This document shows positions 1 through 64,000 of a stretch of DNA of 64,000 nt, piece after piece. Source of the DNA: Chelativorans intermedius (GTDB lineage Bacteria > Pseudomonadota > Alphaproteobacteria > Rhizobiales > Rhizobiaceae); assembly GCF_025398255.1 (NCBI RefSeq), contig NZ_JAODNW010000018.1:1-64000 (forward strand). Direction: 5' to 3'. The number at the start of each line of letters is the position of its first letter. The stretch's first letter is position 1. The notes beneath the pieces are model-generated. The model searched no databases. It saw only the letters and a list, made by a program, of their open reading frames with translations, and had not been told where the DNA came from. The translations under genes were made by a program, and so were the position numbers.

Positions 1-24
1 CTGTTCTCCTTGTTGCTTCGAACG

Positions 25-1200
25 TTAAGAGAACAAACTCTCCTTTTGAATGGCCCAGTTTCTTGGGGGCAGGTCAGGCAGCACGAAGCCGCCCAGGCCA
101 CCGATCATGCCGACGAGGCCGCCCACGGCGCCCACATGGTCCGGGTAGTAGACCGGGATATGCTTGTAGACCGCCGCCTTGCCGAGGCTCATGAAGAAGC
201 CGAGGATGAAGACGAGCACGGTGAAGGAGACGACGCCGATCTCGAAGCGGAAGGCGATCGGGCCTTCGATGCCGTGCACGATATAGTCGGTCGGCGGATA
301 GGACAGGATGAAGGTGATCACGACGGAGACCAGGAAGGTCCAGTACATCACCCGTCTTGCGCCATATCTGTCGGAGAGCACGCCGCCATAGGCGCGGAAG
401 ATCGAGGCCGGCACCGAATAGGCGGCTGCGATCATGCCGGCGGTGGTGATGTCGAGGCCGTAGACGCCGATGAGAAAGCGCGGCAGCCACAGTGCCAGCG
501 CCACGAAGGCGCCGAAGACGAAGAAATAGTAGAGCGCGAAGCGCCAGACCTGGAGCTTCTTGAGCGGTTCCAGCTCCAGCCAGGCGCTCTTCGGTTTTTC
601 TCCGCGCGCCCGGCGGCTGCGGGTTACCGGATCGTCGCTGGTGGTGAACCAGAAGAGGGCTGCCATGACGACAAGGCCGACAGCCCACACCTGCGCGACC
701 GTCTGCCAGCCATAGGCGACGAGCACGAAGGGTGCGAGAAACTTGGTGACCGCCGCCCCGACATTGCCGGCGCCGAAGATGCCGAGCGCCGTTCCCTGCC
801 TCTGCGTCTCGTACCAACGCGACACATAGGCGACGCCGACGGCGAAGGAGCCGCCGGCTATGCCCACACCGAGGGCAGCAAGGAGCATCTGCGGGTAGGT
901 CTCGGCATAGGAAAGGAGAAAGGTGGCAGCCGCGGCAGACAGCATGACCGCCACATAGACCGGGCGTCCGCCATACTGATCCGACCAGACGCCAAGGAAG
1001 ATGCGGGAGAGCGAGCCGGTGAGGATCGGCGTGCCGACCAGCAGGCCGAACTCGGCTTCGCTCAGGCCCAGCTCGTCCTTGATGCGCACGCCGATGATGG
1101 AGAAGATCGTCCAGACGGCAAAGCAGACGGTGAATGCGACGGTGCTCATTGTGAGCGCGCGGGTCTGTCCGCCGCGGTCCATTGGCTGGATATGGCTCAT
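25..1200 (-). CDS. narK: NarK-type nitrate/nitrite MFS transporter, C-terminally truncated
   Basis: This is a major facilitator protein of the nitrate/nitrite porter family, which imports nitrate or exchanges it for nitrite across the inner membrane. About eleven hydrophobic segments are visible. The motif G-x3-D-x2-G-x-R-x-V follows segment 2 (GVWSDQYGGRPV), and the family glycine-rich motif GGLVGMIGGLGGFVLP lies at about residues 360-375. After that motif the sequence turns polar (DLPPRNWAIQKESLFS) and stops at residue 391. NarK proteins normally continue through a final hydrophobic segment or two of some 40 residues, so this copy looks truncated or frameshifted near its 3' end. A purine-rich AAGGAG-like stretch follows the stop toward the window edge and may precede another gene. 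An FNR/NnrR-like site lies 83 bp upstream. Family assignment is firm; activity is doubtful. Confidence 0.8.
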   Translation of the reverse strand: MSHIQPMDRGGQTRALTMSTVAFTVCFAVWTIFSIIGVRIKDELGLSEAEFGLLVGTPILTGSLSRIFLGVWSDQYGGRPVYVAVMLSAAAATFLLSYAETYPQMLLAALGVGIAGGSFAVGVAYVSRWYETQRQGTALGIFGAGNVGAAVTKFLAPFVLVAYGWQTVAQVWAVGLVVMAALFWFTTSDDPVTRSRRARGEKPKSAWLELEPLKKLQVWRFALYYFFVFGAFVALALWLPRFLIGVYGLDITTAGMIAAAYSVPASIFRAYGGVLSDRYGARRVMYWTFLVSVVITFILSYPPTDYIVHGIEGPIAFRFEIGVVSFTVLVFILGFFMSLGKAAVYKHIPVYYPDHVGAVGGLVGMIGGLGGFVLPDLPPRNWAIQKESLFS

Positions 1201-1282
1201 GGTCCGTTTCCCCGATTGGCCCGGGGGGTCACATCCCCCGCATCACCAGAGCCACCGTCACCAAAGATGGCGGTTCTGTTCT

Positions 1283-1296
1283 TTGCGCCAGATCAA
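1283..1296. promoter_or_regulatory. FNR/NnrR-like binding site upstream of narK
   Basis: TTGCG-CCAG-ATCAA matches the FNR/Dnr/NnrR pattern of two TTG..CAA half-sites separated by four bases. It lies 83 bp upstream of the narK start codon, a usual place for activation by an oxygen- or NO-responsive Crp/Fnr regulator. Seen by eye only, so chance occurrence in a 64-kb window cannot be excluded. Confidence 0.4.
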
Positions 1297-1371
1297 GGAA
1301 GACTCGTCTTTCCCGACAGGCCCCGTGCAGGTTTCTGCCACGTGCGGCGAAACCATCGAGATGACCGGGCT

Positions 1372-1761
1372 TCAGGCCTGCCGGTCTTGGTCAGGATTAT
1401 GCGGCCCGCTCGGCCGCGTCAGCACGAATGTCGTCGCGGCGCAAAGGACGATTGCCTGGACGACCAGAACCACCGCCGTGACGCCAAGCAGCCAGGACAG
1501 GGCGAAGGTTGCCGCCATCACGGCGATGGCCGCGCGCTTCGTCTTGCGGTCGATGCTGCCATTTTGCTGCCAGTTGGCAATGAGGGGACCGAAATAGTGA
1601 TGGTCGATCAACCAGGCATGCAGGCGCGGCGAGGACCGCGCAAAGGCATAGGCGGCGACAAGCAGAAAGGGCGTGGTGGGCAGAAGCGGCAGCACGGCGC
1701 CGGCGATGCCGCAGGCGGTTGCCGCAAGACCCACAAGCATCCAGACAAGACGAAGCGTCAT
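1372..1761 (-). CDS. ybaN: YbaN family (DUF454) inner-membrane protein
   Basis: A 129-residue protein with the layout of the DUF454/YbaN family: an N-terminal hydrophobic hairpin containing the conserved run LPLLPTTPFLLVAAYAFARSS (about residues 26-46), a soluble stretch with the H-x3-G-x-L pattern (HHYFGPLIANWQQ), and a second hydrophobic pair at about 80-118. The family has no established biochemical role, although homologues often sit near anaerobic or heme genes. It is on the same strand as narK, separated by about 170 bp that carries the FNR-like site, so it is probably transcribed separately. The C-terminus is polar. Family recognition is strong; function is unknown. Confidence 0.8.
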   Translation of the reverse strand: MTLRLVWMLVGLAATACGIAGAVLPLLPTTPFLLVAAYAFARSSPRLHAWLIDHHYFGPLIANWQQNGSIDRKTKRAAIAVMAATFALSWLLGVTAVVLVVQAIVLCAATTFVLTRPSGPHNPDQDRQA

Positions 1762-2120
1762 ATCACATTCCAGTTTCGCGCCGGGGAGGCGATGGCGCGC
1801 ACTGTGACGTGTCGGCAGATCTCCTGATCATCGCGGCGGCCATCTGTTCGGCCACTGCTATCCAGTCGATTCGAACACGCCCGCCCTTCTTGCGAGAGTG
1901 CGGTGCTTGAGGTTATCGGAAGAATCGCCAGGATGGCACTTCTCTGATTTCCTGCGACTCCATGAAACACTCGCTCGAAGCCTGCCGCTCTATCAACATG
2001 GATAAACTCAAGGAGCAAAACAAGCTCATACGCAAGGCCACGGCATGATCGGCATCAATGCCGCTCGAATTTGCTGAACATCGACCACAAAACCTGTCCC
2101 CGAACCGCCGCTCTGGCGTC
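1762..2120. other. Intergenic region without a supportable gene
   Basis: About 360 bp between the ybaN start and the DUF6455 stop. The reading frames here have no RBS or recognisable family, and I see no clear terminator. It probably holds the ybaN promoter, since ybaN is transcribed leftward away from it. Confidence 0.5.
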
Positions 2121-2357
2121 TCAACCCGGTTCTTGTCTGAAGCGGCGGAAGAAGAGGGCGTTCGGGCAGAAGTCCGGGGGTGGCTGCAAATCCTGGGTGT
2201 TGGCGAGCCAGTCGCGGCATTCGCGATGCTCAAGGCATTGCAGGCAGACATTGCGGGCCTGCGCCATCTCCACTCCACCGGAGGTGCGTGCCGCCGCCAC
2301 CGGATCGACCCCGGTGCGCTTCATCATCAGGTCAAACTGGGCGAACTGGCGCCACAC
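2121..2357 (-). CDS. DUF6455 family small cysteine protein
   Basis: A short protein of 78 residues (GTG start at 2357) or 68 residues (ATG at 2327). It has the DUF6455 layout: an N-terminal FDLMMKRTGVDP helix, the motif C-L-Q-C-L-E-H-R-E-C-R-D-W in the middle, and a C-terminal PPPDFCPNALFFRRFR. Four cysteines spaced CxxC...C...C suggest a metal or redox site, but no function is established for the family. It follows hemN on the same strand with about 120 bp between, which contain a strong hairpin. The RBS is poor for both candidate starts, so the N-terminus is uncertain. The context (narK, ybaN, hemN, FNR-like sites) suggests low-oxygen physiology; that is inference. Confidence 0.65.
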   Translation of the reverse strand: MWRQFAQFDLMMKRTGVDPVAAARTSGGVEMAQARNVCLQCLEHRECRDWLANTQDLQPPPDFCPNALFFRRFRQEPG

Positions 2358-2427
2358 CTTGTGCGTTTGTGACCAGCGTTGTTCAAAAGGGCCGCACGGT
2401 TGCCTCCCGTGTGTTGGAGCGGATGTC

Positions 2428-2456
2428 GGCGAGGGTGTCTTCACGATCCCCTCGCC
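2428..2456. terminator. Hairpin between hemN and the DUF6455 gene
   Basis: A perfect 8-bp inverted repeat, GGCGAGGG and CCCTCGCC, with a 13-base loop, just after the hemN stop on the leftward transcript. There is no T-run next to it, so it may be an attenuator or mRNA-end structure rather than a classical intrinsic terminator. Confidence 0.35.
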
Positions 2457-2478
2457 GGGGCCTTTTGCCCGCACCGCC

Positions 2479-3834
2479 TCATACGGCGCGGCTGTAGGCG
2501 CGTTCGGAAAATCCCAGATGCGCATCGAAGGCGGATGCGACGCTGCGCACCAGAAGGCGCGCTTCCTCGGCAACGGTGACGACACGCCCGTCGATCGCCA
2601 CCAGCCCCTCGGCCGCCAGGCTGTGCAGCCGGGAATTGGCGCCGAGCAGGAGATCCGCACGCCCACCATGCTTGCGGCATATCGCCTCCAGATCCACGCG
2701 GAAGTCGCACATCAGCCGCTCGATGATCTCGGCGCGGAGGCGATCGTCCGCCGTCAGCGCGTAACCTTTCGATGTTGCAAGCCTGCCGTCTGCAATGCGC
2801 TCGGCATAGCGCGAAAGGGAGACCTCGTTCTGGACATAGCCCTGGAAGAGCCGACCGATGGCAGAGGCGCCGAAGCCGATCAGCACATCGCCCGGATCTG
2901 TGGTGTAGCCCTGGAAATTCCGGCGCAGCCGGCCGCTTTCCAGGGCCTTTGCCATGGTGTCGGTGGGCAGTGCAAAATGATCGAAGCCGATCCGCACATA
3001 TCCCGCCTCGACCAGCAGATCGGCGATGGTCTCGGCCTGGGCGAGCCGCTCGGCGCCATCGGCCAGGGTGGCTTCCTCGATCATGCGCTGATGCTTCTTG
3101 AACTGGGGCACATGGGCATAGCCGAACACGGCGAACCGCTCCGGGCGCAGCGCCAAGCATTGCAGCACGGTTTCGATGCAGGATGTCACGGTCTGATGCG
3201 GCAATCCGTAGATGAGGTCGAAGTTCAGGCCGGCGATCCCGGCGGCGCGCAGTGCCTCGCTCACGCGGGCGATCTGCTCGAAATCCTGAACCCGGTTGAC
3301 CGCCCGCTGGACGACGGGGTCCAGACTCTGGATGCCGAGGCTGGCCCGCGTGACACCGGCCGAGCCGAGGGCGGAGACCATCGCGCCATCCACGGTGCGC
3401 GGGTCGATCTCCACCGCAATCTCGGCGTCGGCGGCAAACGGGAATCTTTCCGTGATGAGCGCGACGAGATCGAAGAAGGCCTCCGGGGCCATGATCGTCG
3501 GCGTGCCGCCGCCGAAATGCAGATGGCGCACCGGGGGTGCCTGTCCGATGTGGTCGGCAACGAGGTCGATCTCGCGCCGGAGCAGAGACAGATAATCGGC
3601 GATTGGCGCATCCCGCTTGGTGATGCGCGTGTGGCAGCCGCAATACCAGCACATCGACCGGCAGAAGGGGATATGCACATAGAGCGAGCTGGTGATGCCG
3701 CCGGGCATGGCGTTCAGCCATTCCGCATAGGTCTCTCCCGAGATCGCGGGCGAGAAATGCGGAGCCGTTGGATAGCTGGTGTAGCGGGGCAGGCGCTCTT
3801 CGCGCAGGCGCGCGGCAAGCTCGGGTCGCATCAT
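2479..3834 (-). CDS. hemN: Oxygen-independent coproporphyrinogen III oxidase (dehydrogenase)
   Basis: A radical SAM enzyme that oxidatively decarboxylates coproporphyrinogen III to protoporphyrinogen IX when oxygen is scarce. The start at 3834 gives 451 residues, close to the 457 of E. coli HemN. It shows the family opening RYTSYPTAPHF at 17-27 and the cluster motif C58-x3-C62-x2-C65-x-C67, where the first three cysteines bind the 4Fe-4S cluster. A SAM-binding FGGGTPT follows shortly after. The extended frame to 3879 lacks an RBS, and the AAAGG before 3834 fits better. An FNR/NnrR-like site lies about 235 bp upstream, consistent with the known oxygen control of hemN in alphaproteobacteria. 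The DUF6455 gene follows. Confidence 0.93.
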   Translation of the reverse strand: MMRPELAARLREERLPRYTSYPTAPHFSPAISGETYAEWLNAMPGGITSSLYVHIPFCRSMCWYCGCHTRITKRDAPIADYLSLLRREIDLVADHIGQAPPVRHLHFGGGTPTIMAPEAFFDLVALITERFPFAADAEIAVEIDPRTVDGAMVSALGSAGVTRASLGIQSLDPVVQRAVNRVQDFEQIARVSEALRAAGIAGLNFDLIYGLPHQTVTSCIETVLQCLALRPERFAVFGYAHVPQFKKHQRMIEEATLADGAERLAQAETIADLLVEAGYVRIGFDHFALPTDTMAKALESGRLRRNFQGYTTDPGDVLIGFGASAIGRLFQGYVQNEVSLSRYAERIADGRLATSKGYALTADDRLRAEIIERLMCDFRVDLEAICRKHGGRADLLLGANSRLHSLAAEGLVAIDGRVVTVAEEARLLVRSVASAFDAHLGFSERAYSRAV

Positions 3835-4067
3835 CTCATCTGCCTTTTCGTCGATTGGGCGGTGGCGCTCGTCCTGCATCGGCGGGGCGTTCCGTCATTG
3901 AGCCTCGGGCGGCTCGATCTGCCGTGGTCTTGCGGGCTTTCAGCGGCATTGAGCGGGCGACCCTCGATCACGATGTCACATCCTCGAAATTCACGCATCG
4001 AGCGACGGGCCGGCACCGGCCAGCCCTGCGAATGGACAATCCATAGCGCACACAAGGGACACCCACT

Positions 4068-4081
4068 TTGCTCTGACGCAA
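4068..4081. promoter_or_regulatory. FNR/NnrR-like binding site upstream of hemN
   Basis: TTGCT-CTGA-CGCAA has the TTG-N8-CAA spacing of Crp/Fnr-family sites and sits inside a slightly longer inverted repeat, CTTTGC and GCAAAG (4066-4083). It lies between the alcohol dehydrogenase stop and hemN, about 235 bp from the hemN start. The same kind of site is found before narK. By-eye match only. Confidence 0.4.
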
Positions 4082-4124
4082 AGACGGCACGATGCCGCGG
4101 CTGCCGCCTTGCTTTTTTCCGGGC

Positions 4125-5108
4125 TCAGGGAACGAGCACGGCCGCGCCGCTCAGCCGGCCCTCGCGCAGGTCCGAAAGAGCCTGGTTGGCCTGCTCGAGG
4201 GGATATGGCGTGGTGTGGGTGTGCACGCCCGCCTGTGCGGCGAGGGGAAAGAACTCGCGGGCGTCGGCACGGGTCAGGTTGGCCACGGAGAGCAGATGGC
4301 GTTCCTCCCACAGGATCGCATAGGGCATGGCGGGAATGTCGCTCATATGGATGCCGCCGCAGACCACGCGCCCGCCCTTGCGCACGGCTTTGAGTGCTGC
4401 GGGCACCAGCGATCCCACGGGCGCGAAGATGATCGCCGCATCGAGCGGGTGTGGCGGCGCCATGTCGGAGCCACCGGCCCACACGGCGCCGAGGCTCAGG
4501 GCGAAGCGCTGCGCATCCTCGTCCCCGGGGCGGGTAAAGGCGTAGACTTCGCGCCCCTGCCAGCGGCACACCTGGGCAATGATGTGGGCGGCTGCCCCGA
4601 AACCATAAAGGCCGATGCGGCGCCCGTCGCCTGCTTTCTTGAGCGAGCGCCAGCCGATGAGCCCGGCGCACAGAAGCGGCGCTGTCGCCACCGCATCGGC
4701 AGCCGGGTCAAGATCGAAGGCAAAGTCTGCGTCGGCCACCACATGGGTGGCGAAACCGCCATCGCGCGTGAAGCCGGTAAAGACCGGCCTGTCGCAGAGA
4801 TTCTCCTCGTTGCTCCGGCAGTAGAAGCAGGAACCGCAGCTGTGCCCCAGCCACGCGACGCCCAGGCGGCGGCCGATGCGCGCCGGGTCCACACCTTTGC
4901 CCACTGCCTCGGCGATGCCGACGATCTCGTGACCGGGAACGAGCGGCAGCCTGGGGTTTTCGAGATCGCCATCCACGACATGCAGGTCTGTTCGGCACAC
5001 GGCGCAGGCCTCGATCCTGAGCCTGATTTCACCGGGCCCCGGCGCGGGATCCGGCCGCTCGGTGAGACGCAGCGGTTCGCCCACCCTTTCGAGCACCATC
5101 GCCTTCAT
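4125..5108 (-). CDS. Zinc-dependent alcohol dehydrogenase family protein
   Basis: A medium-chain dehydrogenase of 327 residues. Catalytic zinc ligands are C38, H60 and E61 (CAVCRTD and PGHE). The structural zinc set is C91, C94, C97 and C105. The Rossmann glycine motif is GLYGFGAAAH at about 179-188. The ATG at 5108 is chosen because GGGAGG lies seven bases upstream; longer frames have no family match. It should oxidise an alcohol or reduce an aldehyde with NAD(P)H; the substrate is not evident. It is divergent from the gluconate 5-dehydrogenase gene across 262 bp, so a link to sugar-alcohol metabolism is possible but unproven. L-idonate 5-dehydrogenase activity was considered because of that neighbour, but the sequence looks more like general AdhP-type enzymes. 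Confidence 0.85.
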   Translation of the reverse strand: MKAMVLERVGEPLRLTERPDPAPGPGEIRLRIEACAVCRTDLHVVDGDLENPRLPLVPGHEIVGIAEAVGKGVDPARIGRRLGVAWLGHSCGSCFYCRSNEENLCDRPVFTGFTRDGGFATHVVADADFAFDLDPAADAVATAPLLCAGLIGWRSLKKAGDGRRIGLYGFGAAAHIIAQVCRWQGREVYAFTRPGDEDAQRFALSLGAVWAGGSDMAPPHPLDAAIIFAPVGSLVPAALKAVRKGGRVVCGGIHMSDIPAMPYAILWEERHLLSVANLTRADAREFFPLAAQAGVHTHTTPYPLEQANQALSDLREGRLSGAAVLVP

Positions 5109-5370
5109 GGCTTTTGCCTCCCGATTGCCTGGAGCGCCTCTCGGCGGCTGCCTTGGCCGAGGGCTGGCAACCTCTCCCATCACATCCATGATTAAACCGG
5201 CAAGGCCGGGCAAAGTACACCATCTTCTTGCCCGGCGGCCCGCTGCCCGGCGTGAGCAGGCGCGGCGCTTCGATGTAGACGGCCTGCCCTGCAGTTGTGT
5301 TATGGATGACATGCAGCCGGGAAGGAACGCAGGCTGCGAGGTTGCGGCGCTGCAGCACGGGAGGAAGCGG

Positions 5371-6135
5371 GTGAGTTCACTCTTCGATTTGACGGGCGCG
5401 CGCGCCCTGGTGACCGGGTCGAGCCAGGGGATCGGCCTGGCGCTGGCGCGCGGCCTGGCGCAGCATGGTGCCGCCGTGGTCCTGAACGGCCGGGGGCAGG
5501 CGAGGCTCGATGCGGCCGTGGAAGCCCTTCGTGGCGAGGGCTTCGATGCCCTCGCAGCGCCGTTCGACGTCACGGATCAGAAGGCGGTCGAGGAGGCTGT
5601 CGATCGGATCGAGCGCGAGGTCGGGCCCATCGACATCCTCGTCAACAATGCCGGGATGCAGTTCCGCGCACCGCTTGCACAGTTTCCGGCCGAGCGCTGG
5701 GAACAGATTCTTGCGACCAACGTCTCCAGCGTCTTTTATGTCGGCCAGGCGGTGGCCCGCCACATGATCACGCGTGGACGTGGCAAGATAATCAACATCG
5801 CCTCGGTCCAGAGCGAGCTGGCACGGCCGGGCATTGCCCCCTACACCGCCAGCAAGGGTGCTGTGCGCAACCTGACGCGCGGCATGTGCACCGACTGGGC
5901 GCAATACGGGATTCAGGTAAACGCCATCGCCCCGGGTTATTTCGAGACACCGCTCAACCAGGCTCTGGTCGATGATCCCGATTTCTCGGCGTGGCTGGAG
6001 AACCGCACGCCGTCCCGCCGTTGGGGGAAGGTGGAGGAGCTGGTCGGCGCGGCTGTCTTTCTGTCCGGGCCCGCCTCCTCGTTCGTGAACGGGCATGTTC
6101 TCTATGTCGATGGCGGCATCACGGCCTGCCTGTGA
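5371..6135 (+). CDS. idnO: Gluconate 5-dehydrogenase-like SDR
   Basis: A classical short-chain dehydrogenase of 254 residues, likely interconverting D-gluconate and 5-keto-D-gluconate. Visible features are the cofactor motif TGSSQGIG at 15-22, NNAG at 92-95 and the catalytic set S145, Y158, K162 (YTASK). The opening LFDLTGARALVTGSS is typical of IdnO/Gno enzymes. The GTG at 5371 is chosen because GGGAGGAAG lies just upstream; an in-frame extension to 5062 has no family match. Its end overlaps the start of a gluconokinase gene, which supports a gluconate or ketogluconate pathway. Other SDR substrates cannot be excluded. Confidence 0.8.
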   Translation: MSSLFDLTGARALVTGSSQGIGLALARGLAQHGAAVVLNGRGQARLDAAVEALRGEGFDALAAPFDVTDQKAVEEAVDRIEREVGPIDILVNNAGMQFRAPLAQFPAERWEQILATNVSSVFYVGQAVARHMITRGRGKIINIASVQSELARPGIAPYTASKGAVRNLTRGMCTDWAQYGIQVNAIAPGYFETPLNQALVDDPDFSAWLENRTPSRRWGKVEELVGAAVFLSGPASSFVNGHVLYVDGGITACL

Positions 6136-6676
6136 GCCGCCGCTGCTCGTCGTCGTGATGGGCGTCAGCGGTTGCGGGAAGACGAGCGTCGGCGCGCGCC
6201 TTGCCGCGCGGCTCCGACTTCCCTTCATCGAGGGGGATTCGCTCCACCCTGCGGCCAATATCGAGAAGATGGCCGCCGGCATTCCGCTGCAGGATGAGGA
6301 CCGCTGGCCCTGGCTTGCGCGCATTGGCGCTGCCATCTCGGCCGCCGCGGCCGAGGGTCAGGGCCTTGTCATTGCCTGTTCCGCGCTGAAAAGGGCCTAT
6401 CGGGACCGGCTGAACGCGGCTGCGGGCGGCAGGCTCTTCTTCGTGTTCCTGTATGGTGGAAGGGCGCTGCTGCGGGAGCGCATGAGGGCGCGCACGGGCC
6501 ATTTCATGCCGGCGGCGCTTCTCGACAGCCAGCTCGCGACGCTTGAAGACCCGCGTGGCGAGGCTCATGTGGTGGCCGTCGACATCGCCATGACGGTCGA
6601 GGAGATCGTTGCCGCCGCCCTGAAGGAGCTTGAGCGCAGCGGTGCCGTCCTGCCGCAAGAGCCCGGCACCCATTGA
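6095..6676 (+). CDS. gntK: Gluconokinase
   Basis: A thermoresistant-type gluconokinase that phosphorylates D-gluconate to 6-phosphogluconate for the Entner-Doudoroff or pentose phosphate routes. The P-loop is GVSGCGKT (residues 23-30 of this start). The family motifs EGDSLHP, DEDRWPWL, CSALKRAYRD and RTGHFMP follow in the expected order. The start is uncertain: 6095 gives 193 residues and a 41-bp overlap with idnO, while 6104 or 6158 would shorten it; E. coli GntK has about 12 residues before the matching GVSG. Overlap with idnO implies translational coupling. Confidence 0.9.
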   Translation: MFSMSMAASRPACEPPLLVVVMGVSGCGKTSVGARLAARLRLPFIEGDSLHPAANIEKMAAGIPLQDEDRWPWLARIGAAISAAAAEGQGLVIACSALKRAYRDRLNAAAGGRLFFVFLYGGRALLRERMRARTGHFMPAALLDSQLATLEDPRGEAHVVAVDIAMTVEEIVAAALKELERSGAVLPQEPGTH

Positions 6677-6797
6677 AGAACCGCGTTGCCGCCCTACGGC
6701 CTTCATCCAACCTGTCTGTCGTGGATGGCAGACGGTTCGGCGGCCTGAAGAAGAGGGCCTCCAAAGCGCCGGCAGAGGTGCCGTGCGAAAGGGCGCA

Positions 6798-7447
<650 letters not shown>

Positions 7448-7451
<4 letters not shown>

Positions 7452-8110
7452 GAGCGGAAAATCCTCGTCCCAAGCGTTTCATGTTTCATGGCGGCGATGT
7501 CGGCCGCATAGGCCACCGAACCCAGATCCGCGGTCGTGGCATCACACAGTCCGGCCGACAGTTCCGCAACGAGCGGCTCCAGCATTGCCTGGATGGCGAG
7601 ACCCTCGCTCTGGCCGATGGGCACCAGCCGCACCGCGACCGATGCCTGCGACTGCACGTGGGCCGTCAGGAAGGCGGCAATGGTCTCTCCCGTCTCGATG
7701 CCGGCAGCGCCTGTCACGGCGCCGAAGGCGACCGGGTAGGGGCAGGGCGCGGGCAGCCGGTCATGCACCGGGTCGGGCCAGACGCGCGCGGCCTCGGCAA
7801 AGGCGCCGCCCGTCACGAGCATCTCCTCCTGCCGTTGGCGTGCCGGCAGGAGCGCCAGGCAGAGCTCGGCAAGTTCGCCGAGCCGTCCGGCATCCGCATG
7901 CGCGCGCCCCGCCTCGGCGGCGAATATCGCGTCGTTGCGCGCCCCGCCCGCTTTAAGGTTAGCCTCGATCCAGTCGCGCGTTCGCGCCGCATTGTTGACC
8001 ATGCCATTGGCGATGGCTGTCTCAAGGCCGCCGGAATAGGCGAAGGTGCCGGCGGGGAAGGCGGGCGACGACCAGGCAAGCAGTCTCTGAAGGGCACGCC
8101 GCTCAATCAT
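7448..8110 (-). CDS. ureF: Urease accessory protein UreF
   Basis: UreF (220 residues) gates UreG GTPase activity within the UreDFG complex during nickel insertion. The N-terminal [21 protein letters not shown] run is the family hallmark, and the rest is all-helical as expected. The ATG at 8110 is embedded in the end of ureE: the ureE C-terminal histidine codons run straight into this start, an 8-base overlap that implies translational coupling. A longer open frame to 8404 is only the overlap with ureE. Confidence 0.93.
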
Positions 8111-8575
8111 GGTGGTGGTGATGGGACCCATGGGCATGGCTGTGATAGGCGCCACCTTCCGGCGAGAACGGTGCGCTGATCTCCATGACGGTGGCGCCCA
8201 GGCCGATGAGCATGTCGCGGATGACGTGGTCGCGACGGATGAGGATCCGCTCCTCGCAGATCTCGGCGGGAAGGTGGCGGTTCCCCAGCTGCCAGGCGAG
8301 CGCCAGCAGGTGGCGCCGGTCGCGCCCGCGCACTTCGTAGAGCGGTTCGGGCGCCGCACGCACCGCGATGATGCGCCCATCGTCGAGCACAAGCCCGTCG
8401 CCATCGCAAAGCAGCCGGGCCTCGCTGAGATCGAGCAGGAATTCGATGCCGTTGTCGGACCGCATGGCCATGCGCCGACGATGGCGGGCCGTCTCGTCGA
8501 GCGTGATCGTATCGGCGGCTTGTGCGAAGGAGCGGGAAATGGCGGTGGCGCGGTTCATCCTGATGCCTCGGCTCA

Positions 8576-8576
<1 letters not shown>
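8103..8576 (-). CDS. ureE: Urease accessory nickel chaperone UreE
   Basis: UreE (157 residues) is a cytosolic nickel metallochaperone that hands nickel to UreG. It has the N-terminal peptide-binding-like domain and the C-terminal metal domain with the conserved [20 protein letters not shown] core. The tail is histidine-rich ([15 protein letters not shown]), consistent with nickel storage. The ATG at 8576 shares one base with the ureC stop (TGATG), so the two are coupled; a second ATG seven codons in (MNRATAIS) is possible. The tail coding sequence overlaps the ureF start. Confidence 0.94.
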
Positions 8577-10287
<1,711 letters not shown>

Positions 10288-10288
<1 letters not shown>

Positions 10289-10593
10289 CAAAGCGCTCCC
10301 ATGAGCTTTTTCTGAAATCCGTAGACCTTCCGCGCGCCGGAAAGCGGCACCAGCCGCACCTCGCGCGTCTGGCCGGGCTCGAAACGCACGGCGGTGCCGG
10401 CGGCGATGTCGAGCCGCATGCCGCGGGCCTTCTCCCGGTCGAAGGCGAGTCCTTCGTTCACCTCGAAGAAGTGATAGTGCGAACCGACCTGCACCGGCCT
10501 GTCTCCGGTGTTGCTGACTTCCAGCACACATGGATCGGCGCCCGCATTCAGTTCGATCTCTCCGGGCCTGGTGATGATTTCACCGGGGATCAT
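10288..10593 (-). CDS. ureB: Urease beta subunit UreB
   Basis: A structural urease subunit of 101 residues, beginning [18 protein letters not shown] and containing the conserved V[16 protein letters not shown] and [17 protein letters not shown] segments. It assembles with UreA and UreC into the (ABC)3 trimer. It shares one base with ureC downstream (TGATG) and overlaps the small membrane-protein gene upstream by 14 bases, so all three should be co-translated. Confidence 0.97.
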
Positions 10594-10789
10594 GACGGCC
10601 CCTTCCGATCTTCTCTCCCCTCCTGCACAGGATGCGGAAGACGATCAGTGCGATGCCGGCGCCGAGCACAAGCAGAGGCGACAGGTGAAACAGCACCGTC
10701 CCGCCCACATGGCTGTGGTTGGCGGCAATCCCGTGGGCCAGCGCCGGGGAGGCGATGGCCGTGGCCATCAGGCTCAGGCTGGTCTTCAT
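10580..10789 (-). CDS. Small membrane protein encoded between ureA and ureB
   Basis: A 69-residue protein with a probable signal peptide ([20 protein letters not shown], cleavage near ALA-H), a short histidine-bearing segment [12 protein letters not shown], one transmembrane segment at about 34-54, and a basic tail [14 protein letters not shown]. It overlaps ureB by 14 bases and follows ureA by 18 bp, so it is inside the urease operon. I recall small unnamed frames at this position in rhizobial urease operons, but no function is known to me. A role near nickel or urea entry at the membrane is speculation based only on the histidines and context. The frame has a normal start and no strong rival. 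Confidence 0.6.
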
Positions 10790-10807
10790 GACGGTCCTTA
10801 TCCTTCT

Positions 10808-11110
10808 TCAGCGGATGGGTTCGTGAACGGTGACGAGCTTCGTGCCGTCGGGAAAGGTGGCCTCCACCTGGATGTCGTGGATCATCTCGGCCACGCCTTC
10901 CATCACCTGCTCGCGGGTGATCACATGGGCGCCGGCTTCCATCAGCTCCGCCACCGGGCGACCATCGCGCGCACCTTCCACGACGAAATCGGTGATGAGA
11001 GCGACGGCCTCCGGGTGGTTCAGCTTGACGCCGCGCTCCAATCGGCGGCGCGCCACCATGGCGGCCATGGCAACCAGAAGCTTGTCTTTCTCGCGGGGTG
11101 TAAGGTTCAT
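10808..11110 (-). CDS. ureA: Urease gamma subunit UreA
   Basis: The smallest structural subunit (100 residues), with the family signature [20 protein letters not shown] at the start, [14 protein letters not shown] in the middle, and [20 protein letters not shown] at the end. It follows ureD by 18 bp. It is unfused to UreB, as in most proteobacteria, with a small membrane-protein gene between the two. Confidence 0.97.
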
Positions 11111-11128
11111 GGCGGTCTCGTTCTTGCG

Positions 11129-11974
11129 TCACATGGTCCACAGGCGGGGCAGGGCGCCGGCGCCTGAAAGCAGGGCAATGGCGGGGGCGAGGGCGCGCCG
11201 CAGGGCAAGCCCGGATGGCGCGAGCATGCGCAGCACCAGCCGCTCGCCCATCGCGCTGGCTGCCGCAGCAAGGCCGGGGTCGAGCCTGGCGCGCAGTGCC
11301 CGAAGCTTCTCCTGCGCGTCGGGTGCGATTGCGATCAGGGTGGCAAAGGCGTTGTGGCCAGCAAGCAGCGACAGGCCGTCGCGCTCGAAATCGGCGCCCG
11401 TCAGCCGTGTTGCTTCCGCGTGGACAAGCCGGCCATCGCGATGGATGCGCCATCGGTCGGTGAGCCGCGCTGCGCGTGCGGCTTCGCCCATGGCTTCGCG
11501 CCCCAGCAGAACGGCCTCCACAGCGGTAAAGGTGGCGTCTCCGGCAAGCTCCACCGCGAGCGTGCGCTCAAGATGGCTCTCTTCGAAGAGGATCGTTTCC
11601 TGCGGCAGCCAGTCGACATGCGCGCCAGCGCCGAGTTTCAGAACGGTTTTGATGTGCGCAGGCTCATCCGTGGTGCGGTAGACGCGCTCGCAGGCCTGTG
11701 TGGTCAGCACCAGGCGGGTGCCGGGCGCGGCGTCGGCCTGCCAGTGCACCCGATCGCCGCCGGCAAGGCCGCCGGAGGTGTTGATGAGCACAGCCTCCAA
11801 TGCGCGGTCCCGGGCGCGCGGCAGGCGGATCTTGGCACAGCCTTCCTGGAAGAAGGTATCGAGGCAGGTCTTCTCCCCCCGCAGCTTCGTGCCGAGCCTG
11901 CCCGTGCCGCGAGAGCGCTGCATCGGGGCGGGCGCTTGCGGCATGGATGCCGGGTTGGTTGCGCTGGCTGGCAT
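11129..11974 (-). CDS. ureD: Urease accessory protein UreD
   Basis: UreD (281 residues, also UreH) is the scaffold that docks UreF-UreG on apo-urease for nickel delivery. Family motifs present are LINTSGGLAGGD, TTQACERVYR, WLPQETILFE and LLGREAMGE. It lies five bases downstream of urtE, so urea uptake and urease appear to be one transcription unit. A short Ala/Pro-rich N-terminus precedes the conserved part; the start at 11974 is not certain. Confidence 0.94.
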   Translation of the reverse strand: MPASATNPASMPQAPAPMQRSRGTGRLGTKLRGEKTCLDTFFQEGCAKIRLPRARDRALEAVLINTSGGLAGGDRVHWQADAAPGTRLVLTTQACERVYRTTDEPAHIKTVLKLGAGAHVDWLPQETILFEESHLERTLAVELAGDATFTAVEAVLLGREAMGEAARAARLTDRWRIHRDGRLVHAEATRLTGADFERDGLSLLAGHNAFATLIAIAPDAQEKLRALRARLDPGLAAAASAMGERLVLRMLAPSGLALRRALAPAIALLSGAGALPRLWTM

Positions 11975-11978
11975 GCCT

Positions 11979-12683
11979 TCACACCATCAGGTGGCGCCGG
12001 ATCTCCGGCTGGTCCAGGTCGGCGGCCGGGCCGGAATGGAGAATTTCTCCCCGGTCCATGATGTAGATACTGTCGGCCAGTTCCCGGCAGAAGTCGAGAT
12101 ACTGTTCGACAAGAAGGATCGTCATGCCCATTTCATCGCGCAGGAAGGCGAGCGCGCGGCCGATATCCTTAATGATGGAAGGTTGGATGCCTTCCGTGGG
12201 TTCGTCGAGGATGAGCACCTTGGGACGTGTGACGAGCGCCCGCCCGATGGCCAGCTGTTGCTGCTGGCCACCGGACAGGTCGCCGCCCCGCCGCGCAAGC
12301 ATGTCCTTGAGCACCGGAAAGAGCGTGAAGACCGTCTCCGGGATCGTGCGTTCGTCGCCCTTGAGTGCCGCAAAGCCGGTCATGAGGTTTTCCCGCACCG
12401 TCAGCAGCGGGAAGATCTCGCGCCCCTGGGGCACGTATCCGAGGCCAAGCCGCGCCCGGCGGTAGGGCGGCGCCTTGCCGAGGGCCGAGCCGGCAAGGCG
12501 CACCTCGCCCCCGGCCACCGGGTGCACCCCGACGATGGCCCTCAGAAGCGAGGATTTGCCCACCCCGTTGCGGCCGAGCACGGCGGTGATGGCCGCCGGC
12601 CTTGCCTCGATGCTCACCGCCTTCAGCGCCCGGGCTGCCCCATAGTAGAGGTCGATGCTGTCGACATGGAGTGCGACGGCCAT
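11979..12683 (-). CDS. urtE: Urea ABC transporter ATP-binding subunit UrtE
   Basis: The second ATPase of the urea importer (234 residues), LivF-like. Walker A is GRNGVGKSS, the signature is LSGGQQQQLAIGRAL, and Walker B is VLILDEPTEGIQPSI; the phrase EPTEGIQPS is typical of UrtE rather than branched-chain amino acid LivF. It follows urtD by two bases and precedes ureD. The ATG at 12683 is preceded by GGAAAGGTGAAA. Confidence 0.95.
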   Translation of the reverse strand: MAVALHVDSIDLYYGAARALKAVSIEARPAAITAVLGRNGVGKSSLLRAIVGVHPVAGGEVRLAGSALGKAPPYRRARLGLGYVPQGREIFPLLTVRENLMTGFAALKGDERTIPETVFTLFPVLKDMLARRGGDLSGGQQQQLAIGRALVTRPKVLILDEPTEGIQPSIIKDIGRALAFLRDEMGMTILLVEQYLDFCRELADSIYIMDRGEILHSGPAADLDQPEIRRHLMV

Positions 12684-12685
12684 TT

Positions 12686-13435
12686 TCACCTTCCCAGATA
12701 GCTTTCGATGACGCGCGGATCCGCGCTCACATGGTCGAGGCTGCCCTGAGCGAGGACCGAGCCTTCTGCGAGCACCGTCACGCGCGCCGCCAGATCGCGG
12801 ACGAAGCTCATGTCGTGCTCGACCACCACCACGGAGCGTGTCCTGGCGATCTCCTTCAGAAGCTTCGCTGTCTCCACGGTTTCGGCATCCGTCATGCCGG
12901 CCACCGGCTCGTCGACGAGAAGCAGCTTGGGATCCTGCGCAAGCAGCATGCCGATCTCCAGCCACTGCTTCTGACCGTGGCTCAGATTGGCCGCCAGCGC
13001 GTCGCGGCGCGGGCGCAGGCGGATGATGTCGAGAATCTCGTCGAGCCGGGCCACGTCCTCTTGCGACGGATGGTAGAACCAGGTGGAGAAGACGCCGCGC
13101 GGCTTCTTCAGGGCCAGCGCCAGATTGTCCCACACGGTGTGGCTTTCAAACACGGTGGGCTTCTGGAACTTGCGGCCGATGCCGAGCTCGGCGATGGCCG
13201 TTTCGTCGAGGCGGGTAAGGTCGATTGCACCTTCGAAGAACACCTCGCCCTCGTCGGGCCGGGTCTTGCCGGTGATGATGTCCATCATGGTCGTCTTGCC
13301 GGCGCCGTTGGGGCCGATGATTGCCTGGAGCTCCCTGTGGCCGACGATGAGCGAGAGATTGTTGATCGCCTTGAAGCCATCGAAGGAGACCGAAACGCCG
13401 TCGAGGTAGAGAAGGGTCTGTCTGTCGCTCATCAT
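12686..13435 (-). CDS. urtD: Urea ABC transporter ATP-binding subunit UrtD
   Basis: The first ATPase of the urea importer (249 residues), LivG-like. Walker A is GPNGAGKTT, the signature region reads NLSHGQKQWLEIGMLL (the SHGQKQWLEI form is typical of UrtD), and Walker B is LLLVDEPVAGMTD. The start ATG lies immediately after the urtC stop; the last codons of urtC (GCGGAGTAG) supply the RBS. It should pair with UrtE at the cytosolic face of UrtB-UrtC. Confidence 0.95.
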   Translation of the reverse strand: MMSDRQTLLYLDGVSVSFDGFKAINNLSLIVGHRELQAIIGPNGAGKTTMMDIITGKTRPDEGEVFFEGAIDLTRLDETAIAELGIGRKFQKPTVFESHTVWDNLALALKKPRGVFSTWFYHPSQEDVARLDEILDIIRLRPRRDALAANLSHGQKQWLEIGMLLAQDPKLLLVDEPVAGMTDAETVETAKLLKEIARTRSVVVVEHDMSFVRDLAARVTVLAEGSVLAQGSLDHVSADPRVIESYLGR

Positions 13436-14614
13436 CTACTCCGCGGGTGAGGGGTCCATGCGGGCTGAGCCCTTCGGCGGTCTCGGGGAGCCCTCCTCCA
13501 GGCTGGCGGGGCGATGCCGCGCCTTCATCGCATGCCACGCATCGGCGAGCGTGCCGACGATCCCCCGCGGCAGGAACAGCGTGACGGCGACGAACAGCCC
13601 GCCCAGCGCAAACAGCCAGAACTCCGGGAAGAGGCCGGTGAACCAGGATTTGCCCGCATTCACCAGCACCGCGCCGATGATCGGCCCGACCAGCGTGCCG
13701 CGTCCGCCAACGGCGGTCCAGATGACAATTTCGATGGAGTTGGCCGGTGCGAACTCCCCGGGGTTGATGATGCCCACCTGGGGCACATAGAGGGCGCCGG
13801 CAAGGCCCGCCATCATCGCCGAGGCGGTGAAGGCGAAGAGCTTGTAGCGTTCGACGCGATAGCCCAGGAAGCGGGTGCGGCTTTCGGCGTCGCGCACGGC
13901 GACCAGAACCTTTCCGAGCTTCGAGTTGACGATGGCCGAGCACACCAGGAAGCATAGCCCCAGTGCCACGGCCGAGGCGGCAAAGAGGGCTGCGCGCGTC
14001 GTGCCTGCCTGGATGGGCGCGCCAAGAATGTCCTTGAAGTCGGTCAGTCCGTTGTTGCCGCCAAAGCCCATATCGTTGCGGAAGAAGGCCAGCATCAGGG
14101 CATAGGTCATGGCCTGGGTGATGATGGACAGATAGACGCCGGTGACACGGGAGCGGAAGGCGAACCATCCGAAGACGAAGGCAAGCAGCCCCGGCGCCAC
14201 GACCACCATGACGGCCGAAAACCAGAACATGTCGAAGCCGTACCAGAACCAGGGCAGCTCCTTCCAGTTCAGGAAGACCATGAAATCGGGCAGGATGGGG
14301 TGGGCATAGACGCCGCGATCGCCGATCTGACGCATGAGATACATGCCCATCGCATAGCCGCCCAGCGCGAAGAAGGCGCCATGGCCAAGCGAGAGGATTC
14401 CGCAGAAGCCCCACACCAGATCGAGCGCCAGCGCCAGCATGGCATAGGTGAGGTACTTGCCGAGAAGCGGTACGAAATGGTCGGGCACGCGCAACGGATG
14501 GCCGGAAGGCAGCGCCAGGTTGGAGGCGGGCACGGCAATGGCAATCAGCAACAGGGCCGCAAGCACCCAGAGAGCCTTGCCGTCAAGCGCGCGAAGCAGC
14601 GTTTTCGTGATCAT
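13436..14614 (-). CDS. urtC: Urea ABC transporter permease UrtC
   Basis: A LivM-like permease of 392 residues with about ten membrane segments. Motifs include DLVWGFCGILSLGHGAFFALGGYAMG (about residues 65-90), the urea-type FWYGFDMFWFS, and GNNGLTDF. The ATG at 14614 overlaps the urtB stop by four bases. The C-terminal tail after residue 360 is a polar Pro/Ser extension. It forms the translocation pore with UrtB. Confidence 0.95.
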   Translation of the reverse strand: MITKTLLRALDGKALWVLAALLLIAIAVPASNLALPSGHPLRVPDHFVPLLGKYLTYAMLALALDLVWGFCGILSLGHGAFFALGGYAMGMYLMRQIGDRGVYAHPILPDFMVFLNWKELPWFWYGFDMFWFSAVMVVVAPGLLAFVFGWFAFRSRVTGVYLSIITQAMTYALMLAFFRNDMGFGGNNGLTDFKDILGAPIQAGTTRAALFAASAVALGLCFLVCSAIVNSKLGKVLVAVRDAESRTRFLGYRVERYKLFAFTASAMMAGLAGALYVPQVGIINPGEFAPANSIEIVIWTAVGGRGTLVGPIIGAVLVNAGKSWFTGLFPEFWLFALGGLFVAVTLFLPRGIVGTLADAWHAMKARHRPASLEEGSPRPPKGSARMDPSPAE

Positions 14615-16227
14615 GCGTCCACCGCCCGGCCCTTGAGGGCGAACAGGCCCCGCGGGCGCCGCTGGATGAAGAGGATGATGAAGACGAGGATCAGGATCTT
14701 GCCGAGCACGGCGCCGGCATAGGGCTCCAGAAACTTGTTGACGACGCCGAGCGTGAAGGCGCCCACCAGCGTGCCCCACAGATTGCCGACGCCGCCGAAA
14801 ACCACCACCATGAAGGAATCGATGATGTAGCTTTGGCCGAGATTGGGCGAGACATTGTCGATCTGCGAGAGCGCGACGCCGGCCATGCCGGCGATGCCGG
14901 AGCCGAGCCCGAAGGTCATGGCGTCCACCCAGGGCGTGCGGATGCCCATGGCCGAGGCCATGCGCCGGTTCTGCGTGACCGCCCGCATCTGCAGGCCGAG
15001 CTGCGTGCGGTTCAGCACCGCAAGAAGCACGGCAAAGACGAAGAGCGCGAAGGCGACGATCCAGAGCCTGTTCCAGGTGATGGACAGCCCTCCCAGCTCG
15101 AAGGCGCCCGACATCCAGGCGGGATTGCCCACCTCGCGGTTGTTGGGGCCGAAGATGGTGCGCACCGTCTGCTGCAGCACCAGGCTCAGCCCCCAGGTGG
15201 CGAGCAGCGTCTCCAGCGGTCGCCCATAGAGCCAGCGGATGATGCCGCGCTCGATGGCGATCCCGACCAGGGCGGCAATCAGGAAGGCAAGCGGCAGGGC
15301 AATGGCCAGCGAATAGTCGAACAGGCCCGGAAAGGAGGTGCGGATGACCTGCTGCACGGCGAAGGTCGTATACGCACCCAGCATGACGATTTCGCCATGC
15401 GCCATGTTGATGACGCCCATCACGCCGAATGTGATGGCAAGCCCGATGGCGGCCAGCAGAAGCACGGAGCCGAGCGACAGCCCATACCAGACGTTCTGGA
15501 GCGCATCCCACAGGGCAAGCCTGCGTTCGACGGACGCAATGCCGCTCCTGAGGGCGGATTGCACCGGCGGCGCGGCGCCGGCGAGTGCACCCGTCAGCAT
15601 GGCAAGCGCCTCGCGGTCGCCGCGCTCCGCCAGCATCTCCACTGCAGCGAGCTGTTCCTCGACGCTCGTCTCGGTCTTCAGGACGATGGCGGCGCGCGCC
15701 TGCTCCATGACCCTCCTGACATCGGCATCGCTTTCCCTCGCAAGGGCCTTGTCCAGCAGGTCCAGCGCATCCGGCTCGGCCGTCTTCAGCAGGTTGCGCG
15801 CTGCCGACAGGCGCACCGGGGCCCTGGGGCTCATGAGGGTGAGCTGGGCGATGGCGCCGTCGATGGCGCGGCGCAGCCGGTTGTTGACCCGGATCTTTTC
15901 CAGGGCGCCCTTCTCGACGGTGCCGAGCGCCTCGCCGCTCAGCGCATCGGAGATGGCGTAGCCCTCGCCGGAACGTCTGGCGGCGACCACCCGACCGTCG
16001 GCCTCGTGCAGGTAGAGGTCACCCTCGCCGAGGACGCTGAGGAGACGTGCCACGCGGTCGTCGCCGGTTTCAGCCAGCGCAAAGATCACCTTTTCGCGCT
16101 CGGAATAGCCGCCTTCGGGCAATGCCCTCACGAGGGCCTCGACGGTGTCTGCCTGTGCGAGCGCACCGGGCGCGCCAGTGAGCAGGAGCGCCAGGAGAAG
16201 CGTCAGTATGAGGCGGATCGGGTGCAT
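14611..16227 (-). CDS. urtB: Urea ABC transporter permease UrtB
   Basis: A LivH-like permease of 538 residues. It has a signal peptide (about 1-25), then a helical extracytoplasmic domain of about 210 residues (helical repeats such as VEALVRALPEGGYSEREKVI), and then the membrane domain from about residue 240 with GLAITFGVMGVINMAHGEIVMLGAY. The long N-terminal domain is a known trait of UrtB and separates it from amino-acid LivH. It overlaps urtC by four bases. The 78-bp gap from urtA contains a strong hairpin. Confidence 0.95.
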   Translation of the reverse strand: MHPIRLILTLLLALLLTGAPGALAQADTVEALVRALPEGGYSEREKVIFALAETGDDRVARLLSVLGEGDLYLHEADGRVVAARRSGEGYAISDALSGEALGTVEKGALEKIRVNNRLRRAIDGAIAQLTLMSPRAPVRLSAARNLLKTAEPDALDLLDKALARESDADVRRVMEQARAAIVLKTETSVEEQLAAVEMLAERGDREALAMLTGALAGAAPPVQSALRSGIASVERRLALWDALQNVWYGLSLGSVLLLAAIGLAITFGVMGVINMAHGEIVMLGAYTTFAVQQVIRTSFPGLFDYSLAIALPLAFLIAALVGIAIERGIIRWLYGRPLETLLATWGLSLVLQQTVRTIFGPNNREVGNPAWMSGAFELGGLSITWNRLWIVAFALFVFAVLLAVLNRTQLGLQMRAVTQNRRMASAMGIRTPWVDAMTFGLGSGIAGMAGVALSQIDNVSPNLGQSYIIDSFMVVVFGGVGNLWGTLVGAFTLGVVNKFLEPYAGAVLGKILILVFIILFIQRRPRGLFALKGRAVDA

Positions 16228-16270
16228 GACAGGGTGTGTTTCCCGGGTGGTGACGGACGGCGGGTCGGGG

Positions 16271-16298
16271 AAGGGGCGCGGCGTGGGCGGCGCCCCTT
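16271..16298. terminator. Hairpin between urtA and urtB
   Basis: A perfect 9-bp stem, AAGGGGCGC and GCGCCCCTT, with a 10-base loop, starting eight bases after the urtA stop on the leftward transcript. Such hairpins after solute-binding-protein genes commonly stabilise the first cistron or partly terminate, giving excess binding protein over permease. There is no long T-run, so partial readthrough into urtB is expected. Confidence 0.55.
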
Positions 16299-16305
16299 CG
16301 CGCGG

Positions 16306-17601
16306 TCAGCTCGCGCCGCCGCAGGTTTCGGTTTCGGTGTTGTAGTTCCCGCAGTTGATCGGGTCGGTCCAATCCGCCTCGATCATCTTGGATTCGGGCA
16401 GGAAGTCGGACCAGGCATCGCCCGGCACGGTATCCTCGGTCTCCCACACCACCTCGAACTGGCCGTCGTCCTGGATTTCGCCGATAAGCACCGGCTTGGT
16501 GATGTGGTGGTTGGGCAGCATCCTGGCCACACCGCCGGTGAGATTGGGCGTCTCCAGTCCGATGATGGCATCGAGCACCGCGTCCGTATCGGTGGTGCCG
16601 GCCTTCTCGACCGCCTGAACCCAAAGATTGAAGCCGATATAGTGGGCTTCCATCGGATCGTTGGTCACGCGGTCTTCATCCCCGATGAAGGCGTGCCACT
16701 TGTCGATGAATTCGGCGTTCTGCGGCGTGTCGACCGACTGGAAGTAGTTCCAGGCCGCCAGATGTCCCACCAGCGGCGCGGTGTCGATGCCGGCAAGCTC
16801 TTCCTCTCCCACCGAGAAGGCGACGACGGGGATGTCGGTTGCGGAGATGCCCTGGTTGGCAAGCTCCTTGTAGAAGGGCACGTTTGCATCGCCGTTGATG
16901 GTGGAGACCACGGCCGTCTTCTTGCCGGCCGAGCCGAAGGCCTTGATGTCGGAGACGATGGTCTGCCAGTCCGAGTGGCCGAAGGGCGTGTAGTTGATCA
17001 TGATGTCGTCATCGGCAACGCCCTTGTCCTTGAGATATTGCTCGAGGATCTTGTTGGTCGTGCGCGGATAGACATAGTCGGTGCCGGCCAGCACCCAGCG
17101 CTCGACCCCTTCCTCGTTCATGAGGTAGTCGACGGCGGGAATGGCCTGCTGGTTGGGGGCGGCGCCGGTGTAGAAGACGTTGCGCTGGCTCTCCTCGCCC
17201 TCATACTGGACGGGGTAGAAGAGGATGGAGTTCAGCTCCTCGAAGACCGGCAGCACCGACTTGCGGCTGACAGATGTCCAGCATCCGAAGACGGCAGCGA
17301 CTTCGTGCACGGAAATCAGTTCGCGCGCCTTCTCGGCGAAGAGCGGCCAGTCGGAAGCCGGGTCGACGACAACCGCCTCCAGCTTCTTGCCGAGAAGCCC
17401 GCCCTTCTTGTTCTGCTCCTCGATCAGGAAGAGCATGGTGTCCTTGAGCGTCGTCTCGGAGATCGCCATGGTGCCCGACAGCGAATGCAGGACGCCGATC
17501 TTGATGGTCTCCTCCTGCGCGAGGGCCGTGCCTGCGGAAAGGCAGAGCGTGCCGGCGAGCGCTGTCGCAAGAACCGTGCGACGGGTGAGTGTTCTGGTCA
17601 T
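16306..17601 (-). CDS. urtA: Urea ABC transporter substrate-binding protein UrtA
   Basis: The periplasmic urea receptor (431 residues). A signal peptide with a twin-arginine-like start (TRTLTRRTVLATALAGTLCLSAGTALA) covers about residues 1-28. The mature part is a Peripla_BP_5/FmdDEF-type fold with the urea-specific motifs FGCWTSVSRKSVLPVFEE and LFYPVQYEGEE. It is the first gene of the leftward urea block. The upstream 314 bp are shared with the divergent hybrid kinase gene and include a palindrome 76 bp from this start. Confidence 0.96.
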   Translation of the reverse strand: MTRTLTRRTVLATALAGTLCLSAGTALAQEETIKIGVLHSLSGTMAISETTLKDTMLFLIEEQNKKGGLLGKKLEAVVVDPASDWPLFAEKARELISVHEVAAVFGCWTSVSRKSVLPVFEELNSILFYPVQYEGEESQRNVFYTGAAPNQQAIPAVDYLMNEEGVERWVLAGTDYVYPRTTNKILEQYLKDKGVADDDIMINYTPFGHSDWQTIVSDIKAFGSAGKKTAVVSTINGDANVPFYKELANQGISATDIPVVAFSVGEEELAGIDTAPLVGHLAAWNYFQSVDTPQNAEFIDKWHAFIGDEDRVTNDPMEAHYIGFNLWVQAVEKAGTTDTDAVLDAIIGLETPNLTGGVARMLPNHHITKPVLIGEIQDDGQFEVVWETEDTVPGDAWSDFLPESKMIEADWTDPINCGNYNTETETCGGAS

Positions 17602-17915
17602 CTGTGTGTTCCCCTGAAATTCGTTGAGGCAGAGAGAGTCTCGTGCCGGAGGGAACTTTGCAGGCGAGCGCGCCAGGTGCCTATACGTTGAACGACGTAG
17701 GCACGGCGTCGCGCGGTGCGGTGGTCTGCGGCCTGCGTGGATTGGGGCACCGCCGGCCGAACCCTCCGCCATCGATGCCGGAACGGGCGGCAAGGACAAA
17801 TCCGCTTGCAGGTCTTGCCTTGCCGGCGCGATAATGCGGTCTTGGGAGGAGAACGGCAAACGAGCCGCAACAAGCCGTCATCGAAAGAATGGCGGCGAGG
17901 GGAACATGAGGGGCG
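17602..17915. other. Divergent promoter region between urtA and the hybrid kinase
   Basis: A 314-bp spacer with no gene, serving both the urea block and the sensor gene. It contains the GTGCCTA/TAGGCAC palindrome listed separately. On the urtA strand a sigma-54-like TGGCGC...TGC lies just downstream of that palindrome, but its GG-GC spacing is one base too long to accept. Confidence 0.6.
17677..17704. promoter_or_regulatory. Candidate operator palindrome upstream of urtA
   Basis: Perfect 7-bp arms GTGCCTA and TAGGCAC flank 14 bases that contain two ACGT tetramers (17685-17688 and 17695-17698). The element lies 76 bp upstream of urtA and 212 bp upstream of the kinase gene. The position suits an activator site for the urea genes; the neighbouring LuxR-type response regulator is the natural candidate. 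Inference from position and symmetry only. Confidence 0.4.
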
Positions 17916-20900
17916 ATGGCGCGGCAGCGGATTCTTCCCATCAGGCGCGAATACAATCGCTGGGTCGCCAACGAGACCCTTGAGGACTATGCGCTGCGTT
18001 TCACGGCCAAGAGCGCCCGGCGTTTTTCCAGCCGGCGCATCTCACAGACGGCCATTGGTGCCATTTCCTTCCTGGCACTGGAGGCGATCGGCGGCGCGAT
18101 AACGCTCTCCTACGGCACGGCCAATGCCCTTGCCGCGATTCTCGTCGCTTCGGTGGTCATCCTCGCCGTCGGCGTTCCGATCTCGCGCTATGCCACGCGC
18201 CACGGGCTTGACATCGATCTGCTGACGCGTGGAGCGGGATTCGGCTATATCGGTTCGACCATCACCTCGCTGATCTATGCGAGCTTCACCTTCATCCTGT
18301 TTGCCATCGAGGCCTCGATCATGTCGAGCGCGCTGGAGCTTGCCTTCGGCATCCCGCTGTGGATCGGCTATATCGTGAGCGCGGTGGCGGTGATCCCGCT
18401 TGTCACCCACGGGGTAAGGCTCATCAGCGGCTTTCAGCTTCTCACGCAGCCGGTCTGGATCGTGCTCAACATCCTGCCCTTTCTCTTCATTGCCTGGCTC
18501 GACTGGGAGCGGTTCGATCTCTGGCGGGCCTTCCCGGGCGTCGACGCGGCGCCCGACGCGGTTTCGGCGCTGGAGGTCGCGAAGTTCGGAGCGGCCTCGG
18601 CGGTGATCCTGGCGCTGATGACGCAGATCGGCGAGCAGGTGGATTTTCTGCGTTTTCTGCCGCCCAAGGGGGCGGCCGGCCGGCGCCATCGGCTGGGCGT
18701 GTTTCTCGCCGGTCCCGGCTGGGTCTTGCTGGGCGCGCCGAAGCTGATTGCCGGGTCGTTTCTTGCGGTCCTGGTTCTGTCTCTGGGCGTGCCGCCCGAC
18801 CATGCCTCGGAGCCGGCGCAGATGTATGCTGCCGCCTTCGGCTACATGCTCCCGAACGAGACGCTGGCCTTGATGCTGATGGCCGTCTTCGTCGTCGTCA
18901 GCCAGCTCAAGATCAATGTCATGAACGCCTATGCGGGCTCGCTCGCCTGGTCGAATTTCTTCTCGCGGCTGACCCACAGCCACCCTGGTCGCGTCGTGTG
19001 GCTCGTCTTCAATGTCGCCATAGCGCTTCTTCTCATGGAGCTCGGCATCTACCGCCTGCTGGAGGAGACCCTTGCCGTCTTCTCCATCGTCGCCATGGCG
19101 TGGCTGACCACGGTGTCGGCCGATCTGTTTATCAACAAGCCGCTGGGGCTTGCGCCTCCCGGCATCGAGTTCAAGCGGGCTCATCTTCACGACGTGAACC
19201 CGGTGGGGCTTGGTTCCATGGCGATCTCCGGCGGCCTTGCGCTGGCTGCCCATTTCGGCGCATTCGGGCAGATGGCGGCCGCCCTTGCCCCCTATGTTGC
19301 GCTTGGGGCCGCCTTCATCGCCGCCCCCGCCATCGCCTGGGCCACGGGCGGGCGCTACTATCTGGCGCGCAAGCCACGCAGGGCCTGGGCCGGGGTCGGC
19401 ACCGTCACCTGCTCGATCTGCGAACATCCCTTCGAGCCCGAGGACATGGCCTGGTGTCCGGCCTATGCCGCGCCCATCTGCTCGCTGTGCTGCTCGCTTG
19501 ACGCGCGTTGCCACGATCTGTGCAAGCCCAGGGCCAATCTGCGCGCGCAGGCGATGGCGCTTGCCGAGGGCCTGTTGCCGGCGGTGGCGGTGGAGAAGCT
19601 CAAGACCCGGCTTGGCCGCTTCGCCATGGCGATGGCGTTCTCGGTGGCACTGCTCGGGGCCATTCTGGCGTTGGTCTATGCCTTTGCCGTCAGTGCGGCG
19701 CCGCAGACGGCAGAGGTGGTGGGCGGCACCATCCTGGTGGTGTTCTTCGTGCTGTGCGTGGTGGCAGGCATTGTGAGCTGGTTTCTGGTGCTTGCCCATG
19801 ACAGCCGCAGGATTGCCGAGACGGAGAGCGCCCGGCAGAACGCGGCGCTGATGCGGGAGATCGCCGCGCACCGCAAGACCGACGCAGCGCTGCAAAGAGC
19901 AAAGGAGAAGGCCGAGGCTGCCAATCAGGCCAAGAGCCGCTATGTCGTGGGCCTCAGTCACGAGCTGCGCACGCCGCTCAATGCCGTGCTCGGCTATGCC
20001 CAGATCCTTGAACGGGAGGAGGGATTGCCGGCGCACTGGCGCAGTTCCCTCGGGGTCATCCGTCGCAGCGCGGAGCATCTGTCGGGTCTGATCGACGGTC
20101 TGCTCGACATCTCGAAGATCGAGGCCGGCCGTCTGCAGGTCTATGCAAACGAAATCAGCCTGTCCGACTTTCTCGATCAGATCGTCGGCATGTTCCGCCT
20201 GCAGGCGCAGGCCAAGGGGCTCGTCTTCTCCCATCAGCGCGATGCCGGCCTGCCTGCCTATGTGCGCACGGACGAGAAGCGGCTGCGCCAGATCCTGGTG
20301 AACCTCCTTTCCAACGCCATCAAGTTCACCGACCATGGCCGGATCGACTTCTCGGTGCGTTACCGTTCAGAGGTGGCGAGCTTTTGCGTCAGCGACAGCG
20401 GCCCCGGCATTGCGCCGGAGGATCGGGAGCGCATTTTTGAGCCCTTTGCGCGCGGCAGGGCCGAGCGCGACCGCCTTTCCCCAGGGCTTGGGCTGGGACT
20501 GACCATCACCAAGCTGCTGACCGAGACGCTGGGGGGCGAGATCCGCGTCGACAGCGAGCCCGGACGGGGATCCACCTTCCAGGTGCGGCTGATGCTGGCA
20601 AAGGTGGACCGGCCGGCGGCCCTGAAGGCGCAAAGCCGCCGGGTGTTGGGCTACCGGGGCGCGCGGCGCATCATCATGGTTGTGGACGACAATGCCGAGC
20701 ACCGCGAGATGATGCGGCAGATGCTGCAGCCGCTCGGTTTCACGGTTCTGACCGCCGTCGATGGGCCGGACTGTCTGGCGATGGTCGAAAGCGCGGCCCC
20801 CGATCTCTTCTTCATCGACATCCACATGCCGGGCATGAGCGGCTGGACGCTGGTGGAGCGGCTGCGCGAAAAGGGGTTGGCCACGCCCATCATCATGCTG

Positions 20901-21287
20901 TCGGCCAATGTCGGAGATGGCATCGCCAGGATGGACCGCGACGCCGGCCACAATGGTGCCGTGGCAAAGCCCTTTGGCCTGCGTCAGCTCTTGGAGACGA
21001 TTGCCGCCCAGCTGCACATTGAGTGGATCGAGGAGGAAGACGGTCAGGCGCGGCCGCGGATGCCCGCCGCGCGCAGGCAGGCGTTGAAGTCGCCCGGGGC
21101 GGAGCATCTGCGGGAGCTTTTGAGCCTCGGCAGGATCGGTCATGTGCGCGCCATCGACCGCAAGCTCGCCGAACTTTCGCGCCAGCCGGAAAACGCCCCC
21201 TTGGTGGAGCGGCTGAGGGCGCATATGGATGTCTATGACTTTGCCGGATACACCAGGCTTCTGGAGAGCATGAACGCCGATGAGTGA
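17916..21287 (+). CDS. NCS1-permease-fused hybrid sensor histidine kinase
   Basis: A 1123-residue fusion. Residues about 15-480 form a nucleobase:cation symporter-1-like membrane domain with about 12 segments, opening NETLEDYALRFT and containing DIDLLTRGAGFGYIGST. Residues 499-536 are a Cys cluster: C499, C502, C514, C522, C525, C526, C532, C536, suggesting a metal site. Two more membrane segments (about 570-625) and a short coiled coil follow. Then come HisKA with H682 in SHELRTPLN, a HATPase domain (NLLSNAIKFT, DSGPGIAPED, GLGLGLTI), and a receiver with D968 in FFIDIHMPGMSG. About 120 residues follow the receiver. It is divergent from urtA and overlaps its response-regulator gene. By analogy with CbrA, where a transporter domain is fused to a kinase, it may couple uptake or binding of a purine- or urea-related solute to gene control. 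Ligand and target are inferred. Confidence 0.85.
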   Translation: MARQRILPIRREYNRWVANETLEDYALRFTAKSARRFSSRRISQTAIGAISFLALEAIGGAITLSYGTANALAAILVASVVILAVGVPISRYATRHGLDIDLLTRGAGFGYIGSTITSLIYASFTFILFAIEASIMSSALELAFGIPLWIGYIVSAVAVIPLVTHGVRLISGFQLLTQPVWIVLNILPFLFIAWLDWERFDLWRAFPGVDAAPDAVSALEVAKFGAASAVILALMTQIGEQVDFLRFLPPKGAAGRRHRLGVFLAGPGWVLLGAPKLIAGSFLAVLVLSLGVPPDHASEPAQMYAAAFGYMLPNETLALMLMAVFVVVSQLKINVMNAYAGSLAWSNFFSRLTHSHPGRVVWLVFNVAIALLLMELGIYRLLEETLAVFSIVAMAWLTTVSADLFINKPLGLAPPGIEFKRAHLHDVNPVGLGSMAISGGLALAAHFGAFGQMAAALAPYVALGAAFIAAPAIAWATGGRYYLARKPRRAWAGVGTVTCSICEHPFEPEDMAWCPAYAAPICSLCCSLDARCHDLCKPRANLRAQAMALAEGLLPAVAVEKLKTRLGRFAMAMAFSVALLGAILALVYAFAVSAAPQTAEVVGGTILVVFFVLCVVAGIVSWFLVLAHDSRRIAETESARQNAALMREIAAHRKTDAALQRAKEKAEAANQAKSRYVVGLSHELRTPLNAVLGYAQILEREEGLPAHWRSSLGVIRRSAEHLSGLIDGLLDISKIEAGRLQVYANEISLSDFLDQIVGMFRLQAQAKGLVFSHQRDAGLPAYVRTDEKRLRQILVNLLSNAIKFTDHGRIDFSVRYRSEVASFCVSDSGPGIAPEDRERIFEPFARGRAERDRLSPGLGLGLTITKLLTETLGGEIRVDSEPGRGSTFQVRLMLAKVDRPAALKAQSRRVLGYRGARRIIMVVDDNAEHREMMRQMLQPLGFTVLTAVDGPDCLAMVESAAPDLFFIDIHMPGMSGWTLVERLREKGLATPIIMLSANVGDGIARMDRDAGHNGAVAKPFGLRQLLETIAAQLHIEWIEEEDGQARPRMPAARRQALKSPGAEHLRELLSLGRIGHVRAIDRKLAELSRQPENAPLVERLRAHMDVYDFAGYTRLLESMNADE

Positions 21288-22194
21288 GCTTGCCCCGCGG
21301 GGGGACATCGTGCTGGTGGTCGACGATTCGCCCGAGGCGCTCGGTTTCCTCACCCGTGCGCTGGAGGAGGCCGGTGTCACCGTTCTGGTGTCCACAAGCG
21401 GCGAGGCGGCCCTTTCCGTGGTCGAGAAGCTGGTGCCGGATGTGGTGCTGATGGATGCGGTGATGCCCGGCCTCGACGGCTTCGAGACCTGCCGCAGGCT
21501 CAAGGCGTCGGCGCGTCTTGCGCATGTACCGGTCATCTTCATGACGGCGCTCACCGAGACGGAGCATGTGGTGCATGCGCTGGAGTCGGGCGGCGTCGAC
21601 TATCTGACAAAGCCGATCGACCTTGAGGAGCTTGCCGCGCGCATGCGCGTGCACCTGGCCAATGCGCGGCGCGCCCAGAGCGCCCGTGTGGCGCTCGATG
21701 CGGCGGGGCGGCATCTGATGGCCTTTTCCGCCTCCGGCGCGGTGCACTGGGCAACACCCCAGGCGTCCCGCCTGCTCGATGCTGCCGGGGCGGGCGAGAA
21801 CCTTCGCGCGCTGCTCGGAAAGCGTGTGCGGGAGTGGCTTGCCGCCCGCGACGTGGCGTCGATCGCCGGCGGCGAGGTGATGCTGCAGCCTGACGGACAG
21901 GAGGAGCTCCAGCTTGTCTGCCTCGGCATCATCGGTCCGGACGAGCATCTTTTCCGTCTCGTGGCACGGGGGGAGCGGAACCAGGAGGAAACGCTGCGTC
22001 AGCATTTCGGCCTCACCCTGAGGGAGAGCGAGGTTCTGCTCTGGATCGCTCGCGGCAAGTCCAACCGTGACATCGCGGAGGTGCTGGGCCTGAGCCCGCG
22101 CACGGTCAACAAGCACCTGGAACAGATTTACATCAAGCTCGGCGTGGAAAATCGCGCCTCGGCCGCCGTCAAGGCCATGCACGTGCTCGCTTAG
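21280..22194 (+). CDS. Response regulator: receiver plus LuxR-type HTH
   Basis: A 304-residue DNA-binding response regulator. The receiver spans about 8-125, with acidic D15-D16, phosphoacceptor D59 ([11 protein letters not shown]) and the K of LTKPID. A linker of about 110 residues resembles a degenerate sensory segment. The C-terminal GerE/LuxR HTH runs about 240-300 ([28 protein letters not shown], shown in part: [20 protein letters not shown]). The ATG overlaps the last codons of the kinase gene by eight bases, so the two form a matched pair. The likely target is the divergent urt-ure unit, perhaps through the palindrome at 17677. The receiver looks intact and phosphorylatable. Confidence 0.88.
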
Positions 22195-22328
22195 GCTTCG
22201 GCAGACTGCGGGCGCCTGTAAAATGGTGCGTCCGGGCCTTGATCTTGCCGTGCGGCTGCGCAAGGCTTCAAGCGGTTCCCGCCAACGCAATTGGCGGAAC
22301 AGCACGGTTGCCAACGGAAAGCCACAAC

Positions 22329-23000
22329 ATGACCCTACCGCGCCGCCTGAAGCAGCTCGACAGACAGCTTGCACGCCTGCCGGCAGACAGCGATGCGATG
22401 CTGCTTAGTGAGTTTGACGGGTTCATCGCCGGGATCCTTGTCTGCCCGGAGCTCATCATGCCGAGCGAATGGCTGCCATTCGTGTGGGGCGGCGGGGAAG
22501 GGCAGACGGCTCCCGTCTTCGAGAACGCCGGGCAGCTGGAAAGTGTCACCCGGCTGGTGATGGAGCATTACAACGCCACCGCCAACGATCTGCACCGGTG
22601 CCGATATGCGCCCGTTTTCGAGGTCGATACGCGGCACGACGAGGTTCTGTGGGAATTCTGGATCGACGGCTTTGCCTTGGCCATGCAGCTTCGCCCTGCC
22701 AGCTGGGCCGAGCTCATGGAGGGTGATGAAGACACGCAGATCGCAATTGCCGGGCTTGTGGCGCTTGCTGAGATCAGCCGCGATGAAAGCGGCCTCTTCG
22801 GGCCGGACATTGACGAGCTTGTCGACAACGCTCCCGAGCTGATTGCCCATTGGGTCGAGACTCTGAATGCCTGGCGGCTCGGACAGCATCGCGACGACCG
22901 GCCGGACGACCCGCTGTCATCCTTCACCAAGGTTGGCCGCAACGATCCCTGTCCCTGCGGGTCCGGCAAGAAATACAAGCAGTGCTGCGGGCTGAACTGA
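22329..23000 (+). CDS. UPF0149 (YecA) family protein with C-terminal SEC-C motif
   Basis: A 223-residue cytosolic protein. The first 180 residues match the YecA/UPF0149 fold ([25 protein letters not shown], shown in part: [20 protein letters not shown]). The C-terminus carries the zinc-binding SEC-C motif [18 protein letters not shown], as found in SecA and in proteins that bind ribosomes or SecB. YecA-type proteins have been linked to the Sec machinery, but a precise role is not established. The start at 22329 is chosen because the homology begins there; an extension to 22239 has no match. Probably monocistronic; about 70 bp separate it from the convergent lacI-type gene. Confidence 0.88.
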
Positions 23001-23073
23001 CCAGCCGGGTTCCGAATTCGAGCCGGCCACGGTGCGCGGCGGGTGCGGTGGCCAGGGCGCAGCGGGCGGGTGT

Positions 23074-24105
23074 CTATCTGAAGGGTGCCTGGCGGATGGT
23101 GGCACGGGAGATGAAGGAGGCGGCGATCACCGTTGTTTCGGGTGCGATCGGCTCGCCGGCCTGCATGCGCAGGAAGGCGGTGGCGGCTCCGCGGCCGATG
23201 GCGCCCTTGTCCACCCGTACGGTGCTGAGCGGCGGGTTGGCATAGGCGGCTTCCTCCATGTCGTCGCAGCCCACCACCGAGACGTCGCGTCCCGGCACGA
23301 GGCCCAGCGTGTGGCAGGCATGGAGCACGCCGAAGGCGATGAGGTCGCTGAAGCAGGCGAAGGCATCGGGCGGCTTCGTGCCGGCCAGCAGCCGGGAGGC
23401 CGCCTCGTGGCCGAAAGCGCGCGAGGTCGGGCCGTGGCAGATGATGGGAGCGGGCACGCCGGCCGCCCTGAGCGTTTCGACAAAACCCTGCTGCCGGCCG
23501 CGCGCGGTGCTGGTGGACTGGCCGCCGCCCAGCCAGCAGATGCGGCGGTGTCCGGCTTCCAGCAGATGCCGCGCGGCGAGACGGCCGGCTTCCAGATCGT
23601 CGTTGACGAATTGCGGGATCCTGGCGCCCTCTATGGCACGCGAGAAGGCGATGCAGGGAAAGTGTCGGGCCAGATGGGCCGGCAGGGCGGCAGCCAGATC
23701 GCCGGCCGTCGTGCCATGGCAAGGGCACAGGAGAAGCCCACTGACGCCATATTCCAGCGCGCTGCGGATGAAGACGTTCTGCAGCGCCCTGTCCTCGCGC
23801 GCCACGCCCAGAAAGACCGTGCGCCCCTGCTGGCGCAGCTCATCCTCGATATGGGTCAGAAACTCGTTGAAGACCGGATTCGACAGGTCGTTCAGGCACA
23901 CGGCGATGACGTCGCTGTGCGAGCGCCTGAGATCGGCGGCCGCACGATTGTAGATATAGCCGAGCGCTTGCGCCTCGGCCATGACGCGCCGCGTCGTCTC
24001 CTCGGGTATGCGCGGATGGTTGCGCAGGGCCAGCGAAACCGTGGAGGTCGAGAGCCCCAGACGGTCTGCAATGTCGCGAAGCCTTATGCGGCGGCTGGTG
24101 TTCAC
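23074..24105 (-). CDS. LacI family transcriptional regulator
   Basis: A 343-residue repressor-type regulator. The N-terminal HTH and hinge (IRLRDIADRLGLSTSTVSLA, about 7-26) is followed by a periplasmic-binding-protein-like effector domain from about residue 63. The sequence is full length. It is divergent from the tct-aldolase operon, and a perfect 16-bp palindrome lies in the 171-bp spacer. The effector should be the transported or degraded solute, probably an organic acid; it is not identifiable from sequence. Confidence 0.9.
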   Translation of the reverse strand: MNTSRRIRLRDIADRLGLSTSTVSLALRNHPRIPEETTRRVMAEAQALGYIYNRAAADLRRSHSDVIAVCLNDLSNPVFNEFLTHIEDELRQQGRTVFLGVAREDRALQNVFIRSALEYGVSGLLLCPCHGTTAGDLAAALPAHLARHFPCIAFSRAIEGARIPQFVNDDLEAGRLAARHLLEAGHRRICWLGGGQSTSTARGRQQGFVETLRAAGVPAPIICHGPTSRAFGHEAASRLLAGTKPPDAFACFSDLIAFGVLHACHTLGLVPGRDVSVVGCDDMEEAAYANPPLSTVRVDKGAIGRGAATAFLRMQAGEPIAPETTVIAASFISRATIRQAPFR

Positions 24106-24154
24106 GGGCGCTCATCCCTGTGGCCTCCTGAGCTTAGAATCAGGAAATGGGCCA

Positions 24155-24170
24155 AGTCAATCGATTGACT
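24155..24170. promoter_or_regulatory. LacI-family operator
   Basis: AGTCAATCGATTGACT is a perfect 16-bp palindrome with a central CG, the standard form of LacI-family operators. It lies 50 bp from the lacI-type start and 107 bp upstream of tctC, so one site can control both divergent units. Confidence 0.75.
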
Positions 24171-24276
24171 ACACTGTATCCCTATGATTAGCTGCGCCCA
24201 CGCGCTGGGAGGCGCTGGCTGTGCGGGGCTTGCCCGTCGCAGCACATGAAGATTTCAAAGGGAGGTTTCAAAGACC

Positions 24277-25251
24277 ATGAAGACGTTGCTGACGACTGCC
24301 GCAAGCGCGGCGGTGCTTGCCCTGAGCGCTGTGGCGGCGCAGGCGCAATGCGACTGGAAGCCCGAGCGGGCGGTCACCTACATCGTGCCGTGGGGTGCCG
24401 GCGGCGGCACCGATGCCAACTCGCGCATGGTGGCCAGCATGCTGGAACGCAAATGGGGAGTCCCCTTCAATGTGGTCAACCGCACGGGCGGCAATGGTGT
24501 GACCGGGCATTCGGCGATCGCCAATGCCGAGCCGGATGGCTACACGATCGGTGCCGCGACGGTGGAGATCAACACCATGCACTGGGTGGGCCTGACCGAC
24601 CTGACCTATGAGGACATCACCCCCCTGGCCCTCGTCGATATCGTGCCGGCCAGTGTGCTTGTGCGCAAGGACAGCCCCTTCGAGAGCCTGCAGGATCTGC
24701 TCGACCATGCGCGCGAGAATCCGGGCGAGCTTACGGCATCGGGCACCTCGCAGGGCGGCATCTGGCATCTGGCCCTGGCCGGCATGCTGAATGCCGAGGG
24801 CCTGGCGCCCGACGCGATCCGCTGGATTCCCTCCCAGGGTGCGGCACCCGCCTTGCAGGAGCTGATTGCCGGCGGTGTCGATGTGGCCACGCCGGCCCTG
24901 TCGGAGGGCAAGTCGCTGGTCGAGTCGGGCGAGGTGAGGGCGCTTGCCTATATGCACGACACGCGCATGGAGGCGCTGCCGGACGTGCCCACCACGAAGG
25001 AGCTTCTCGACAGCGGCTGGACGCTGGCGGCCTGGATCACCGTAAGCGGCCCGGCCGGTCTTCCCGAGGAGATCGCCTGTTCCTACGAGGCGGCCTTGAG
25101 CGAGCTGTTCGCGACCGAGGAATGGGCGGAGTTCAAGGCCAGCCGCGGAGCCGATGTGGTCTCCATGAGCCGCGAGGAGCTGGCGGAGATGCTGCGCACC
25201 TCCAACGTCGCCCTTGGTGAGACCATCGAGGCCATTGGCCTGGCCAAGTGA
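24277..25251 (+). CDS. tctC: Tripartite tricarboxylate transporter substrate-binding protein
   Basis: The periplasmic receptor (324 residues) of a TTT-family importer. A signal peptide covers residues 1-23 (MKTLLTTAASAAVLALSAVAAQA). The mature part shows the Bug-family landmarks IVPWGAGGGTDANSR, NRTGGNGVTGHSAIANAEPDGYTIG and VPTTKELL. These proteins bind carboxylated compounds such as citrate, tartrate, malonate or aromatic acids. An RBS AAAGGGAGG lies upstream. First gene of a four-gene operon behind the LacI operator. Confidence 0.93.
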   Translation: MKTLLTTAASAAVLALSAVAAQAQCDWKPERAVTYIVPWGAGGGTDANSRMVASMLERKWGVPFNVVNRTGGNGVTGHSAIANAEPDGYTIGAATVEINTMHWVGLTDLTYEDITPLALVDIVPASVLVRKDSPFESLQDLLDHARENPGELTASGTSQGGIWHLALAGMLNAEGLAPDAIRWIPSQGAAPALQELIAGGVDVATPALSEGKSLVESGEVRALAYMHDTRMEALPDVPTTKELLDSGWTLAAWITVSGPAGLPEEIACSYEAALSELFATEEWAEFKASRGADVVSMSREELAEMLRTSNVALGETIEAIGLAK

Positions 25252-25312
25252 AGCATCCTTAGGAAGAAGGAGCGCATTCCGGGTGTCCCCGGGATGCGCC
25301 GGGCAGACGACG

Positions 25313-25780
25313 ATGATCAACCGGACGGATTTGCTGGCGGGGGTTGGGCTGTTCGTGCTGGGCGCGGCCATGGCCATCGAAGCGCGGGGCTTCCCGAGCC
25401 TTGGCGGCATGGCCTTCGGGCCTGATCTCTTCCCCACCATAACCGCGGTGGGCCTGATGGTCAGCGGTGTTGGCATTGTCGCAGAGGGGGCAACCCCGGC
25501 GCGTCGCGCCGCGGCGGCGCAGGCCGGCGAGCAGGCGCGCGCCCTGTGGCCGATGCTGGCGGTGCTGCTCACCATCGCCTTCTTTGCCTTGACCCTGCCG
25601 GTGCTTGGCTTTCACATCGCCGCCGCATTGGCAATGCTCGCCGCCGTTCGGGTGTTCGCAGGCGGCTGGGGGCTGGCTCTGTCGGTCGCCATCGTGGCGC
25701 CGGTCATAACCCATGTCATCTTCTACACATTCCTGCGCGTACCCTTGCCGTGGGGGCTGATGGCCCCCCTTGCGTGGTAG
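25313..25780 (+). CDS. tctB: Tripartite tricarboxylate transporter small membrane subunit TctB
   Basis: A 155-residue membrane protein with four hydrophobic segments (about 8-26, 38-58, 78-100 and 104-145). The TctB hallmark FGPDLFPTITAVGLM is at about residues 36-50. The ATG at 25313 follows tctC by about 60 bp; longer frames have no family match. It works with TctA in sodium- or proton-driven carboxylate import. Sequence conservation in this family is always low, so context matters here. Confidence 0.85.
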   Translation: MINRTDLLAGVGLFVLGAAMAIEARGFPSLGGMAFGPDLFPTITAVGLMVSGVGIVAEGATPARRAAAAQAGEQARALWPMLAVLLTIAFFALTLPVLGFHIAAALAMLAAVRVFAGGWGLALSVAIVAPVITHVIFYTFLRVPLPWGLMAPLAW

Positions 25781-25785
25781 ATCCC

Positions 25786-27306
25786 ATGGATATCGCAGCC
25801 ATTCTTGCCGCTGTTCTGGCGCCCAAGCTTGTCGTGACCGTGGTGGTGTGCACGTTCTACGGCGCCTTTGTCGGTGCCATGCCGGGCCTGACGGCCACCA
25901 TGGCAGTGGCGCTTCTGGTGCCTTTTACCTATTTCATGGACCCGGCACAGGCGGTGGCCGCGATTGTCGCAACCACTACGACGGCCATCTTTGCCGGCGA
26001 TATCTCCGGCGCCCTGTTGAGGATGCCGGGCACGCCGGCCTCGGCGGCCTATGTGGAGGACAGCTATGCGATGGCGCGCGGCGGGCGGCCGCGCACGGCG
26101 CTGTTCGTTTCCCTGTTCGCCGCCTGCATCGGCGGCATCATCGGCGTTGCCATCCTTTCGGCGGCTGCCCCGCAGCTTGCGCGCGTGGCGGCCAGATTTT
26201 CGAGCGACGAGATGTTCTGGCTCGCCTGCCTGGGCTTGAGCTGCGCGGTCTTTGTCGGCGGGGCTTCCGTGCCGCGCAACTTCGCAAGTCTCTTCATCGG
26301 CCTCGCCATTGCGACCGTCGGCATCGACGTGGCGGTCGGCCATCCCCGTTTCACCTTCGGCATCAACGATCTTCTCGATGGCATCTCCTTCATCCCGGCC
26401 ATGATCGGCATGTTTGCGGTTGCCGAGCTGCTGCGCAATGCGGAGACGCGGGACCCGGTGCGGCTCGGCCGCCTGAAGGTGGAGGGGCTTGGCAAAGCGG
26501 TTGCCGCCGGCTGGCGCGAGGTGCGCGGCCGGAAGATCAATGTCGCCCGTTCGGGCATTGCCGGAACGGTGATCGGTTCGCTGCCCGGGGCGGGAGCCGA
26601 TGTGGCGGCATGGATCTGCTATGCGATTTCGCGCCGCTTCTCCAGGACGCCGGAAAGGTTCGGCAAGGGCCATACCGAGGGCATGATCGACGGCGGTGCC
26701 GCCAACAATGCGGCGCTGGCAGGCGCCTGGACGCCGGCGCTTGTCTTCGGTATTCCCGGCGACAGCGTGACGGCCATCGCCATCGGCGTGCTCCTCATGA
26801 AGGGGTTGACGCCGGGACCGCAGATCTTCAGCACCGATGCGCTTCTCGTCTACACGCTGTTCGGATCCTTCTTCCTGGCCAATCTCGTCATGCTCCTGTC
26901 GGGCACGCTGGCCATTCTTGCCGCAACCTTCCTGCTGCGCGCGCCGCGTTCCGTGCTCATGCCCAGTGTTCTGATCCTCTCCATGCTGGGGGCCTATGCC
27001 ATTCTCGGCAGCACCACTGCGATCTGGATCGTTCTGGCGCTCGGCCTTCTGGGTTATCTGATGAGCCATGCCGAAATCCCCATCGCTCCGGCCATTCTGG
27101 GCATTGTCCTGGGGCAGGTGGTGGAAGACAATTTCATGGTTTCGATGATGAAGGCGCAGGGCGACCTGTCGGGTTTCTTCGCCCGTGAGACCGCTGCGTT
27201 TCTGGGCGTGGCGACGATTCTGATATGGGGTCTTCTGCTCGTGCGGGCCGGTCTTGAACTGGCCGGACGCCGTCCGGCCGCATCTTCGAGGGAAACGAAC
27301 ACATGA
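25786..27306 (+). CDS. tctA: Tripartite tricarboxylate transporter large permease TctA
   Basis: The large permease (506 residues, about 12 segments). The first conserved repeat reads GAFVGAMPGLTATMAVALLVPFTY (in part GAMPGLTATMAVALLVPFTY), the GDISGALLRMPGTPAS loop follows, and the second repeat is GSLPGAGADVAAWICYA. The pattern GNPxxxA seen in some relatives is replaced here by GAANNAALAGAWTPALVFGIPGD-like sequence, still within family variation. It starts five bases after tctB and overlaps the aldolase gene by four bases. Confidence 0.94.
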   Translation: MDIAAILAAVLAPKLVVTVVVCTFYGAFVGAMPGLTATMAVALLVPFTYFMDPAQAVAAIVATTTTAIFAGDISGALLRMPGTPASAAYVEDSYAMARGGRPRTALFVSLFAACIGGIIGVAILSAAAPQLARVAARFSSDEMFWLACLGLSCAVFVGGASVPRNFASLFIGLAIATVGIDVAVGHPRFTFGINDLLDGISFIPAMIGMFAVAELLRNAETRDPVRLGRLKVEGLGKAVAAGWREVRGRKINVARSGIAGTVIGSLPGAGADVAAWICYAISRRFSRTPERFGKGHTEGMIDGGAANNAALAGAWTPALVFGIPGDSVTAIAIGVLLMKGLTPGPQIFSTDALLVYTLFGSFFLANLVMLLSGTLAILAATFLLRAPRSVLMPSVLILSMLGAYAILGSTTAIWIVLALGLLGYLMSHAEIPIAPAILGIVLGQVVEDNFMVSMMKAQGDLSGFFARETAAFLGVATILIWGLLLVRAGLELAGRRPAASSRETNT

Positions 27307-28082
27307 TGATGAGAAATCGCCTGAAGGCGCGAATCGCGGCTGGCGAGACCGTAACCGGCGCCTGGCTGGAGCTTGGCAGCCCCGAGGTGGCGGAGATCCT
27401 GGTGCGCACCGGTTGGGATGTCATCGTCATCGACTGCGAGCACGGGGTGGCGGACCTTGAAGAGGGGTTCAATCTGGTGCGCGCCGTCGAGGCAGCCGGT
27501 GGCGAGGCGGTGATGCGCGTTCCCGACGGCGCGGATACGACGCTCAAGCGGGCGCTCGACCGCGGCGTGCGTTCGCTGATGGTGCCGATGGTCAACTCCG
27601 CCGAGCGCGCGCGCGCGGTTGCGCACTCATGTCTTTACCCGCCGCGTGGCGGGCGCGGCTATGCCGCTCCCATCGTGCGCGCCTCCGGTTATGGCGCCTT
27701 GCCCGGCTATGCGGCCAATGCCCACCAAGAGCTGTTCCTGATGGTGCAGATCGAGACGGCCCAGGCGGTTGCCGAGCTCGATGCCATTCTGGCCGTCGAA
27801 GGCATCGACATGGCCTTCGTCGGTCCCAATGACCTTGCCGGATCCCTCGGGTTCTTCGAGCAGCTCGAGCATCCGCGCGTACAGGAGGTGCTGGGCGAGA
27901 TCGAGGCCAGGATCGGTCGCGTTTCGCGCACCTTCGGGACAATCGAGGGGGCCGGGCGTGACTATGCGCGGCTCAAATCCCTCGGCTATCGCTTCATCGT
28001 CGGGCCCAACGACATCAGCATGCTGGCGGGTGCCGCGCGCGCCGCGGCGGCGGTGCGCGACGCGCAGTTGAAGCACGGCTGA
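27303..28082 (+). CDS. HpcH/HpaI-type aldolase family protein
   Basis: A class II pyruvate aldolase-fold enzyme of 259 residues. Visible motifs are VIDCEHGVADLEE (catalytic His region), the metal-site acid in QIETAQAVAELD, and VGPNDLAGSLG. Relatives cleave 4-hydroxy-2-ketoacids to pyruvate or oxaloacetate plus an aldehyde. It overlaps tctA (ATGA), so uptake and cleavage are linked: the imported compound or its dehydrated product is probably a 2-keto-sugar acid or hydroxy-keto dicarboxylate. The exact substrate cannot be named. The start region reads MMMRNRL; any of the three methionines may be used. Confidence 0.88.
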   Translation: MMMRNRLKARIAAGETVTGAWLELGSPEVAEILVRTGWDVIVIDCEHGVADLEEGFNLVRAVEAAGGEAVMRVPDGADTTLKRALDRGVRSLMVPMVNSAERARAVAHSCLYPPRGGRGYAAPIVRASGYGALPGYAANAHQELFLMVQIETAQAVAELDAILAVEGIDMAFVGPNDLAGSLGFFEQLEHPRVQEVLGEIEARIGRVSRTFGTIEGAGRDYARLKSLGYRFIVGPNDISMLAGAARAAAAVRDAQLKHG

Positions 28083-28092
28083 GAAAGGGAAA

Positions 28093-28106
28093 AGGCCGCC
28101 CGGCCT
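28093..28106 (+). terminator. Weak hairpin after the aldolase gene
   Basis: AGGCC-GCCC-GGCCT forms a 5-bp stem with a 4-base loop 11 bases after the stop, followed by GGTTTCTC. The T-run is poor, so it is a weak intrinsic terminator candidate. It lies at the junction with the TRAP gene remnant. Confidence 0.35.
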
Positions 28107-28112
28107 GGTTTC

Positions 28113-28286
28113 TCAACCCATCAGCCGTGGCAGAAGCAGGCTGATGGCCGGGAAGGCCACCAGGAGCACCACCCGTACGATCTCGGCGAGGAAGAACGGC
28201 ATCACGCCCTTGAATGTCTCGCGCATCGGCACATCGCGGGCCACGGAATTGATGATGAAGACGTTGAGCCCCACGGGCGGCGCGAT
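28113..28286 (-). pseudogene. 3' remnant of a TRAP transporter large permease (DctM) gene
   Basis: About 57 codons on the minus strand read IAPPVGLNVFIINSVARDVP, then a segment ending GVMPFFLAEIVRVVLLVAFPAISLLLPRLMG. This is the C-terminal end of DctM/SiaM-type TRAP permeases, which are about 430 residues long. Upstream of residue IAPP the frame passes straight into sequence antisense to nothing recognisable and into the small coiled-coil gene, so the rest of the gene is gone. It has no start codon of its own. It marks a deletion or replacement next to the tct operon. Confidence 0.75.
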
Positions 28287-28296
28287 CGGCCTTGCT

Positions 28297-28587
28297 TCAG
28301 CGCTTGAAACGCGCCATGGCGCTCTCGAAAGCGCCGGAGATGCTGTCCCAGGCCCTGTCGAACCCGGACTTGACGTCTTCCCAGGCGTCGTCGCTGGCTT
28401 CGCGAAGCTCCTTGAGCTTCGCTTCCGCCTCGTCGCGCCGGGCACGCATCTCGTCGAGCTGCTTCTGATACTGGATCTTCGCGTCGGCGTTGGCCTCTTC
28501 CATCTTCGCCTTCATCTTGTCGATGTCGGCGTTCCACTGGTCGAGCCGGGCCTTCGCCTTCTCGATAAACTGCTCTCTCTCGGACAT
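28297..28587 (-). CDS. Small coiled-coil protein, stress-related type
   Basis: A 96-residue, highly charged protein made almost wholly of heptad-like helix (AKARLDQWNADIDKMKAKMEE at about 10-30; QKQLDEMRARRDEAEAKLKE at about 40-59), with an amphipathic C-terminus. AAGGAG lies seven bases before the ATG, which supports the start. Similar sll1863-like small proteins are described as stress-responsive, but no mechanism is known. Its stop lies about 10 bp from the truncated DctM sequence, so the deletion joined the two. It has no signal peptide. Confidence 0.7.
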   Translation of the reverse strand: MSEREQFIEKAKARLDQWNADIDKMKAKMEEANADAKIQYQKQLDEMRARRDEAEAKLKELREASDDAWEDVKSGFDRAWDSISGAFESAMARFKR

Positions 28588-29021
28588 CGGCTAACTCCTT
28601 ATCTTGAAATTCGAAACAAGGAACTTCTTGTCAGGATAAAGATCTTTCCCTTCCAAGAAGGGTACCTCGGGCGTCATGCACCAACGGCAGACGCCTGACA
28701 TGCCCCATTGCCGGGGGCGCGAAGGAAGGACGGTGACTCACAAGAGACCACGCCCTCACAGGCATTCATGTAGTCATCACCTGCGCCGTTGCAAGTTTCG
28801 GGAGGCCGGGTGGCCATGGTTTCCATGGCCTGCCACGGCCGTCATCCACCGCTGCAGCACGTCGACCCTGCGCGGCTACGCCACGGCGGCACCGTGGATT
28901 TCCTGCCGCGGCGATGGCAGTCCTCCCTCTGGCCGATGCGCCTACCGCTTAAGAGGCTCTTTGCCGCGCCGCAGCGCAGCGTGGAAGATGGGACACGAGC
29001 GGCAGCCCGGCGGAAAATGCC
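28588..29021. other. Intergenic region with divergent promoters
   Basis: About 434 bp without a supportable gene. It contains a perfect 6-bp hairpin CCCTTC-CAA-GAAGGG at 28648-28662, upstream of the coiled-coil gene. The remainder is GC-rich with no recognisable motif. It marks the left border of the polysaccharide locus. Confidence 0.5.
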
Positions 29022-29561
29022 ATGAAGTTCAGCAAGACGCATCTTGCAGGTGTCTGGCTCATAGAGAGCGAACCCTTCACCGACGAGCGTGGTTCCTTTG
29101 CCCGGATCTTCTGCGGGAGGGAATTCGGCGCGCGCGGTCTCGAAACCCGCTTCGTGCAGCACAATGTCTCGCGCACGGTGCGGGCAGGAACCCTGCGGGG
29201 CCTGCATTTCCAGAAGGCGCCCCATGGCGAAACGAAACTGGTGTCGTGCCTTGCGGGAGCCATATGGGATGTCGTCATCGACCTGCGGCGCGATTCCCCC
29301 ACCTTCTTGCAGTCCCTTGGCGTCGAGCTGACGTCGAGCAACAACCGCCTGCTCTATGTGCCGGAGGGTTTTGCGCACGGTTTTCAGACACTTGCCGACA
29401 ATGTTGCCGTGAGCTACCTCATGTCGCAATTCTATGTTCCCGAGGCGTCGGCGGGGCTGCGTTTTGATGATCCGGCGCTCGCCATCGCCTGGCCACGTGT
29501 TCCCACGGTCCTATCGCGTAAGGACCGGAACTGGCCGCTCCTGGAGCAGTCTGCTTGCTGA
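29022..29561 (+). CDS. rfbC: dTDP-4-dehydrorhamnose 3,5-epimerase family protein
   Basis: A cupin-fold nucleotide-sugar epimerase of 179 residues. The catalytic region TLRGLHFQ is at about 59-66, and the conserved LLYVPEGFAHGFQTL at about 109-123. Canonical RmlC epimerises C3 and C5 of dTDP-4-keto-6-deoxyglucose. However, rmlA, rmlB and rmlD are absent from the window while a CDP-glucose-type cassette is close by, so it may act on a CDP-4-keto-6-deoxysugar instead; that is inference. It stands alone at the left edge of the polysaccharide locus. Confidence 0.85.
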   Translation: MKFSKTHLAGVWLIESEPFTDERGSFARIFCGREFGARGLETRFVQHNVSRTVRAGTLRGLHFQKAPHGETKLVSCLAGAIWDVVIDLRRDSPTFLQSLGVELTSSNNRLLYVPEGFAHGFQTLADNVAVSYLMSQFYVPEASAGLRFDDPALAIAWPRVPTVLSRKDRNWPLLEQSAC

Positions 29562-29594
29562 ACCGATCGGCCGGCGGAAGGGCGGCAAGCGCTT

Positions 29595-29885
29595 TCACGC
29601 CCGGCCCTCATATTGTTTGAAAAGCGCGTGCAAGATCTTTCTGGCCATCGTGCAGCTCTCCTTGCCGAACCTCTCCTCCTCATTGTGAAGGGCCGTAAGG
29701 GCGTCGGTGAGCAGCCCCTCCACGTCCTTCGTTGAAAGGACCTGGGAAGCGTGGAGCTCGAGCAACAACGATTCACTGATGTAGAGGGCAGCGAGCGCGA
29801 TCGCTTTCGGTTTGGCATTGAGGATCAGGGGTTCTGCGCGCGAGATGCCTTCGACCGACTTCTTCTTTGCCATGCGGGTTTCCAT
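29595..29885 (-). CDS. Hypothetical protein, small and helical
   Basis: A 96-residue protein that I do not recognise. It starts METRMAKKKSVEGISRAEPL; GGTGGAG lies four bases before this ATG, which is why 29885 is preferred to 29918 or 29873. The N-terminus is basic and the rest is predicted helical, with ALYISESLLLELHASQVLST and LTDALTALHNEEERFGKESC. It has no signal peptide or membrane segment. It is convergent with the rfbC-like gene and divergent from the Crp/Fnr gene. It may be a conserved rhizobial protein, but no function can be assigned. Confidence 0.55.
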   Translation of the reverse strand: METRMAKKKSVEGISRAEPLILNAKPKAIALAALYISESLLLELHASQVLSTKDVEGLLTDALTALHNEEERFGKESCTMARKILHALFKQYEGRA

Positions 29886-30204
29886 CCGGCTCCACCATGC
29901 CAACCGGCACTGGTGCAAGACCGTGTCCTGCGGTGATTGACGTCACGTCCAAAAGCCGGGATTGGGCGGCTTCCATTCGAAGCCCGCTTTTCGGGAGTTC
30001 CGGGCGTTTCCGTATTGTTTGGCAAAGGCCCGATTTCTCGAAAACGCCAGGCTCCTGGCAGCTGAGATCCTTGGCGCATACTAGCCCGGCGCGCGGCAAG
30101 TTCCCACGGGCGCAATCTATGGAATTCGGCCTAGCTCCGATTGGCTAGTTATCCTTGCCCCTATCCAATGTAACAATATTGCTGGAATGGTGGTGTGACG
30201 CAAA
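29886..30204. other. Intergenic region upstream of the Crp/Fnr gene
   Basis: A 319-bp spacer between divergent genes. Near its right end are ATTGG (30140-30144) and CCAAT (30165-30169), separated by 20 bases, and an AT-richer stretch (ATGTAACAATATT) that probably holds the promoter of the Crp/Fnr gene. No gene is seen. Confidence 0.5.
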
Positions 30205-30915
30205 ATGACAGTTCACCTATGGCCTGAAGTCAAGCAGGCACAGAAGTTGCAGACATGGTTTAACGTCGACGATAGGAGAATTGTCGAAGAGCTTGGCTTT
30301 ATCCTGAAGAATTATCCTCAAGATACGGTTGTTCAGCGCAGAACCCTGGAGGAGGACAAGGTCTTTCTGGTGCGGTCCGGATGGGGCTGCCTGTACAGCC
30401 ACCTCCCGGACGGCGACCGTCAGATCACGGATTTTCCGATGCGGGGCGACATCGTCATCCCGCGCGACCATCGGGACGATTCAGGCGAAACGCTGTGCGC
30501 CCACACGGCGCTTGTCTTGCTTGAGGCCCCCGTCAGTTCCCTCTTTGCGGGGCTGGCACGGTCCCCGCCGCTTTGTACGGCCTTCTGGGCTGCCATCAGA
30601 CGGCAAAGGGCAATTCTTGCCCAGCACCTCGTCAGCGTGGGCTGCAGAAGGGCCATCGCGCGGGTTGCCCATCTTCTTCTCGAACTGGCCGTTCGGCTGG
30701 AACAGACGGGCGAGATCACGCGGTATGAATTCAGGTGTCCGCTCACGCAATATGATTTTGCCGACGCGCTGGGACTGACGACAATCCATATCAACCGCGT
30801 GCTGCGCGAGCTCAGGGAAAGAGGACTGGTCGAGTTCCGCTACGGTTCGGTTCGATTTCTGAACAGGCCCGGTCTGGAGCGGCTTGCCGATTTTGACGGC
30901 GCATATCTGGCATAG
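30205..30915 (+). CDS. Crp/Fnr family transcriptional regulator
   Basis: A 236-residue regulator with a cyclic-nucleotide-binding-like N-terminal domain (about 30-140) and a winged HTH_Crp domain (about 155-225; helix region LTQYDFADALGLTTIHINRV). The N-terminal Fe-S cysteines of FNR are missing, and the key Arg/Ser set for cAMP binding is not obvious, so the signal is unknown. Many rhizobial members of this branch act in stress or surface-polysaccharide control. It opens the left side of the polysaccharide locus, followed by a LuxR-type regulator. Probably monocistronic. Confidence 0.88.
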   Translation: MTVHLWPEVKQAQKLQTWFNVDDRRIVEELGFILKNYPQDTVVQRRTLEEDKVFLVRSGWGCLYSHLPDGDRQITDFPMRGDIVIPRDHRDDSGETLCAHTALVLLEAPVSSLFAGLARSPPLCTAFWAAIRRQRAILAQHLVSVGCRRAIARVAHLLLELAVRLEQTGEITRYEFRCPLTQYDFADALGLTTIHINRVLRELRERGLVEFRYGSVRFLNRPGLERLADFDGAYLA

Positions 30916-31037
30916 GCTGTGGTTGGAGATGTAAGAAGGCCGTAGAAAGAAACAGACTATAGTATAATCCTGACGGAACATTTTCTGCCGGGAAAGGTTT
31001 ATTATAATGTATAAGAGTAAACAAATTTATCAACTTC

Positions 31038-31053
31038 ATTAATATATGTTAAT
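31038..31053. promoter_or_regulatory. AT-rich near-palindrome upstream of the LuxR-type regulator
   Basis: ATTAATATATGTTAAT is symmetric at 14 of 16 positions and sits in a strikingly AT-rich stretch (about 30990-31075) in an otherwise GC-rich region. The spacer 30916-31206 has no gene. The stretch may be an UP-element/promoter and the palindrome a binding site for a LuxR-, MucR- or H-NS-like factor. It lies about 154 bp before the next start codon. Confidence 0.4.
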
Positions 31054-31206
31054 TTATAGAAAGGTGCTCCGTGGTATATACAAAACTGGGTTTGGGTTCT
31101 TGATCTCAGAAAGATCGGCGATCCATTTCTGCTTCTTGTGCGATCGGCTGAATAAACTGGTCAACCATGGCATGAGAAGCATGTGCACCAGTAAGGGAGT
31201 AAGGCC

Positions 31207-31965
31207 ATGCACACCTCAATTCGGGCCGACGAACGTACGGCCACCGGAATTCTGTCTCGAGAGGATTATGATTCCGGAAATGCGTTCTGCGATGATCGCG
31301 ATCCAGAAGCGACACCGGAGAAGTCCCTCGTCATCCTCGACAGTCGCACGCTTGATCGGGAGTGCCTGACCCAATGCCTGCGCGCCCGGGGCCTGGAGAT
31401 GGATATTCTCGCCTTTGGTTCGATGGATGAATGGCGTGCCAGACGGGATGCGCTCGCCGCCCCCTCGGCCGTGCTGTTCAATCTGGGTGGCCGTCGCTGC
31501 TCCGATCCGGGTGTCGCAAAGGAAATCGGCGCCGTGGCCAGCGAGTTTCGCCCGGCGCCTGTGGTCGTGCTGGCCGACAGCGACGAGCTGGCGCAGATCC
31601 TGAAGGCGCTTGAATGTGGAGCAAAGGGCTACATTCCCACGTCCACCGGGGTGGGCGTGTGTATGGAGGCGGTCAATCTGGCGATGGCCGGCGGAATCTT
31701 CGTTCCGGCCAGCAGCGTGCTTGCCATGCGCAAGGTCATCGACGAAGGCGCCGGCGAGGAGCGCCCCTTTGCCGGCATGTTCACGCAGCGCCAGGAGGAG
31801 GTCATCCGTGCCTTGAGGCGGGGAAAGGCGAACAAGATCATCGCCTACGAGCTCAACCTGCGTGAGAGCACGGTGAAGGTTCACATTCGCAACATCATGA
31901 AGAAGCTCAAGGCCACCAACAGGACCGAGGTGGCCTACAAGCTGAGCGAGATGTTCCCGAATTAG
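31207..31965 (+). CDS. LuxR-type regulator with a pseudo-receiver domain
   Basis: A 252-residue NarL/FixJ-like regulator. After a 38-residue N-terminal tail there is a receiver-like fold (SLVILDSRTLDRECLTQCL at about 40-58), but the phosphoacceptor position is N92 (AVLFNLGG) instead of Asp, so classical phosphorylation is unlikely. The C-terminal HTH (about 190-248; RQEEVIRALRRGKANKIIAY and STVKVHIRNIMKKL) is intact. AAGGGAG precedes the ATG. Similar proteins occur at rhizobial exopolysaccharide loci. It probably acts constitutively or through a small ligand or partner. No autoinducer domain is present. It likely controls the adjacent polysaccharide genes. Confidence 0.85.
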   Translation: MHTSIRADERTATGILSREDYDSGNAFCDDRDPEATPEKSLVILDSRTLDRECLTQCLRARGLEMDILAFGSMDEWRARRDALAAPSAVLFNLGGRRCSDPGVAKEIGAVASEFRPAPVVVLADSDELAQILKALECGAKGYIPTSTGVGVCMEAVNLAMAGGIFVPASSVLAMRKVIDEGAGEERPFAGMFTQRQEEVIRALRRGKANKIIAYELNLRESTVKVHIRNIMKKLKATNRTEVAYKLSEMFPN

Positions 31966-32117
31966 GGGGTCGTCGGTCAGGGCTTGTCTGTCCGGGTCGA
32001 CGGGCGTCCGGCCGCCGAGGCAGGCCGGCAAGGTGCGGTGCCGGTTGCGTGCGGCACGTTGCAGAAACCCTCCATCGGAGGGATGCCGGAACGGCGGGGC
32101 CGGCGAAGAGGAAGAAG

Positions 32118-34430
32118 ATGGCAGCCGGACTCACCTGTTTCGTGATGAGTGGCGGAGCCGGCGCTCGGCTGTGGCCCTTGTCGCGCGAGGACAACCCCAA
32201 GCAGTTTCACCAGCTCGCCGGCAGCGGCTCGATGGTTCTGCAGACCGTTCAGCGGCTGAATGCACGCCCGCGCGGGAAGGCGCCGGTTTTTCTGATCGCA
32301 TCGGAGCGCCATGCCGAACGTCTTCGCGACGAGCTTGCAGGAGCAGAACTCGCGGGCGGTGGGATGATCTTCGAGCCGGTTGGCCGAAACACCGCAGCCG
32401 TGGTCGCCATCGCCGCCCTGCAGACCCTTGCGCTCGATCCGGACGGTCTGTCGCTCGTCGTGCCGTCCGACCACGAGGCCAAAAGCCCGCAGCAGTTCTG
32501 GGACACCATCGAGGCAGGCGTCGGTGCGGCCCGTGGCGGCAGACTGGTCGTCTTTGGCGTTCGCCCCAGCCAGCCGGAAACCGGCTACGGCTATATCGAA
32601 GTGGGGGAGGGGAGTGGGGACCAGATGCGGGCGGTCGTCCGCTTCGTCGAGAAGCCGGGTCGCGACGCCGCGAAGAGCTATGTCGAGTCCGGTCGCTTCT
32701 TCTGGAATACCGGCATCTTCCTCTTCCGGGCCAGGACGATGCGCGATGCCTTCCTCAAGCATTGCCCGCAGATCTGGCACCAGGCCGAGGCGGCCTTTCG
32801 AGAGACCAGCAGCGATCTTTCCGGCACCTATCTGGCGCTGGAACCCTATGAGCGCATTCCGGTCGTCTCGATCGACTACGCCATCATGGAGAAGGCCGAG
32901 GGTATCGTCATGATCCCGGCGAGGTTCCATTGGAGCGATCTCGGCTCCTGGCAGGCCCTGCTGGCTGCGGGTGTGGCGGATGGCAACGGAAATGTGGTGG
33001 TCGGCGATGTGCTGGCGATCGGCTGCTCGGACTGTTATCTGCGCAGTCACGGGCGCCTTCTGTCGGCGACCGGTTTGAAGGGCGTAGCAGTGGTGGCGAC
33101 GCGGGATGCGACCTTTGCGGCGCCCGTGAGCGAGAGCCAGAACGCCAAGCGGGTGGCGGAAACGCTGGAGAGGAGCGGGCGTCTCGAGGCGAAGTTCACG
33201 CCCGCGGTGGATCGCGTGCTGCTGCCGGGTGCGTGGCGGCAGCGGGTTGCGCATTGGCTGCTGGATGAGGCGTTGCCGCTTTGGTCCCGGGCTGGCGTGG
33301 ACGAGCGGCATGGCGGCTTTTTCGAGGCGTTGTCCTTTGCGGGCGAGCCGGTGATGAAGCCCAAGCGCATGCGCACCATGGCGCGCCAGGTCTATGCCTA
33401 TTGCGTGGCGGCCAGTCACGGCTGGGACGGCCCGGCGGATGATCTGATCGAGCACGGCATTGCCTTCATGGCGCGGGGCCGCACCCGACGCGGCGGCTGG
33501 GCGCGCGCCTTCAACGTCGACGGAACGGTGGCCGATTCCTGTGAAGACGCCTATGACCATGCCTGCGTGCTTCTGGCGCTTGCACACGCGCATCGGGCGG
33601 GACATCCCGAGGCGCTGCAGCTTGGCGAGGAAACACTGGCCTTTCTCGATGCCCATCTCGAAGACGAGCGCCTGAGCGGTTTTCGCGAAAGCACGGACGG
33701 CGCAAGATACCGGCGATCCAATCCTCACATGCATTTTCTGGAAGCGTTCCTTGCCTGGCACTGGGCGACGGGGAATCGCGGTCATCTGCGCCGTGCCGCG
33801 CGCATCGTCGACCTGTTCCGCAGCCATTTCTTCGATCCCGAAAGCTGGACGCTGGGCGAGTATTTCGACGAGGAGTGGCGCCCTGCCGACGGCGAGGCCG
33901 GTCAGTGGACCGAGCCTGGACACCACTTCGAGTGGGCGTCCCTTCTCATAGAATTTGCCGAGCGCAGCCGGCGCAGCGATCTTGTGGGCTTTGCGCGCAA
34001 GCTCTATGCATCGGCCATCGCCCATGGGCTCAACCGCGCCACCGGCCTTGCCTATGGCGCCGTCTCGCGAACGGGCATGCCGCTCGACAACATCTCCAGA
34101 AGCTGGCCCCAGACGGAGGCCATCAAGGCAGCCCTGGCACTGGACAGGACGGACGGACCGGACCTGAAGCCCGAGATCGAGGCGCGGGTGGGCCGTCTCT
34201 TTCACTGGCACCTCGATCCGGCCCCAAGGGGGTTGTGGATCGACAGGATTGACGAGAGGGGGCGCGCGGTCGCATCCGACGTCCCTGCGTCGATCTTTTA
34301 TCATCTCATGATGGCGTTGACGCAGTATCTGGACAAGATGGAGCCGGCGGCGCAGGCTTCCGGCGTTGCGGAGGGAGTGGCCGCGCCCTTTGCCCGTTCG
34401 CCTTCTCCCGCATCCGCCGCTCGGTCCTGA
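32118..34430 (+). CDS. Fused mannose-1-phosphate guanylyltransferase and AGE-family sugar isomerase
   Basis: A 770-residue bifunctional protein. Residues about 1-350 are a GDP-mannose pyrophosphorylase: CFVMSGGAGARLWPLSR at 6-22, PSDHEAK, FVEKPG and WNTGIFLF. The usual cupin isomerase domain of bifunctional AlgA/ManC is absent. Instead, from about residue 380 there is an (alpha/alpha)6-barrel acylglucosamine 2-epimerase/mannose isomerase-like domain (HGGFFEAL, RMRTMARQVYAY, HMHFLEAFLAWHW, GHHFEWASLL, SRSWPQTEAIKA). It should convert fructose-6-phosphate to mannose-6-phosphate and mannose-1-phosphate to GDP-mannose, supplying mannosyl or fucosyl residues. Phosphomannomutase would be encoded elsewhere. 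The start 32118 follows GAAGAGGAAGAAG. The GMP assignment is firm; the isomerase reaction is inferred. Confidence 0.88.
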   Translation: MAAGLTCFVMSGGAGARLWPLSREDNPKQFHQLAGSGSMVLQTVQRLNARPRGKAPVFLIASERHAERLRDELAGAELAGGGMIFEPVGRNTAAVVAIAALQTLALDPDGLSLVVPSDHEAKSPQQFWDTIEAGVGAARGGRLVVFGVRPSQPETGYGYIEVGEGSGDQMRAVVRFVEKPGRDAAKSYVESGRFFWNTGIFLFRARTMRDAFLKHCPQIWHQAEAAFRETSSDLSGTYLALEPYERIPVVSIDYAIMEKAEGIVMIPARFHWSDLGSWQALLAAGVADGNGNVVVGDVLAIGCSDCYLRSHGRLLSATGLKGVAVVATRDATFAAPVSESQNAKRVAETLERSGRLEAKFTPAVDRVLLPGAWRQRVAHWLLDEALPLWSRAGVDERHGGFFEALSFAGEPVMKPKRMRTMARQVYAYCVAASHGWDGPADDLIEHGIAFMARGRTRRGGWARAFNVDGTVADSCEDAYDHACVLLALAHAHRAGHPEALQLGEETLAFLDAHLEDERLSGFRESTDGARYRRSNPHMHFLEAFLAWHWATGNRGHLRRAARIVDLFRSHFFDPESWTLGEYFDEEWRPADGEAGQWTEPGHHFEWASLLIEFAERSRRSDLVGFARKLYASAIAHGLNRATGLAYGAVSRTGMPLDNISRSWPQTEAIKAALALDRTDGPDLKPEIEARVGRLFHWHLDPAPRGLWIDRIDERGRAVASDVPASIFYHLMMALTQYLDKMEPAAQASGVAEGVAAPFARSPSPASAARS

Positions 34431-34446
34431 TTGTGGTGCGGTGCCC

Positions 34447-35100
34447 TCACAGCAGGCGCAGCTTGCGCATCATGAACGCCTCGGCATAATGCTCGGGCGC
34501 GCGGCACTCCATGCCGCGCAGACGCGCAAGCCCGCGAAAGGTTTCGGCATCGAACCAGTCCTTGGACCGTTGGCTGGCGAAATGGCCGTCAAGCAGCGCA
34601 ATTTTCCGTTCGAGAATGTCCTTTGAAAGCGGAACATAGGCATTGAGCGCGGCCAGGTCGCCATCCCACTTCGGCACCTCATATTCCAGGATCAGGTGAT
34701 CGCGAAACAGGTTCCATGTCAGCTTTGCGATCTCGCGGTGATCCTGGTGGGCGTCTTCCAGCCGATGCGTGAAGATGACATCGGGCGCGGTTTTCTCCCG
34801 GATGGCGCTCAGCCATTCCTTGATTGCCGTGCTCTGGCTGGGAAAATGGCTGTCGTGGAAAGAACCGAGCTCCATCCGGTGGCCGGCGCATTCGGCCAGC
34901 AGGGCGTTTGCCGATGCGCGGGCTTCCTCTTTCCGGCCCCCCGGGGCAGACAACACGCACCAATCCACCTCCAGCCTCACGCCCGCGGCGATCAGGGCGA
35001 GAATTGTGCCTCCCGCGCCGATCTCGATGTCGTCGGAATGGGCTCCGATGCACAGTATGCACAGCGAACCGCCGGCGGCCACCAGCCCCAGGGACTTCAT
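34447..35100 (-). CDS. PIG-L (LmbE-like) family deacetylase
   Basis: A zinc-dependent N-deacetylase of 217 residues. Metal motifs are GAHSDDIEIG (about 19-28) and HQDHRE (about 117-122). Family members deacetylate GlcNAc-linked substrates or other N-acylated sugars. It is the last gene of a leftward cassette and overlaps the cytidylyltransferase gene by four bases. With an aminotransferase in the same cassette, it probably unmasks or trims an amino group on a nucleotide sugar; this is inference. Confidence 0.85.
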   Translation of the reverse strand: MKSLGLVAAGGSLCILCIGAHSDDIEIGAGGTILALIAAGVRLEVDWCVLSAPGGRKEEARASANALLAECAGHRMELGSFHDSHFPSQSTAIKEWLSAIREKTAPDVIFTHRLEDAHQDHREIAKLTWNLFRDHLILEYEVPKWDGDLAALNAYVPLSKDILERKIALLDGHFASQRSKDWFDAETFRGLARLRGMECRAPEHYAEAFMMRKLRLL

Positions 35101-35912
35101 GACGCGGCCATGGCGACGGTCTTCCTGGCGCGTTCGGCGCGTGTGCGCGCATCCCAGGGCATGTCGCCCTTTTCCACCATGTCCTCGAGGGACTGCCAGT
35201 CGCGCAACGTATCCATCGAGCGCCAGAAGCCCTTATGCTTGTAGGCCATCAGCTGATCCGCCTCGATCAGCCGGCGGAAGGGCTCGATGACCAGTTCCTC
35301 GCCTTCGCGCATGAAGTCGAAGATTTCGGGGCGCATGATGAAGTATCCGCCGTTGATCCAGATGTCGGAGCGGTCCGAGGTCACGAACTGGCGTACGGAG
35401 CCATCGGCGGCGATGTCGGCCAGGTGATAGGTGAGCGGCGGGCGGACCGCCAGAAAACAGGCCAGCTTGCCGCTGGCCTCGAAAAGCCTGGTCATTTCGT
35501 CGAGGTCCACATCGGTCAGTCCGTCGCTGTAGTTGGCGAGGAACATTCTTTCGTTCCTCACGTGGTGGCGGGCTGCCCACAGCCGCTCGCCGATGTTGCG
35601 CCAGATGCCCGTGTCGATCAGCGTGACGCGCCAGTCGCTGTCGGTCTCGTTGAGAAGCTGGACGTTCTGGCCCCCGGCGGTGATCACGCAGTCGGCGAAG
35701 GTCTGGGGCCGGCTGTTGAGGAAGAACTCCTTGATGACATTGGCCTTGTAGCCAAGGCACAGGACGAAGTCCTTGTGCCCGTAGTCGCTGTAATATTGCA
35801 TCACGTGACGCAGGATCGGCTGGTGTCCGAGCGGGATCATGGGCTTGGGCACCGCCTCGGAATACTCGCGGATGCGGGTGCCCAGACCGCCGCAGAACAG
35901 AACGACCTTCAT
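35097..35912 (-). CDS. rfbF: Glucose-1-phosphate cytidylyltransferase
   Basis: This 271-residue nucleotidyltransferase makes CDP-glucose, the entry point to CDP-dideoxy and CDP-branched sugars. The N-terminal motif VVLFCGGLGTRIREYSEAVP-KP covers about residues 3-24. ILRHVMQYYSDYGHKDFVLC, FLANYSDGLTDVD and FWRSMDTLRDWQSLE match RfbF closely. The ATG at 35912 overlaps the methyltransferase stop by four bases. No CDP-glucose 4,6-dehydratase (rfbG) is recognised in the window, which is unusual for an rfbF locus. Confidence 0.92.
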   Translation of the reverse strand: MKVVLFCGGLGTRIREYSEAVPKPMIPLGHQPILRHVMQYYSDYGHKDFVLCLGYKANVIKEFFLNSRPQTFADCVITAGGQNVQLLNETDSDWRVTLIDTGIWRNIGERLWAARHHVRNERMFLANYSDGLTDVDLDEMTRLFEASGKLACFLAVRPPLTYHLADIAADGSVRQFVTSDRSDIWINGGYFIMRPEIFDFMREGEELVIEPFRRLIEADQLMAYKHKGFWRSMDTLRDWQSLEDMVEKGDMPWDARTRAERARKTVAMAAS

Positions 35913-37204
35913 CTCGCCACCTCCTTCGGATCGAACACGCTGACAAACGGAATCGGCACGACGAACCTGGCGCCCCATGCGCCCACATGCGCCATCTGGC
36001 GCACGATCTCGTCCTTCAGATTCCACGGCAGGATGAGGATGTAGTCGGGCTTCGCCTCGTCGATGGCGCTGACCGGCCGGATCGGTATGTGCATGCCCGG
36101 CGTGAAGCGGCCGTGCTTGTAGGGATTCCGGTCGACCGTGAAATCGAGGAAGTCCGTACCGATGGCGCAATAGTTGAGCAGGGTGTTGCCCTTGCCTGGC
36201 GCGCCATAGCCGCAAATCCGCTTTCCCTCGTTCTTGGCCGAGACGAGAAAGGACAGCAGGTCGCGCTTTGCGCGCTGTGCCCGCGTGGAGAAGGAGGTGT
36301 AGGTGTCGATCCTTGTCAGGCCGAATTGTCTTTCCCGCTCGATGAGTTGGCCGACGCGGGGGCTTTCGGCGTGCCGGCTCGATCGACGTGCCAGATAGAC
36401 ACGAAGCGAACCGCCATGGGTCGAAAGTTCCTCCACATCAATCAGCTTCAGCCCGTGCCTTTCGGCAAGCTTTCCCACCGTGAGCAGCGAGAAGTAGGAG
36501 AAATGCTCATGGTAGATGGTGTCGAACTGATTTTCCGCGATCAGCGCCTCGATATGGGGAAATTCGAGCGTGATGACGCCCTCGGGCTTGAGCAGTCGTT
36601 CCATTCCGGCGACGAAATCGTTGAGATCCGGCACCTGCGCCAGCACATTGTTGCCGATGATGAGGTCCGCGCTCCGTCCTTCGGCGGCAAGCCGGCCCGC
36701 AAGGGCGACACCGAAGAAGTCGACGCACGTCGGAATGCCTTTCTCGATCGCCACCTTCGCGACATTTGCCGCAGGCTCCACGCCGAGCACGGGAATGCCC
36801 TGCGGCAGGAAATGCTGGAGCAGATAGCCGTCATTGCTGGCCAGCTCCACGACGAGGCTCTGCGGGCCGAGGTTCAGGCGCTCCTTGATGGCAAGGCAGT
36901 AGCGCCGTGCGTGCTCCACCCAGCTCGTCGAGAACGAGGAGAAATAGGCATACTCGGTGAAAATGGCGCGGGGAGTGAGATACTCTCTCAGTTGCACCAG
37001 GAAGCAGTCATCGCAAACCAGGACATGCAGAGGATAGTAGGCCTCCATCTGGTCGAGCTGGTCGATGCCGAGAAAGCTCTCGCAAGGCGGCGACATTCCG
37101 AGATTGACAAATGTATGTTCGAGCGGTTTCCCGCACTGCCGGCACGTGGCTGCCGGGCCAATGGCGTGCGTTTGCCTGTCCGCCTTGGCGGCCTGTATGT
37201 TCAT
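35909..37204 (-). CDS. Sugar C-methyltransferase (zinc-binding, SAM-dependent)
   Basis: A 431-residue methyltransferase of the NovU/TylC3/EvaC type, which adds a branching methyl to 4-keto nucleotide sugars. The N-terminal zinc domain has C21, C24, C64 and C67. The SAM motif VVELASNDGYLLQHF is in the middle, YHEHFSYFSL follows, and the C-terminal Methyltransf_14 domain has GYGAPGKGNTLLNYC. It overlaps rfbF by four bases. The product is probably a C-methyl-branched CDP-deoxysugar. Confidence 0.88.
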   Translation of the reverse strand: MNIQAAKADRQTHAIGPAATCRQCGKPLEHTFVNLGMSPPCESFLGIDQLDQMEAYYPLHVLVCDDCFLVQLREYLTPRAIFTEYAYFSSFSTSWVEHARRYCLAIKERLNLGPQSLVVELASNDGYLLQHFLPQGIPVLGVEPAANVAKVAIEKGIPTCVDFFGVALAGRLAAEGRSADLIIGNNVLAQVPDLNDFVAGMERLLKPEGVITLEFPHIEALIAENQFDTIYHEHFSYFSLLTVGKLAERHGLKLIDVEELSTHGGSLRVYLARRSSRHAESPRVGQLIERERQFGLTRIDTYTSFSTRAQRAKRDLLSFLVSAKNEGKRICGYGAPGKGNTLLNYCAIGTDFLDFTVDRNPYKHGRFTPGMHIPIRPVSAIDEAKPDYILILPWNLKDEIVRQMAHVGAWGARFVVPIPFVSVFDPKEVAR

Positions 37205-37452
37205 GCCCGCCTCCAAATCGTGAAAGCCGCCGATCCCCGGCCTGGATCGCGCCGCCGGTCCCTTGCGGTCACGTGGCCTTGTGTCATCCTGCGCAAGGAT
37301 ACCCGGCTGTCCTTTTGCCGCCGACCTGTCATTACGGTTTTCGCCATCATCCAAACGGCGCATGCGGCGTCTTTTCCGGCAGTCTGAAAAGGGGATGGCA
37401 TCGGGCTGCGCGGCGCTGCCTTCGCCCTCGATTGGCCGATTTGCCGAAAGGC

Positions 37453-38808
37453 TCAGCCTTCCGGTGCAGGTCGGTCGGCGGTCTGGTCGCTCACCGTTCC
37501 GAGCAGCCCGTTGTCATGCAGACGCCGCGCAGCGTCGGCGATCTCGGCATAGGGGAGTCCCGAGCGCTCGGCCATGGCAAGCAGGGAGTGCCGGCCGTCG
37601 GCCAGATTGAGCACCCACAGAAGCGCCATGGTCGCCTGGCCGGTCTTCCTGCCGCCCGTTGCGGCGTAGAGGCCGCGCCTGCCCAGTTGCGGCTCGCCCA
37701 TGGGACAAAGGCTGAGGGGTGTCCAATTCCCTTCGGCGATCTCGATGGCCTGCCTGACGAGATGGTAGGACTCTCCAAGATACCGGGGGCGGATGAAGGA
37801 GAGATTGTCGGCCGAGGTGTGGTATTCGCGGAAGGTTCCGAAGAGGCTGCGCTGGAAAAGGCCAACGGGCAGATTGAAGCCGGGCGAGCAATATTGGCGC
37901 TCGTCATAGCCATAGGGAAAGAAGTCGAGAACACGTCCGCGCGGTTGGCTGTCGCGCAAGAGGCAGGCCATCGCGCGGTCGATGAAGGCATCCCCCTGAC
38001 GGCTGCGCTTGTAGGTGGGGCCGCCGCCGTCGCCGACGCATGAAACGATGAGACCGTGGTCGATTCGTGCCGCGGCCGTCTCGTTTCCGTGCAGCCAGGC
38101 CAGGGCGCCGATGGTGCCCGGCGCAAAGATGAAGCGGTAGCTGAGCCGCGTGCTGCGTCTTGACAGCTCCTGCGCCAGGAGGGTCAGCAGCGCCAGGCCG
38201 GAGCAGTTGTCGTTTGCGAGCGAAGGATGGCAGATGTGCGCCGACAGGAGGAATTCCCGCTCGCTTTCGCCGCGGTGCAGATACTCTCCATAGGTCAGGT
38301 GCCCGTCGGAAAGCTCGGCGTCGACACGCACTTCATAAGGCCCATCCGGCAGCGCCTCAAATTGCCGATGCGCCATGCAGAAGCCCCATGTCTCCGCGTA
38401 GTAGGAGGTTCGGTAGGGAATGAGGTCGGGTTGTTGAGGCAGGGTGTGAACATGCTGCTTGAGCTCGTCCAGGCCCACCGTTGCATGGATTGGCGCGCTG
38501 TAGTTCACGACGTGCAGGTTGTTTTCCGCGAAATCGACGATCCTGTGGCCGGAAGCATCCTTGATCCAGGCTTCACGGATGTTCCATTCCTTCGGAACCG
38601 TCCAGTCGAACAGCCGGTTTCCCGTGGGAATTTCGACGCGGCGCAGATCGATGTGACGGGCGAGGATGTCGAGGGTCTGTCGCACGCCGGCGCCGGTGAT
38701 GCTGCGGCATATCGGATAGATTTCGCTGGCCAGCGCATGGATCGCCTCGCCGATCTCGCTGTCCACCGTGTCGGGTGACGGCGGATGGGTGTCGGCCTGC
38801 GGGCTCAT
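37453..38808 (-). CDS. DUF4910 aminopeptidase-like protein
   Basis: A 451-residue protein of the DUF4910 family: a DUF2172-like N-terminal insert (FDWTVPKEWNIREAWI at about 67-82), an M28-like zinc aminopeptidase core with LSAHICHPSLANDNCSG and YHTSADNLSF, and a C-terminal winged helix (about 385-440). Despite the peptidase fold, members are found mostly in polysaccharide and nucleotide-sugar loci, and no reaction is established that I know of. It lies 15 bp after the epimerase gene in the leftward cassette. There is no signal peptide, so it acts in the cytosol, perhaps deacylating or hydrolysing an amide on the sugar. Confidence 0.85.
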   Translation of the reverse strand: MSPQADTHPPSPDTVDSEIGEAIHALASEIYPICRSITGAGVRQTLDILARHIDLRRVEIPTGNRLFDWTVPKEWNIREAWIKDASGHRIVDFAENNLHVVNYSAPIHATVGLDELKQHVHTLPQQPDLIPYRTSYYAETWGFCMAHRQFEALPDGPYEVRVDAELSDGHLTYGEYLHRGESEREFLLSAHICHPSLANDNCSGLALLTLLAQELSRRSTRLSYRFIFAPGTIGALAWLHGNETAAARIDHGLIVSCVGDGGGPTYKRSRQGDAFIDRAMACLLRDSQPRGRVLDFFPYGYDERQYCSPGFNLPVGLFQRSLFGTFREYHTSADNLSFIRPRYLGESYHLVRQAIEIAEGNWTPLSLCPMGEPQLGRRGLYAATGGRKTGQATMALLWVLNLADGRHSLLAMAERSGLPYAEIADAARRLHDNGLLGTVSDQTADRPAPEG

Positions 38809-38823
38809 GATCCTGGTCTGCCG

Positions 38824-39894
38824 TCAGCCCGCCGCCGCAGCCAGCCTGCCGGCGGGATTTTCGGGCGCGGCGAAACGGAGGTCGGGCCGCAGGATGCCTT
38901 CGGCGAGAAGCATGCGAATATGGCTGATGCGCTGATAGCGCGGACCCTCGAACTCCTCCTTGGCGAGCCCGGCGCTGCGATAGGCCCTGTAGAGCTGCTC
39001 GGCACCGCGGCGCGCATCCCATCGCGCCTGGAACGCGGGCAGAATGCGGGCGATCTTTTCAAAGCTCACCCGGTAGGAGCGCTTGTCGGGGCCTGCATCG
39101 GCCGCAAATTCCAGCCGGCAGTCGGGCACGGTGTCGGCAACGATCCGGGCGATGTCGCGGATGCGGTAATTGTGCTCCGTCCGCCCGACATTGAACGCTT
39201 CGTTGTGGACGGTCTGCCTCGGTGCGGCGAGGCCGGCGATGAAGGCACGACAGATATCTTCCACGTGGACGATGGGCCGCCAGGGGCTGCCGTCGGACTT
39301 CAGGAAGATCTTGCCTTCGGTCACCGCCCAGGCGACCAGATTGTTGAGCACGATGTCGAAGCGCAGCAGCGGCGACAGGCCATAGGCGGTGGCGGGCCGG
39401 AAGTAGGTGGGGCAGAAGTCGCGGTCTGCCAGTGCTGCAATATCACGCTCGGCGCGGACCTTGGACCATCCATAGGCCGTCACGGGCTGCAGCGCCCCGG
39501 TCTCGTCGACAAGGTCGTCGCCCGAAAGGCCGTAGTTGCTGCAGGATGAGGCGTAGAGAAAGCGCCCGACTCCGGCCTTCTTGGCGGCTTTGGCAAAGCG
39601 AACGCTTCCGTGATGGTTGATCTCATAGGTTGTTTCGGGGTCGAGATTGCCCAAGGGATCGTTCGACAGCGCTGCCAGATGGATGACCGCATCGAATCCT
39701 TCGAGTTCGCCGGGGGTCACGTCGCGGATGTCCTTGCAGATCTCGGGGATGGCGACGGGCTTGCCGCCAGGCGCGTAGGCGCAGCGCCGGTAGAGGCCGC
39801 AGTCATAACCGCAGACCTCGTGGCCGGCCTCGAGCAGTTTGCCGATCATAACCGAACCGATGTAACCACGGTGGCCCGTCAGCAGAACCTTCAT
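38824..39894 (-). CDS. NAD-dependent epimerase/dehydratase family protein
   Basis: An extended short-chain dehydrogenase of 356 residues that works on nucleotide sugars. The cofactor motif [10 protein letters not shown] is at about 7-16. The catalytic Y and K lie in YGWSKVRAE (YxxxK), with [10 protein letters not shown] before it. [20 protein letters not shown] and [12 protein letters not shown] are typical of this family. It could be the 4,6-dehydratase, a C4 reductase or an epimerase of the CDP-sugar made by this cassette; the sequence does not decide. Lack of a separate rfbG makes the dehydratase role worth testing. Its tail from about 330 is polar. Confidence 0.85.
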
Positions 39895-40386
39895 GATCTT
39901 GCAAGCTCCCGAGCGGAAAGGGGCAGGACTGCACGCAACGGGACAGACCCGAACAATCCTCGCAAGCCTTCATAGCAGCGGGCAGAATGGGCGGCGATGC
40001 AGCCGATCGGCTTATCGGTAGGCGGTGCGCCGTTTCCGGGTCAGTCTTTTGGAAGGCCGGTTACCGCTTCCGGTGGGCATCCCGCCTCCATGGCTTCGCC
40101 CAGCGCCCGGCAGGGCCACGAAAGGCGCATGTCCGGACATTCCGGCATCTGCAGGATGCCCGTGCTTCCGCCTTTCGGCGGGCTGCCGGTGCCTCTCGTA
40201 TCAGGGGGCTCGTCCGTTCGGCTTGCAGCCCGAAAGGGCAGCGCATGCTAGACTGTGATTGGCCGTTGCGGCGGTTCCTCGCAATCCCCGGTCCGCTGGC
40301 GGCTGGACCGCCCGTGTCAAGCCCCCTCTGCACGGGCGGTCATTTTTCGACCGGGTGGCGCGAAGGGGCGTGGACCCGAAGCGCTG
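39895..40386. other. Long intergenic region without a supportable gene
   Basis: About 490 bp between the aminotransferase and epimerase genes. Frames of 180 codons or fewer here show no family match or RBS and run into the repeat. It probably holds an internal promoter for the leftward cassette. I see no mobile-element ends. Confidence 0.5.
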
Positions 40387-40491
40387 CTACAGCATTTTGC
40401 AGCCAGATGGAATCACCTGGCGTCGCACAAATGCGGCAAAAACAAAGAGATGGACCGGATCAGCGTTTCATTGAAACGATGAACCGGTCTA
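40387..40491. repeat. Rhizobial-type palindromic intergenic repeat
   Basis: A roughly 105-bp element starting CTACAGCATTTTGCAG and ending GAACCGGTCTAG. It has an imperfect hairpin, CCAGAT-GGAATC-ACCTGG (40403-40420), an A-rich middle, and a 35-bp imperfect palindrome (40454-40488) around the perfect core CGTTTCA-T-TGAAACG. I remember very similar units scattered in Rhizobiales genomes; this is from memory and not checked. The TAG stop of the aminotransferase gene lies in its last bases. It may act as a terminator or mRNA-end element. Confidence 0.65.
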
Positions 40492-41865
40492 GGATGCGGC
40501 GTCGGCCGGGGCCGCCCGCGCCGACCCATGGGGCTGGTTGAAGCGGCGATAGACGATCTGTGACGGCCTACCGACGAGGTGGCGCTCCACGCCATCTTCC
40601 AGGGCACGGGCATAGATCACGAGCGCTGCCTCGAAGGCCCCGATCGTGCGGGTGATGTCTTCGTCGTCATGGCTGTAGCTGACGACAAGCGAGGGCATCA
40701 GCACGCCTCGGCGGATCGTCTCCTGCAACAGGAGGGAGCGAAAGGCCTGCGAGGGCCTGCCATCGGGGCCGAGGGTGGCATACATCAGGCAGCATGGCCG
40801 GCCGACAATCTTGACGAACGCCTCAAGTCGGTGAAGTCGAATGACGTTCTCCAGCCCCTCCTTGAGCGCGCGGCCCTGCCGGTGAAGGTGCTCGATGACG
40901 GGTTCTCCGCCATATATGCGCATCGTAGCCATCGCCGCTGCCAGCGCGTGTGTCTCTGCCCCATGCGTGGTCGAAAGGAGGAACACCCGCGGCCTGTCGG
41001 TGTGGTCGAGCCCGCCGAGGCGCATGAATTCGCGTTTGCCCGCCAGCGCAGAGACGGAGAAGCCGTTGGCGAACGCCTTTCCGAAGCACGACAGGTCGGG
41101 CTCGACGCCGTAGAGGTGCTGGGCGCCGCGGGCGTGCCAGCGAAAGCCCGTAATCATCTCGTCCAGGATGAAGAGCGCACCTTCCTCCCGGCAGATGTTA
41201 CGGACCTTGTGCAGGAAGTTCTCGCGCGGCTCCTCGGTTCGCGCCGGCTCCAGGATCACGGCTGCGATCTGCCCGCGATGGCGCGCAAACAGCGCCTGCA
41301 CGCTTTCGATGTCATTGTAGCGAAAGGAAACGGTGCGTTCCCGCACAGCCTCGGGAATGCCGGCATTCATCGGCGTTGTCGCGATGAACCAGTCATCGGT
41401 GGAGAAGAACGGGTGGTCGGCACAGATGGCGATGAGCTCCCGGCCGGTATAGGCGCGTGCCAGACGCACCGCGCCCGAGGTGGCATCGGAGCCGTCCTTG
41501 CAGAATTTCACCATTTCGGCGGAGGGGATGAGGTCCAGGAACGTCTCGGCACATTCAACCTCGATCCGGGACGGCCGCGTGAAGTTCGCACCGGCACCGA
41601 GGGCTTCCCTGACCGCCTGCAGGACCGGGGGATAGGCGTGACCGAGACCCACCGCGCGGTTGCCCATGCCGTATTCGATGAATTCGTTGCCGTCGACATC
41701 CCAGACGTGACTGCCGAGGCCGTGGTCGATAAAGCCAGGTGCCAGAAGGGGATATTGATCGTCACCCTTCGCATAGGTGTGGCAGCCGCCGGGAATGACC
41801 CGGTGGGCGCGTGCCCGAAGCGCCTCGGAGACGCGGAAATCGAGGATCGGTGGGTGCATCGTCAC
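40489..41865 (-). CDS. Class III aminotransferase, glutamate-1-semialdehyde aminomutase-like
   Basis: A PLP-dependent enzyme of 458 residues, HemL-like in fold. Visible are GNEFIEYGMGNRAVGLGHAYP (in part: YGMGNRAVGLGHAYP), FCKDGSDATSGAVRLARAYT, the PLP aspartate region LFILDEMITGFRWH, and the Schiff-base lysine in CFGKAFANGF. It is unlikely to be the real HemL because it sits in a polysaccharide cassette and has a longer C-terminus. It probably transfers an amino group to a keto-sugar or side chain. It is the first gene of the leftward cassette, and its stop codon lies inside a rhizobial repeat. Confidence 0.85.
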   Translation of the reverse strand: MTMHPPILDFRVSEALRARAHRVIPGGCHTYAKGDDQYPLLAPGFIDHGLGSHVWDVDGNEFIEYGMGNRAVGLGHAYPPVLQAVREALGAGANFTRPSRIEVECAETFLDLIPSAEMVKFCKDGSDATSGAVRLARAYTGRELIAICADHPFFSTDDWFIATTPMNAGIPEAVRERTVSFRYNDIESVQALFARHRGQIAAVILEPARTEEPRENFLHKVRNICREEGALFILDEMITGFRWHARGAQHLYGVEPDLSCFGKAFANGFSVSALAGKREFMRLGGLDHTDRPRVFLLSTTHGAETHALAAAMATMRIYGGEPVIEHLHRQGRALKEGLENVIRLHRLEAFVKIVGRPCCLMYATLGPDGRPSQAFRSLLLQETIRRGVLMPSLVVSYSHDDEDITRTIGAFEAALVIYARALEDGVERHLVGRPSQIVYRRFNQPHGSARAAPADAAS

Positions 41866-42259
41866 GTCCGCCCTGCACTCTGTTCGCGTCCTGGCAGTCT
41901 AGCGCAGACCACGCCGAATGCGCCTCGGCCTTAAGGCGTGGACCCTTGGCCGAAAGGGGCTGGTGGGAGGGCATGTGCGGCTGCGGAAGGGCCTTGTCCC
42001 CTGCCTGCGTGATTTCGTGGCCGGGACAGCCGGCCCGCCGGGTCCTACCCCCTTTGGTGGCGTTTTCCGCATTGCGGTGGGGGGCTACCCTGAACCCTCT
42101 CGTTGTGGAGGATGAGGATCAACGCTTCCGTCATGTCCAGGCTTCTTTTCCTTGGCGCGGTCTCTGCGCGCACCGCCCCCTGCGCCGGGTTGCGCGCCTC
42201 GCCCGAAGTCTGTGCATTGGATGCCCCTTCGGCCATTTTGCAGCGAAGCGGAGGCGGCC
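41866..42259. other. Divergent intergenic region between cassette and ExoP-like gene
   Basis: About 394 bp with no supportable gene; an in-frame extension of the ExoP-like frame to 42152 has no RBS or match. It should hold promoters for the leftward CDP-sugar cassette and the rightward chain-length/initiation genes. No distinct operator was identified. Confidence 0.5.
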
Positions 42260-44116
42260 ATGCTTGAACGCAGTCGCCCTCGTGCTCTCGAAAGCGATAT
42301 TTTCCCCGAACGCGGCCGCGACGGGGAGTTCATCAGCCTCTCGGACATATTGCTTTTCACAAGAAGCAATTTTCTGTCGATTGTGCTTTTTGCGTTGCTG
42401 GGGGTGCTTGTGGCGGCCTTCTTCATCGTCACCGGCGACAAGATATACACGGCACGCACACAGATTCTGATTGAGCCGAAGATTCCTCAGCTCCTGCAGC
42501 AGCAGGCGGCGGAGGTGAACCTTTCGCTCGACACCTCCCAGGTGGAAACCCAGCTTGCCGTGCTGCGCTCCGAGAAGATCGCCATGATGGTGATCGATGA
42601 ACTCAACCTTGCCCAGCATCCCGGCTTCAGGGAGTTGAGCGAGACCACCATGATCAAGCGGCTGCAGCGCCTGGCCGCGCTTCTGGTGGAGACCTTCGAT
42701 CTTGGGGGCATCGATTTCCTGAACGCCCTGGCCAGGGGCGTGGACGAGGACATGTCGATTGCAGCGTCGGCCGTGGCTTCGGCGGATGATCCGGCTTTTG
42801 AGATCAGGCGCCGGGCGATCGACGCGTTCGGCGAGGGGCTGGCGGTCAACAGGGTGGGCGTTTCCTACGCCATCGACATTTTCTTCAGATCCCGGGATGC
42901 TGCGCTTTCCGCACGTGTCGCCAATGCGACGGCGGAGGCCTTCATGCGCGAGCAACTGGAGACGCGAACGGCGGCCGCCAGCGAGGGGCTCAAATGGCTT
43001 CAGGACCGCATCGACGAGGTGCGCGCCCAGATGAACGAAGCCGTGCAGATCGCCCAGGAGTTTCGCGCCCGGCATGACTATCGGATAGGAAGCCGGCTTG
43101 ACGGCGCCCAGGAGGGTGTGACCGGACCCACACTCGAGGAGTTGGAGGTGACGGCCGACACCTATCGCAAGATGTATGAGAGCCTGCTTGCCGCATTCAC
43201 GAGCTCGGTGGATCAGAAGCCCTATCTGATTGCCGATGCGCGGGTTATTACCACGGCGACGCGTCCGCTTGGGCCCAGCCACCCGCGCAAGTCCCTGATG
43301 CTGGCCTTCGGTCTCACCGCGGGCCTCATGGCCGGAATCGGGCTTGCCTTCAGCCGACACCTGCTTGACCGAACGATCCGCTCGCCGCGTCAGATCCGCC
43401 AGGAGCTTGGAACGGACTGCATCGGCGAACTGCCGGTGGTGCGGTTTCGCCGGGGTGGTTTTGGCCGTCTTGACGAGGTGTCGAGATGCCGTCATTCGGC
43501 TTTTGCCACGAATCTTCAGAGCGCGCGCGCCGCCATTGCGGTGGCCGATGGCGTCCAGTCTGTGAGGTTGATCGGCATCACGTCGGCCCTGCCAGGCGAT
43601 GGCAAGAGCACGGTGGCCGCCAATCTGGCAGCGCTCTATGCGCAATCGGGCCTGCGCACGCTGCTCATCGACGTCGATCTGAACCATTGCGCCTTGACGC
43701 GCGAACTGCTGCGAACCTCGACGGGAACGTCGGAGGCGGAAGACGATGAGGCCGGCGGCGGAATCCTTCGGATGGAGGGGCGGCTTTACGAATTCATGCC
43801 CGCCACGGCGGCGAAGGCCCACAATCTTCTCTCTCCGAAGAGATTGCAGGAGAAGCTGAAGGAGCTGGCGCGCTATGAGATGGTGGTGGTCGACCTGCCA
43901 TCCTTCATGTCCGGCGTCTCCGCTGTGGAAATTGCCTCGCTGCTCGACGGGGTGGTGATCGTCGCCGAATGGCGCAGCACGCCGCTCGACCTGCTGGTCG
44001 AACTCACGCGCACATTGCGGGCCGTCAAGGCCCCGCTGATCGGTGTGTTGATGACGCGGGTCCGTTTGCCCTCCATCCGCCGCCAACGGCGGGATTCGGC
44101 CGACCTGCCGCGCTGA
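42260..44116 (+). CDS. ExoP/Wzc-like polysaccharide co-polymerase with P-loop domain
   Basis: A 618-residue inner-membrane protein that controls chain length and export of the polysaccharide. A Wzz domain has TM1 at about 38-58 and TM2 at about 343-362, with a coiled-coil periplasmic part between them. The cytosolic CpsD/ExoP-like domain has Walker A ALPGDGKST (about 443-451), A' LLIDVDL and B VVVDLPSFMSG. The C-terminal tyrosine cluster of BY-kinases is absent, so autophosphorylation in the usual way is doubtful. GGAGGCGGCC precedes the ATG at 42260. The ExoY-like gene follows. Confidence 0.9.
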   Translation: MLERSRPRALESDIFPERGRDGEFISLSDILLFTRSNFLSIVLFALLGVLVAAFFIVTGDKIYTARTQILIEPKIPQLLQQQAAEVNLSLDTSQVETQLAVLRSEKIAMMVIDELNLAQHPGFRELSETTMIKRLQRLAALLVETFDLGGIDFLNALARGVDEDMSIAASAVASADDPAFEIRRRAIDAFGEGLAVNRVGVSYAIDIFFRSRDAALSARVANATAEAFMREQLETRTAAASEGLKWLQDRIDEVRAQMNEAVQIAQEFRARHDYRIGSRLDGAQEGVTGPTLEELEVTADTYRKMYESLLAAFTSSVDQKPYLIADARVITTATRPLGPSHPRKSLMLAFGLTAGLMAGIGLAFSRHLLDRTIRSPRQIRQELGTDCIGELPVVRFRRGGFGRLDEVSRCRHSAFATNLQSARAAIAVADGVQSVRLIGITSALPGDGKSTVAANLAALYAQSGLRTLLIDVDLNHCALTRELLRTSTGTSEAEDDEAGGGILRMEGRLYEFMPATAAKAHNLLSPKRLQEKLKELARYEMVVVDLPSFMSGVSAVEIASLLDGVVIVAEWRSTPLDLLVELTRTLRAVKAPLIGVLMTRVRLPSIRRQRRDSADLPR

Positions 44117-44327
44117 GCCAACAGCCGGAATGCGCCTCGGCGTTCCGCCGGGTTCGAGGCTTGCCGGGAAACGGGGCAATCTTGCGCAACGGGTGCCGCG
44201 ATCTCTAGCCTCTTAGGCGTAGGGCTGCCTGTCCCGAGCTGCTCTCCTACCTCCTTTGCCGTCCTTGCCGCCGAGGGCTTCCGGTTGAAACATTCCCATT
44301 GGAAACCTGCAAACATTGGCGGCCGCG

Positions 44328-45158
44328 ATGGGAGTGAATGCCCGCAATATCAATCTTGTTTCCCGCAGCCTTCTGGCGGGGACGGGGTACGGTATCGTGA
44401 ATCCTGCAAAGGCAAATGGGTCCTGTCCTTCGGATCCTGCCACGCCCATGCTCGCCCAATCGCCGGCCCAGCCGGCAGGCCAGGGGAGCGGACAGGAGAA
44501 TGCGGCCCTGGCCGGCACGCACAGCCGCAGGCTCGAACCGGTACCGCTTGGGGGCAGAGCAAAGCGGATTCTGGATCTGGTGGTGGCCGTTCCGGCGCTC
44601 ATCGTCTCCGCCCCGCTGATGCTGGTTGTCGCCCTTTTGGTCAAGGTCACCGCCGGCGGACCCGTTCTGTTCGCTCATCGGCGCATGGGCTTCAACGGCC
44701 GGCCGTTCGATTGCTACAAGTTTCGCACGATGGTGGCGAATGCGGAGGATGTGCTGCGGGATCATCTGGCCAACAATCCGCAAGCCGAGCAAGAATGGCG
44801 TACAGACCGGAAGCTGCTGCACGATCCGCGCGTCACCTTTCTTGGCCGCATGCTGCGCAAGTCGAGCGTTGATGAGCTCCCGCAGCTCTTCAATATCTTG
44901 CGCGGGGAGATGAGCTGTGTCGGTCCGCGTCCCATCATGGCGGACGAGCTCCAGCAATATGGGGCCTTTTCCAGCGATTATCTGCGTGCGCGCCCGGGGC
45001 TGACAGGGCTGTGGCAGATCAGCGGCAGGAGCTCGACCGGCTATGCGCGCCGCGTGGTGCTTGATGCCCAATACGTCCGCAACTGGTCGCTGTGGGGCGA
45101 TATCGCAATTCTGGCCTGGACGGTTGTCGCCGTCATGCGGTTTGAACAGGCTTCCTGA
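44328..45158 (+). CDS. ExoY/WcaJ-like undecaprenyl-phosphate sugar phosphotransferase
   Basis: This starts the repeat unit by moving a hexose-1-phosphate to undecaprenyl phosphate. The polyprenol-type domain begins at about residue 75 of 276: KRILDLVVAVPALIVSAP (membrane re-entrant helix), YKFRTMVANAEDVL, LRKSSVDELPQLFNILRGEM, SCVGPRPIM and RPGLTGLWQISGRSS. The first 70 residues are low-complexity, so the start (44328, 44316 or 44448) is uncertain and no RBS is clear. Short length without the N-terminal four-TM region matches ExoY rather than WbaP or WcaJ. Confidence 0.9.
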   Translation: MGVNARNINLVSRSLLAGTGYGIVNPAKANGSCPSDPATPMLAQSPAQPAGQGSGQENAALAGTHSRRLEPVPLGGRAKRILDLVVAVPALIVSAPLMLVVALLVKVTAGGPVLFAHRRMGFNGRPFDCYKFRTMVANAEDVLRDHLANNPQAEQEWRTDRKLLHDPRVTFLGRMLRKSSVDELPQLFNILRGEMSCVGPRPIMADELQQYGAFSSDYLRARPGLTGLWQISGRSSTGYARRVVLDAQYVRNWSLWGDIAILAWTVVAVMRFEQAS

Positions 45159-45174
45159 CGGCGGGATGACGCCT

Positions 45175-45414
45175 TCATCTTGAGTTTGCGTGCCACAGCA
45201 TGGTCAACACGAGCCCCAGCATGTAGCCGCCCTGCAGGGCAATCACCAGAAAGAGCGTCCACATCAGCCTGCGCTGGCCCGGCAGTTCCAGAAACCACAT
45301 GGCGCCGAAACCTGCAATGACGGTCAGGAGTGTCGCCGCAATCAGCGCAGACACCCGATAGCGAAGCCCGATCAGCAGGCCCACCATGCCTACGGAAACA
45401 AGGCTCCACGCCAC
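45175..45414 (-). CDS. Small membrane protein of the polysaccharide locus
   Basis: A 79-residue protein with three hydrophobic segments (about 2-16, 21-42 and 50-72; IAATLLTVIAGFGAMWFLEL is one of them). The GTG start is preceded by GAGGGAG. It lies 128 bp after the ExoF-like gene on the same strand and convergent with the ExoY-like gene. Unknown function; the position suggests an accessory role in export or regulation. Confidence 0.55.
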   Translation of the reverse strand: MAWSLVSVGMVGLLIGLRYRVSALIAATLLTVIAGFGAMWFLELPGQRRLMWTLFLVIALQGGYMLGLVLTMLWHANSR

Positions 45415-45542
45415 CGAAAGCTCCCTCTGCGCGTCCTGTCCTTGAGGAACAGCATTGGCGTCAGGAAAGCAGAGTCGTATGGATTTGTGAAGCGGACGAG
45501 ATGCCGGCCTGCGGCCTTTTTGTCCATGCCGGCCGAAGATGT

Positions 45543-46907
45543 TCAGAAGTCGATGCCGGCGGCCTGCGCCGGACCGGTCGGCATTTCGATGCCGGAGGGG
45601 ATGGGGATCTCCACCTTGATCGTATCTCCCGGCTTGATCGGGGTTGCTTCCTGCGCCGGTAGCGTATCGGGGCCGTTCTCGCCCGGACGGAGGATCGTGT
45701 AGCGCGCCTGGGATGCGTCGATGCCGGCAAGGCTTGCCGCCAGATGGGGTGCGGTGGCCTCGGAATCGCGCAGCAGGCGCATGGCGGTGTCGGTCCTTCG
45801 CGCGAGGGCGTCGAGCTGTGCCTGGGTCTCGCGCAGGGCAAACGCAACGTCGTTGGCGCGCTGGTTGCGCAGCTCCAGGATTGTGACGTCGGTCCGGCTG
45901 ATTTCCTGCTGCGTGCGCAACAGGCCCGTTTCGGCAGACAGCCTTTCGCTCTGGATCTGCGCCAGCGTGCGTTCCAGCGACATCTCTCTGGGCGCCGGCG
46001 CCAGGCCCTTGGCGACAAGCGAGGACACGTTGCCGAGTTCCTTCCTGATCAACTCGATCTGCTTGTCGAGGAAGCCGAGCTGAGTGGTGAGGGAGGCAAG
46101 CTCTTGTTTGAGAAACCTGCGCAGGTCCTCCAGCGCCCGCACCTGGGTGCTGATGGCCTGCCGACGTGCATCGAAAATCAGCTCTTCCTGTTGCTTCACC
46201 CGGATGGCGAGGCTGCTGTCTGCCTGGCTGCTCAGCTCATCTGGAAAGGTGATCTCGTCTTGCCCGGCAAGCTCCGCCTCAAGCCTTGCCTTTCGGGCCA
46301 GGAGGCTGATCTTTTCCAGCGCAAGGGCGATGAGGTCACCGCGCCCCTGAATGATCTCGCGGCGGAAGCGGGCAAGGTCCTGTTCCCACACGCGCAGGCC
46401 GCCTGCGATGCTGAGCGCCTGCAGAACCGTCAGCCCGGGCCTGTATGGAAAAGCACCTGGCTCGGCAACGTCGCCCAGAATGTAGACCGGCCGGAAGTCC
46501 ACCACTTCGACGGAGGCATCCGGCTGGCGCCCCAGTCCCATGTTGCGCATGAGGCTTTCTGCAATGGCCGCAGACACCTGCTCGGCCGTGCGCCCGGCAG
46601 CGTCCACTTCCCCTGCAAAGGGCAGGGCGAGCCTGCCTTCGGCGCCGACGGTGAAAACATCGTTGAGGGCGCTCCATTCGAAGATCACGTCGCGCGAGGC
46701 ACGCCATTCGTAGACCTTGACACGAACCCGGTCCTGGGGGCCGAGCAGATATTCATCGGCATCGGCAGGCGATGGCAGGATCAGGCACAAGCAGGAAAGC
46801 ATGACCCTCCGCAGGAACGGGCCCGGCCTTCCGGCCCCGATGGCACGGCGGCTTTCCGTCTGTCCGTCTCCCTCATTCGGATTGCAGGGGTGCTGGGGTC
46901 TGGGCAT
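45543..46907 (-). CDS. ExoF/Wza-like polysaccharide export protein
   Basis: The periplasmic or outer-membrane polysaccharide export protein, OPX family, ExoF type. The hydrophobic signal region is at about 32-50, followed by the Poly_export domain (YLLGPQDRVRVKVYEW at about 53-68), an SLBB domain (FRPVYILGDVAEPGAFPYRP), and a long coiled coil at about 195-390, as in ExoF. There is no lipobox Cys at the cleavage site, so it is not a lipoprotein. The start may be 46802 (MLSCLCLIL) instead of 46907. It follows the GT2 gene by 17 bp. It partners with the ExoP-like protein for secretion. Confidence 0.88.
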   Translation of the reverse strand: MPRPQHPCNPNEGDGQTESRRAIGAGRPGPFLRRVMLSCLCLILPSPADADEYLLGPQDRVRVKVYEWRASRDVIFEWSALNDVFTVGAEGRLALPFAGEVDAAGRTAEQVSAAIAESLMRNMGLGRQPDASVEVVDFRPVYILGDVAEPGAFPYRPGLTVLQALSIAGGLRVWEQDLARFRREIIQGRGDLIALALEKISLLARKARLEAELAGQDEITFPDELSSQADSSLAIRVKQQEELIFDARRQAISTQVRALEDLRRFLKQELASLTTQLGFLDKQIELIRKELGNVSSLVAKGLAPAPREMSLERTLAQIQSERLSAETGLLRTQQEISRTDVTILELRNQRANDVAFALRETQAQLDALARRTDTAMRLLRDSEATAPHLAASLAGIDASQARYTILRPGENGPDTLPAQEATPIKPGDTIKVEIPIPSGIEMPTGPAQAAGIDF

Positions 46908-46924
46908 GGCGCGGTTCTACCTGT

Positions 46925-47800
46925 TCAGATGTTCATGATGTATTCGGGCTCGATGCGCCCCGTAAGGACATGGGCGAGCGCGCGAATATTGCCGCGCAGG
47001 CGACCACGCCGGTCGATGTGGGGCTCCGGCCGGATGCTGCCTAAAAGATTGGCGGCCACGTTGCGGCCGATCAGCCGCAGGGCGAAGCCGGCCGGGACAC
47101 TGCCTTTGCGGATGAGATAGATGGGATTGGCAACCTGGGAATAGCCGAAGCGCTCGCCGCTGACCCTTCCGCTCTTGGTGCCGAGATGGACACCGCGAAT
47201 GTTGCTGACGGCGACGACCGCGCCGCGTCGTCTGAGCCGGCTGGTGAAGTCCACGTCTTCCTGCCAGCCATAGAGGGCGAGCCGTTCGTCGAAACGCAGG
47301 TCGCCTACCAGCCGGGCCCGGATCGACATGTTGCATCCATAAGCGCCGAGATGATGGACGATTTCCGGCGGGGACTCCGGGTTTGGCGGGGGTTCGCCGA
47401 GGGCATCGAGGCCCTCTTGCCAGTCGAGGCCAGCGGTGGAGGCGCCGTCGCGGACGACATTCCCCATCACCACCGCCCAATCGGGATGTTCCGCAAAGGC
47501 CGCGCAGATGCGCGCCAGATAGTCGTCGGCCGGAATGAAGTCGTCGTCGAAGAAGGTAATGACATCGAAGCGGCCGAGCGTTCTCTCAAGTGCCCTGTTG
47601 CGCTGCGCACTCAGGCCTCGTGGTCCGAGAACGACGGACACGGGGAAGGCGGCTGCGAAGGGCTGGGCGGGCACATCGTCAGCATTCGATGCGGATATGA
47701 CGGCCGCGTCGGGCAGCCGGTGCTGGCGGGCAAGATGGATCAGGAGCCGCGAGACCTGTTCCTGACGGCCCAGGGTTGGAATGACGACAACCAGCCTCAT
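46925..47800 (-). CDS. Glycosyltransferase family 2
   Basis: An inverting GT-A glycosyltransferase of 291 residues. The N-terminus RLVVVIPTLGRQEQVSRLL is followed by the nucleotide/metal motif FFDDDFIP and a catalytic-base region GWQEDVDFTSRLRRRG (ED). The ATG at 47800 follows GGAGTCAACG. It is the first gene of a three-gene leftward unit (GT2, ExoF-like, small membrane protein). Sugar and linkage are unknown. Confidence 0.88.
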   Translation of the reverse strand: MRLVVVIPTLGRQEQVSRLLIHLARQHRLPDAAVISASNADDVPAQPFAAAFPVSVVLGPRGLSAQRNRALERTLGRFDVITFFDDDFIPADDYLARICAAFAEHPDWAVVMGNVVRDGASTAGLDWQEGLDALGEPPPNPESPPEIVHHLGAYGCNMSIRARLVGDLRFDERLALYGWQEDVDFTSRLRRRGAVVAVSNIRGVHLGTKSGRVSGERFGYSQVANPIYLIRKGSVPAGFALRLIGRNVAANLLGSIRPEPHIDRRGRLRGNIRALAHVLTGRIEPEYIMNI

Positions 47801-48078
47801 CGTTGACTCCCAGACGGCAATGTTTGCCCGCCCGCGTGTCGCGGCGGGCCGGATCAATGCTAGGCCGTCGCGGGCTTCGCGGCAGCTTGCGCATAAGGCT
47901 TGGTGGTGAGGTCGGAAGCGTTCGTTTGGCTTAGCCGTACCGGCTTTCGGAGCAGGAACAGGGCGGTCTGCCCCGGCTGCATCGTCCAAAGGCGGGCTTG
48001 CGAAGCAAATGTACCGGAAGGCAGGATCGGCCCCGGCTCGGGGAAGTGCTGCGGAACCGGGAAGCCGCGGGGTTCGAG

Positions 48079-49293
48079 ATGCATCAGACGGTGAAGGCCG
48101 GGTTGGCCGCGACGCAACTGCCCGGTCGGGCAGACCCGGCCCCTTCGGTCGACCGCCAGGCACGCGTTGCCGTCGTTCACGACTGGTGTCCCGATTTTCG
48201 TGGTGGCGAGCGCGTGATTGCCCGGATATGCGCGCTGTTTCCCAATGCCGAGATCTTCACGCTGTTTGACTTCCTGCCGGCCGAGGTCAAGGAAGCCCAT
48301 TTCAAGCATTTGGCCTTCCACACCTCCGCGGCCAACCGTCTGCCGTTGGTGCGCAGATACTACCGCTCCCTTTTCTTTCTCTGTCCGTTTCTGATCGAGC
48401 AGTTCGACGTCACGGGCCATGACCTGGTCATATCCTCCTCGGCCGCCTTTGCGCGTGGCGTTCTGACCCGGCCGGATCAACCGCATCTGTGCTATGTGCA
48501 CAGCCCTGTTCGCTATGCGTGGGACGAGCAGTTTTCCTATCTGGAGCAGGCGGGGCTGGGTTTCGGGCCAAAGGGCTTCCTGTTTCGCTACCTGCTTCAC
48601 CGGTTGAGGGTGTGGGATGCACGCACCGCGCACGGCCCCGATCTCATGCTTGCCAATTCCAGCTATGTGCGCGCCCGAATCCGGCGCATCTACGGCCGGG
48701 ATGCGCGGGTGGTCTTTCCCCCGGTCGCCATCGGGGAGCTCGAATACCGGGAAGACAAGGAAGACTATTTCGTAACCGCGTCCTTTCTTGCGCCCTACAA
48801 GCGTACCGATCTGGTGATCGAGGCGTTCAATGCGATGCCCTCGCGGCGACTGGTGGTGGTGGGGGAGGGCCAGCAGTCACGGAGACTGCGCGCAATGGCC
48901 GGTCGCAACGTGACCTTCACCGGCTATCTCGACCGCGGCGAATATGTGAAGACGGTGGCCGGCGCCAGAGCCATGGTGTTCGCCGGGTGCGAGGACTTCG
49001 GGATCGCCCTTGCGGAGGCACAGGCCTGCGGCACGCCGCTCCTGGCCTTCGAGCGGGGAGGGGCGCGGGATATCGTGAGGCCGTTTTCGACTGTCGGACA
49101 GCCAACGGGGATTCTTTTTTCCCGTCAGACGGTGGAGGCGGTCGTGCAGGCCGTGAACCTGTTCGAGGCCAACCGGGAGGCGATCACGCCGCAGGCCTGT
49201 CGTGCCAATGCCGCGCGGTTCTCGCAGGATCGCTTCGACCGCGAGTTTCTGGCGGCCGTGGGAGCCGTGCAGGACCTCCATCTCATGCGGTGA
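48079..49293 (+). CDS. Glycosyltransferase family 4
   Basis: A retaining GT-B glycosyltransferase of 404 residues. The N-terminal acceptor domain opens VAVVHDWCPDFRGGERV (about 30-46). The C-terminal donor domain has ASFLAPYKRTDLVIEAF and the E-x7-E motif in EDFGIALAEAQACGTP. The WbaZ-like DWCPDFRGGERV is typical of mannosyltransferases, in keeping with the GDP-mannose pyrophosphorylase nearby. It is divergent from the GT2 gene (278-bp spacer without a gene) and its 3' end overlaps the convergent GT4 by 11 bp. Confidence 0.88.
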   Translation: MHQTVKAGLAATQLPGRADPAPSVDRQARVAVVHDWCPDFRGGERVIARICALFPNAEIFTLFDFLPAEVKEAHFKHLAFHTSAANRLPLVRRYYRSLFFLCPFLIEQFDVTGHDLVISSSAAFARGVLTRPDQPHLCYVHSPVRYAWDEQFSYLEQAGLGFGPKGFLFRYLLHRLRVWDARTAHGPDLMLANSSYVRARIRRIYGRDARVVFPPVAIGELEYREDKEDYFVTASFLAPYKRTDLVIEAFNAMPSRRLVVVGEGQQSRRLRAMAGRNVTFTGYLDRGEYVKTVAGARAMVFAGCEDFGIALAEAQACGTPLLAFERGGARDIVRPFSTVGQPTGILFSRQTVEAVVQAVNLFEANREAITPQACRANAARFSQDRFDREFLAAVGAVQDLHLMR

Positions 49294-50416
49294 TTTGAGG
49301 TGCGATATCGCGACCTTCGCCGGCAGGAAGAGCGTCGAGCAGCGCCATGATGTGGAGATAGCGCCGGGCAGAGGCCAGCCAGCAGAAGGTTGCGGCTTGC
49401 CGTTTTCCCCGGGCGATCAACGTTTCGCGCAGGCCGGGTTCCAGGCGCAGCCTGTCGAAACAGGCAAGCCAGGCCTGCGGATCGTGTGGCGAGGCATAAA
49501 GGGCCGCATCGCCGCAGATCTCCGGCAGGCTCGCCCGCGGCGATGCAACCACCGGACAGCCTGTAGCCATCGCTTCGAGGGGTGGAAGGCCGAAGCCTTC
49601 CACAAGGGAGGGGAAGGCGAGGCAGAGACAGTCCTGCAGCAGCGCCGCCATCTCCTCGTCGCAAAGCCGGCCGAGGGGAAGGATGTTGCCGGCTTCCTGC
49701 GCGCCGGGCGGCCTGAACACCCGCGCATCGGTGGAGCCGACCAGGGCAACGCGCAGCCCGGCCTCCGCCAGGCGGTCTGCCATTGCGACAATGAGCTGCA
49801 TGTTCTTGTGCGGGGCTTTGCTGCCGACCACGACAATCGTGTTGCGGCCAGAAGCAGCAAGCGTCGTGGCAGAATGGCGAGGTTGCCAGCGGGCCGCGTG
49901 TTCGTGCCCGTTGGGGATCACCGTGATCTTGTCTGCCGCGGCGATCCGCCAGCGGACAAGCTCCCCGGCAGAATAGCGCGAGACGGTGGCAAGCCGGGCG
50001 GCGCGTCCGCCGAGCGCTGGCAGCAGCGCGCGGTACACGAGACGGAAGGGAAGGGAGTAGCTCTGCGGATGGCTGAGGGTGTTGACGTCATGGATGCACA
50101 GGATCTGTTTCCCGATGGCGAGGGGGCCGGTGTTGCACAGGCTGAGAAGACCGCCACGAAGGCATAGCGGCAGAACCGTCTGTTCCCAGGCATGGCCGCT
50201 CAGGGGGCCGACCCTTCGCGTGCGAATGGCCACAAGGCGCGGCGCCTGCGCGTCGGGAGGAAGCACGAGCTCGAGATCGAGGTCGGTTGTCAGCCCACTG
50301 CCTGCAGCCACGAGTTCGTCGAGCTGGCGCACGATCTCGAAGGCGTATCGCTGCACGCCGGTGAGGGGCTGCGCCAGGAAGCGGCCATTGATCGCCCAGC
50401 ATCGTCGCACCATCAC
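49283..50416 (-). CDS. Glycosyltransferase family 4 (paralogue A)
   Basis: A GT-B enzyme of 377 residues: INGRFLAQPLTGVQRYAFEI near the start, ILCIHDVNTLSHPQSYSLPF, GSKAPHKNMQLIVAMADRLA, and E-x7-E in EGFGLPPLEAMATGCPV. It resembles the divergent GT4 at 50744 along its length (for instance the IHDVNT/IHDLHT segments and the RRAARL/RRAARI segments), so the two probably arose by duplication and inversion. GAGGAGCG precedes the ATG at 50413, which may be the true start. Confidence 0.87.
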   Translation of the reverse strand: MMVRRCWAINGRFLAQPLTGVQRYAFEIVRQLDELVAAGSGLTTDLDLELVLPPDAQAPRLVAIRTRRVGPLSGHAWEQTVLPLCLRGGLLSLCNTGPLAIGKQILCIHDVNTLSHPQSYSLPFRLVYRALLPALGGRAARLATVSRYSAGELVRWRIAAADKITVIPNGHEHAARWQPRHSATTLAASGRNTIVVVGSKAPHKNMQLIVAMADRLAEAGLRVALVGSTDARVFRPPGAQEAGNILPLGRLCDEEMAALLQDCLCLAFPSLVEGFGLPPLEAMATGCPVVASPRASLPEICGDAALYASPHDPQAWLACFDRLRLEPGLRETLIARGKRQAATFCWLASARRYLHIMALLDALPAGEGRDIAPQITA

Positions 50417-50743
50417 CGCTCCTCAGGCTCAAGCGTGCATTCTAGCGTGGGGAGCAGCCAGGTTGTCCTGGCGATTGGGAGGAAGGCGCGATGCTTCTCT
50501 TCGACAAAAGGGCAAGCATTCGCCCGCTCGGAGAGCACGGCGGCATCAGGCTTCCCCTTTCGGGCAGTGGCGCCTGCAAAGACCGGCTTTCCTCGCTCCC
50601 GATGGCCCGTGAAACAGGCAAATGGCTGAGGTGCGAGGGGGAGATACGCCGAAGAGCGGAGGTCCCGCCCCCTGTCTCGATGATATGTTTGGGATCGTGG
50701 CGCGCGCCTGCGAACGTGCGCCGTTGCGGGAAGGGTCAAGACC
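50417..50743. other. Divergent intergenic region between GT4 paralogues
   Basis: A 327-bp spacer; small frames here show no match. It should contain back-to-back promoters for the two related glycosyltransferase genes. I see no repeat or operator that I would support. Confidence 0.5.
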
Positions 50744-51922
50744 GTGGACGGGCGGCAGGACGGCAACTCCGATATCGAACGGCTGGAACCAGCGCGACCG
50801 GCGGTCCGGCGCCAGGCAGCGGATGGACCGGCACGGCGCTTCTGGTCCGTCAATGGCGATTTCGTTGCGCTTGCTCCCAATGGTGTCGCCCGCTATGCGC
50901 GGGAGGTGACGCTGGCGCTCGATCGTCTGATTGCGCAGGACCATCCCCTTGCGCGCGGGCTGAAGGTTGAACTCGTCGCGCCGAGAGCTTCAGCATTGCC
51001 CCTGGAAGCGATTGCGGTCCGCATCGTGCCGGAATTTTCGCGGCCCAGATTGCCGCAATTCTGGGTTCAGGTACAGCTTCCGCGGCACGTGCAGGGCGGA
51101 TTGCTGAGCTTCTGCAATCTCGCGCCGGTGCTCGTGAAGCGCCAGATCGTCTGTATCCACGATCTGCACACGCGCCTCATGCCCGAGAGCTACGGGTTCG
51201 GTTTTCGTCTGGCGCATCGCATCATTCTTCCGCTGCTTGGCAGGCGGGCGGCCCGGATAACCACGGTTTCGCAGTTGTCCCGGCAGCATCTGGCCGGCCA
51301 TCGCATCGCCGCGGAAGACAGGATAACGGTCACCTATAATGGCAGCGACCATGTGGAGCGCTGGAATGCCTGGCATTCGAACCTGCAGGTTCCCGCGCGG
51401 CGCGGCTACGTGCTCTGCCTGGGTCAGACGCAAAGATACAAGAACGTGGAGATCCTTCTTCGTCTCTGCCCTCTGCTTCAGGCCATGGGGCTTGAGATGT
51501 GGATGGCGGGCGACGTCGACAGACAGGCGCTTTCCAGGCTCGTCGCGCCGTTGCCGGAGAACCTGCGCCTTCTCGGGCGCATCAGCGATCACGACCTCAA
51601 GAAGGCCCTGAGGGGCGCGCTTTGCTTCCTCTTCCCTTCGAGGATCGAAGGGTTTGGCCTGCCCGCGGTAGAGGCGATGCGGGCAGGATGTCCGGTGGTG
51701 GCCTCCACCGCGCCCTGCCTGCCGGAGGTCTGTGGTGAAGCAGCCCTTTATGCGGATCCCGACGATCTGGACGGCTGGGCAAGCGCGATCAGCGACATCG
51801 AAAGGAAACCGTCCCTGCGCGCACAGCTTTCCGAGGCGGGTCGGCGCAAGTCACGGGACTATTCCTGGCGCACCATCGCCGAAATCTATCTGAAACTCAT
51901 GGCGGAAGTGGATGGCATATGA
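50744..51922 (+). CDS. Glycosyltransferase family 4 (paralogue B)
   Basis: A GT-B enzyme of 392 residues with a GTG start and a 33-residue polar N-terminal tail before FWSVNGDFVALAPNGVARYA. Donor-domain motifs are LGQTQRYKNVEILLRLCPLL and E-x7-E in EGFGLPAVEAMRAGCPV. Related to paralogue A in the opposite orientation. The GT2 at 52050 follows by about 130 bp, so these form a rightward unit of three glycosyltransferases. The true start may lie further in, near the conserved part. Confidence 0.86.
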   Translation: MDGRQDGNSDIERLEPARPAVRRQAADGPARRFWSVNGDFVALAPNGVARYAREVTLALDRLIAQDHPLARGLKVELVAPRASALPLEAIAVRIVPEFSRPRLPQFWVQVQLPRHVQGGLLSFCNLAPVLVKRQIVCIHDLHTRLMPESYGFGFRLAHRIILPLLGRRAARITTVSQLSRQHLAGHRIAAEDRITVTYNGSDHVERWNAWHSNLQVPARRGYVLCLGQTQRYKNVEILLRLCPLLQAMGLEMWMAGDVDRQALSRLVAPLPENLRLLGRISDHDLKKALRGALCFLFPSRIEGFGLPAVEAMRAGCPVVASTAPCLPEVCGEAALYADPDDLDGWASAISDIERKPSLRAQLSEAGRRKSRDYSWRTIAEIYLKLMAEVDGI

Positions 51923-52049
51923 GCGGACCAAGACATGCCTGCACGCAGCACCCAGGCACGCAGGCGCCGCCCAAGTGCGACCGCAGGATCATGCGGGCCA
52001 CCGGGCTGCGCGTGCGGAACCGGCCGGCGAGTGTGCGCGGAGCCGGCTG

Positions 52050-53027
52050 ATGGCAAGCGTCGATATCGTCATCCCCTGTTACAACTACGGGCGCTTTCTT
52101 CCCCGCAGCGTGGAGAGTGTCCTTTCCCAGAACGTGCGGGATCTCAGGATCATCATCATCGACAATGCCTCGACGGACGACAGCGTGGAGGTGGCGCAGC
52201 GCCTGATGCGAATGGACAGCCGCATCGCCCTCGTGCGCCATGCGGTCAACCTCGGTCCCCATGCCTCGTTCAACGAAGGCATCGATCTGGCGGGCGCCGA
52301 TTACTTCATGATCCTGTGCGCTGACGACCTCCTGGCGGACGGGGTGCTGAGCCGCGCCATCGACATCCTGGAGGTTTGTCCACAGGCTGCCTTCCTGCTG
52401 GGCGCGGAAGGGCGCCCGATCATTGGGGATCAGGAGCCGGGCAAGCAGCGCCATCCCTCCGGCTGGCGGCTCACCAGCGGCCATCGCTTCATCGAGAGAT
52501 GCTGCCGGACCTATGCGCAGGATCTGGCTGCCTACGCAATCCTCGCGCGCACCCGCGTGCAGAAGGAGGTGGGGCATTATCGGGCCTCGCTCACCCATCT
52601 CGACGATGTGGAGCTGGCGTTGCGCCTGGCATGTGAGGGTGCGGTGGTGGAGATCGAGTCGCCGCTCGTCATCAAGCGCCTTCATGCGGACAACCTGTCG
52701 GAGGGCATGTGGCAGGACAGGAAATTCGATCTGCAGGAAAGGGAAAGGGCGTTCGAGAGTTTCTTTGCACGGGAGGGCGCCTCCCTTCCGGGCAGTGCAC
52801 GGCTGCACGCCCTGTCGAAGCGCCGTATTGGCGAGGCTGCATACTGGTCCGCCGCCTCGCACTTCGTGCGCGGCCATGCCGGCCAGGGCAGGGCGCTTCT
52901 GCACTATGCCTTCGCGCTCAATCCGCTGTCGATGCTCATCCCCCCGATCGGACATCTGTACCGGACAAAGGGAGCCTTCAGGCGTGTATCGTCGGTGGTG
53001 GCCAGCCGTCTGGGGGGAGGTGCATGA
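52050..53027 (+). CDS. Glycosyltransferase family 2
   Basis: A GT-A enzyme of 325 residues: VDIVIPCYNYGRFLPRSVES at 4-23, IIIDNASTDDS, and the metal motif ILCADDLLADG at about 88-98. The C-terminal third is helical and may bind the membrane. The ATG at 52050 is chosen because the family match starts there; an extension to 51912 is arginine-rich and unmatched. Its stop overlaps the GT8 start (ATGA). Confidence 0.88.
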   Translation: MASVDIVIPCYNYGRFLPRSVESVLSQNVRDLRIIIIDNASTDDSVEVAQRLMRMDSRIALVRHAVNLGPHASFNEGIDLAGADYFMILCADDLLADGVLSRAIDILEVCPQAAFLLGAEGRPIIGDQEPGKQRHPSGWRLTSGHRFIERCCRTYAQDLAAYAILARTRVQKEVGHYRASLTHLDDVELALRLACEGAVVEIESPLVIKRLHADNLSEGMWQDRKFDLQERERAFESFFAREGASLPGSARLHALSKRRIGEAAYWSAASHFVRGHAGQGRALLHYAFALNPLSMLIPPIGHLYRTKGAFRRVSSVVASRLGGGA

Positions 53028-53953
53028 GCGCCGGACTGGGCATTGTCTATCTGACGGATGGCAATCGCGACGACCTGACCTATGCCAGTATTGCCGCGCT
53101 GGCGATGCATCATGAGCGCAGCCTGGATATCCACGTCGTGCAGGCCGGTTTCCGCGCCCTGCCCCCCTCCAGCCTTCTGCGGTGGGTGCAAGGGATGGGG
53201 CATCGCCTTGCCACGCACTATCTGCCGGCCGGCCGGCAGCACGGCCGGCCGGGATGGGGGCACATAACGGCGACCGCCTTTGCCAAGGTGGAAGCGATCG
53301 AAGCGGTCGCCGGGGCCTACGACCATGTGTGCTATCTCGACAACGACATGCTGACGATGCGGCCAGTCGACCTGCGCAGGGCCGCGCCGCGCCACCTTCC
53401 CCTCGCCGCCGTGCCGGACCTTTCGGTTTCCACCGGGCTGGACAATCCGGCCTTTTTTCGCAATTGCGAGACACATGGCCTGCCAAGGCGCTACTTCAAT
53501 TCGGGCTTCCTGTCGATCGATGTGTCGCGCTGGCGGGACCGCTCCATGGCCGCGCGCTATCATGCGGCGGTGGAGAACCACAAGGCGTTCTGCCCCTATT
53601 GGGACGGTCCCTGCCAGGATCTCGATCAGTGCGCGCTCAACCTGGCCGCCGGAGGAGATTGGGAGACGCTTCCCATCGGGTTCAACGTGCAGAAATCCGC
53701 GTTCCAGACTTGCCACTGGCAGCGCGCGTTGATCCGCCACTATACGGGCCCTGAGAAGTTTCTTCCCGTAAAGCCGCACCGCGCCGATGGTCTGGAACAT
53801 TCGCTGCTTCGCCGCATAGCGACGGTGGTCCCCGAACTTTCCGTGGAGATGCCTCCGCGGATTTTCATCCTGGCATATCTTGCCAACGGGTTTCGCCGGC
53901 GCCGTGCGCGACAGCGCATCTCGCACCTCATCAGCCAGCATCTGCAGGTCTGA
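53024..53953 (+). CDS. Glycosyltransferase family 8-like
   Basis: A 309-residue retaining GT-A-type enzyme. The DxD metal motif is D106-N107-D108 (CYLDNDMLTM), and RRYFNSGFLSIDVSRW and a C-terminal conserved H (RHYTGPEKFL, the GT8 HxxGxxKPW-like site) are present. GT8 enzymes usually transfer glucose or galactose. The ATG overlaps the GT2 stop by four bases; a longer open frame from 52709 is only an overlap with GT2. Confidence 0.82.
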   Translation: MSAGLGIVYLTDGNRDDLTYASIAALAMHHERSLDIHVVQAGFRALPPSSLLRWVQGMGHRLATHYLPAGRQHGRPGWGHITATAFAKVEAIEAVAGAYDHVCYLDNDMLTMRPVDLRRAAPRHLPLAAVPDLSVSTGLDNPAFFRNCETHGLPRRYFNSGFLSIDVSRWRDRSMAARYHAAVENHKAFCPYWDGPCQDLDQCALNLAAGGDWETLPIGFNVQKSAFQTCHWQRALIRHYTGPEKFLPVKPHRADGLEHSLLRRIATVVPELSVEMPPRIFILAYLANGFRRRRARQRISHLISQHLQV

Positions 53954-53972
53954 TCGGGCCGGTTGCGTGTCC

Positions 53973-55499
53973 TCACCCCCGCTGTGCGGCCTGGCGCAGG
54001 ACCGGAATCATTCCCCGGATTTCGGCAAGCAGGGGATGGCCTGTGGCCCACAAGGCTGCGATCCAGCCTGTCGCGGCCAGCAAAACCGCGGCAGCGGCCT
54101 GGCCTGACGACATGGCAAGGTCGAACCGCGCAGCCGCCGCGACGGCAATCGGTCCGAGCGCGGTGGAGCCTGTCACGACGGCGCTTCTTGCTGTCGCTGC
54201 GGCAATATCTTTCCACTCCATCCCGATTCGTCTTCTGACGACTTGCAGCGAAACGAGGGCATTGAGGGGGACCGCGACCATGAAACCCCAAGCCACCGCC
54301 TCCAGGCCGAGCAGGCTTGCCGCGGCGAGAATTGCCGCTGTCAGGGGAAAGACGATGATGGCGCGCAGGAACACGGCTCTTACGGCTCCCATCGACACAA
54401 GCACCGGATAGTTCAGCTCGAAGCTGAAGGTGAACATCATGGCGATCGCGATGATCCGCACCAGTGGGACAACGTCATGCCACTGCTGGCCGAGCAGCAG
54501 GTTGACAAGCGGATGGGCAAGAAGCGCCAGCACGGCCAGGGCCGGCCACTGGAGCGCCGTGATGAGCGCCAACGCCTTCAGATAGGGGTCCTTCAGGGCG
54601 CGCCCCTGTCTTGTCTCTGTCGCAAAGGCCGGCAGGACGACGGCAGCCGCTCCCCCCAGGATCACCTTGTCGGGAATCGTGCACAGCATGGTGGCCCTTT
54701 GCAGCAATGCCGATGCCTCGGGCGAAACCAGCCGTCCGAGGAAGAGATAGGGCGTGGCCTCGCTGATCCTGTAGAGAACGACGGTCGCTCCGTTGTAGCC
54801 GCCGAAGGAGACCATTTCCCTCCAGTAGTGCAGCGACGGCTTGAACATCCAGAAATAGGGGCAGATGAACACGGCCACCGCACAGGTGACGACGGCTGCG
54901 GCCAGCCAGGCCCAGGCGAAGCTCATGAAGCTGAAACCAAGAAGCGCCAGGCCCACCGTGGCTGCCGAAACGGCAATGGCGCTCGACGCGTTGATGGTGG
55001 CGACCTTTCTGAACGCCATGTCCCGTCGCAACAGCGTGACGACCAGCGAGGGAAGGGTTTCGATGAAAAGTGCCAGGGAAATCACCCGCAGGTATGGGAT
55101 CAACCGGTCCTCATTGCTCATGTGGGCAATCAGCGGCGCCGCTGCGGCAATGGTCAGCGCCACGGCCGCGTTGAGCGCCGCCATGACGGTGAAGGCGCTT
55201 CGCACCATCTCGCAGGAGAGTTCCGTGCGCTGGATGAGATAGCTGCCGCTGGTGAACTCCCGCGCCGACATGGCGATGCCGACGACCGCCGCGGCGATCA
55301 CCGATATGCCGATTTCGCCGGGCGTCAGAATCCGGGAGACCGCGGCGACCGTTGCAAAACCGATGAGCAACGCGAAATAGCGGTCTGCGGTGCTGAACAG
55401 GAGTGCCCGTTTGACGGCGACCATGCTGCTTTTCCCGCCTCCCTTTTGCCGCCGCTGCAGCGCTCGGGCGATTAGTTCAGCCGGGCCATGACTTGTCAT
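53973..55499 (-). CDS. Wzx-like polysaccharide flippase (MOP superfamily)
   Basis: A 508-residue membrane protein with about 12-14 segments, matching MOP-family lipid-linked oligosaccharide translocases such as ExoT/Wzx. The opening domain has ALLFSTADRYFALLIGFATVAAVSRILTPGEIG (in part FATVAAVSRILTPGEIG), and two-fold repeated segments follow. It should flip the undecaprenyl-linked repeat unit to the periplasm for the polymerase. The start may be M26 (55424; MVAVKRALLF) rather than 55499. It is convergent with the GT8 gene (19 bp apart). Confidence 0.87.
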   Translation of the reverse strand: MTSHGPAELIARALQRRQKGGGKSSMVAVKRALLFSTADRYFALLIGFATVAAVSRILTPGEIGISVIAAAVVGIAMSAREFTSGSYLIQRTELSCEMVRSAFTVMAALNAAVALTIAAAAPLIAHMSNEDRLIPYLRVISLALFIETLPSLVVTLLRRDMAFRKVATINASSAIAVSAATVGLALLGFSFMSFAWAWLAAAVVTCAVAVFICPYFWMFKPSLHYWREMVSFGGYNGATVVLYRISEATPYLFLGRLVSPEASALLQRATMLCTIPDKVILGGAAAVVLPAFATETRQGRALKDPYLKALALITALQWPALAVLALLAHPLVNLLLGQQWHDVVPLVRIIAIAMMFTFSFELNYPVLVSMGAVRAVFLRAIIVFPLTAAILAAASLLGLEAVAWGFMVAVPLNALVSLQVVRRRIGMEWKDIAAATARSAVVTGSTALGPIAVAAAARFDLAMSSGQAAAAVLLAATGWIAALWATGHPLLAEIRGMIPVLRQAAQRG

Positions 55500-55701
55500 G
55501 AAGGCAATAAGGGTAGGCGCATACCACTATGGGATGGCCGCCGCCGCCGCCCTCTTTACGGTGCTTTGTGATTGCAGGCCGGGTCGTGGCAAGGGGGGGC
55601 GGGCCGTCGAATGTGGTAGGGCGCGTGCGGCCTCTCGCCGAATGTGCAGATTGCGGCTGTGCGCACGCGGGCTAGGATTCTGCCAGCAAAGGGAGAGGCG
55701 C

Positions 55702-57069
55702 ATGAAACGGTGCTGTCACGCGGTGCTTGCCTCGGTCTTGCTGCTCGTTGCGGGAGCTTCGTCGGGCAGGGCCTGCGTGCCGGCAGATCCGGCGGCAGCG
55801 CCCGCTTTCCCGCTGCATGTTCCGCAGGGCAAACGCCATCTCGAAGACGCGGCGGGCAGGCCGTTCTTCATGAATGGGGACACACCCTGGTCACTCATCG
55901 CGGAGCTGAGCCGCGAGGATGCGGCGTTTTATCTGCGCGACCGCAAGGCACGCGGCTTCAACACCATCCTGGTGAATCTGATCGAGCACAAGTTCGCGAC
56001 CAAAGCGCCCGCCAATATCTATGGCGAACGCCCGTTTCTTGCCCATGGCGATTTCGGCTCGGTCAACGAGCATTATTTCGCACATGCCGACTGGGTGCTG
56101 GGCAAGGCATGCGAACTGGGGTTTCTCGTCCTGCTGGCTCCCGCATATCTGGGCTTTGGCGGGGGAGGCGACGGCTGGTATGCCGACATGCAGCAAAGCG
56201 GCGAGGAGAAGCTTCGCGCCTATGGCCGCTTTGTCGGCGCGCGCTACAAGGGGTTCGACAACATCGTGTGGGTGCATGGGGGCGATCACAACCCCGAGGA
56301 CAAGGATCTGGTCAGGGCGATTGCCGCCGGCATCCGAGAGGTCGACCCCGGCGCGCTCCATACGGCCCACGGTGCACCGGAGACCGCCGCGATGGACTAC
56401 TGGGCGGGCGAGCCCTGGCTGTCGATCAACAACGTCTACACCTATGGCCCCGTGCACAGCCATGCGCGCCGGCAATACTCGCGCAGCGACGCCCTGCCGT
56501 TCTTCCTGATGGAGAGCGCCTATGAATTCGAGCACGATGCAGACGCCAGACGGATCAGGACGCAGGCCTACAGCGCGGTCTTGAGCGGGGCGTTCGGACA
56601 TCTCTATGGCAACAATCCCATATGGCATTTCAGCGGCCCCGGCCTCTTTCCGCCGCCCATGGGATGGAAGGAGGCGCTCGACAGTCCCGGCGCGCGGTCG
56701 ATGAGCGTTCTTGCCGGCATCTTCCGGTCCATTGCGTGGTGGCAGCTCGTGCCCGATATGCGAGGTGGATTCCTCGGGAGCCCCGAGGGCGGGGAGACGC
56801 CGCCGCTCGCCGCCATTGCAGCCGACGGCTCCTTCGCGCTTGCCTATCTTCCCGATGGCGGTGCGGTCACGCTCGACCTTGCGCGGCTTTCGGGAGAGAT
56901 GTTTTCCGCGCGGTGGCGCGACCCGGGCGATGGCTCTGCGCTGCCCGTCGCCGGCGCTCCGCTTTCCTCCGCGCCGCGCCGCCTCAAGCCGCCGGAGAGA
57001 AACAGCGTCGGCGATGGCGATTGGATCCTTGAGGTGTTCCGGGTCGGCGAGAAGGGAGATGTGCGGTGA
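55702..57069 (+). CDS. Secreted DUF4038 (GH140-like) glycoside hydrolase
   Basis: A 455-residue exported protein. A signal peptide covers about 1-24 (MKRCCHAVLASVLLLVAGASSG). The (beta/alpha)8 DUF4038 domain spans about 40-340, with FFMNGDTPWSLIAEL. The likely acid/base is D195 (VWVHGGDHN) and the nucleophile E271 (FLMESAYE), by analogy with apiosidase GH140. A C-terminal beta domain (about 350-450) follows. GGGAGAGGCGC precedes the ATG at 55702. It overlaps the pyruvyltransferase gene by four bases, so it probably trims or remodels the polymer made here. Activity is inferred. Confidence 0.85.
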   Translation: MKRCCHAVLASVLLLVAGASSGRACVPADPAAAPAFPLHVPQGKRHLEDAAGRPFFMNGDTPWSLIAELSREDAAFYLRDRKARGFNTILVNLIEHKFATKAPANIYGERPFLAHGDFGSVNEHYFAHADWVLGKACELGFLVLLAPAYLGFGGGGDGWYADMQQSGEEKLRAYGRFVGARYKGFDNIVWVHGGDHNPEDKDLVRAIAAGIREVDPGALHTAHGAPETAAMDYWAGEPWLSINNVYTYGPVHSHARRQYSRSDALPFFLMESAYEFEHDADARRIRTQAYSAVLSGAFGHLYGNNPIWHFSGPGLFPPPMGWKEALDSPGARSMSVLAGIFRSIAWWQLVPDMRGGFLGSPEGGETPPLAAIAADGSFALAYLPDGGAVTLDLARLSGEMFSARWRDPGDGSALPVAGAPLSSAPRRLKPPERNSVGDGDWILEVFRVGEKGDVR

Positions 57070-58391
57070 GGGCAAGGGGCCGGGTCTTGCGCGCTTCCGC
57101 TGCCGCTCGCCAGGGGATGGCCGGCGGACCGCGTGCGAAAACCCGTGCGGCACCGTCTCCGGCAGTCCACAGGGTGGGACGCATTGCCCTGTTCGGCCTC
57201 TTTGGAAGCGGCAATCTGGGCAATGACGGTTCGCTCAAGGCCATGGTCGAGTTTCTCGCCGAGCGATGCCCCAGTGCGCAGCTCGTCTGCATCTGCCGGG
57301 AGACGGAGGCCGTCGGAAGAGCGTTCGGCATCGCCGCCGTCGAGCTTCGGCGCAAACCGTCTGTCGGTGTTGCGCGCCTGATCGACCGGGCGTTGCTGAA
57401 GGTTCCCGGCAAGCTTTGCGATTTCATGCGCGCGGTGCGCGTGATCCGACGGGCCGACGTGATGATCGTGCCCGGCACAGGCATCCTCGATGATTTCGGC
57501 GAGAAGCCGCTGGGAATGCCCTTCGACATTCTGAAATGGTGTCTGGCGGCAAGGCTGGCCGGAACACGGATTGCCTTTGTCAGCGTCGGGGCGGGCCCCA
57601 TTCGCAACCGATGGAGCCGATGGCTCATGGTGGCCGCTGCCGGCATGGCCGATTATCGTTCCTTTCGCGACCGGGCATCGGTCGAGTTCATGCAGCGCAT
57701 CGGTGCGCACAAGCCGGGCGACCGCCTCTATCCGGATCTCGCCTTTCGCCTCGCAGTCCCGCAAGGTCGCGCCCCGCCGCGTGAGGGCGCTCCGGTTGTC
57801 GGTGTGGGCGTCATGGCCTATCGCGGCTGGTACGGATATCGGAAGACGGGTGAGGACGTGTTCGCCCGTTACATCGACAAGATGACGCGGTTTGTGAGCG
57901 CGCTCATGCAGCGTGGTCACATGGTGCGCCTCCTGATAGGCGATGAAGAGGATCTGATCGCCGTCGAGGCGCTGCAGGCTGCGGTCTCGGCCCTGCCCAT
58001 GGCGGCAAGGACTGACCGGATGACCGTCGAGATGGCGCACTCTCTCGACGAGGTCATGGTCCAGATCGGAAAGGTCGACATCGTGGTTGCCACCCGCTTC
58101 CACAATGTCGTTTGTGCGCTGAAGCTCGCAAGGCCCACCATATCGATCGGATATGCCAGCAAGAACGATCTGCTGATGGCGCAGATGGGGCTGGCCGACT
58201 ATTGTCAGCACATTGACGATTTCGATCCCGACAGGCTTGTCACGCAGGTCTGCCGCCTGCACACCGACAGGGAGCGCATCGCCCGGGTCATCGCCGCCAG
58301 GACAGCGGAGTATGCGGCAAGTCTGAAGCGGCAGGAGGCGCATCTGCTTGCCACGCTTCTGTCGTCCGATGCGGGTGGCCCTGGCTCGTGA
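57066..58391 (+). CDS. Polysaccharide pyruvyl transferase family protein
   Basis: A 441-residue enzyme of the CsaB/ExoV-type PS_pyruv_trans family, which adds ketal pyruvate to sugars from phosphoenolpyruvate. Seen are LFGLFGSGNLGNDGSL at about 43-58, VPGTGILDDFG, SVGAGPI and VATRFHNVVCALKLARPTIS (conserved RxH region). The GTG start overlaps the GH140-like stop; the first 35 residues are basic and low-complexity, so an internal start is possible. Pyruvylation would make the polymer acidic. Its last 104 bases overlap the acyltransferase gene on the other strand. Confidence 0.87.
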   Translation: MRARGRVLRASAAARQGMAGGPRAKTRAAPSPAVHRVGRIALFGLFGSGNLGNDGSLKAMVEFLAERCPSAQLVCICRETEAVGRAFGIAAVELRRKPSVGVARLIDRALLKVPGKLCDFMRAVRVIRRADVMIVPGTGILDDFGEKPLGMPFDILKWCLAARLAGTRIAFVSVGAGPIRNRWSRWLMVAAAGMADYRSFRDRASVEFMQRIGAHKPGDRLYPDLAFRLAVPQGRAPPREGAPVVGVGVMAYRGWYGYRKTGEDVFARYIDKMTRFVSALMQRGHMVRLLIGDEEDLIAVEALQAAVSALPMAARTDRMTVEMAHSLDEVMVQIGKVDIVVATRFHNVVCALKLARPTISIGYASKNDLLMAQMGLADYCQHIDDFDPDRLVTQVCRLHTDRERIARVIAARTAEYAASLKRQEAHLLATLLSSDAGGPGS

Positions 58392-59598
58392 CAGGCCGCC
58401 GTGGACCTGCTTCGCCGCTTTCGACCTTTTTTCCGGGTGCAGGAACGGCGCGCGCTCTCTTGTTCAGAAAGCGGGCTTCAAATGTGCGGAAGGACAGTTC
58501 CGCCGCGGCGATCGTGGCCGTGTAGGACAGGGCAAAGAGGGCGAGCCTGCCCGTGACGGGATGCGCCGAAAGGTCGACGAACAGGCCAAGCAGGTATGCG
58601 GCGGCGGCGATGCCGAGGACGTGGAAGATATAGGCGCCGTAGGAGATCTCCCCCACTCTCTGCAGAAGGCGGTGCCTGAGCAGCCAGGAGACCCAGGGAT
58701 CGTTGGTTGCAGCAAGCGCAACAAGGCCTGCTGCCGGTGCGGCGACGGCCGAATAGACGAACACTTCGCGATACTGACCCCACAACACGCCGGAGACGAT
58801 ATTGCGCAGCGTGTCGAGGCCGTGCGCGCCGGCCAGGCGGTTCAACACGAAATAGGACACGCAATAGAGGAGGAGCGCAGCGAAGCCCCAAACGGCAAGC
58901 GGCCGCGAGAGCCGCGTCAGGGTTGCGTTGTAGGCTGCAAAGGCCAGCAGCCCCCCTGCCGCGAAAGCGTCGATGTGCAGGAAGGGCCCCGAGTAGATTC
59001 GGAACGCGCTGGTTTCGCTGTCGAGGCCAAGTCCGGCAAACCACCAGGAGGCGGACAGGCGCGCCGCAGGCGCAACAAGGAGGGCGGCGAAGAGCAGATA
59101 GACGACGGCGCGCCGTGGCGCCAGAATGAGCGCGGTCCCATAGACAAGATAGAACTGCATCTCGACCGATATGGTCCACAGATGGCTCACCGGCCAGTCG
59201 GCAAGCAGCCCACGGCCTTCTCCCATGGCGATGTTGTGAAAGAAGCCGAGAAGCGCGGCGAGATCGTATCGTGCGAACGTGGCGGCCGAGCCCACGGAAA
59301 CGAGAACCCCTGCAAGCACATAGGCATAATACACCGGCACGATGCGCATGATGCGGCGGCGGAAGAAGCTGGCCAGGCGCCTGGCCGGCGGTTGGTCGGA
59401 GGATCGGCCGACCACCGTGCATGTGACCACATAGCCGGAGATCACGAAGAACAGCCACACTCCCGTCCAGCCAAGAGGAAGCAGGCCGCAGTGCTGGGCA
59501 ACGACAGCGCTCATCGCGAAACAGCGAAGGGAGTCGATTTGCCCCACCCGGTTTCCGGCGCCCGGATTGCCGGTGCCTGAAGCAGAAGCGGATCCCAT
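58288..59598 (-). CDS. Acyltransferase 3 family membrane protein
   Basis: A 436-residue O-acyltransferase with about ten membrane segments (Acyl_transf_3). The N-terminal RCFAMSAVVAQHCG (conserved R and H) and WLFFVISGYVVT are typical, as is WTISVEMQFYL. Such proteins O-acetylate or succinylate exopolysaccharide repeat units. The C-terminal 70 residues are a polar extension whose coding bases overlap the pyruvyltransferase gene, which suggests the stop has drifted. The ATG at 59598 is chosen over the longer frame to 59679. Confidence 0.87.
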   Translation of the reverse strand: MGSASASGTGNPGAGNRVGQIDSLRCFAMSAVVAQHCGLLPLGWTGVWLFFVISGYVVTCTVVGRSSDQPPARRLASFFRRRIMRIVPVYYAYVLAGVLVSVGSAATFARYDLAALLGFFHNIAMGEGRGLLADWPVSHLWTISVEMQFYLVYGTALILAPRRAVVYLLFAALLVAPAARLSASWWFAGLGLDSETSAFRIYSGPFLHIDAFAAGGLLAFAAYNATLTRLSRPLAVWGFAALLLYCVSYFVLNRLAGAHGLDTLRNIVSGVLWGQYREVFVYSAVAAPAAGLVALAATNDPWVSWLLRHRLLQRVGEISYGAYIFHVLGIAAAAYLLGLFVDLSAHPVTGRLALFALSYTATIAAAELSFRTFEARFLNKRARAVPAPGKKVESGEAGPRRPVTSQGHPHRTTEAWQADAPPAASDLPHTPLSWRR

Positions 59599-59943
59599 GG
59601 GCCCGTGCCTTTCAGGTCGTCTGAAGAGGGGCCTGGATAATCCCGCAGGCCCCTGGCGGCTTGTGCTCGAAGCATACACCGCGGTGGATGCGGCGGAACG
59701 GCCCTGCCCATCAGCATTCCGTCTGTACGCTCCCCCGCCCGGCGGGCCTTACAGGGTCGGCATTGCACAAAAGGCGTAGCGCTGCCGCCGGGCATCGTCC
59801 CTTGTCGAGGCCGCCTCACCGATGGATGCACTTGCGGTCGGCACCCGGCCGGCAGAGCATTTCAAGGGTGCGCGCCGGGCTCGACATGCCGGCAGCGACC
59901 GGTATCTCCGCCGGCTTCGGTCCGAAGCGTTGGCGAATGGCGG
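59599..59943. other. Divergent intergenic region before the polymerase gene
   Basis: A 345-bp spacer between the acyltransferase and Wzy-like genes. Several frames are open but none has family support. It should contain both promoters. GCCCCTCTTCAGACG-like purine/pyrimidine runs are present but no clear operator. Confidence 0.5.
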
Positions 59944-61410
59944 ATGGGGGCAGCGAAACGCATGCAGATACTGCCGATGGGTCTCCTGGTCTGTGCGGGC
60001 ATCCTGCTTCTCGCCTGGCTGCACCGGAGCGTGCTGATCGTCGGCCTTGTGGCGTCTCTCGCATTCGGCGCCACGGCGCTGGTGACGCTCACGTCACTCG
60101 GCGGTTCGTCCCCTCTCATCTATACGGCGTTTTCTGCCCTGCTGATTGCTGCGGTGGCGCTGCGCAGGGGATTTCTGAAGGACCTTGGAGGGGTGTTCGC
60201 CACTGTCCGCCCCATATGGGTCCTGTGTTTTCTCATGGTCTATTCGGCGGTGGGTGCGCTTCTCCTGCCGCGCTTCTTCGCGGGGCAGACCGTGGTGTTC
60301 GTCCAGTCAAGGACGCGGTCGGGCGTGATCGAGGCATCGCTTGCTCCGGTTGGTTCCAACATCACGCAAACCGGCTATTTCGTGCTTGGCGGGCTGACCG
60401 CCATGGCGCTTTGCGTGCTGCTTCTGGAGCGCGGTCGCATGCGGCAGGTGGGGAGCGCCTTCCTGATCCTCGGATTTCTCCATGCGGGAATGGGGTCGCT
60501 CGACCTGCTGGGAAAGATTGCCGGTGCGGGGGATGTGCTCGCCCCCATTCGCACCGCCAGCTACGCGATGCTCACGGAGGCGGTTGCAGGCGGCTTTCAT
60601 CGCATTGCCGGTGCGTTTTCCGAGGCTTCGGCCTTCGGCAGCTTTTCGCTTGCCTGTCTTGCCTTCTCCTATACCTACTGGCGGCGCAGCCGGTCGCAGG
60701 CGGCGAAGTGGCTGGCTGCCGTCCTTCTCGCGCTGACGGTTCTGTCGACCTCCTCTACCGCCTATGTGGGACTTGCCATCCTGTGCATTCCGGTTGCCTG
60801 GGGTATCTCGAAATCCTTTTTCCTCGGCCGTGCAACGGGTGAGGATCTGACCATCGTGTCGCTCATGGCGCTTGCCGGCGTGGCTGTCATGGCGGTCACA
60901 CTCTACAATGCAGGCTTCTTCGAGCCCTTTGTCCGTCTCCTCGATGCGATGGTTCTCAACAAGGCGCGTTCCGCCTCGGGGCAGGAGCGGGCCTACTGGA
61001 ACATCAAGAGCCTGCAGGCCTTTCTCGATACGGCCGGCTTGGGAGTGGGCTTCGGCAGTTCGCGGGCGTCGAGCTGGCCGATTGCGGTGGTCTCGCAGCT
61101 CGGCCTGCTCGGCTCCCTGATGATGGGCGTGCTCCTCGCCTATATCCTGCGCGGGCTGGGCGGTTTGCAGGGCTGGCTTTCCCCCGAAACGGAGACGATC
61201 GTGGCAAGCGTGCGCAACTTTGCGCTTGCCGCGGCGGTGTCGGCGTCTCTTGCCGGCGGCTCGGCCGATCCGGGACCTGCGTTCTTCATCGCACTGGCTG
61301 TGGTCGCTTCTGCCCGGCTGCAGGCACGTTCTCGCAGGCAGGCGTGGGCAGGCGCAGCGCCAATCGACAGCCGAAAGTGGAAGAAAGTGCGGTTCTCCGC
61401 GACGGCATAG
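59944..61410 (+). CDS. Wzy-like O-antigen/exopolysaccharide polymerase
   Basis: A 488-residue protein with about 11-12 membrane segments and a large periplasmic loop (about 95-150, with FFAGQTVVFVQSRTRSGV, then PVGSNITQTGYFVLGG). A second loop region reads GQERAYWNIKSLQAFLDTAGLGVGFGSSRASS (in part GQERAYWNIKSLQAF). This matches Wzy/ExoQ-type polymerases, which join repeat units in the periplasm. The start may be 59962 (MQILPMG). It completes a Wzx/Wzy/PCP/OPX set with the flippase, ExoP-like and ExoF-like proteins. Confidence 0.82.
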   Translation: MGAAKRMQILPMGLLVCAGILLLAWLHRSVLIVGLVASLAFGATALVTLTSLGGSSPLIYTAFSALLIAAVALRRGFLKDLGGVFATVRPIWVLCFLMVYSAVGALLLPRFFAGQTVVFVQSRTRSGVIEASLAPVGSNITQTGYFVLGGLTAMALCVLLLERGRMRQVGSAFLILGFLHAGMGSLDLLGKIAGAGDVLAPIRTASYAMLTEAVAGGFHRIAGAFSEASAFGSFSLACLAFSYTYWRRSRSQAAKWLAAVLLALTVLSTSSTAYVGLAILCIPVAWGISKSFFLGRATGEDLTIVSLMALAGVAVMAVTLYNAGFFEPFVRLLDAMVLNKARSASGQERAYWNIKSLQAFLDTAGLGVGFGSSRASSWPIAVVSQLGLLGSLMMGVLLAYILRGLGGLQGWLSPETETIVASVRNFALAAAVSASLAGGSADPGPAFFIALAVVASARLQARSRRQAWAGAAPIDSRKWKKVRFSATA

Positions 61411-61507
61411 GCCTTTTGGCCAGCTCTCGCGGCCCAGCCTCCGGGGCTATGCTTGAAATCGAGCGCGTCGCGGGAGGCAACAGCGCAGCGATGGGAGGCT
61501 GTGGGCG

Positions 61508-61867
61508 ATGTCTTTTTCCTTTCGGTTGCAGCACCGGGAACAGGTCGGGGAAACCGGCATGCTCCACATGCGGCGCCTTGGACAGCTGACCAGCGAGATT
61601 CGCAACGAGATCCAGAACGAGCTGGACGGGCTTGAACACAGGTTTGAGAATCTGGCCACCTGCGCCGCCTTCGCACAGCAGGCCATCGAGAACGAGGGGG
61701 CGCGCGAGGAGCTTACCGAACGGGTGCGCGTGCTGACCGCGGCGATGATGCAGCATGCGCAGCAGATGGCCGAACTCGGGCAGCAGCGTGCGTTCGTCGC
61801 GAGGCTGGAAGACGACATCGCCGTCTTTACCAATTGCGGCAGTCTGCCGCCTGACAGGAAGGTCTGA
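61508..61867 (+). CDS. Hypothetical small coiled-coil protein
   Basis: A 119-residue protein of unknown function, mostly helical and charged (LTSEIRNEIQNELDGLEHRF at about 27-46; AREELTERVRVLTAAMMQHA at about 65-84). GGGAGGC precedes the start. No signal peptide or membrane segment. It may be a chaperone-like or structural protein; I do not recognise a family. It follows the polymerase gene by about 100 bp on the same strand. Confidence 0.55.
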   Translation: MSFSFRLQHREQVGETGMLHMRRLGQLTSEIRNEIQNELDGLEHRFENLATCAAFAQQAIENEGAREELTERVRVLTAAMMQHAQQMAELGQQRAFVARLEDDIAVFTNCGSLPPDRKV

Positions 61868-61876
61868 TCCAAGGTC

Positions 61877-62200
61877 TTGCCGGTGTTCGATCCTTCGGGC
61901 GGGCTGCGTCAGATTACCCGTCCCTCGCTGTCTGCGAGCTTGAGAAGTTCAGGGCGCATGCGCGGCAGCGCCGAGATGCGCTATGAAACCGCCTATCCGC
62001 ATCCCGGCTGGGCCGAGCAGGCGCTGCAGGACTGGTGGAAGGCCCTTCTTGCCGCGGGCCGGAGGGCCGTGGAGCAGGCCGGATGCCGTGACCGTGACGT
62101 CGCCGCCATGTCGGTCGCCGCCACCGTCTCAACCATGGTGGCATGCCGGGCCGATGGCACGCTTCTCTATCCCGCCTCTTTGGCCTCGACGCGGTCGGCC
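61877..62200 (+). pseudogene. Fragment of an FGGY-family carbohydrate kinase gene
   Basis: The segment at 61982-62176 encodes YETAYPHPGWAEQALQDWW and then VAAMSVAATVSTMVACRADG, ending LLYPA. This is the early part of the FGGY kinase N-domain, where relatives have PGWAEQ-x-x-x-x-WW and a V-x-T-T-S core. The preceding residues FDPSGGL also recall the kinase N-terminus but the usual phosphate-binding start and the next 400 residues are missing. It has no RBS and no intact reading frame of kinase length. It is a decayed relic, probably of an older sugar operon. The following bases to 62490 hold no gene. Confidence 0.65.
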
Positions 62201-62490
62201 ATCATGCCCTTTGAGAGCCGGGCCGCCTTAAGCCAGGCATCCGCCTGCTTGCGATCAGGCTTTGAAAGCCAGACCCGGGAGAGTGAGGCCGGATCACCTC
62301 CGCGCGCGCTTTGTTACCCAGGCCAGCGCCGTCCGGCCGAAGGTTCGAGCCTAGGCCATCCGAGACCTGCCTTTCAGACAATCAAGCGCGCGGCGAACTA
62401 ATTCCGATACCCTTTTGCCGGCCATCTGAAACATGCGGGATGTCGAGCATTTCCTGTTCGCGGCGCAAGGGTGTGCTATATGCTGAAGCC

Positions 62491-63921
62491 ATGACGGCTT
62501 TACGGCAGATTGCCCGGCCTTTCCTTGTTGCGCCCGCCCTGGTGCGCGCGGTGCGGGCGTTGTTTCTGGTTCTGGCGGGCCTGGCCGGTCTTGCGGCGCC
62601 GTTGTCTTCGCAGGAAGGGGGCAGGGCGCTGCTTCTACGGCTGGAAGGCGCGGTGAGCCCGGCGACGGCCGACTATGTGCAACGCGGACTTCGCGAGGCT
62701 GCCCGGCGCGGGGCCGCCCTTGTGATCCTGCAGATGGACACGCCCGGCGGGCTTGATTCGTCGATGCGCGACATCATTCGCGCCATTCTGGCCTCGCCGG
62801 TGCCGGTGGCGGGCTTCGTGGCGCCATCGGGGGCGCGCGCGGCAAGCGCCGGCACCTACATCCTTTATGCTGCGCATGTGGCGGCCATGGCGCCGGGCAC
62901 CAATCTCGGGGCTGCGACCCCGATTGCCATCGGCGGGGGTGGCTTTCCCTTCGGCGGCGCGCAGGAGGACGAGCCGGCGGAGGAGGAAGGCGAAGCCCCG
63001 GCTGGCCCGCGCAATGCCGCGGAAGCCAAGGCGATCAACGATGCCGTTGCCTATATCCGCGGCCTTGCGGAGCTGCGCGGCCGCAACGCGGCGTGGGCCG
63101 AGAAGGCGGTGCGCGAGGCGGCGAGCCTCACCTCCTTGGCGGCAAGCGAGGAAGGCGTGATCGACTTTGTGGCTCCCGATGTCGAGGCCCTGCTTGCCAA
63201 GGCCGACGGGCGCACGGTGCGCCTTGGCGAGACGGAAACGAGGCTCAGCACGGCGGGGCTCGCCGTCGAGGCGATGGAGCCCGACTGGCGCACGCGGCTG
63301 CTTTCGGTCGTCACCGACCCCAATGTGGCGCTCATTCTCCTGATGATCGGGATTTACGGGCTCATCTTCGAGTTCCTCAACCCCGGTGCGCTGGTGCCGG
63401 GCACCATCGGCGCCGTCTGCCTTCTCACCGGTCTCTATGCGCTGGCGGTGCTGCCGGTCAGCTATGCCGGGGCGGGACTGATGCTTTTGGGTGCGGCGCT
63501 GATCGTGGCGGAGGCCTTTGCGCCTTCCTTCGGCATTCTTGGCCTCGGCGGCACGCTTGCGCTGGTGCTTGGCGCCACGATCCTCTTTGATCCCCAGGTG
63601 CCGGGATTCGAGCTTTCCTGGCAGGTGGTGGGTGCAGTGGCGTTGGCGAGCCTGGGGTTGACGCTTGTCATCATGCGCCTTGCCTGGAGCTCGCACAGCC
63701 GTGCCGTCGTGACCGGCAGGCGGGGCCTGATCGGCGCCGGCGGCGTGGTGCAGAGCTGGCAGGGGAATGCAGGCTATGTGCTCGTTCAGGGCGAACGGTG
63801 GAAGGCTGTTTCGGCTGCACCTCTCGAAGCGGGGCAGGCAGTGCGCGTCACCGGCCTCAAGGGGCTTACCCTCGAGGTTTCCGGTGACGCAACACGCAGC
63901 ATGACGGGAGAAGAAACATGA
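62491..63921 (+). CDS. nfeD: NfeD family membrane serine protease (NfeD1b type)
   Basis: A 476-residue protein. Signal/TM region at about 12-38. The ClpP/crotonase-like serine protease domain (about 45-250) has QMDTPGGLDSSMRDIIRAIL, and a catalytic Ser in APSGARAASAGTYI; K in the following helix completes the dyad in relatives. Four membrane segments at about 270-390 and the C-terminal OB-like NfeD domain (about 415-470) follow. The ATG at 62491 is chosen since the frame to 62311 has no match. It overlaps the slipin gene (ATGA), its normal partner: NfeD proteases cleave the C-terminus of stomatin-like proteins. Confidence 0.92.
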   Translation: MTALRQIARPFLVAPALVRAVRALFLVLAGLAGLAAPLSSQEGGRALLLRLEGAVSPATADYVQRGLREAARRGAALVILQMDTPGGLDSSMRDIIRAILASPVPVAGFVAPSGARAASAGTYILYAAHVAAMAPGTNLGAATPIAIGGGGFPFGGAQEDEPAEEEGEAPAGPRNAAEAKAINDAVAYIRGLAELRGRNAAWAEKAVREAASLTSLAASEEGVIDFVAPDVEALLAKADGRTVRLGETETRLSTAGLAVEAMEPDWRTRLLSVVTDPNVALILLMIGIYGLIFEFLNPGALVPGTIGAVCLLTGLYALAVLPVSYAGAGLMLLGAALIVAEAFAPSFGILGLGGTLALVLGATILFDPQVPGFELSWQVVGAVALASLGLTLVIMRLAWSSHSRAVVTGRRGLIGAGGVVQSWQGNAGYVLVQGERWKAVSAAPLEAGQAVRVTGLKGLTLEVSGDATRSMTGEET

Positions 63922-64000
63922 ATCTGTTCGACGGTCTTACCTTCTATGCCGTCCTGATCGTCATCCTGATCGCCTTTCTAAGCTCGGCGATCAAGATCCT
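63918..64000 (+). CDS. Slipin (stomatin/SPFH-family) protein, N-terminal part
   Basis: Only the first 27 complete codons lie in the window: MNLFDGLTFYAVLIVILIAF then LSSAIKI. This single N-terminal membrane anchor is that of bacterial slipins (YbbK/QmcA-like), which are partners and substrates of NfeD. The ATG overlaps the nfeD stop by four bases. The rest of the gene lies beyond the window. Confidence 0.8.
   Translation, partial: MNLFDGLTFYAVLIVILIAFLSSAIKI

Follow-up and report, generated by a model that had tools for sequence, protein, structure and literature searches.

Several carrier folds are already used as kinase sensors. CrbS/CrbR, which serves acetate use, couples an SLC5-STAC hybrid kinase to a LuxR-type regulator (PMC5715377), CbrA is an SLC5-STAC-PAS kinase (PMC13022988), and Ks-Amt5 is an ammonium transporter-histidine kinase, for which the paper describing it does not identify a regulator (PMC5764959). 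NCS1 carriers conserve a pair of aromatic residues that sandwich the base (PMC9379551). In the literature searched, which covered few subscription papers, we came across no bacterial two-component system that is described as devoted to urea or formamide. The DNA analyzed here (the window, 64,000 nucleotides from Chelativorans intermedius) probably encodes such a system for urea, with an altered NCS1 domain as receptor and a regulator that would activate urtABCDE via a palindrome. If so, NCS1 would become a further carrier fold that serves kinases as a sensor, and the urea responses of soil bacteria would be seen in a new light. Since candidates are named for the receptor, the regulator, the operator and the target promoter, the system can be tested at once.

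Architecture of the kinase and its surroundings

The kinase (1,123 aa; 17916-21287, plus strand, like all of its parts below) is a hybrid histidine kinase by its Pfam matches: a HisKA domain (residues 673-738; 19932-20129) with H682, a HATPase_c domain (residues 785-894; 20268-20597), and a receiver (REC) domain (residues 920-1029; 20673-21002) with D968, the His and the Asp lying where the initial annotation had placed them. Its ORF overlaps by 8 bp that of a 304-aa response regulator of the LuxR/NarL type (21280-22194, plus strand), in which Pfam finds REC and GerE. ORFs and family names agree with the initial reading that this pair diverges from urtA-ureG, here urtABCDE-ureDABCEFG, and a gap of 314 bp separates the start of urtA (17601) from that of the kinase. 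The divergent genes, all on the minus strand, are urtA, encoding the urea ABC binding protein and the predicted target (16306-17601; TIGR03407, over cut-off), urtB (14611-16227; TIGR03409), urtC (13436-15511; BPD_transp_2 and its position between urtB and urtD, with an ORF start probably too far upstream), urtD (12686-13435; ABC_tran and its position between urtC and urtE), urtE (11979-12674; TIGR03410), ureD (11129-11974; Pfam UreD), ureA (gamma; 10808-11110; Pfam), ureB (beta; 10288-10593; Pfam), ureC (alpha; 8576-10285; TIGR01792), ureE (8103-8579; Pfam), ureF (7448-8404; Pfam, start uncertain), and ureG (6798-7451; Pfam CobW/HypB/UreG domain and position).

Residues 1-485 (17916-19370) contain 12 hydrophobic segments. 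No transporter model in Pfam or NCBIfam matched residues 1-660, and the label "NCS1-like" therefore required profile and fold tests. PF02133 reached the Pfam cut-off neither in the window protein nor in 20 members of its family, and gave zero matches in a search of the whole own genome. In hhalign, the domain matched an independent NCS1 set of eight (CodB plus seven proteins retrieved by PF02133) at 97.7% (E 1.9e-12, 351 columns), and this mapping against NCS1 and SSS profiles, which the initial annotation had proposed for residues 1-480, returned only 0.5% for an SSS set of 11. Membership in SSS/SLC5, the carrier family of CbrA, CrbS and RpuS, was thus rejected. With two more carriers (L272 and L274) added to the NCS1 set, the match was 99.6% (E 4e-24); both had been retrieved by the kinase family's own profile and hence stand outside the independent set. 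CodB as a single sequence, without its relatives, matched only weakly (9.4%), and its identity to the domain in the alignment is about 18%. The A1 profile retrieves stand-alone carriers, among which L272 and L274 match PF02133; a PDB sequence search with L272 returned no carrier, and two family-search matches near E 1e-4 (L049, L050) were discarded as Na/Ala symporters. The AlphaFold (AF2) model, with a pLDDT of 89, has a 12-helix carrier fold, for which the best PDB matches in Foldseek were CodB (E 2e-9) and Mhp1 (E 2.5e-8). By profile and predicted fold, the N-terminal domain is an NCS1-type transporter domain and not SSS/SLC5, as the nucleobase-permease label had anticipated.

This domain is followed by an eight-cysteine module (residues 499-536; 19410-19523; Cys 499, 502, 514, 522, 525, 526, 532 and 536, within 38 residues) and, from the AF2 model and hydropathy, by a transmembrane hairpin (residues 565-644; 19608-19847) whose second helix continues towards the HisKA domain; going by the predicted model alone, a small beta/Cys module and then the hairpin take the place of the STAC bundle. 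All eight cysteines are kept in 189/190 aligned members (the window's own counted, and a split copy, L042, excluded beforehand), a conservation that rules out chance occurrence of the cluster first noticed as C499-C536; the sole exception, L196, has a reading frame that ends after 181 residues. In the 398 genomes searched, the 57/57 module matches at E<=3.5e-20 fall in open frames of 894-1365 aa, which are kinase-sized, and the module was found in no other protein type. Eight-Cys cross-braces are commonly structural, and the eight conserved ligands of the RING/PHD/FYVE cross-brace are present here. Foldseek with the module model (pTM 0.57) gave mostly PHD, RING, ZZ and FYVE among the best 50 matches, all weak (best E 0.22), and a PDB sequence search with the kinase profile gave two zinc-binding-type proteins over the module at E above 2. 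Because of this (weak) likeness to zinc folds, the cysteines are more likely to be structural zinc ligands than a nickel or redox input.

Gene linkage and the predicted operator

The family search found at least 589 relatives from hundreds of genomes, the laboratory symbiont Sinorhizobium meliloti 2011 included, and linkage was counted at 187 kinase loci. True urtA lies near the kinase in 83 of the 187 and a second type, urtA2, in 76; a formamidase-type gene occurs in 71/76 urtA2 loci, the remaining five being contig ends, and in 0/83 urtA loci. Urease genes lie near the kinase in 8/187 loci, formamidase and AmiS in 4/187, and an ABC importer gene is present in 159/187. The initial annotation would have been contradicted by homologues lying mostly away from urea or purine genes; instead, 167/187 lie by urtA, urtA2 or urease (and four more by formamidase). 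Its proposal of a dedicated urea-scavenging control is supported for the urea-linked loci, part of the family being tied to formamidase instead. No linked genes are in view in 16/187 loci, six of which are cut or broken and six of which have urtA farther off (L045 and L167 being one contig); for the other four (L215-L217 and L219) no explanation was found. Within the window's family, 58 of the 100 genomes with a UrtA over cut-off have urtA without the kinase, so the system is dispensable for urea use. The regulator was found at E<=1e-60 in 43/151 genomes of that family, that is, in the 42 whose hybrid kinase is intact and in one more (G126), where the regulator (46%) accompanies a 509-aa kinase that lacks both the NCS1 and the Cys part.

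The predicted operator is a 16-bp palindrome upstream of urtA, TACGTCA-NN-TGACGTA. With up to three mismatches, it precedes urtA in 28/30 adjacent and 45/53 separated urea-type loci, against a background of 30 sites in 3.48 Mb elsewhere; as it is kept at urtA in the separated loci, the site follows urtA rather than the kinase gene. In the window's family it is present in 34/35 genomes with a urea-type kinase, among them 5/5 with urtA about 11-60 kb from the kinase, in 0/6 with an amide-type kinase only, and in 1/49 without a kinase, this single genome being G126, which carries the regulator and the kinase shortened by its transporter part. Among the other locus types, the same threshold is reached in 33/76 amide-type loci (30/71 with formamidase in view, 3/5 at contig ends), 1/8 urease-only and 0/4 formamidase-only loci, a sparseness which means that the consensus is not valid for the whole family.

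The window's own copy, TACGTTGAACGACGTA (17684-17699, without strand), is degenerate, with 3/14 mismatches (a sister genome, G090, has four), while its outer TACGT...ACGTA is intact. TACGT-N6-ACGTA occurs at one place in the 4.18-Mb own assembly, the window site (control pattern, two), and sites with up to three mismatches at 15 places (control, 97); since the latter are not rare, the window site rests on its position and its intact outer pentamers only. A -10-like hexamer, CAAAGT (17655-17660, minus strand; family consensus GATAGT), lies 23 bp from the operator. GATAGT stands at exactly this distance in 47/73 loci and at no other offset within the 60 bp searched, a spacing that would suit the position of a LuxR-type activator. 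A sigma-54 promoter for urtA was rejected, as a simple scan found one facing urtA in 1/106 intergenic regions. Operator and system do not co-occur independently of descent, and the UrtA tree offers only four supported independent pairs, of which about 3.5 agree and none is against (sign test p 0.125-0.25). On these comparisons, there is good support for regulation of urtA by the kinase system, although the independent events behind it are few.

Putative receptor pocket, proposed signal route and competing cues

In the alignment with CodB, W108 and F204 correspond to L128 (Leu in 23/78 members, Phe in 55/78) and L234 (Leu in 76/78), and T278 and T279 to K332 (Lys in 78/78) and I333 (Ile in 77/78). 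The window protein thus has L, L, K and I in place of the base-stacking aromatics and the Na2 Thr/Thr of NCS1, and the mapping stays the same when the independent NCS1 set is used; most sister clades retain Phe at one of the two base-stacking sites. T125, E132, Q237, E240, Q241, K332 and N334 are invariant in 78/78 members. The altered base-stacking and sodium-site residues disfavour a purine signal, and since part of the kinase family accompanies formamidase instead of urease, urea and small amides are indicated. The initial idea of a purine-catabolism or urea signal is thereby narrowed: its urea part fits the urt/ure linkage, and its purine part is disfavoured by L128/L234 and the formamidase clades. 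From gene linkage and the CodB alignment, we infer urea as the ligand of this kinase. Residue 128 is Leu in 79/91 urea-linked and Phe in 82/82 amide-linked members and switches three times on the kinase tree, and wherever the linkage of a Leu group is known, it is to urea; Phe occurs in 5/83 urtA-linked and 7/8 urease-only members. A proven specificity switch was rejected, given Phe in some urea-linked members and an independent-pair p of 0.25-0.5, but this former base-stacking site may tune specificity.

In the mechanism that we propose, the altered NCS1-type domain would act as the urea receptor; in the sister clades found next to formamide genes, its counterparts probably respond to formamide or other short amides. 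When the ligand moves this domain, the motion would be relayed by the putative structural zinc module and the transmembrane hairpin to the kinase core, and phosphate would run from H682, perhaps over D968, to the response regulator. This LuxR-type protein would then bind directly to the palindrome, whose centre lies about 43 bp before the point where urtA transcription is predicted to start, and activate rather than repress urtABCDE, and probably also the urease genes that follow.

NCS1 family carriers transport cytosine, hydantoin and allantoin, and the domain might instead sense a nucleobase, allantoin or another purine breakdown product, and so anticipate urea. This is quite unlikely, considering that the base-sandwiching aromatics are L128 and L234 in the window protein, that the window neighbours scanned (some of which match no family) include no named purine gene, and that a large sister group goes with formamidase, to our knowledge an enzyme outside purine breakdown. 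It draws on the Phe kept at one base-stacking site in 55/78 members and most sister clades, on the ureide group that allantoin and hydantoin share with urea, on the origin of some urea in purine breakdown, and on the cytosine and hydantoin carried by NCS1 proteins (PMC9379551).

The kinase could also answer to nitrogen status, to metal or redox state as read by the Cys module, or to the urea ABC transporter's state, with the NCS1 domain as a scaffold. The module is as well conserved as the pocket, urease requires nickel, and in G126 a kinase that lacks both the NCS1 and the Cys part persists next to the same palindrome; yet the module is unchanged in formamidase-linked members, such a cross-brace is usually structural, and a scaffold would not need polar pocket residues invariant in 78/78, so that we find this reading doubtful. 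Equally, the complete 12-helix fold would allow the domain to be mainly a functional carrier of urea or amides, of low affinity, that signals as a side effect (a strict transceptor), which is unlikely because Lys332 and Ile333 replace the Na2 threonines, 159/187 loci already have an ABC importer gene, and Ks-Amt5 is a carrier fold that lost transport and kept sensing (PMC5764959). Finally, kinase and urtA lie 1-60 kb apart in part of the family and urtA also occurs without the kinase, as incidental linkage and control of other genes would have it; this is very improbable, since the operator stays at urtA when the kinase is elsewhere and is missing in 48/49 kinase-less genomes.

Relation to known transporter-fused kinases

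The preferred reading, a urea receptor derived from NCS1, would suggest a zinc module as the coupling piece in the place of STAC. Whether the NCS1 fold as urea/formamide receptor, the zinc module, an operator of its own and possible tuning at residue 128 make a new class of transceptor kinase is, in our judgement, evenly balanced. CodB and Mhp1 share the fold and a distant sequence homology, but they are stand-alone carriers, and the window kinase is without the base-stacking pair and the Na2 threonines (PMC9379551). With CrbS/CrbR it has in common the fusion of transporter and hybrid kinase, the LuxR-type partner and an inverted-repeat operator before the genes for the sensed compound; in contrast, it has NCS1 and the eight-Cys module where CrbS has SLC5 and STAC, it belongs to a different pathway, and the ACTU motif (e.g., TACTACCATCGTCGAAT) is a different palindrome from TACGTCA-NN-TGACGTA (PMC5715377). 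CbrA likewise has a carrier fold as sensor, and its Na2 site also contains a lysine (K196, here K332 by alignment, although not necessarily on the same helix), but its fold is SLC5 and its STAC four-helix bundle is replaced here by the Cys module (PMC13022988). RpuS/RpuR of Sinorhizobium fredii, also from a rhizobium, again pairs a transporter-fused kinase with a LuxR-type regulator, yet belongs to the SLC5/STAC family and controls the pyruvate symporter MctP (PMC9100948). Ks-Amt5 is comparable in that the carrier fold of a nitrogen nutrient became a kinase sensor, and differs in its trimeric Amt fold, with neither Cys module nor operator mentioned in the portion of its description that we draw on (PMC5764959).

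The kinase locus and its neighbourhoods

As the initial annotation had it, an open reading frame for a hybrid sensor kinase (17916-21287, + strand) is overlapped by one for a LuxR-type response regulator (21280-22194, + strand); Pfam names HisKA, HATPase_c and receiver domains in the former and a receiver plus GerE in the latter. On the opposite strand lie urtABCDE and then ureDABCEFG, with the urtA start at 17601 and 314 bp between it and the kinase start. Downstream (24277-28082), genes for a TctC/TctA-type transporter and an HpcH/HpaI aldolase show no visible link to the urea system.

The N-terminal part of the kinase was matched in 46 of 151 family genomes (a count that includes a Na/Ala symporter in G027 and a kinase split over two frames in G050), in 26 of 385 class genomes (one match partial) and in 57 of 398 phylum genomes (a few weak). 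A wider contig scan gave at least 589 relatives, the best 80 of which were kept, so that this sample leans to close relatives. Matches were also found in 528 plasmid records, 342 of them from Klebsiella.

Among 192 loci retrieved with wider flanks, 187 contained the kinase, four lacked it and one was a stand-alone carrier (L272). A true urtA (at least 55% identical to that of the window; urea-type loci) stood beside 83 of the 187 kinases and was divergent from 78 of these, and a second type, urtA2 (amide-type loci), stood beside 76 and was divergent in every case. The urtA2 products are about 40% identical to the UrtA of the window and, in the family sample, still above the NCBI UrtA cut-off. 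A formamidase-type gene (matches of at least 60 aa) was found in 71 of the 76 urtA2 loci, with FmdA over 150 aa in 66, and in none of the 83 urtA loci; the five urtA2 loci without it are contig ends with 3.5 kb or less upstream. Eight further kinases had urease without urt genes, and 20 had none of urtA, urtA2 and urease, four of these being shorter kinases with fmdA and amiS next to them, as in the annotated Paracoccus locus. Shorter, non-hybrid members of the kinase family next to fmdA and AmiS/UreI were seen in L040, L041, L256, L258 and L279, the last being the Paracoccus locus, where the receivers are on separate proteins.

Once near copies (97%) were merged, 170 loci remained (urtA 78, urtA2 68, urease 8, formamidase 4, none 12), with the regulator adjacent to the kinase in 166. 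Of the 187 loci before merging, sixteen were unlinked: five are cut by contig ends, in six the contig also carries urtA, at a distance of about 11-60 kb (L045 and L167 sharing one contig), four (L215, L216, L217, L219) encode full-length kinases with regulator but without visible urea or amide genes, and one is the split kinase of G050 (L042). Among ten scanned frames that neighbour the kinases of L215 and L219, none was named as a urea or amide family and several matched nothing. The best UrtA match in G050 reaches only E 2.6e-22, and sensor and target seem to have been lost together in this genome. Two other genomes, G090 and G011, each hold one urea-type and one amide-type copy of the system (L002/L035 and L015/L032).

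A predicted operator upstream of urtA

The palindrome TACGTCA-NN-TGACGTA was derived from 8-mers common to the divergent regions, and a predicted operator was called at three or fewer mismatches over 14 positions. Such a site precedes urtA in 28 of the 30 urea-type loci in which kinase and urtA are adjacent, and in 45 of the 53 with intervening genes, six of these 53 having one near the kinase; the remaining 3.48 Mb of the loci contains 30 sites. At the same threshold, the operator was called in 33 of 76 amide-type loci (30/71 with formamidase in view, 3/5 at contig ends), one of eight urease-only loci and none of the four formamidase-only loci. The half-site TACGTC is present in 59 of 71 amide-type regions, versus 12.3 in shuffles. 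In L215-L217, a 3-mismatch operator precedes the kinase gene itself. A Klebsiella plasmid cluster (L277, 5900-16234), located upstream of an arsenic operon, combines a kinase (48%), a LuxR-type regulator match, urt-type ABC genes, a nitrilase-type formamidase and a 1-mismatch operator. The system of Sinorhizobium meliloti 2011 (L276) shows 73% identity in the sensor part, 65% in the regulator and 83% in urtA, and its operator has two mismatches.

A urea-type kinase together with a true urtA occurs in 35 genomes of the family sample, 34 of which have the operator at urtA; in the other, G090, the site at the expected position has four mismatches. The kinase-less set, 49 taken out of 58 genomes with UrtA over the cut-off, contains a single operator at urtA, in G126. 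Besides the regulator, this genome encodes a 509-aa relative of the kinase (L379, 9619-11148), divergent from urtA with a perfect operator, which retains a single TM helix and the HisKA, HATPase and REC domains but not the NCS1 and Cys parts; by its predicted domain content, it is a natural sensor-less variant. Seven genomes have an amide-type kinase only; six of them also have a separate UrtA above the cut-off, and in none of these six was an operator found (three mismatches or fewer). The regulator itself (E≤1e-60) is present in 43 of 151 genomes, namely G126 and the 42 whose hybrid kinase is intact. The contrast of 34/35 versus 1/49 gives a Fisher p of 3e-21, uncorrected for descent. On the UrtA tree, operator and system each change eight times, and the association, strong as it is, reflects few independent events because only four independent pairs are supported, of which about 3.5 agree and none opposes (p 0.125-0.25).

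The direction of control can be approached from the promoter. In 47 of 73 operator-bearing loci, GATAGT begins exactly 23 bp past the operator, as viewed from urtA, and it was found at no other offset searched in the 73; the copy in the window reads CAAAGT. Were this the -10 box, with transcription expected to start 7 nt beyond it, the centre of the operator would lie near -43, the usual position for LuxR-type activators. From this arrangement we infer that the regulator would activate urtA. Towards the kinase gene, a sigma-54-like promoter was seen in 38 of 71 amide-type regions, many of them near copies (shuffled mean 1.2), versus 2 of 30 urea-type regions, and the amide-type system may itself be under NtrC/sigma-54 control.

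The sensor: carrier-like domain and cysteine module

Scans against Pfam and NCBIfam returned no model naming the N-terminal domain, which the initial annotation had called NCS1-like. Profile-profile comparison upholds that assignment: the 78-member profile A2 matched an NCS1 set (E. coli CodB plus seven proteins found with PF02133) at 97.7% probability (E 1.9e-12, 351 columns). With two carriers added, this rose to 99.6% (E 4e-24, 404 columns), a set that is not independent since both came from the kinase family's own profile. CodB as a lone sequence gave only 9.4%. Against an SSS set of 11, the probability was 0.5%, and membership in the SLC5/STAC family was rejected. The AlphaFold model of residues 1-645 (pLDDT 89.3, pTM 0.90) has CodB and Mhp1 as its best PDB matches, with Nramp and SSS structures behind. 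A search of the organism's own genome with PF02133 gave zero matches. In other genomes, profile A1 also picks up stand-alone carriers, L272 and L274 matching PF02133 and L273 no family. Outside the kinases, the sensor profile matches the L272 carrier (7949-9439) best, at about 29% identity; this protein, with a weak UrtA-like match nearby, is possibly an amide or urea carrier.

Pocket residues of CodB, taken from excerpts of PMC9379551 (base-stacking W108 and F204, Na2 threonines T278/T279), were placed on the kinase by an alignment of about 18% identity, in which individual positions may be a turn out; the independent NCS1 set gave the same mapping. W108 corresponds to L128 (F in 55 and L in 23 of 78 members), F204 to L234 (L in 76/78), T278 to K332 (78/78) and T279 to I333 (77/78), and T125, E132, Q237, E240, Q241, K332 and N334 are invariant in all 78. 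For the window kinase, this predicted composition points to a polar pocket that would suit a small ligand and lack the sodium site; the argument against an aromatic ligand would be weaker for the F128 clades. Of 640 positions, only two separate the two main groups, and position 128 does so better; it changes three times on a 109-row quick kinase tree, where the test was not significant (p 0.25-0.5).

Of 190 aligned members (the split copy L042 omitted), 189 keep all eight cysteines, the window's kinase among them; the exception is L196, whose frame ends after 181 residues. In 398 genomes, the module profile A3 had 57 hits at E≤3.5e-20, every one in a kinase-sized open frame (894-1365 aa); the best match beyond these (E 3e-4) was in a 50-aa frame. 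Modelled alone (pLDDT 80.5, pTM 0.57), the module is similar to zinc domains of the PHD, RING, ZZ and FYVE types, though no match is significant (best E 0.22), and can be read as a putative structural binuclear zinc module. In the AlphaFold model, it is followed by a TM hairpin whose second helix heads towards the kinase core.

Partner switching and comparison with known systems

The kinase tree shows 12 changes in the full neighbour label, part of which stem from contig ends, and six when only urea versus amide is considered. Thus, an unchanged receptor domain has several times swapped partner genes of one pathway, urea or amide, for those of the other, which fits a receptor for the shared H2N-C(=O)- group. 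We found no description of this kinase-regulator system in the literature searched. Its layout resembles that of CrbS/CrbR, which, in the excerpted account of PMC5715377, likewise combines a carrier-fused hybrid kinase, a LuxR-type regulator and an inverted-repeat operator. CbrA differs in that its STAC domain sits where the kinase described here has the predicted zinc module.
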